A program made the position numbers and the translations under genes. Shown piece by piece: positions 1 to 13,859 of a DNA stretch of 13,859 nt. The DNA comes from Treponema sp. (GTDB taxonomy: Bacteria > Spirochaetota > Spirochaetia > Treponematales > Treponemataceae): positions 1 to 13,859 of the forward strand of contig JAGABO010000122.1 in NCBI GenBank assembly GCA_017614655.1, written 5' to 3'. The notes below the pieces were generated by a model that worked only from the letters and a program-made list of their open reading frames with translations, was not told where the DNA came from and searched no databases. Position 1 is the first letter of the stretch. Every line of letters begins with the position of its first letter.

Positions 1-629
1 TCGATCTTCAGACCAGGCAGATAACCAGCACTGTAACGCCTGAAGAGAGGTTCTTCTATGCTGTAAATACAAATGACGGAAGCAGGATATACGGTTATGA
101 TTATGACCATGGATTCATGTATATTGACCTTAAGACAGGCGAAGTCCTTCCTCCCGGCTCAACAGGCGAACTTGTATTTACTACACTCCGGAAGCATGCA
201 CGCCCGCTTATCCGTTTCAGAACCGGAGACATCGGACGCATTGACCAGACACCATGTAAGTGCGGACGAACACACGGAAGAATCCACATTCTTGGACGCA
301 AGGACGACATGTTCATCGTAAGTGCAGTTAACGTTTTCCCGAGCGACATCGAAGCTGTAATCCGAGAAGAAAAGGATCTGACCGGTGAATATCTTATCCG
401 CATTTTTGAAAAAGACTTCACCTGCAGATATTCAGTAGAAGTTGAAAAGGCAAGTACAAGTACAAAGACTGACGAAGAAGTTGCAGCCCTTACAAGCGCA
501 GCACTTAAGGGAAGGATCGGAGTAAAGCCTTCGTCTGTTGTGGTGCATAAAGACGGCGAACTCAATACACGCAGCGAACACAAGTCAAAGCGCATCATTG
601 ATGAACGCAACTTGAACTACAATATTTAA
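1..629 (+). CDS. paaK: Phenylacetate-CoA ligase-like adenylate-forming enzyme, C-terminal part (5' end outside window)
   Basis: The reading frame is open from the left edge (first whole codon at base 3) to a TAA at 627-629, giving about 208 residues of a family that is usually about 430 long, so the N-terminal AMP-binding half lies outside. The ANL-superfamily signatures present are RFRTGDIG (the hinge region before the C-terminal domain), a Cys-rich CKCGRTH segment, GRKDDMFIVSAVNVFP and, near the end, a Lys-rich RSEHKSKRIID that matches the usual position of the catalytic lysine in PaaK-type ligases. These enzymes couple aryl or acyl acids to CoA using ATP. In anaerobes they often occur with ferredoxin-linked 2-ketoacid oxidoreductases, and one is encoded here at 7056-9978, though not adjacent. 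The substrate cannot be read from the sequence; phenylacetate or another aryl acid is the family expectation. An internal ATG at 117 is not the true start, because homology continues upstream of it. Confidence 0.85.
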   Translation, partial: DLQTRQITSTVTPEERFFYAVNTNDGSRIYGYDYDHGFMYIDLKTGEVLPPGSTGELVFTTLRKHARPLIRFRTGDIGRIDQTPCKCGRTHGRIHILGRKDDMFIVSAVNVFPSDIEAVIREEKDLTGEYLIRIFEKDFTCRYSVEVEKASTSTKTDEEVAALTSAALKGRIGVKPSSVVVHKDGELNTRSEHKSKRIIDERNLNYNI

Positions 630-706
630 GTCACGGTAAGGAAACTTCAGGGGAACTTCGAAAAACTCGATTTTTCTGAGTTTACATCAATATTAAGGAG
701 GGACAC

Positions 707-1558
707 ATGGCTTCTAATTTAATGCCTGAGTATCTTTTTTCAGATCCGGAAAACATTTCTCCTACAGCACTGCCTGACTACACCACTCTGGATTTTATAA
801 GCAACGGTTCTCACATTTACGGCGAAATCATGTGGCCCTCCGAAAACCAGCCTAAACCGCATCCCTGTGTAATAATGCTGCACGGTTTTCCTGGTACGGC
901 ACGTAACGATGACATTTCGCATGCACTCTGCAGAATCGGCTGTGTCGTACTGGTTCCGCACAACCGTGGTGCATGGGGAAGCGAGGGAAAGTATCTTATT
1001 ACAAACTGCATAGAAGATGCACTCAATCTTGCAGAATATGCACATTCAGAAGAATTTACAGAAAAATATAACGTGGATCCTTCCCAGATTTTTTTACTCG
1101 GTCACAGCATGGGCGCAAATTCTGCTTTAAATGCAGGACGCAGACTGAACTGGATCCGCGGAATCATTATGCTTACTCCCTACGATCCTGCACGCTATTT
1201 AAACCGGAGCAAGGAAAGTTATTTCCGTTCTCTTCTAGAAGAAGGGAAGATACTCAAATCAGACGGAATTGATGCAATTTACGAAGATGTCGTCATAAAC
1301 AAAAACGAAATAAGTCATCCTAAAGCCTTTGAACAGGTTAAGGACAAAAACCTTCTTGTAATCGGCGCAAGTTACGATTCTGTTTCTCCAATCAATGAAA
1401 TGATTTTACCCTTATGGAATCAGCTTGAAGCAAATTCCCGGAACACAAAGGCCGTTCAGAAAAAAATTGACTTTCCGACAGAACACGGACTCTTGGGAAG
1501 GAGAATCAGCGTAATAAAAGAAATTGCATCTTTCATAGAAGAAGTCTGCAATTCATAA
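707..1558 (+). CDS. Alpha/beta hydrolase, dienelactone hydrolase/peptidase-like (cytoplasmic)
   Basis: This is a 283-residue alpha/beta-hydrolase with a complete apparent catalytic set. The oxyanion-hole segment is HGFPG at residues 59-63, the nucleophile elbow is GHSMG with Ser134, the likely acid is Asp224 in GASYDS, and His260 sits in TEHGLLG near the C-terminus. No signal peptide is visible, so it should act in the cytoplasm on an ester, thioester or amide. The ATG at 707 has a perfect AAGGAGG at 695-701, five bases upstream. It lies 77 bases after the paaK-like gene with no convincing terminator between, so the two may be co-transcribed, and a role near CoA-ester or aryl-acid metabolism is possible but unproven. 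The substrate cannot be assigned. Confidence 0.85.
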   Translation: MASNLMPEYLFSDPENISPTALPDYTTLDFISNGSHIYGEIMWPSENQPKPHPCVIMLHGFPGTARNDDISHALCRIGCVVLVPHNRGAWGSEGKYLITNCIEDALNLAEYAHSEEFTEKYNVDPSQIFLLGHSMGANSALNAGRRLNWIRGIIMLTPYDPARYLNRSKESYFRSLLEEGKILKSDGIDAIYEDVVINKNEISHPKAFEQVKDKNLLVIGASYDSVSPINEMILPLWNQLEANSRNTKAVQKKIDFPTEHGLLGRRISVIKEIASFIEEVCNS

Positions 1559-1578
1559 CCTCAAGAACGGCGTAAATC

Positions 1579-1587
1579 TGTTATAAT
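1579..1587 (+). promoter_or_regulatory. Extended -10 promoter for the aminotransferase gene
   Basis: TGTTATAAT at 1579-1587 is a perfect extended -10 element (TG, one base, then TATAAT at 1582-1587). No good -35 hexamer lies 16-18 bases upstream, which is typical of extended -10 promoters. The predicted transcript start is near 1594, giving a leader of about 40 bases before the ATG at 1635. The aminotransferase gene therefore probably has its own promoter even if the upstream hydrolase transcript also reads through. Confidence 0.6.
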
Positions 1588-1634
1588 GCTGACATGCACG
1601 ACCACAGGAACGGAATTTATAAGGAGAACTTAAT

Positions 1635-2795
1635 ATGCCAGATTTATCAAATAGAACTTCTAACTTTACGGACAGCGTTATCCGCCGCATGACCCGCATT
1701 TCCAACCAGTACGGTGCCGTTAACCTTTCGCAGGGCTTTCCTGATTTTAATCCGCCGCAGCAAATCTTAGACAGGCTTGCAGAAGTTACGCGCGAAGATT
1801 TTCATCAGTATTCAATCACATGGGGCGCTCAGAATTTCCGGGAAGCACTCGCTGCAAAAATAAAGCACTTTTCAGGAACAGACGTAAACCCAAACGAAGA
1901 ACTTGTAATCACCTGCGGTTCAACAGAAGCAATGATGGCTGCAATGATGAGCGTTACAAATCCCGGTGACAAAGTAATCGTGTTTTCTCCGTTCTATGAA
2001 AACTACGGTGCCGATACTGTCTTAAGCAGTGCCGAACCGATTTACGTTCCGCTTAATCCTCCTGAGTTTAACTTTGATCCGGAAGTACTCGAAGATGCAT
2101 TCAGGCAGAAACCGAAAGCAATTATCGTTTGCAATCCTTCAAATCCATGCGGCAAGGTCTTTACCCGCGAAGAACTTACCGTAATTGCGGATCTTGCAAA
2201 AAAGTATGATGCATTTGTAATCACTGATGAAGTTTACGAGCACATTCTTTACAAGCCTAACGTCCACACATACATGGCAAGCCTCCCTGGAATGAAGGAA
2301 CGCACAATCACATGCAATTCGCTTTCCAAAACATATTCGATTACAGGATGGCGGCTCGGCTATGTTCAGGCTAATCCGGAAATAACTGACCGCGTAAAAA
2401 AAGTCCATGATTTTCTTACGGTAGGTGCCGCTGCCCCGCTCCAGGAAGCAGCAGTTGCAGGTTTAAGGTTCGGTGACGAATACTATGCAGCACTTCAGGA
2501 AAAATATACGCACAAGAGAAACCTGTTCTTAAAAGGTCTGGACGACATAGGACTTAAGCATACTGTTCCTCAGGGTGCATATTATATTCTGATTGATATA
2601 AGCGAGTTCGGTTTTAAAAGCGACATGGAATTTGCCGAAGTTCTTGCACGTAATGTCGGTGTAGGTTCCGTGCCCGGCTCTTCATTCTTTAAGGAACCGG
2701 AAAACCGCTATATAAGGCTGCATTTTGCAAAAAAAGACGAAACCCTTAATGAAGCGCTTAACAGGCTTTCAGAAATAAGGAAAAAAATTAAATAA
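1635..2795 (+). CDS. PLP-dependent class I/II aminotransferase
   Basis: This is a 386-residue fold-type I aminotransferase of normal length. It carries NLSQGFPDF at 30-38, NPSNPCG at 167-173, DEVYE at 198-202 (Asp198 for the PLP pyridine nitrogen), SLSKTYSITGWRLGY with PLP lysine Lys232, and RYIRLHFAK with Arg361 for the substrate alpha-carboxylate. The NLSQGFPDF opening and overall pattern place it with the aspartate/aromatic/kynurenine-type aminotransferases that exchange amino groups between amino acids and 2-oxoacids. The exact amino acid is not readable; aromatic, methionine or aspartate are all plausible. AAGGAGA at 1621-1627 supports the ATG at 1635. It has its own extended -10 promoter and no clear terminator before the strong promoter that starts the cysteine leader eight bases after its stop. 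Confidence 0.9.
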   Translation: MPDLSNRTSNFTDSVIRRMTRISNQYGAVNLSQGFPDFNPPQQILDRLAEVTREDFHQYSITWGAQNFREALAAKIKHFSGTDVNPNEELVITCGSTEAMMAAMMSVTNPGDKVIVFSPFYENYGADTVLSSAEPIYVPLNPPEFNFDPEVLEDAFRQKPKAIIVCNPSNPCGKVFTREELTVIADLAKKYDAFVITDEVYEHILYKPNVHTYMASLPGMKERTITCNSLSKTYSITGWRLGYVQANPEITDRVKKVHDFLTVGAAAPLQEAAVAGLRFGDEYYAALQEKYTHKRNLFLKGLDDIGLKHTVPQGAYYILIDISEFGFKSDMEFAEVLARNVGVGSVPGSSFFKEPENRYIRLHFAKKDETLNEALNRLSEIRKKIK

Positions 2796-2798
2796 ATA

Positions 2799-2820
2799 CC
2801 TATTGACAAAATAGGTTTTA
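2799..2820 (+). promoter_or_regulatory. Operator-like site 1, overlapping the -35 box
   Basis: An inverted repeat, ACCTAT (2798-2803) and ATAGGT (2811-2816) with a seven-base centre, is followed by TTTA. The 22 bases from 2799 are identical at 16 of 22 positions to 2833-2854. The site covers the -35 hexamer, so a bound protein would be expected to block polymerase. The form, a short imperfect palindrome beside a cysteine operon, recalls operators of Rrf2-family sulfur regulators such as CymR. That assignment is inference; no Rrf2 gene is in the window. Confidence 0.45.
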
Positions 2821-2831
2821 TACTGTATATT
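2803..2831 (+). promoter_or_regulatory. Strong sigma-70 promoter of the cysteine leader and operon
   Basis: A perfect -35 TTGACA (2803-2808) is followed, after exactly 17 bases, by -10 TATATT (2826-2831). The start site should be close to 2838, which leaves about 27 bases before the leader ORF start at 2865 and about 190 bases before the first structural gene at 3028. It is the closest match to consensus in the window. A promoter this good in front of a terminator suggests that control is exerted after initiation or by repression. Confidence 0.8.
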
Positions 2832-2832
2832 T

Positions 2833-2854
2833 TCTACTAATTAAGTAGGTTTTA
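2833..2854 (+). promoter_or_regulatory. Operator-like site 2, overlapping the transcription start
   Basis: CTACT (2834-2838) and AGTAG (2844-2848) form an inverted repeat around AATTA, followed by the same TAGGTTTTA that ends site 1. The centres of the two sites are 34 bases apart, about three helical turns, so two bound dimers could lie on nearly the same face. The site covers the predicted start at about 2838. What is seen is the repeat and its position; repressor binding is inferred. Confidence 0.45.
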
Positions 2855-2864
2855 AGGGTTTTAT

Positions 2865-2939
2865 ATGAACATGAATTTTTATGCAGACAGATCAATCTCT
2901 TCTTGCTGTCAGTGCTGTTGCAGGCACAGGCGGACATAA
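2865..2939 (+). CDS. Cysteine-rich leader peptide, 24 residues (attenuator uORF)
   Basis: A short ORF starts at ATG 2865 with AAGGG at 2854-2858, six bases upstream, and stops at TAA 2937-2939. Its C-terminal half reads SSCCQCCCRHRRT: five Cys codons (TGC TGT at 2904-2909; TGC TGT TGC at 2913-2921) in a 24-residue peptide. It is too short to be an enzyme and too regular to be chance next to cysteine-synthesis genes. Known amino acid attenuators encode runs of the regulated amino acid, and polycysteine uORFs act this way in mycobacteria. The stop codon lies directly after the antiterminator arm at 2929-2935, so a ribosome finishing the ORF would cover that arm, while one stalled on the first Cys codons would leave it free. 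An in-frame ATG at 2871 is a less likely start because its spacing to the ribosome site is 12 bases. Confidence 0.82.
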   Translation: MNMNFYADRSISSCCQCCCRHRRT

Positions 2940-2986
2940 CGTGCATAAGCATATTTTTATAGAACATTAATTCTATAAAGTCCGCC
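2929..2986 (+). promoter_or_regulatory. Antiterminator hairpin of the cysteine attenuator
   Basis: GGCGGAC (2929-2935), at the end of the leader ORF, is exactly complementary to GTCCGCC (2980-2986), which is also the 5' arm of the terminator. The enclosed segment contains a perfect 9-bp AT-rich hairpin, TTTATAGAA (2956-2964) with TTCTATAAA (2971-2979), that ends directly against the GTCCGCC arm and could stack on it. The 8-mer CAGGCGGA occurs twice, at 2927-2934 and 3002-3009, and the two copies compete for the same partner. That is the expected design of mutually exclusive antiterminator and terminator structures. A small GTGC/GCAC hairpin (2912-2915 with 2924-2927) within the Cys codons could serve as a pause site. 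Folding energies were not computed. Confidence 0.75.
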
Positions 2987-3018
2987 GGTTCAATTCAAAA
3001 CCAGGCGGATTTTTTTTT
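2980..3018 (+). terminator. Intrinsic terminator of the cysteine attenuator, before the methyltransferase gene
   Basis: TCCGCC (2981-2986) pairs with GGCGGA (3004-3009), extended by a G-U pair (2980/3010) and by an inner GGTT (2987-2990) with AACC (2999-3002) across one bulged A. It is followed by nine T residues (3010-3018). The ribosome site GGAGG of the next gene begins at 3019, immediately after the T-run. The terminator therefore sits in the leader of the operon, not at the end of a gene, which is the hallmark of attenuation. Confidence 0.88.
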
Positions 3019-3027
3019 GGAGGAATC

Positions 3028-3945
3028 ATGATAGACGAACAGGAAAGCATAACTGCAAAACTCTGCTCATTTGCGAGGGCCTTTCATTCAAACTATGGCG
3101 AAAACAAAATCTATGATGATTATCTTGCCTTTGACCTTATGGGAAAAAAGCAGTACGAAGAAATGGGGCAGCTTATTCAAAACGGGTTTAACAGAAAACT
3201 GTTTGATGAAAAAAAATGGTTCAATCATAAATACATTCAGGAATCCGTTTACAATTACATGCTTCCTATTCCTCTTTCCAGAATAAGCTTTGCCTGCAAT
3301 GAACTTTCTGCTTTTGCAAAAAAGCATTCTGCCGGCGGTAAGAAAATTCAGTACGTAATCTGCGGAGCCGGAATGGATTCGTTTGCATTCAGGAATACGA
3401 ATGAAAATATTCATGTATTCGAAATTGATCATCCGGACACTCAGAAATATAAAAAGGAAAGGATTAAGGAACTGGACTGGATGCTTCCAAGAAACCTTAC
3501 TTTTGTTCCTGTTGATTTTACAAAAGACAGCCTCAAGGAAAAGCTCATCAAAAGCGGATTTGATTCTTCAGTTCCGACTTTTACGGCAATTCTAGGCGTC
3601 TCTTATTATCTTGAACTTAAAGTGTTTGAAGAGACCTTAAAAATCATTTCGGAACTTACGGACACGGAAAGCAGAATCATTTTTGATTTTCCGGATGAAA
3701 CAACCCTTTCTGCAGAAGCTGCAGCTCGTGTTAAAAAACTTGCACAGATAACGGCTAATCTTGGAGAACCGATGGTAAAAGGATTTTCATTAAAGGAGAT
3801 TTCAGAGGCACTTGAACGTCATTCTCTCAGAATTGGAAATCACGAAAGTCCGGACGACATTCAGAGAAAATATTTTGCAGGAAGAAAAGACAGCTTAAGG
3901 GCTTATGAGAACGTTCACTTTATACGCGCAGAAAAAATAGGATAA
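3028..3945 (+). CDS. LCM-family class I SAM-dependent methyltransferase
   Basis: This 305-residue protein has the leucine-carboxyl-methyltransferase (LCM/PPM/TcmP) family signature. The SAM motif is ICGAGMDSFAFR (residues 111-122), the post-motif acidic strand is FEIDHP (131-136) with Asp134 likely to hold the ribose, VDFTKD is at 162-167, and the LGVSYYL segment is at 189-195. Length is normal for the family. GGAGG at 3019-3023 sits four bases before ATG 3028. It is the first gene behind the cysteine attenuator and is 21 bases from the mccB-like gene, so it should be controlled by cysteine. In Bacillus subtilis the SAM-recycling operon also begins with a methyltransferase (YrrT) followed later by mccA and mccB. 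This protein appears to be from a different methyltransferase family in an analogous position. The methyl acceptor is unknown; a role in generating S-adenosylhomocysteine from SAM is inference. Confidence 0.83.
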   Translation: MIDEQESITAKLCSFARAFHSNYGENKIYDDYLAFDLMGKKQYEEMGQLIQNGFNRKLFDEKKWFNHKYIQESVYNYMLPIPLSRISFACNELSAFAKKHSAGGKKIQYVICGAGMDSFAFRNTNENIHVFEIDHPDTQKYKKERIKELDWMLPRNLTFVPVDFTKDSLKEKLIKSGFDSSVPTFTAILGVSYYLELKVFEETLKIISELTDTESRIIFDFPDETTLSAEAAARVKKLAQITANLGEPMVKGFSLKEISEALERHSLRIGNHESPDDIQRKYFAGRKDSLRAYENVHFIRAEKIG

Positions 3946-3966
3946 ACAATAAATGGAGGCAAAAAT

Positions 3967-5130
3967 ATGTCAGGAAAAAACTACAGGACAATCGAATCAA
4001 GGCTGATTCACGGCGGTATTTACGGAGATGAACACACAGGAGCTGTCAACGTACCGATTTATCAGACTTCGACTTATGAACAGCAGGGACTCGGGCAGAA
4101 CAAAGGCTGGGAATATTCAAGGACAGGAAACCCGACACGTGCAGCACTTGAAGCACTCATTGCAGAACTGGAAGGAGGCACGCACGGCTTTGCATTCGGT
4201 TCCGGAATGGCTGCCTTAACTGCAGTACTTTCGCTTTTCAAGAGCGGAGACAGAATCGTAATTTCAAGCAACGTCTACGGAGGAACGTTTCGCGTACTCG
4301 ACAAAATTTTCAAGAACTTCAACATCACTTACTCTATCGAAGACACAACTGATCTTGAAGCACTTGATAAAAAAATTACTGATGACGTCAAGGCAATTCT
4401 TATTGAAACTCCGGCTAACCCGCTTCTGACGATTACTGATTTAAGCGGAATTGCTGCCATTGCAAAAAAGCACGGAATTCTCTCTATAGTTGACAACACG
4501 TTCATGACTCCGTATCTTCAGCGGCCTATAGAAAACGGAATCGACATTGTCGTCCACAGTGCTACAAAATATCTTGGAGGACACAGTGATGTCGTTGCAG
4601 GACTTGCCGTAGTTCACGACAAGCTTCTGGCAGAACGACTTGCTTTTATTCAGAATGCAACCGGCGGAGTGTTAGGACCGTTTGATTCTTTCCTTTTAAT
4701 CCGCGGAATAAAAACTCTGGGTGTGCGGCTTGACCGTCATACAGAAAACGCACTTAAAATTGCCACATGGCTCAAAGGTCATGAAGCAATAAAGAACGTT
4801 TACTACCCGGGACTTGAATCTTCACAGGGATATGAAATCAATAAAAAACAGGCTAAGAACGGAGGTGCAATGATAAGTTTTGAGTTAAAAGAAAACTATG
4901 ATCACGCAAAGTTCTTTGCTTCACTCGGCCTCATTGCTCTTGCAGAAAGCCTTGGCGGAGTAGAAAGCCTTGCATGTCATCCGGCAAGCATGACTCATGC
5001 AAGCATTCCCCGCGACATTCGTGAAAAGGTCGGAATCACTGACGGCCTGATAAGGATTTCGGTTGGAATCGAAGGTGCAGATGATTTAATTGCTGATTTA
5101 CAGCAGGCTATTGAAAAGGCAGGTAAATAG
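3967..5130 (+). CDS. mccB: Cystathionine gamma-lyase/gamma-synthase (MccB/MetB-like), PLP enzyme
   Basis: This 387-residue Cys/Met-metabolism PLP enzyme is of normal length. Motifs include IHGGIYGDEHTGAVNVPIYQ (14-33), YSRTGNPTR (50-58, the Tyr and Arg that reach the neighbouring subunit's PLP phosphate), SSNVYGGTF (100-108), VDNTFMTPY with Asp176, SATKYLGGHSDV with PLP lysine Lys201, and AESLGGVESLACHPASMTHAS (327-347). It resembles Bacillus MccB closely as I recall that sequence, which cleaves cystathionine to cysteine, 2-oxobutyrate and ammonia. Gamma-synthase activity with an O-acylhomoserine cannot be excluded by sequence alone. The next gene, a MccA-type beta-synthase, favours the lyase role in reverse transsulfuration. 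GGAGG (3955-3959) supports ATG 3967. The gene lies 21 bases after the methyltransferase and one base before the next ORF. Confidence 0.88.
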   Translation: MSGKNYRTIESRLIHGGIYGDEHTGAVNVPIYQTSTYEQQGLGQNKGWEYSRTGNPTRAALEALIAELEGGTHGFAFGSGMAALTAVLSLFKSGDRIVISSNVYGGTFRVLDKIFKNFNITYSIEDTTDLEALDKKITDDVKAILIETPANPLLTITDLSGIAAIAKKHGILSIVDNTFMTPYLQRPIENGIDIVVHSATKYLGGHSDVVAGLAVVHDKLLAERLAFIQNATGGVLGPFDSFLLIRGIKTLGVRLDRHTENALKIATWLKGHEAIKNVYYPGLESSQGYEINKKQAKNGGAMISFELKENYDHAKFFASLGLIALAESLGGVESLACHPASMTHASIPRDIREKVGITDGLIRISVGIEGADDLIADLQQAIEKAGK

Positions 5131-5131
5131 A

Positions 5132-6073
5132 ATGAATTACTTTAACTCAATGCAGGACTTAATCGGAAACACACCGCTTGTACGACTCGGCAACATGGGA
5201 CTTCCGGAAGGAATCAATTTATATGCAAAACTTGAACTCTGGAATCCCTCGGGTAGCGTAAAGGACAGAATCGGACGCGAAATGATTTCTGATGCAGAAG
5301 CCAGGGGAATCTTAAAAGAAGGCGGAACAATTGTAGAAGCAACTGCAGGAAACACCGGACTTGGAATTGCATTTGCAGCTCTTAAAAAAGGCTACAAGGT
5401 AATATTCGTAGTTCCCACAAAGTTCAGTCAGGAAAAGCAGACCCTTATGAAAGCACTCGGAGCAGAAATCGTAAATACTCCGAGGGAAGAAGGAATGCTT
5501 GGTGCAGAAAAAAAGGCGGAAGAAATCATTGCAGGAATTGAAGGAGCCGTTTCTTTAAGGCAGTTCAGGAATCCAGCGAATCCGCTTGCACATTACAGAA
5601 CGACAGGACCTGAAATCCTTAAGGCACTGGACGGAAAAATTGACTGGTTTGTCGCAGGAGCCGGAAGCGGCGGAACTTACACGGGAATCGTAAAATATCT
5701 TAAGGAACAGAATCCCTTAATCAAGGGTGTTCTTGCAGATCCGATCGGTTCTACTATGGGCGGCGGTGAGCACGGTGACTATAACATCGAAGGAATCGGA
5801 AATGATTTTATTCCTGATACAATGGACATAAATCTTGTAGACAAAGTAATAAAAGTTACGGATGCCCAGGCTTTTGTTTCTTCACGAGAACTTGCACGTA
5901 AAGAAGGTATTCTTGCAGGAAGTTCAAGCGGAGCAGCTTTTTCTGCAGCAAAGTTTCTTGCACAGGAACTTGCACAGAACGGCGAAATAAAAAAAGCGGG
6001 CCGAAGCATAAATATCGTAACGCTTTTTCCGGACCGCGGTGACAGGTACTTTTCAAAGAAACTTTATGAATGA
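5132..6073 (+). CDS. mccA: O-acetylserine-dependent cystathionine beta-synthase / cysteine synthase (MccA/CysK-like)
   Basis: The 313-residue fold-type II PLP enzyme starts at ATG 5132, one base after the mccB stop, suggesting translational coupling. IGNTPLVRLG is at 11-20, PSGSVKDRIG carries PLP lysine Lys44, and the substrate loop is EATAGNTGLGIA (69-80). The PLP-phosphate loop is GAGSGGTYTG (176-185), GSSSGAA is at 263-269, and it ends in FPDRGDRYFSKKLYE. The TAGNTG loop and this ending resemble Bacillus MccA, which makes cystathionine from O-acetylserine and homocysteine, more than classic CysK with TSGNTG. It can also be a cysteine synthase using sulfide. There is no CBS regulatory domain. 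An in-frame ATG at 5090 would overlap mccB and add 14 residues before the conserved MNYFNSMQDLIG start, so I reject it. The ribosome site is weak (AGG-rich sequence inside the end of mccB). Confidence 0.85.
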   Translation: MNYFNSMQDLIGNTPLVRLGNMGLPEGINLYAKLELWNPSGSVKDRIGREMISDAEARGILKEGGTIVEATAGNTGLGIAFAALKKGYKVIFVVPTKFSQEKQTLMKALGAEIVNTPREEGMLGAEKKAEEIIAGIEGAVSLRQFRNPANPLAHYRTTGPEILKALDGKIDWFVAGAGSGGTYTGIVKYLKEQNPLIKGVLADPIGSTMGGGEHGDYNIEGIGNDFIPDTMDINLVDKVIKVTDAQAFVSSRELARKEGILAGSSSGAAFSAAKFLAQELAQNGEIKKAGRSINIVTLFPDRGDRYFSKKLYE

Positions 6074-6086
6074 TAATATTATAAGT

Positions 6087-6112
6087 CCGGCAGAATAGCT
6101 GCCGGCTTTTTT
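6087..6112 (+). terminator. Intrinsic terminator ending the methyltransferase-mccB-mccA operon
   Basis: CCGGCAG (6087-6093), loop AATAG, CTGCCGG (6099-6105): a perfect 7-bp GC-rich stem followed by C and six T (6107-6112). It lies 14 bases after the mccA stop. As with the attenuator terminator, the T-run runs straight into the next gene's ribosome site (GGAG at 6113-6116), so the LysR-type regulator may be expressed partly by readthrough. Confidence 0.88.
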
Positions 6113-6124
6113 GGAGCGTAGACA

Positions 6125-7042
6125 ATGACGATACAGCAGCTTAAATATGTAATAGGAATTTCAGAAACAGGTTCTTTTAACAAGGCAGCAGAAAAACTTT
6201 ACGTTTCTCAGCCTTCGCTTACAAGTACCATTCATGATCTGGAAGATGAACTTGGAATTACCATCTTTAACAGGACCGGACGCGGAGTTACGCTCACAAA
6301 TGACGGACACGAATTTGTTTCGGCCGCAAAACAGGTATACCTTAACTTTCTTAACCTTGCAGAAAAGTACGGAGAAAATTCCTGCATAAAGAAGAAGTTC
6401 GGAGTTTCTACGCAGCACTACTCTTTTGCAGTAAAAAGTTTTGTAGAAATGGTAAAGCACTTTAATACAGATGAATACGAGTTTGCAATCCGTGAGACGA
6501 AAACAAAAGAAGTAATAGAGGATGTTGCTTCTTTAAAAAGCGAAATCGGCATCCTTTACCTGAGTGACTTTAACCGTAAACCGATAGAAAGTCTTTTAAA
6601 AACAAGGGATCTGGAGTTTCATCATCTTATAGACTGCAAGGCCTACGTTTATTTATGGAAAGGAAATCCTCTTGCTAAGAAAAAGTTCATTACGTTCAGT
6701 GATTTAAATGATTATCCTTGCTTAAGTTTTGAACAGGGCGACGGAGAAAGTTTTTATTTTGCAGAAGAAATCTTAAGCACAGAAGAATACAACCGTACCG
6801 TTAAGGCAAACGACCGTGCAACAATGCTCAACCTTATGATAGGATTAAACGGATACACCCTCTGCTCCGGAATAATCTGCAGGGAACTGAACGGTTCAGA
6901 CTTTATTGCAGTACCGTTCCGTGATGAAGATGATAAAATCAACCGCATCATGCAGATAGGTTACATCACCAAAAAGAATTTTACGCTCAGCACTATCGGT
7001 GAAAAATACATTCAGGAAGTAAAGGCTTATCTTGAGATTTAG
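6125..7042 (+). CDS. LysR-type transcriptional regulator, probably of sulfur amino acid genes
   Basis: This 305-residue LysR-family protein of standard length has the N-terminal winged helix-turn-helix at residues 1-60 (SFNKAAEKLYVSQPSLTSTI as recognition region, then LEDELGITIFNRTGRGVTLT) and a type-2 periplasmic-binding-fold effector domain from about 92 to 290. GGAG (6113-6116) is eight bases before ATG 6125. It follows the mccA terminator immediately and converges on the oxidoreductase operon with a gap of only 13 bases and no visible terminator. Position beside cysteine/methionine genes suggests it senses a sulfur metabolite, as CysB, CysR or MetR do, but the ligand is not readable. It is the only DNA-binding regulator fully encoded in the window and so the leading candidate for the repeated TTAT-N8-ATAA element before the por and met operons. 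Confidence 0.88.
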   Translation: MTIQQLKYVIGISETGSFNKAAEKLYVSQPSLTSTIHDLEDELGITIFNRTGRGVTLTNDGHEFVSAAKQVYLNFLNLAEKYGENSCIKKKFGVSTQHYSFAVKSFVEMVKHFNTDEYEFAIRETKTKEVIEDVASLKSEIGILYLSDFNRKPIESLLKTRDLEFHHLIDCKAYVYLWKGNPLAKKKFITFSDLNDYPCLSFEQGDGESFYFAEEILSTEEYNRTVKANDRATMLNLMIGLNGYTLCSGIICRELNGSDFIAVPFRDEDDKINRIMQIGYITKKNFTLSTIGEKYIQEVKAYLEI

Positions 7043-7055
7043 CGTTCAGATTATC

Positions 7056-7940
7056 TTACTTCCACTCGTAAAGAATCTTTTCCCACTTTCTGTTACGGCC
7101 TTCTACAATCAAATCTATATCCCCGTCAGTTAAATGCCTGAAGCGAGCCTGGCGGCGGATATAGTGTCCTACATCAGTAAACATTTCGGGATTATGCGTA
7201 AGCTTAAACTTTCCGTTTTCATATTCTGCAAGATAGAGAAGTCCTGTATCTACGATTTCTTTTGCAACTTCAACAGTTTCATCAACTTTTACACCCCAGC
7301 CTGTAGGACACGGAGCAATCACGTGAATGAATTTTGTACCGCGGATTTTAGATGCTTTTTCCACCTTGTTTATAAAATCCTGAATATAACCTACGCTCGC
7401 AGTTGCTGCATAAGGAATACCGTGAGCTGCAACTATTTCGAAGAGGTTCTTTTTCTGCCTTAGATTTCCGCGTACGTTTTTTCCGGCAGGTGTCGTAGTC
7501 GTCCCTGCACCAAACGGAGTAAGCGAACTTTTCTGAATGCCGGTATTCATGTAGGCTTCGTTGTCATAGCAGATGTAAAGGACATCATCATTGCGGTCAA
7601 TTGCACCGCTCAATGCCTGAAGTCCGATATCCGCAGTTCCTCCGTCTCCTGCAAAACCTACAACAACTGCATCATTGATTCCGCGTGCCTTAAGTCCTGC
7701 AAGAACGCCCGTCATCATGCTGGCAGTTCCTGCAAACGTAGAAATGATTGCATTGTTGGAAAAACAGAGTTGAGGATAATTAAAGCCGACTGCACTCATG
7801 CATCCTGCAGGAAGAACGGCAACTGCTTTTTCTCCCAGTACCTTAAGCGCAATCCTTACGGCAAGACTTCCTCCGCAGCCAGCACATGCCTTATGTCCGT
7901 AAAAAAATTCTTCTTCATTCAAAGTTTTTGCATTAATCAT
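7056..7940 (-). CDS. porB: 2-oxoacid (pyruvate):ferredoxin oxidoreductase, beta subunit
   Basis: This 294-residue TPP-binding beta subunit has the thiamine-diphosphate motif GDGGTADIG (98-106), reaching Asn127 in CYDNEAYMNTG, which is the standard GDG-to-N spacing. The iron-sulfur ligands are Cys19 and Cys22 (ACAGCGG), Cys47 and Cys211, matching the four cysteines of the beta-subunit [4Fe-4S] cluster. It decarboxylates a 2-oxoacid and passes electrons to the ferredoxin-like delta subunit, making acyl-CoA. The start overlaps the alpha gene by eight bases, with a ribosome site inside the end of that gene. It is the last gene of the gamma-delta-alpha-beta operon. Substrate could be pyruvate, 2-oxobutyrate or a branched-chain 2-oxoacid; sequence alone favours the pyruvate type but does not settle it. 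Confidence 0.9.
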   Translation of the reverse strand: MINAKTLNEEEFFYGHKACAGCGGSLAVRIALKVLGEKAVAVLPAGCMSAVGFNYPQLCFSNNAIISTFAGTASMMTGVLAGLKARGINDAVVVGFAGDGGTADIGLQALSGAIDRNDDVLYICYDNEAYMNTGIQKSSLTPFGAGTTTTPAGKNVRGNLRQKKNLFEIVAAHGIPYAATASVGYIQDFINKVEKASKIRGTKFIHVIAPCPTGWGVKVDETVEVAKEIVDTGLLYLAEYENGKFKLTHNPEMFTDVGHYIRRQARFRHLTDGDIDLIVEGRNRKWEKILYEWK

Positions 7941-9126
7941 TCTGCACCTCCTCCGGGATTCCTAAAAAATGCACCGGATGAACAATCCTGTCTTTTCCTT
8001 CGGTAAGTTTTTTAAGTTCATCATAGATTTCTTTTATATCGCTTATGCTTATGTCTTTGCCTCCAAGTCCACCGATGTAATTTATACACGGGAACTTAAG
8101 TTCTTCTTTTTTTAACACTGAATTTACATTAGTAAAAACCGTTCCTTCTGCTCCGAAAGAAATGTCTTTTTCCAGCACGGCACAGGCTTTAACACCAGAA
8201 AGGGCTTCCTTAATTTCTTTATCAGGAAAAGGCCTCATGTAGCGGATTCTTAAAAGTCCGGCTTTTATTCCTGACTCGCGAAGTTCATCTGCTGCCTGCT
8301 CAACAAGACCGGCAATACTTCCTAAAGTAATGATTACAAAATCTGCATCATCAGTCCTGTATTTTTCTACAAGACCTGTATAATGCCGGCCGAAAATCTT
8401 TTCAAAACGTCCTTCGGCTTCACTGACAGCATCTCGGACATTGAGCATTGCACGGTGTTCTTTATACTTAAAGAAAGTATTCGTATCTGGACCTGCAGAA
8501 AATGCAAGGTTCCTGGGATTTTCAAAATCAAAGCAGTTGTCCGTTTTAAAATGCGGAAGAAATTCATCTGCTTTTTCCTGTTCAGGTACGTCTACACTTT
8601 CATAAGTATGAGTAAGTGCAAAGCCGTCCAGGTTTACCATAAACGGTGTCTGCACTTTTTTATGTTCAGCTATGTAATATGAAAGCAGTGCAAGATCAAG
8701 TGCTTCCTGTCCATTTTTTGCATAAGCCTGAATCCATCCGCTGTCTAAAAGTGCAAGAGAGTCACGCTGGTCTCCGTAAATATTCCACGGCAGAGCAGTC
8801 GAACGGTTTGCATTCATCATGACTATGGGAAAACGTCCTCCGCTTGCATACACCAGGCATTCAGCCATATAAAGAAGGCCCTGTGAACTTGTTGCAGTAA
8901 ACGCCCGCGAGCCGGCTGCACTTACACCCATTGCGCAGGAGAGGGCAGAATGTTCGGATTCAACATGAATGAAATCACTTTTTAAGCTTCCGTCTTCTAC
9001 GAATTCAGAGAGCTTTTCTACTACGACAGTCTGCGGTGTAATCGGATAGGCAGAAATAACGTCAGGACGGGCAAGCCTTACCCCGTATGCGAATGCTTCA
9101 TCACCAGAAAGAAATTTATTTGCCAT
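7933..9126 (-). CDS. porA: 2-oxoacid (pyruvate):ferredoxin oxidoreductase, alpha subunit
   Basis: This 397-residue alpha subunit contains AYPITPQT (26-33), the acidic VESEHS loop (55-60, with Glu56 or Glu58 near TPP), an FTATSSQGLLYM segment (76-87), PWNIYGDQRDSLALLDSGWIQ (113-133) and LDGFALTH (166-173). The C-terminal domain II has RYMRPFP (295-301) and EKDISFGAEG (319-328). Length and motifs fit the PorA/VorB type rather than the short KorA type. It forms the active site with the beta subunit. The start ATG is one base from the delta-subunit stop. With only a few bases between or overlapping all four cistrons, the subunits are surely made from one transcript. Confidence 0.9.
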   Translation of the reverse strand: MANKFLSGDEAFAYGVRLARPDVISAYPITPQTVVVEKLSEFVEDGSLKSDFIHVESEHSALSCAMGVSAAGSRAFTATSSQGLLYMAECLVYASGGRFPIVMMNANRSTALPWNIYGDQRDSLALLDSGWIQAYAKNGQEALDLALLSYYIAEHKKVQTPFMVNLDGFALTHTYESVDVPEQEKADEFLPHFKTDNCFDFENPRNLAFSAGPDTNTFFKYKEHRAMLNVRDAVSEAEGRFEKIFGRHYTGLVEKYRTDDADFVIITLGSIAGLVEQAADELRESGIKAGLLRIRYMRPFPDKEIKEALSGVKACAVLEKDISFGAEGTVFTNVNSVLKKEELKFPCINYIGGLGGKDISISDIKEIYDELKKLTEGKDRIVHPVHFLGIPEEVQND

Positions 9127-9127
9127 A

Positions 9128-9424
9128 CTATTGTTCAGCCTCCATTTTTATTGCTTCAAACTTACAGATTTTTGAACAGATTCCGCATCCCTTGCAGAAA
9201 TCGTAATCTATCTTGATTTTTCCGTTTTCCCTGTCTCTGCTGATTACTCCGTCAGGGCAGTACAAATAACACTGAAGACAACCTTTGCATTTCATGACAT
9301 CGACAACAGGCCTTACATTTCTCCAGCCTGCATTTTTTGTAACAAGATAGCCGGCTTCATAAGCTGTTGCTTCCGGCACTTCCTCAAAGGCGACCGGCAC
9401 TTTATTTCTTAAATAAGGCTTCAT
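9128..9424 (-). CDS. porD: 2-oxoacid:ferredoxin oxidoreductase, delta subunit (2[4Fe-4S] ferredoxin)
   Basis: The 98-residue protein has two complete [4Fe-4S] motifs: CKGCLQCYLYCP with Cys46, 49, 52 and 56, and CKGCGICSKICK with Cys77, 80, 83 and 87. Its N-terminal stretch of about 40 residues (including VTKNAGWRNVRPV) is typical of PorD-type subunits, not free ferredoxins. It carries electrons from the TPP site to external ferredoxin. The ATG overlaps the gamma-subunit stop by four bases, implying coupled translation. Confidence 0.93.
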   Translation of the reverse strand: MKPYLRNKVPVAFEEVPEATAYEAGYLVTKNAGWRNVRPVVDVMKCKGCLQCYLYCPDGVISRDRENGKIKIDYDFCKGCGICSKICKFEAIKMEAEQ

Positions 9425-9978
9425 TCTGACCTCCCGAAAACTCTCTTTATTAAAAGAACATTCTTCTCCACAATCTTCTTTGGAAGATAACCTCTTACTG
9501 CTTCCGTAAGTTCGTCTTCGGAAACAATGGAACTGTTCCTGGCAAGAACAGAAAGCATTACCGTATTTGTAACCGGCATTTTAAGAATTTCCATGGCAAG
9601 ACTTGTTCCGTCAAAAGTAATAACTGAACTGCTGCTGATGATTTCATCAGTTTCGACTGGCTGATGCAGGAGTTCTTCTGCAGTCTTTTTTGTATTTATA
9701 AGAATCTTTCCGCCTTCTTTAATTTCTCTGAAAGCAGAAGCTGTAAACAATGTGTCATCAAGAAAAATTACGTAATCAGCTTTTTTAATCTGACTTCTGT
9801 CTCCAACAAGTTTTGAATCAAGCTTTGTAAAGGCAAGAATCGGAGCCCCCCGGCGTTCAGGACCGAACGAAGGAAAAGCAAGTGCATGTTTTCCTGTAAG
9901 AGAATAAGCTGCTCCTAAAACTTTTGCAGCAGAAAAAGCTCCCTGCCCGCCTCTACCGTGCCATAATACTTCTGTCAT
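9421..9978 (-). CDS. porC: 2-oxoacid:ferredoxin oxidoreductase, gamma subunit
   Basis: This 185-residue gamma subunit has the glycine-rich GRGGQGAFSAAKVLG (8-22) and PSFGPERRGAPI (36-47) motifs. These are characteristic of the domain that binds CoA and closes the active site in POR, KOR and IOR enzymes. It is the first gene of the operon; the order gamma-delta-alpha-beta is the same as the porCDAB order known from Thermotoga maritima. A GGAGG at 9983-9987 precedes the ATG (9976-9978). The 118-base gap upstream holds the shared 33-bp element and a -10 box, so transcription probably begins here rather than only by readthrough from the met operon. Confidence 0.9.
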   Translation of the reverse strand: MTEVLWHGRGGQGAFSAAKVLGAAYSLTGKHALAFPSFGPERRGAPILAFTKLDSKLVGDRSQIKKADYVIFLDDTLFTASAFREIKEGGKILINTKKTAEELLHQPVETDEIISSSSVITFDGTSLAMEILKMPVTNTVMLSVLARNSSIVSEDELTEAVRGYLPKKIVEKNVLLIKRVFGRSE

Positions 9979-10023
9979 AACGCCTCCATAAAATCTGTTC
10001 CTGCTGCAATTACATACCGTTGA

Positions 10024-10029
10024 ATTATG
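10024..10029 (-). promoter_or_regulatory. Probable -10 box of the porCDAB promoter
   Basis: Read on the minus strand, TTGTCATAAT ends at base 10024: a CATAAT hexamer preceded by TG and one base (extended -10). There is no convincing -35 at the right distance. The shared 33-bp element starts 22 bases upstream instead, which suggests an activator-dependent promoter with a start near 10017. The support is position and the matching layout before metQ. Confidence 0.45.
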
Positions 10030-10051
10030 ACAAAATTTGATTTTTATGAAT

Positions 10052-10084
10052 AATACAAGTTTTTTATGATGAGTTATAAGTTTT
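10052..10084 (-). promoter_or_regulatory. Shared 33-bp regulatory element, copy 1 (upstream of porC)
   Basis: This stretch is identical at 29 of 33 positions to 13559-13591 upstream of metQ, with differences only at positions 17, 18, 22 and 23 of the plus-strand copy. It contains TTAT-N8-ATAA (10064-10079), of the general LysR-type T-N11-A form. On the minus strand it carries a direct repeat AAACTTATA / AAACTTGTA spaced 21 bases, two helical turns. It sits 22 bases from the -10 box, the same as in copy 2. I infer a binding site for a common activator, possibly the LysR-type protein at 6125-7042. Confidence 0.65.
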
Positions 10085-10096
10085 GCTGATATGTTT

Positions 10097-10888
10097 TTAC
10101 TTAATTCCTAAAATCCGCTCTGCATTTCTGTAAGAAATCAATTCACGTTCATTCTGAGTAAGCGGAATACGGTTAAAGCGTTCGATTTCCGTTACAGGAT
10201 TCCACATCGGAAAATCTGAACCGAACAGACCGTTCTCTGCTCCATAAATATTAATGTAATGCTTTAACTTTTCAGGAGACAGAAAATAAAGGCAGCTGGA
10301 AATATCATAATAAAAGCGTTCACTTTTTAAAAGCGACACAGCTTCTTCAAAAAGTGACCAGCCTCCAAGATGAGCTGCAATTACGTTAAGCCTCGGAAAC
10401 ATTTTGATAACTTTTTTTAAGCGTTTAGGATGTGAAAGATCAGAAACAGGATCTCCGCAATGAAACAGCACCGGAAGCTTATCCTGTAAATAATCATAGA
10501 CTGGAAAAAGCTTTTCATCATCAATTGCTGTTTTCTGCTGATCAGAGTGAAACTTAATTCCTTTTAATCCGTTTTGAATTATATAATCTGTTTCTGATAA
10601 AAGTCCGTCTTCGCCAAGCCCTGCATGCAATGTCCCGAATCCGTAGAACTCTTCATGAACATTCTGTTCTTCAAGAATAAAATTATTAATGCTTCGGACA
10701 TTTTCAGGTTTTGTTGCAACTGGTAAAAGGATAAAAGAAGAAATACCCGCTTCCTTACCTTTTTCTAAAAGACGGGAAGCAGTTCCCTCCATTCCTTCCT
10801 TTAAGGAATAATACGCACACACAGCCTCTGCTGCTTTTTTTGCGATTTTTTCCGGATATATGTGCGTATGAAAATCAATTATTTTCAT
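10097..10888 (-). CDS. Metal-dependent amidohydrolase (amidohydrolase-2 family), last gene of the met operon
   Basis: This 263-residue TIM-barrel amidohydrolase has HTH metal ligands His7 and His9 (DFHTHIYP), GLKGIKFHSD (107-116), His143 in LFHCGD, His173 in AAHLGGW and the catalytic Asp225 in GSDFPMW. This His-X-His...His...His...Asp set is that of the amidohydrolase-2 (ACMSD-like) group, whose members hydrolyse or decarboxylate varied small substrates. No signal peptide is seen, so it is cytoplasmic. It starts one base after the metI stop and so appears to belong to the methionine-uptake operon, which is not a standard member. That suggests it processes something imported by the MetNIQ system or a linked metabolite, but the substrate is unknown. 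I see no terminator between it and porC. Confidence 0.82.
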   Translation of the reverse strand: MKIIDFHTHIYPEKIAKKAAEAVCAYYSLKEGMEGTASRLLEKGKEAGISSFILLPVATKPENVRSINNFILEEQNVHEEFYGFGTLHAGLGEDGLLSETDYIIQNGLKGIKFHSDQQKTAIDDEKLFPVYDYLQDKLPVLFHCGDPVSDLSHPKRLKKVIKMFPRLNVIAAHLGGWSLFEEAVSLLKSERFYYDISSCLYFLSPEKLKHYINIYGAENGLFGSDFPMWNPVTEIERFNRIPLTQNERELISYRNAERILGIK

Positions 10889-10889
10889 T

Positions 10890-11552
10890 TTATTTCCTGC
10901 TGACTTTTTTTACACCCCATTCACCGAGCATCTGGATTCCCTGAACAAGCACGATCAGAATAAGGACACAGATTATCATTATTTCGCTCTGATACCGCTG
11001 ATATCCGTAACGGTAGGCAAGGTCACCGAGCCCGCCTCCGCCGACAAGACCGGCCATTGCAGAAAATCCAAGTATGGAAACCGTTGTAACCGTTATATTC
11101 CTTACGAGAGAAGGAAGGGCTTCCGGAATAAGAATCTTTCTTATTACCTTAAGCTTTCCTGCTCCCGTAGAAATAAAGGCTTCTATTACGCCGCGCGACA
11201 CATCAGAAAAACTTGCTTCTGAAAGACGTGTAAAAAAAGAAACTGCCGCAATGCTCAAAGGAACAAGAACTGCCTTAGATCCGATTTTAGTACCGACTAT
11301 CAGTTTTGAAAGCGGAAGAAGAAGAACCATCAGAATCAGGAATGGAACAGACTGTATTATATTTATAATCACTCCGACTGTTTTATTTACAATCCTGTTC
11401 CTTACAAACAGCGGATTTTCTGTCGTGTAAAGAATAAGTCCTATGACGGTTCCAAGAATTATTCCGATTGAGACGGATATAATTACCATGTAAAAAGTCT
11501 GTTCCAGAGAAATCAGAATGTCATTCTTAACTTTTAAAATACTTTCTATCAT
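10890..11552 (-). CDS. metI: Methionine ABC transporter permease
   Basis: This is a 220-residue inner-membrane permease with about five hydrophobic segments (roughly 18-42, 57-80, 93-109, 152-172 and 192-208). The cytoplasmic coupling loop is around 123-147, followed by ALPSLVRNITVTTVSILGFS (145-164) and the MetI-typical GLVGGGGLGDLAYRYGYQRY (168-187). It forms the channel for D/L-methionine with MetN. The ATG overlaps the metN stop by three bases (TCATAC at the junction), with GGAGG at 11557-11561. Related permeases may carry other methyl-sulfur compounds, but the MetQ-MetN-MetI set makes methionine the best call. Confidence 0.92.
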   Translation of the reverse strand: MIESILKVKNDILISLEQTFYMVIISVSIGIILGTVIGLILYTTENPLFVRNRIVNKTVGVIINIIQSVPFLILMVLLLPLSKLIVGTKIGSKAVLVPLSIAAVSFFTRLSEASFSDVSRGVIEAFISTGAGKLKVIRKILIPEALPSLVRNITVTTVSILGFSAMAGLVGGGGLGDLAYRYGYQRYQSEIMIICVLILIVLVQGIQMLGEWGVKKVSRK

Positions 11553-12574
11553 ACTGCCTCCTTATAACGTGCCGCATATTTTTCCAGACGGAAAATTCTT
11601 TTTTCGATTTCAGCAGTAACTTTTCTGACGGAATCATCAGAACCTGCAAAATTAACGAACAGAATGCCGAGCGGCTTTGAACTTATGTACTCAATCTTTC
11701 CATGAAGTATATTGAACTGGACTTTATGCTCCGCCGTAACTTCGGAAAGTATGCTCTGAGTAGCACCGTCGCCTTTATAAATAAGCTTGTAAATGTCACC
11801 CTGAACATTTCCTGCGATTTCTTCCGGCAATTTAAAGTTCTGTCCGTGCGCAAGAAGTTCTTTCGTAAACTCATGCTTTGGATTCGTAAACACTTCGTAA
11901 ACGTCACCGAGTTCAACAACTTCTCCGTTTTTCATGACGGCCACACGGTTACAGATTGATTTTATTACGTCAAGTTCATGAGTGATGATTACGATTGTAA
12001 CTCCGAGTTTTTCATTTACTTCGCGAAGAAGCTTTAAAACAGAATTCGTTGTTTCTGCATCAAGGGCACTCGTCGGTTCATCACACAAAAGAATCTTTGT
12101 ATTGTTTGCAAGGGCACGTGCAATTGCAACGCGCTGCTTCTGACCGCCCGAAAGTTTTGCAGGGTATACATCACGTTTTTCAGAAATCTTTACGAATTCA
12201 AGAAGTTCATTCACGCGTTCTTCTATATCCTGCTTTTTCCAGCCGGCATCTTCCAGACTGAATGCAATGTTTTCGTAAACTGTCTTGCTTTCTGCAAGAT
12301 TAAAATGCTGGAAAATCATGCCGATGTTGCGGCGTAAATCATGAAGTTCCTTATGCTTAAGATCTTTTACTTCCTTTCCGTTAACGGTTACGCTTCCGCC
12401 GGAAATTTTCTGAAGCTGATTGATTGTCCTTAAAAGCGTACTCTTTCCGGCTCCGCTTCCTCCTGCAATTCCAAAGATATCGTTTTCTTCTATATTAAAG
12501 CTTACATTTTTTACAGCATGTACTGGAGTTTTTCCGTCATTAAAACTTACGCTTACATTGTCAAACCTTATCAT
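11549..12574 (-). CDS. metN: Methionine ABC transporter ATP-binding protein with C-terminal NIL domain
   Basis: This is a 341-residue ATPase. Walker A is GGSGAGKST (about 38-46), the Q-loop is IFQHFN, the signature is LSGGQKQR (about 141-148), Walker B is ILLCDEPTSALD and the switch histidine is in IITHELD. After about residue 258 comes an ACT-like NIL domain (LIYKGDGATQSILSEV...KIEYISSKPLGILFVNF). In E. coli MetN this domain binds methionine and shuts the transporter down when internal methionine is high. I take ATG 12572-12574 as the start, since AGGAGG at about 12582-12587 is then correctly spaced. A GTG two codons upstream would touch the ribosome site. The gene is separated from metQ by a 92-base segment with a stem-loop. 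Confidence 0.94.
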   Translation of the reverse strand: MIRFDNVSVSFNDGKTPVHAVKNVSFNIEENDIFGIAGGSGAGKSTLLRTINQLQKISGGSVTVNGKEVKDLKHKELHDLRRNIGMIFQHFNLAESKTVYENIAFSLEDAGWKKQDIEERVNELLEFVKISEKRDVYPAKLSGGQKQRVAIARALANNTKILLCDEPTSALDAETTNSVLKLLREVNEKLGVTIVIITHELDVIKSICNRVAVMKNGEVVELGDVYEVFTNPKHEFTKELLAHGQNFKLPEEIAGNVQGDIYKLIYKGDGATQSILSEVTAEHKVQFNILHGKIEYISSKPLGILFVNFAGSDDSVRKVTAEIEKRIFRLEKYAARYKEAV

Positions 12575-12597
12575 GCACACCTCCTTTAAAAAAGTAA

Positions 12598-12656
12598 GGC
12601 TGCTTTCAAAAATCCACCGGCAGGGTTAAACTGCACGACAGATTCATCCGGCAGCC
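12598..12656 (-). other. Intercistronic stem-loop between metQ and metN
   Basis: On the minus strand, GGCTG (12656-12652) pairs with CAGCC (12602-12598) and CCGG (12651-12648) with CCGG (12620-12617), leaving an asymmetric internal loop. The stem is followed by TTACTTTTTT and then the metN ribosome site. It resembles an imperfect terminator or an mRNA processing and stability element that would keep metQ expression above metN and metI, a common need for binding proteins. The heptamer CTGCCGG occurs twice within it, so alternative folds are possible. Confidence 0.45.
12606..12647 (-). CDS. Possible 13-residue mini-ORF inside the metQ-metN stem-loop
   Basis: ATG at 12647 has a GGAGG at 12655-12659 seven bases upstream and reads MNLSCSLTLPVDF to a TGA at 12606-12608. 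The ribosome site is as good as those of the real genes, but the peptide has no recognisable features and only one Cys and no internal Met. The stem-loop would hide the last two G of the ribosome site. It may be a translated control element or an accident of an AGGAGG at the base of the hairpin. Confidence 0.25.
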   Translation of the reverse strand: MNLSCSLTLPVDF

Positions 12657-12666
12657 TCCTTGATCT

Positions 12667-13482
12667 TTATTTCTGATAATCAACAGGGCGGCCGAATGCC
12701 ACGTACTGACCGTTTGGATTTTCTATGACTTTCCTAAAACTGTCAGAATGAACGATCTGTGTAATTTCTTTAGAAAAATCTTTTTCTACGTCTTCCGTGC
12801 GGACTGCAATTACATTAAAGTAACCTGCCTGAAGCTGTTCATTGTAAACAGCATCGCTTAATTTTAAACCGGCACTCATTGCATAGTTTCCGTTGATGAC
12901 TGCAGCATCCACGCTGTCCAGGACACTCGGAAGGATTTCTGCATTTACTTCCTTAAAGGAAAATCTTTTTGGATTTACGGCAACATCCTTTACTCCGGCT
13001 TTGCTTGCATCAATTGAAGGGTCAAGTTCAACAGTTCCTGTCTGAGCAAGAACGCGAAGTGCACGGCTTAAGTTTGTATCATCATTAGGAATTGCAATGA
13101 CGCTTCCTTCGGGCAGTTCTGAAATTGACTTAACTTTATCAGAAAAGATTCCCATTGCTGCCGTCGGAATTTCCGTTAAGTAAGAAAGCTCAAGTCCGTG
13201 GTCTGCAGAAAACTTTTTAAGGTATGTTGAATGCTGGAAAACATTTACATCAATTTCTTTTTCTGCAAGTGCATTATTCGGCTGAACGTAATCAGAAAAT
13301 TCTACAATCTGAATTTTATAGCCCTTCTTTTCCAGTTCAGGCTGCACTGCTTCAACAAACATGTCTCCGTAAGGACCGGCACATACCCCCACACGAAGGG
13401 CAGACTCACTTCCGCAGGAAACAAGAAGTCCTGCAGAAAAAGTTAAAGTTAAAACTAATCCGATAAAAAAATTCTTTTTCAT
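12667..13482 (-). CDS. metQ: Methionine-binding lipoprotein of the MetNIQ transporter (NlpA family)
   Basis: This is a 271-residue extracytoplasmic solute-binding lipoprotein. It has a KKN n-region, a hydrophobic core (5-20) and lipobox LVSC with Cys23 as the lipidated residue. NlpA/MetQ landmarks follow: GPYGDMFVEAVQPELEKKGY, EIDVNVFQHSTYLKKF, IAIPNDDTNLSRALRVL and VDAAVINGNYAMSAGL. It captures methionine and delivers it to MetI/MetN. I place the start at ATG 13480-13482 with GGAGG at 13487-13491; reading further upstream adds 40 residues without a ribosome site and would bury the signal peptide. It is the first gene of metQ-metN-metI-amidohydrolase. The shared 33-bp element and a -10 box lie upstream, so it is probably co-regulated with porCDAB. 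Confidence 0.92.
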   Translation of the reverse strand: MKKNFFIGLVLTLTFSAGLLVSCGSESALRVGVCAGPYGDMFVEAVQPELEKKGYKIQIVEFSDYVQPNNALAEKEIDVNVFQHSTYLKKFSADHGLELSYLTEIPTAAMGIFSDKVKSISELPEGSVIAIPNDDTNLSRALRVLAQTGTVELDPSIDASKAGVKDVAVNPKRFSFKEVNAEILPSVLDSVDAAVINGNYAMSAGLKLSDAVYNEQLQAGYFNVIAVRTEDVEKDFSKEITQIVHSDSFRKVIENPNGQYVAFGRPVDYQK

Positions 13483-13530
13483 ATAACCTCCTCTCAAATC
13501 AAAAAAGCCTTTCGATTTCTGACAGTTAAG

Positions 13531-13536
13531 GTTATA
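13531..13536 (-). promoter_or_regulatory. Probable -10 box of the metQ promoter
   Basis: TATAAC (minus strand) at 13536-13531 lies 22 bases from the edge of the shared 33-bp element, exactly as the -10 before porC does. The -35 region (TAGAAC at 17 bases) is poor, which fits activation by a bound protein. The start would be near 13524, about 42 bases before the metQ ATG. Confidence 0.45.
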
Positions 13537-13558
13537 CAGGATAATAATTCCTTGTTCT

Positions 13559-13591
13559 AATACAAGTTTTTTATCGTGACATATAAGTTTT
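13559..13591 (-). promoter_or_regulatory. Shared 33-bp regulatory element, copy 2 (upstream of metQ)
   Basis: This is the partner of 10052-10084 (29/33 identical). TTAT-N8-ATAA lies at 13571-13586. In this copy only, a further inverted repeat CTTGT (13551-13555) and ACAAG (13562-13566) extends towards the promoter. The four mismatches between copies lie symmetrically inside the N8 core while the outer arms are fixed, which is what a dimeric protein site would show. Confidence 0.65.
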
Positions 13592-13643
13592 AGATATAAC
13601 ACGAGGACAAAGATAATATTGATTTTTATCCTAAGTGCAGTTT

Positions 13644-13703
13644 CTATAGAGATGCTACGGCAAAAGTCATGTCAATTAATTTATCCTGTGTTTTTTCATT
13701 CAT
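13644..13703 (-). CDS. 19-residue mini-ORF with strong ribosome site, function unknown
   Basis: ATG at 13703 is preceded by GGAGG (13710-13714) with a six-base gap and reads MNEKTQDKLIDMTFAVASL to a TAG at 13644-13646. The amphipathic start with EKTQDKLIDMTFAVAS looks like the first helix of a TetR-type regulator, so this may be the stub of a broken gene, or a small peptide in its own right. No continuation of a TetR protein is seen in any frame downstream before the metQ promoter. It lies 28 bases after the unidentified gene to its right. Confidence 0.35.
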   Translation of the reverse strand: MNEKTQDKLIDMTFAVASL

Positions 13704-13720
13704 TTTAAACCTCCAAAAAA

Positions 13721-13732
13721 ATGCATGAGCAT
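13721..13732 (-). terminator. Short hairpin plus T-run after the right-edge gene
   Basis: On the minus strand ATGC-TCAT-GCAT makes a 4-bp stem followed by seven T residues (13721-13715) and then directly by GGAGG. It overlaps the stop codon of the right-edge gene. The stem is too short to be a strong terminator; it may be weak or accidental. Confidence 0.25.
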
Positions 13733-13859
13733 TATTTCTTTTTATCAAACTGGCTGAACCAGAGCATGATTTCCTCGAAAAGCGAAGTATTAAGCTCGTA
13801 ATAGATGAAATTCTTGAACCTGCTTTCGATGACTAAATCTGCCTTTTTCAGGATTGAAA
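13732..13859 (-). CDS. 3' end of an unidentified gene entering from the right edge
   Basis: On the minus strand the frame is open from the window edge to TAA at 13732-13734, giving 41 residues that include ADLVIESRFKNFIYYELN and end in EEIMLWFSQFDKKK. The mix of charged and hydrophobic residues and the codon use look like real protein. It could be the C-terminal helices of a TetR-type regulator or another small helical protein, but 41 residues are not enough to name it. Confidence 0.5.
   Translation of the reverse strand, partial: SILKKADLVIESRFKNFIYYELNTSLFEEIMLWFSQFDKKK

Follow-up and report, generated by a model that had tools for sequence, protein, structure and literature searches.

A probable cysteine-codon attenuator in front of a methyltransferase-mccB-mccA operon in Treponema and Clostridia

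Introduction

How is RNA polymerase admitted to an operon that begins behind a leader full of cysteine codons? The question is raised by a contig of Treponema sp. (JAGABO010000122.1, positions 1 to 13,859, forward strand), whose whole stretch of 13,859 nucleotides was analysed and is called hereafter the window. In it, a very short ORF stands between a promoter and genes for a methyltransferase, an MccB-like protein and an MccA-like protein. A reading of the sequence alone had taken this leader for an attenuator, on which scarcity of charged tRNA-Cys stalls the ribosome and lets polymerase proceed. In the trp, his and leu attenuators of enterobacteria a four-arm logic is used, with the control codons placed in arm 1. 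Does the leader of the window work in the same way, and is it confined to this organism? Our analysis favours, with a probability of about 0.9, a ribosome-mediated transcription attenuator that senses charged tRNA-Cys.

Results

Leader ORF and competing arms in the window

A good promoter (2803-2831, + strand) lies directly upstream of the leader, with a -35 box TTGACA at 2803-2808 and, after a spacing of 17 nt, a -10 box TATATT at 2826-2831. The leader ORF (2865-2939, + strand) consists of 24 codons, encodes the peptide MNMNFYADRSISSCCQCCCRHRRT and ends at the stop TAA (2937-2939); homologous leaders occur in related loci. It is preceded by AAGGG (2854-2858, + strand), likely the ribosome site of its own with which it had been credited. 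Five Cys codons are present at 2904-2921 (TGC TGT CAG TGC TGT TGC, + strand), and would be the sensor.

The arms proposed for the switch follow on the same strand. Arm 2 (2923-2936) has the core GGCGGAC (2929-2935), which is exactly complementary to GTCCGCC (2980-2986) and in pairing tests joins arm 3 (2980-2990) as the antiterminator. Arm 3 can pair alternatively with arm 4 (2999-3010), as found by folding, and is then the 5' side of an intrinsic terminator between the leader and the first gene. The 3' side of this terminator includes GGCGGA (3004-3009) and runs into a tract of nine T (3010-3018, + strand). Arm 4 repeats arm 2, the 8-mer CAGGCGGA being found both at 2927-2934 and at 3002-3009, and the antiterminator, which occupies the terminator 5' arm, is mutually exclusive with the terminator. 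Between arms 2 and 3 a further hairpin is nested (2956-2979, + strand); a hairpin of different sequence holds the same position in the clostridial alignment.

On recheck, every position that the sequence-only reading had assigned to the leader ORF, the Cys codons, the arms, the 8-mer and the T tract proved exact. The spacing that it had put at about 23 bases is 22 nt, counted from the end of the first Cys codon to the antiterminator arm, and the stop codon that it had placed against this arm begins one base beyond the core, so that a ribosome at the stop would hide arm 2. One hairpin was absent from that reading: the Cys codons at 2904-2916 (arm 1, + strand) pair by folding with arm 2 (2923-2936), at -13.9 kcal/mol, and a pairing of the 1:2 type was seen in most clostridial leaders folded.

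Folding energies and the proposed switch

The RNA from 2838 to 3030 folded with a z score of -3.68, and one of 200 shuffles was equally good; the arm set of the window (L141) was better than those of all 40 dinucleotide shuffles. In RNA ending at 2999, in which arm 4 is not yet made, the 2:3 pairing was preferred, with or without arm 1. In the complete RNA, the state combining 1:2 and 3:4 reached -39.0 kcal/mol, versus -36.5 kcal/mol when 2:3 was enforced, and RNA from which arm 1 had been removed (starts at 2916-2925) still folded 3:4. The terminator also formed in RNA taken from 2952 on, which mimics a ribosome at the stop. Since the complete RNA prefers the terminator by energy alone, even with arm 1 covered, antitermination would have to be kinetic.

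The mechanism that had been proposed is most likely correct. Polymerase would make the leader RNA with a ribosome following it. When Cys-tRNA is ample, the ribosome would run through the Cys codons and reach its stop; with arm 2 covered or held in 1:2, 3:4 would form, and transcription would end at the T tract. When Cys-tRNA is scarce, the ribosome would stall on the Cys codons and cover arm 1, and arm 2, left free, would pair with arm 3 before arm 4 is synthesised. The terminator would then come too late, and polymerase would read through into the methyltransferase-mccB-mccA operon. We infer these steps of the leader (translation, stalling, termination, readthrough and their kinetics) from its sequence.

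Across the 13 leaders of the Treponema set, the median distance between the end of arm 2 and the beginning of the stop is 0 nt; in the 59 leaders outside this set the stop begins at a median of 14 nt past arm 2. The distance is at least 15 nt in 29 of these 59, where arm 2 might stay uncovered by a ribosome at the stop and the off state would have to rest on the 1:2 hairpin.

The leader in related loci

Related loci were collected by scanning genome contigs with a methyltransferase alignment (A1), the best 80 of 122 loci by similarity being taken, and by searching 200 genomes of the genus, 16 of which have the methyltransferase. Copies were removed (L142-L148 and L150, identical to L061-L067 and L069), as was L156, which has no start on its contig. 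The 87 methyltransferase starts that resulted are not independent rows, near-duplicates and paralogues (L089/L096) being still among them. In 74 of the 87 loci, the 500 nt ahead of the methyltransferase contain a small ORF with at least four Cys in seven codons. Four further loci (L069, L092, L109, L129) have clear relatives with three Cys in seven codons, and nine have no clear leader (L066, L067, L088, L100, L127, L128, L130, L136, L137). As a control, we scored the regions that lie upstream of other ORFs at these loci. Among 528 such regions 24 scored positive, of which 19 were the same leader and one (L133) a leader reached from another start; with these removed, a poly-Cys ORF was left in 4 of 508.

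The hosts among the best 80 of 122 loci, as labelled, are Treponema, Ruminococcus-like and other Clostridia, Eubacterium oxidoreducens, Lachnospiraceae and a few single genomes of other phyla. Two of the loci labelled as other phyla (L133 and L134) are without a terminator by the T-tract test. Named strains carrying the element are Eubacterium oxidoreducens DSM 3217 (L094) and Ruminococcus bromii YE282 (L111). The distribution of the attenuator is thus broader than had been claimed: it is no spirochaete oddity, most of the leaders retrieved coming from Ruminococcus-like and other Clostridia.

Within the genus, the methyltransferase was found in 16 of 200 genomes; the genome of the window is 57% complete. 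MccB orthologues of 82-93% identity were found in eight genomes, in one case as a fragment. A diverged poly-Cys leader with a terminator precedes the same methyltransferase in L003, L004, L006 and L007, and the operon is present without leader in L002 and L005 (the same as L067 and L066). In L008 and L010, mccB is present and no methyltransferase was found within the locus.

Two loci deserve separate mention. One genome (G232) has two copies of the operon, L089 and L096, each with its own Cys attenuator. On a contig of 353,687 bases labelled Paludibacteraceae (L068), the methyltransferase is accompanied by a Cys attenuator, and no mccB above 50% identity lies within 4 kb; this methyltransferase nests among Treponema proteins, which points either to transfer or to mis-binning.

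Conservation of the terminator and of the competing arms

The arms and terminators were then compared over the 80 loci that have an ORF with at least three Cys in seven codons, a set that includes L067 and L136, which are not counted as leaders. A T-tract terminator of -9 kcal/mol or better was found in 74 of these 80 candidate leaders. For each locus, the 33-nt stretch after the Cys codons was ranked against 73-116 upstream control stretches for pairing with the terminator 5' arm, arm 3 being defined from the terminator (T tract) alone; it outpaired all of them in 57 of 74. When the arm trio was chosen jointly, it beat all 40 shuffles in 73 of 80 loci, including L067, which has no leader and passes by its promoter repeats. 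At least one shuffle did as well in the other seven (L121, L131, L133, L134, L136, L138, L152). Measured from where the first Cys codon starts, arm 2 ends at a median distance of 34 nt (n = 80 with outliers kept in, quartiles 32-37), a placement at which a stalled ribosome would cover arm 1 and leave arm 2 free.

Arm sequences vary between lineages, yet match inside each locus. Examples are ACAGACGG with CCGTCTGT in L071, ACAGGCGG with CCGCCTGT in L073, ACAGGTGG with CCACCTG in L094 and ACTCGGGCA with TGCCCGAGT in L139. In arm swaps among 20 hand-picked representatives, the mean pairing energy was -14.4 kcal/mol for own pairs and -9.1 kcal/mol after swapping, and the own partner ranked first in only 10 of 20; this control is partial, the arms having been selected for pairing. 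In an alignment of 25 clostridial leaders (A4), antiterminator and nested hairpin were paired in 90.3% of cells, versus 33-43% when slid. Their 10 both-side changes, a number that none of 500 shuffles reached, fall into the 2:3 helix (three cells, one pair) and the nested hairpin (seven cells). The terminator was paired in 97.7% of cells but, strongly conserved as it is, did not rise above shuffles, 47 of 500 being as high.

The Cys codons and the competing arms are therefore kept in relatives, with arms that differ together between lineages, and the recurrence of this layout in dozens of diverged loci, together with the shuffle results, argues for more than chance. As to what the element is, the sequence-only reading was right: leader ORF, competing arms and terminator were all found, and their joint conservation, like the order of the genes behind them, can be read directly from the loci compared.

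Genes of the operon

The first structural gene (3028-3945, + strand) encodes a SAM-dependent methyltransferase that scores over the cut-off of TIGR00027 and matches Pfam LCM. It is followed by a gene for an MccB-like cystathionine gamma-lyase (3967-5130, + strand), for which the best NCBIfam model gave 560.9 against a cut-off of 594 and the best solved structure is a cystathionine gamma-lyase/homocysteine desulfhydrase. The third gene (5132-6073, + strand; searched as 5135-6070) encodes an MccA-like protein of the cystathionine beta-synthase / cysteine synthase type, two activities that the models fail to separate. A LysR-family regulator follows in the same direction (6125-7042, + strand), and close relatives of it lie near the operon elsewhere (L061, L062, L063, L153, L155, L008). 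We infer the enzyme names and exact activities from such matches.

A motif test indicated that 10 of 87 loci encode the methyltransferase as a fusion with a MetK-like domain, and the two fusions checked pass TIGR01034. In L070 and L094 (from 4001) methyltransferase and MetK are joined in one protein of about 700 aa. A LuxS-like motif was counted within 5 kb in 27 of 87 loci, a rough count on contigs of uneven length; in L070, luxS lies downstream and its product passes NF002604. Cysteine can be formed from methionine through SAM, SAH, S-ribosylhomocysteine, homocysteine and cystathionine. With the MetK fusion and LuxS in L070, the gene content fits cysteine, and the operon probably makes cysteine from methionine via SAM, SAH, homocysteine and cystathionine. 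The leader ORF would then be rich in codons for the very amino acid to which the gene content points as the product.

Elsewhere in the window, genes for MetQ-, MetI- and MetN-like transporter components and an amidohydrolase-like gene occupy 10097-13602 on the minus strand (MetI and the amidohydrolase recognised by eye). No MccA was found in the viral contigs scanned for it.

Sensed signal and level of control

The hairpin logic would be identical whatever stalls the ribosome, and leaders that sense antibiotics or ligands exist. The leader might in principle respond through the same hairpins to another stalling cue, such as an antibiotic, a stress on cysteine or a nascent-chain ligand. We regard this as quite unlikely, since what is conserved is a run of Cys codons before a probable cysteine-forming operon, whereas the residues flanking it vary. 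Most leaders have 4-6 Cys within seven codons, the window having five, and the number and spacing of the Cys codons vary among leaders. Both codons are used, TGT 286 times and TGC 147 times over 80 ORFs.

Selection might also act on the peptide: the leader could yield a functional Cys-rich product, binding metal or haem or acting in redox, with an ordinary terminator behind it. Patterns in the Cys run such as CCCMCC and a C-terminal DTGG do recur in Clostridia. However, DTGG is arm 2 (ACAGGCGGC) read in frame 0. The arm 2 core was recognisable in 65 of 80 ORFs, mostly in frame 0 (D-T-G-G and the like); in eight ORFs, seven of them in the Treponema set, it is read in frame 1 (H-R-R and the like), so that most Treponema leaders with the same core spell another peptide, and in L154 it lies in the third phase, beyond the stop. 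Position relative to the stop could be scored in 72 loci, L067, L131, L133, L134 and L136 being left out by hand and L095, L140 and L153 because the arm was found elsewhere. Arm 2 was wholly translated in 64, spanned the stop in three and lay wholly past it in five (L114, L151, L152, L154, L155). Since arm 2 is read in two frames, and since in 5 of 72 loci no part of it precedes the stop, it is kept as RNA and not as peptide; this pattern is predicted by an attenuator and not by a functional peptide. The N-terminal part before the Cys run is weakly constrained as coding sequence (pN/pS 0.74 over 151 close pairs, shifted frames being similar), and the variable number and spacing of Cys likewise speak against a peptide function, which we hold to be very unlikely.

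Equally hard to sustain is translation attenuation, in which the arms would mask or expose the ribosome site ahead of the first gene. Such control is stated for mycobacterial cysteine genes in the available part of one source (PMC13236596), and the accessible text of another describes Mycobacterium leaders without conserved terminator hairpins (PMC1262725). Here, the T-tract terminator of 74 in 80 candidate leaders points the other way. In the window, the first gene has its ribosome site, GGAGG (3019-3023, + strand), outside the terminator hairpin and ahead of the ATG at 3028, and 71 of 74 loci have a loose SD-like motif in the interval from terminator to ATG; both observations favour control of transcription. 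Least probable of all is control by a riboswitch or a Cys T-box, with an ORF that is there by coincidence: Cys T-boxes do precede the analogous ubiG-mccBA operon of Clostridium (PMC2940859, as far as the available text goes), but neither the window nor 24 related loci gave any Rfam match at gathering scores, and the layout of the leader already explains the arms.

Inverted repeats at the promoter

An inverted repeat, CCTATTGACAAAATAGG, extends across the -35 box (2799-2815), and a second one, TCTACTAATTAAGTAGG, lies directly past the -10 box (2833-2849). The first is a candidate operator, and so a possible second layer of control. A repeat like it is found upstream in 11 of the 16 methyltransferase loci of the Treponema set, including the leaderless L066 and L067, and also ahead of mccB in L008 and L010. 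In L066 and L067 the promoter repeat and the operon are kept and the Cys leader is absent.

Both repeats of the window have the form CCTA-N9-TAGG, a pattern that overlaps the operon promoter and was also seen in relatives (L008, L010, L195, L200, L204, L206, L214, L218). Among the retrieved loci with this pattern, 12 were inspected. The genes behind it include, by eye, those for O-acetylhomoserine sulfhydrylase (L200, L204), cysK (L206), an amino-acid-binding protein (L214) and mccB (L218, L010), and the pattern is present ahead of the rrf2 gene of the window genome as well. A CymR-like sulfur regulator may use this pattern as its operator. A reversed control pattern matched about as often in several genomes, so that many of the sites are probably due to chance.

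A like repeat, exact or relaxed, was observed at most 130 nt upstream of 6 of the 13 Rrf2-family gene starts found in the genus (L221-L233), two further starts not being found. The Rrf2-family gene L223 (G000:C169:10183-10572, minus strand), the only one found in the incomplete genome of the window, has its frame interrupted by a TAG; an Rrf2-family gene free of in-frame TAG was present in each of the 12 other genomes searched. Compared with family models, the Rrf2 protein of a relative scored above the cut-off for the Rrf2 superfamily and below that for CymR.

History of the leader and searches for further targets

On a methyltransferase tree of 86 rows, a quick one with many weak branches, the presence or absence of the leader requires seven changes when nine rows are taken as leaderless. 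Leaders are found in deeply separated branches, which suggests that the leader is old in the methyltransferase operon and was probably lost several times.

A covariance model of the Treponema-set leaders (R1) retrieved 42 places from 196 genomes, eight strong and 34 weak. All eight strong matches were known leaders of the same operon, one per genome. Among the 17 weak matches inspected (L165-L181), L180 was a known leader (the same as L155), and the other 16 had no poly-Cys ORF at the match. The reach of R1 is limited, as it gave no match in G017, G102, G118 and G121, all of which have leaders. A clostridial model (R2), applied to 17 genomes, found the known leader in nine and missed it in eight; beyond these it matched a second operon copy in a single genome and, weakly, two places that lack poly-Cys (L190, L193), and nothing else. 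A wider set of targets was not found with R1 and R2, both of which miss known leaders. A loose poly-Cys pattern was useless as a search tool, matching 196 of 196 Treponema genomes.

Discussion

With every sequence element in place, the window and its relatives would bring cysteine within the range of classical leader-peptide attenuation, in bacteria of the rumen and gut, for which T-boxes had been expected to sense tRNA-Cys. We lean, by a modest margin of confidence, towards a wider proposal: that these leaders form an undescribed RNA family, a single lineage of cysteine attenuators that existed before the methyltransferase-mccB-mccA operon spread through Bacillota, Spirochaetota and a few further phyla, replaces the Cys T-box of these Clostridia and is overlaid, in Treponema, by a second layer formed by a CymR-like Rrf2 repressor on CCTA-N9-TAGG operators.

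The sequence-only reading had known of no described cysteine attenuator of this type in a spirochaete-like organism. No prior description of this element was found in the literature searched, which left out most subscription papers. A cysteine attenuator with an intrinsic terminator had, however, already been predicted ahead of cysS in Rhodobacterales (uORFC-8-2). According to the available text of that source (PMC8632094), uORFC-8-2 is a uORF with tandem Cys codons and an intrinsic terminator, proposed to sense charged tRNA-Cys, and its Cys codons lie inside a first stem followed by the terminator, as they do here. The same text places it in Alphaproteobacteria, before cysteinyl-tRNA synthetase, with two tandem Cys codons (PMC8632094), whereas the leaders described here mostly have 4-6 Cys in seven codons, belong to other host groups, and precede a methyltransferase gene, then mccB and mccA in most loci, that is, a probable methionine-to-cysteine operon.

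Poly-Cys leader ORFs of Mycobacterium are reportedly cysteine-responsive and leaderless, by the title of Canestrari 2020. In actinobacteria, as described in the accessible part of the source, a short ORF with a run of Cys likewise precedes cysteine genes (PMC1262725); it is the T-tract terminator, present in 74 of 80 candidates, that sets the leaders described here apart.

In gene order the operon resembles ubiG-mccBA(luxS) of Clostridium, which has a Cys T-box in front of it in the available text (PMC2940859). The kind of operon (methyltransferase, mccB, mccA, luxS), the response to tRNA-Cys charging and the terminator/antiterminator output are the same there; the sensor is different, as the T-box RNA itself senses the tRNA and has no leader peptide (PMC2940859). 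Two unrelated RNA devices may therefore read the same signal for the same genes, and the pair would be a clean case of this kind.

With the trp, his and leu attenuators, finally, the leader shares the four-arm logic and the control codons in arm 1. It differs from them in amino acid, pathway and hosts, and in a stop codon that, outside the Treponema set, often lies well past arm 2.
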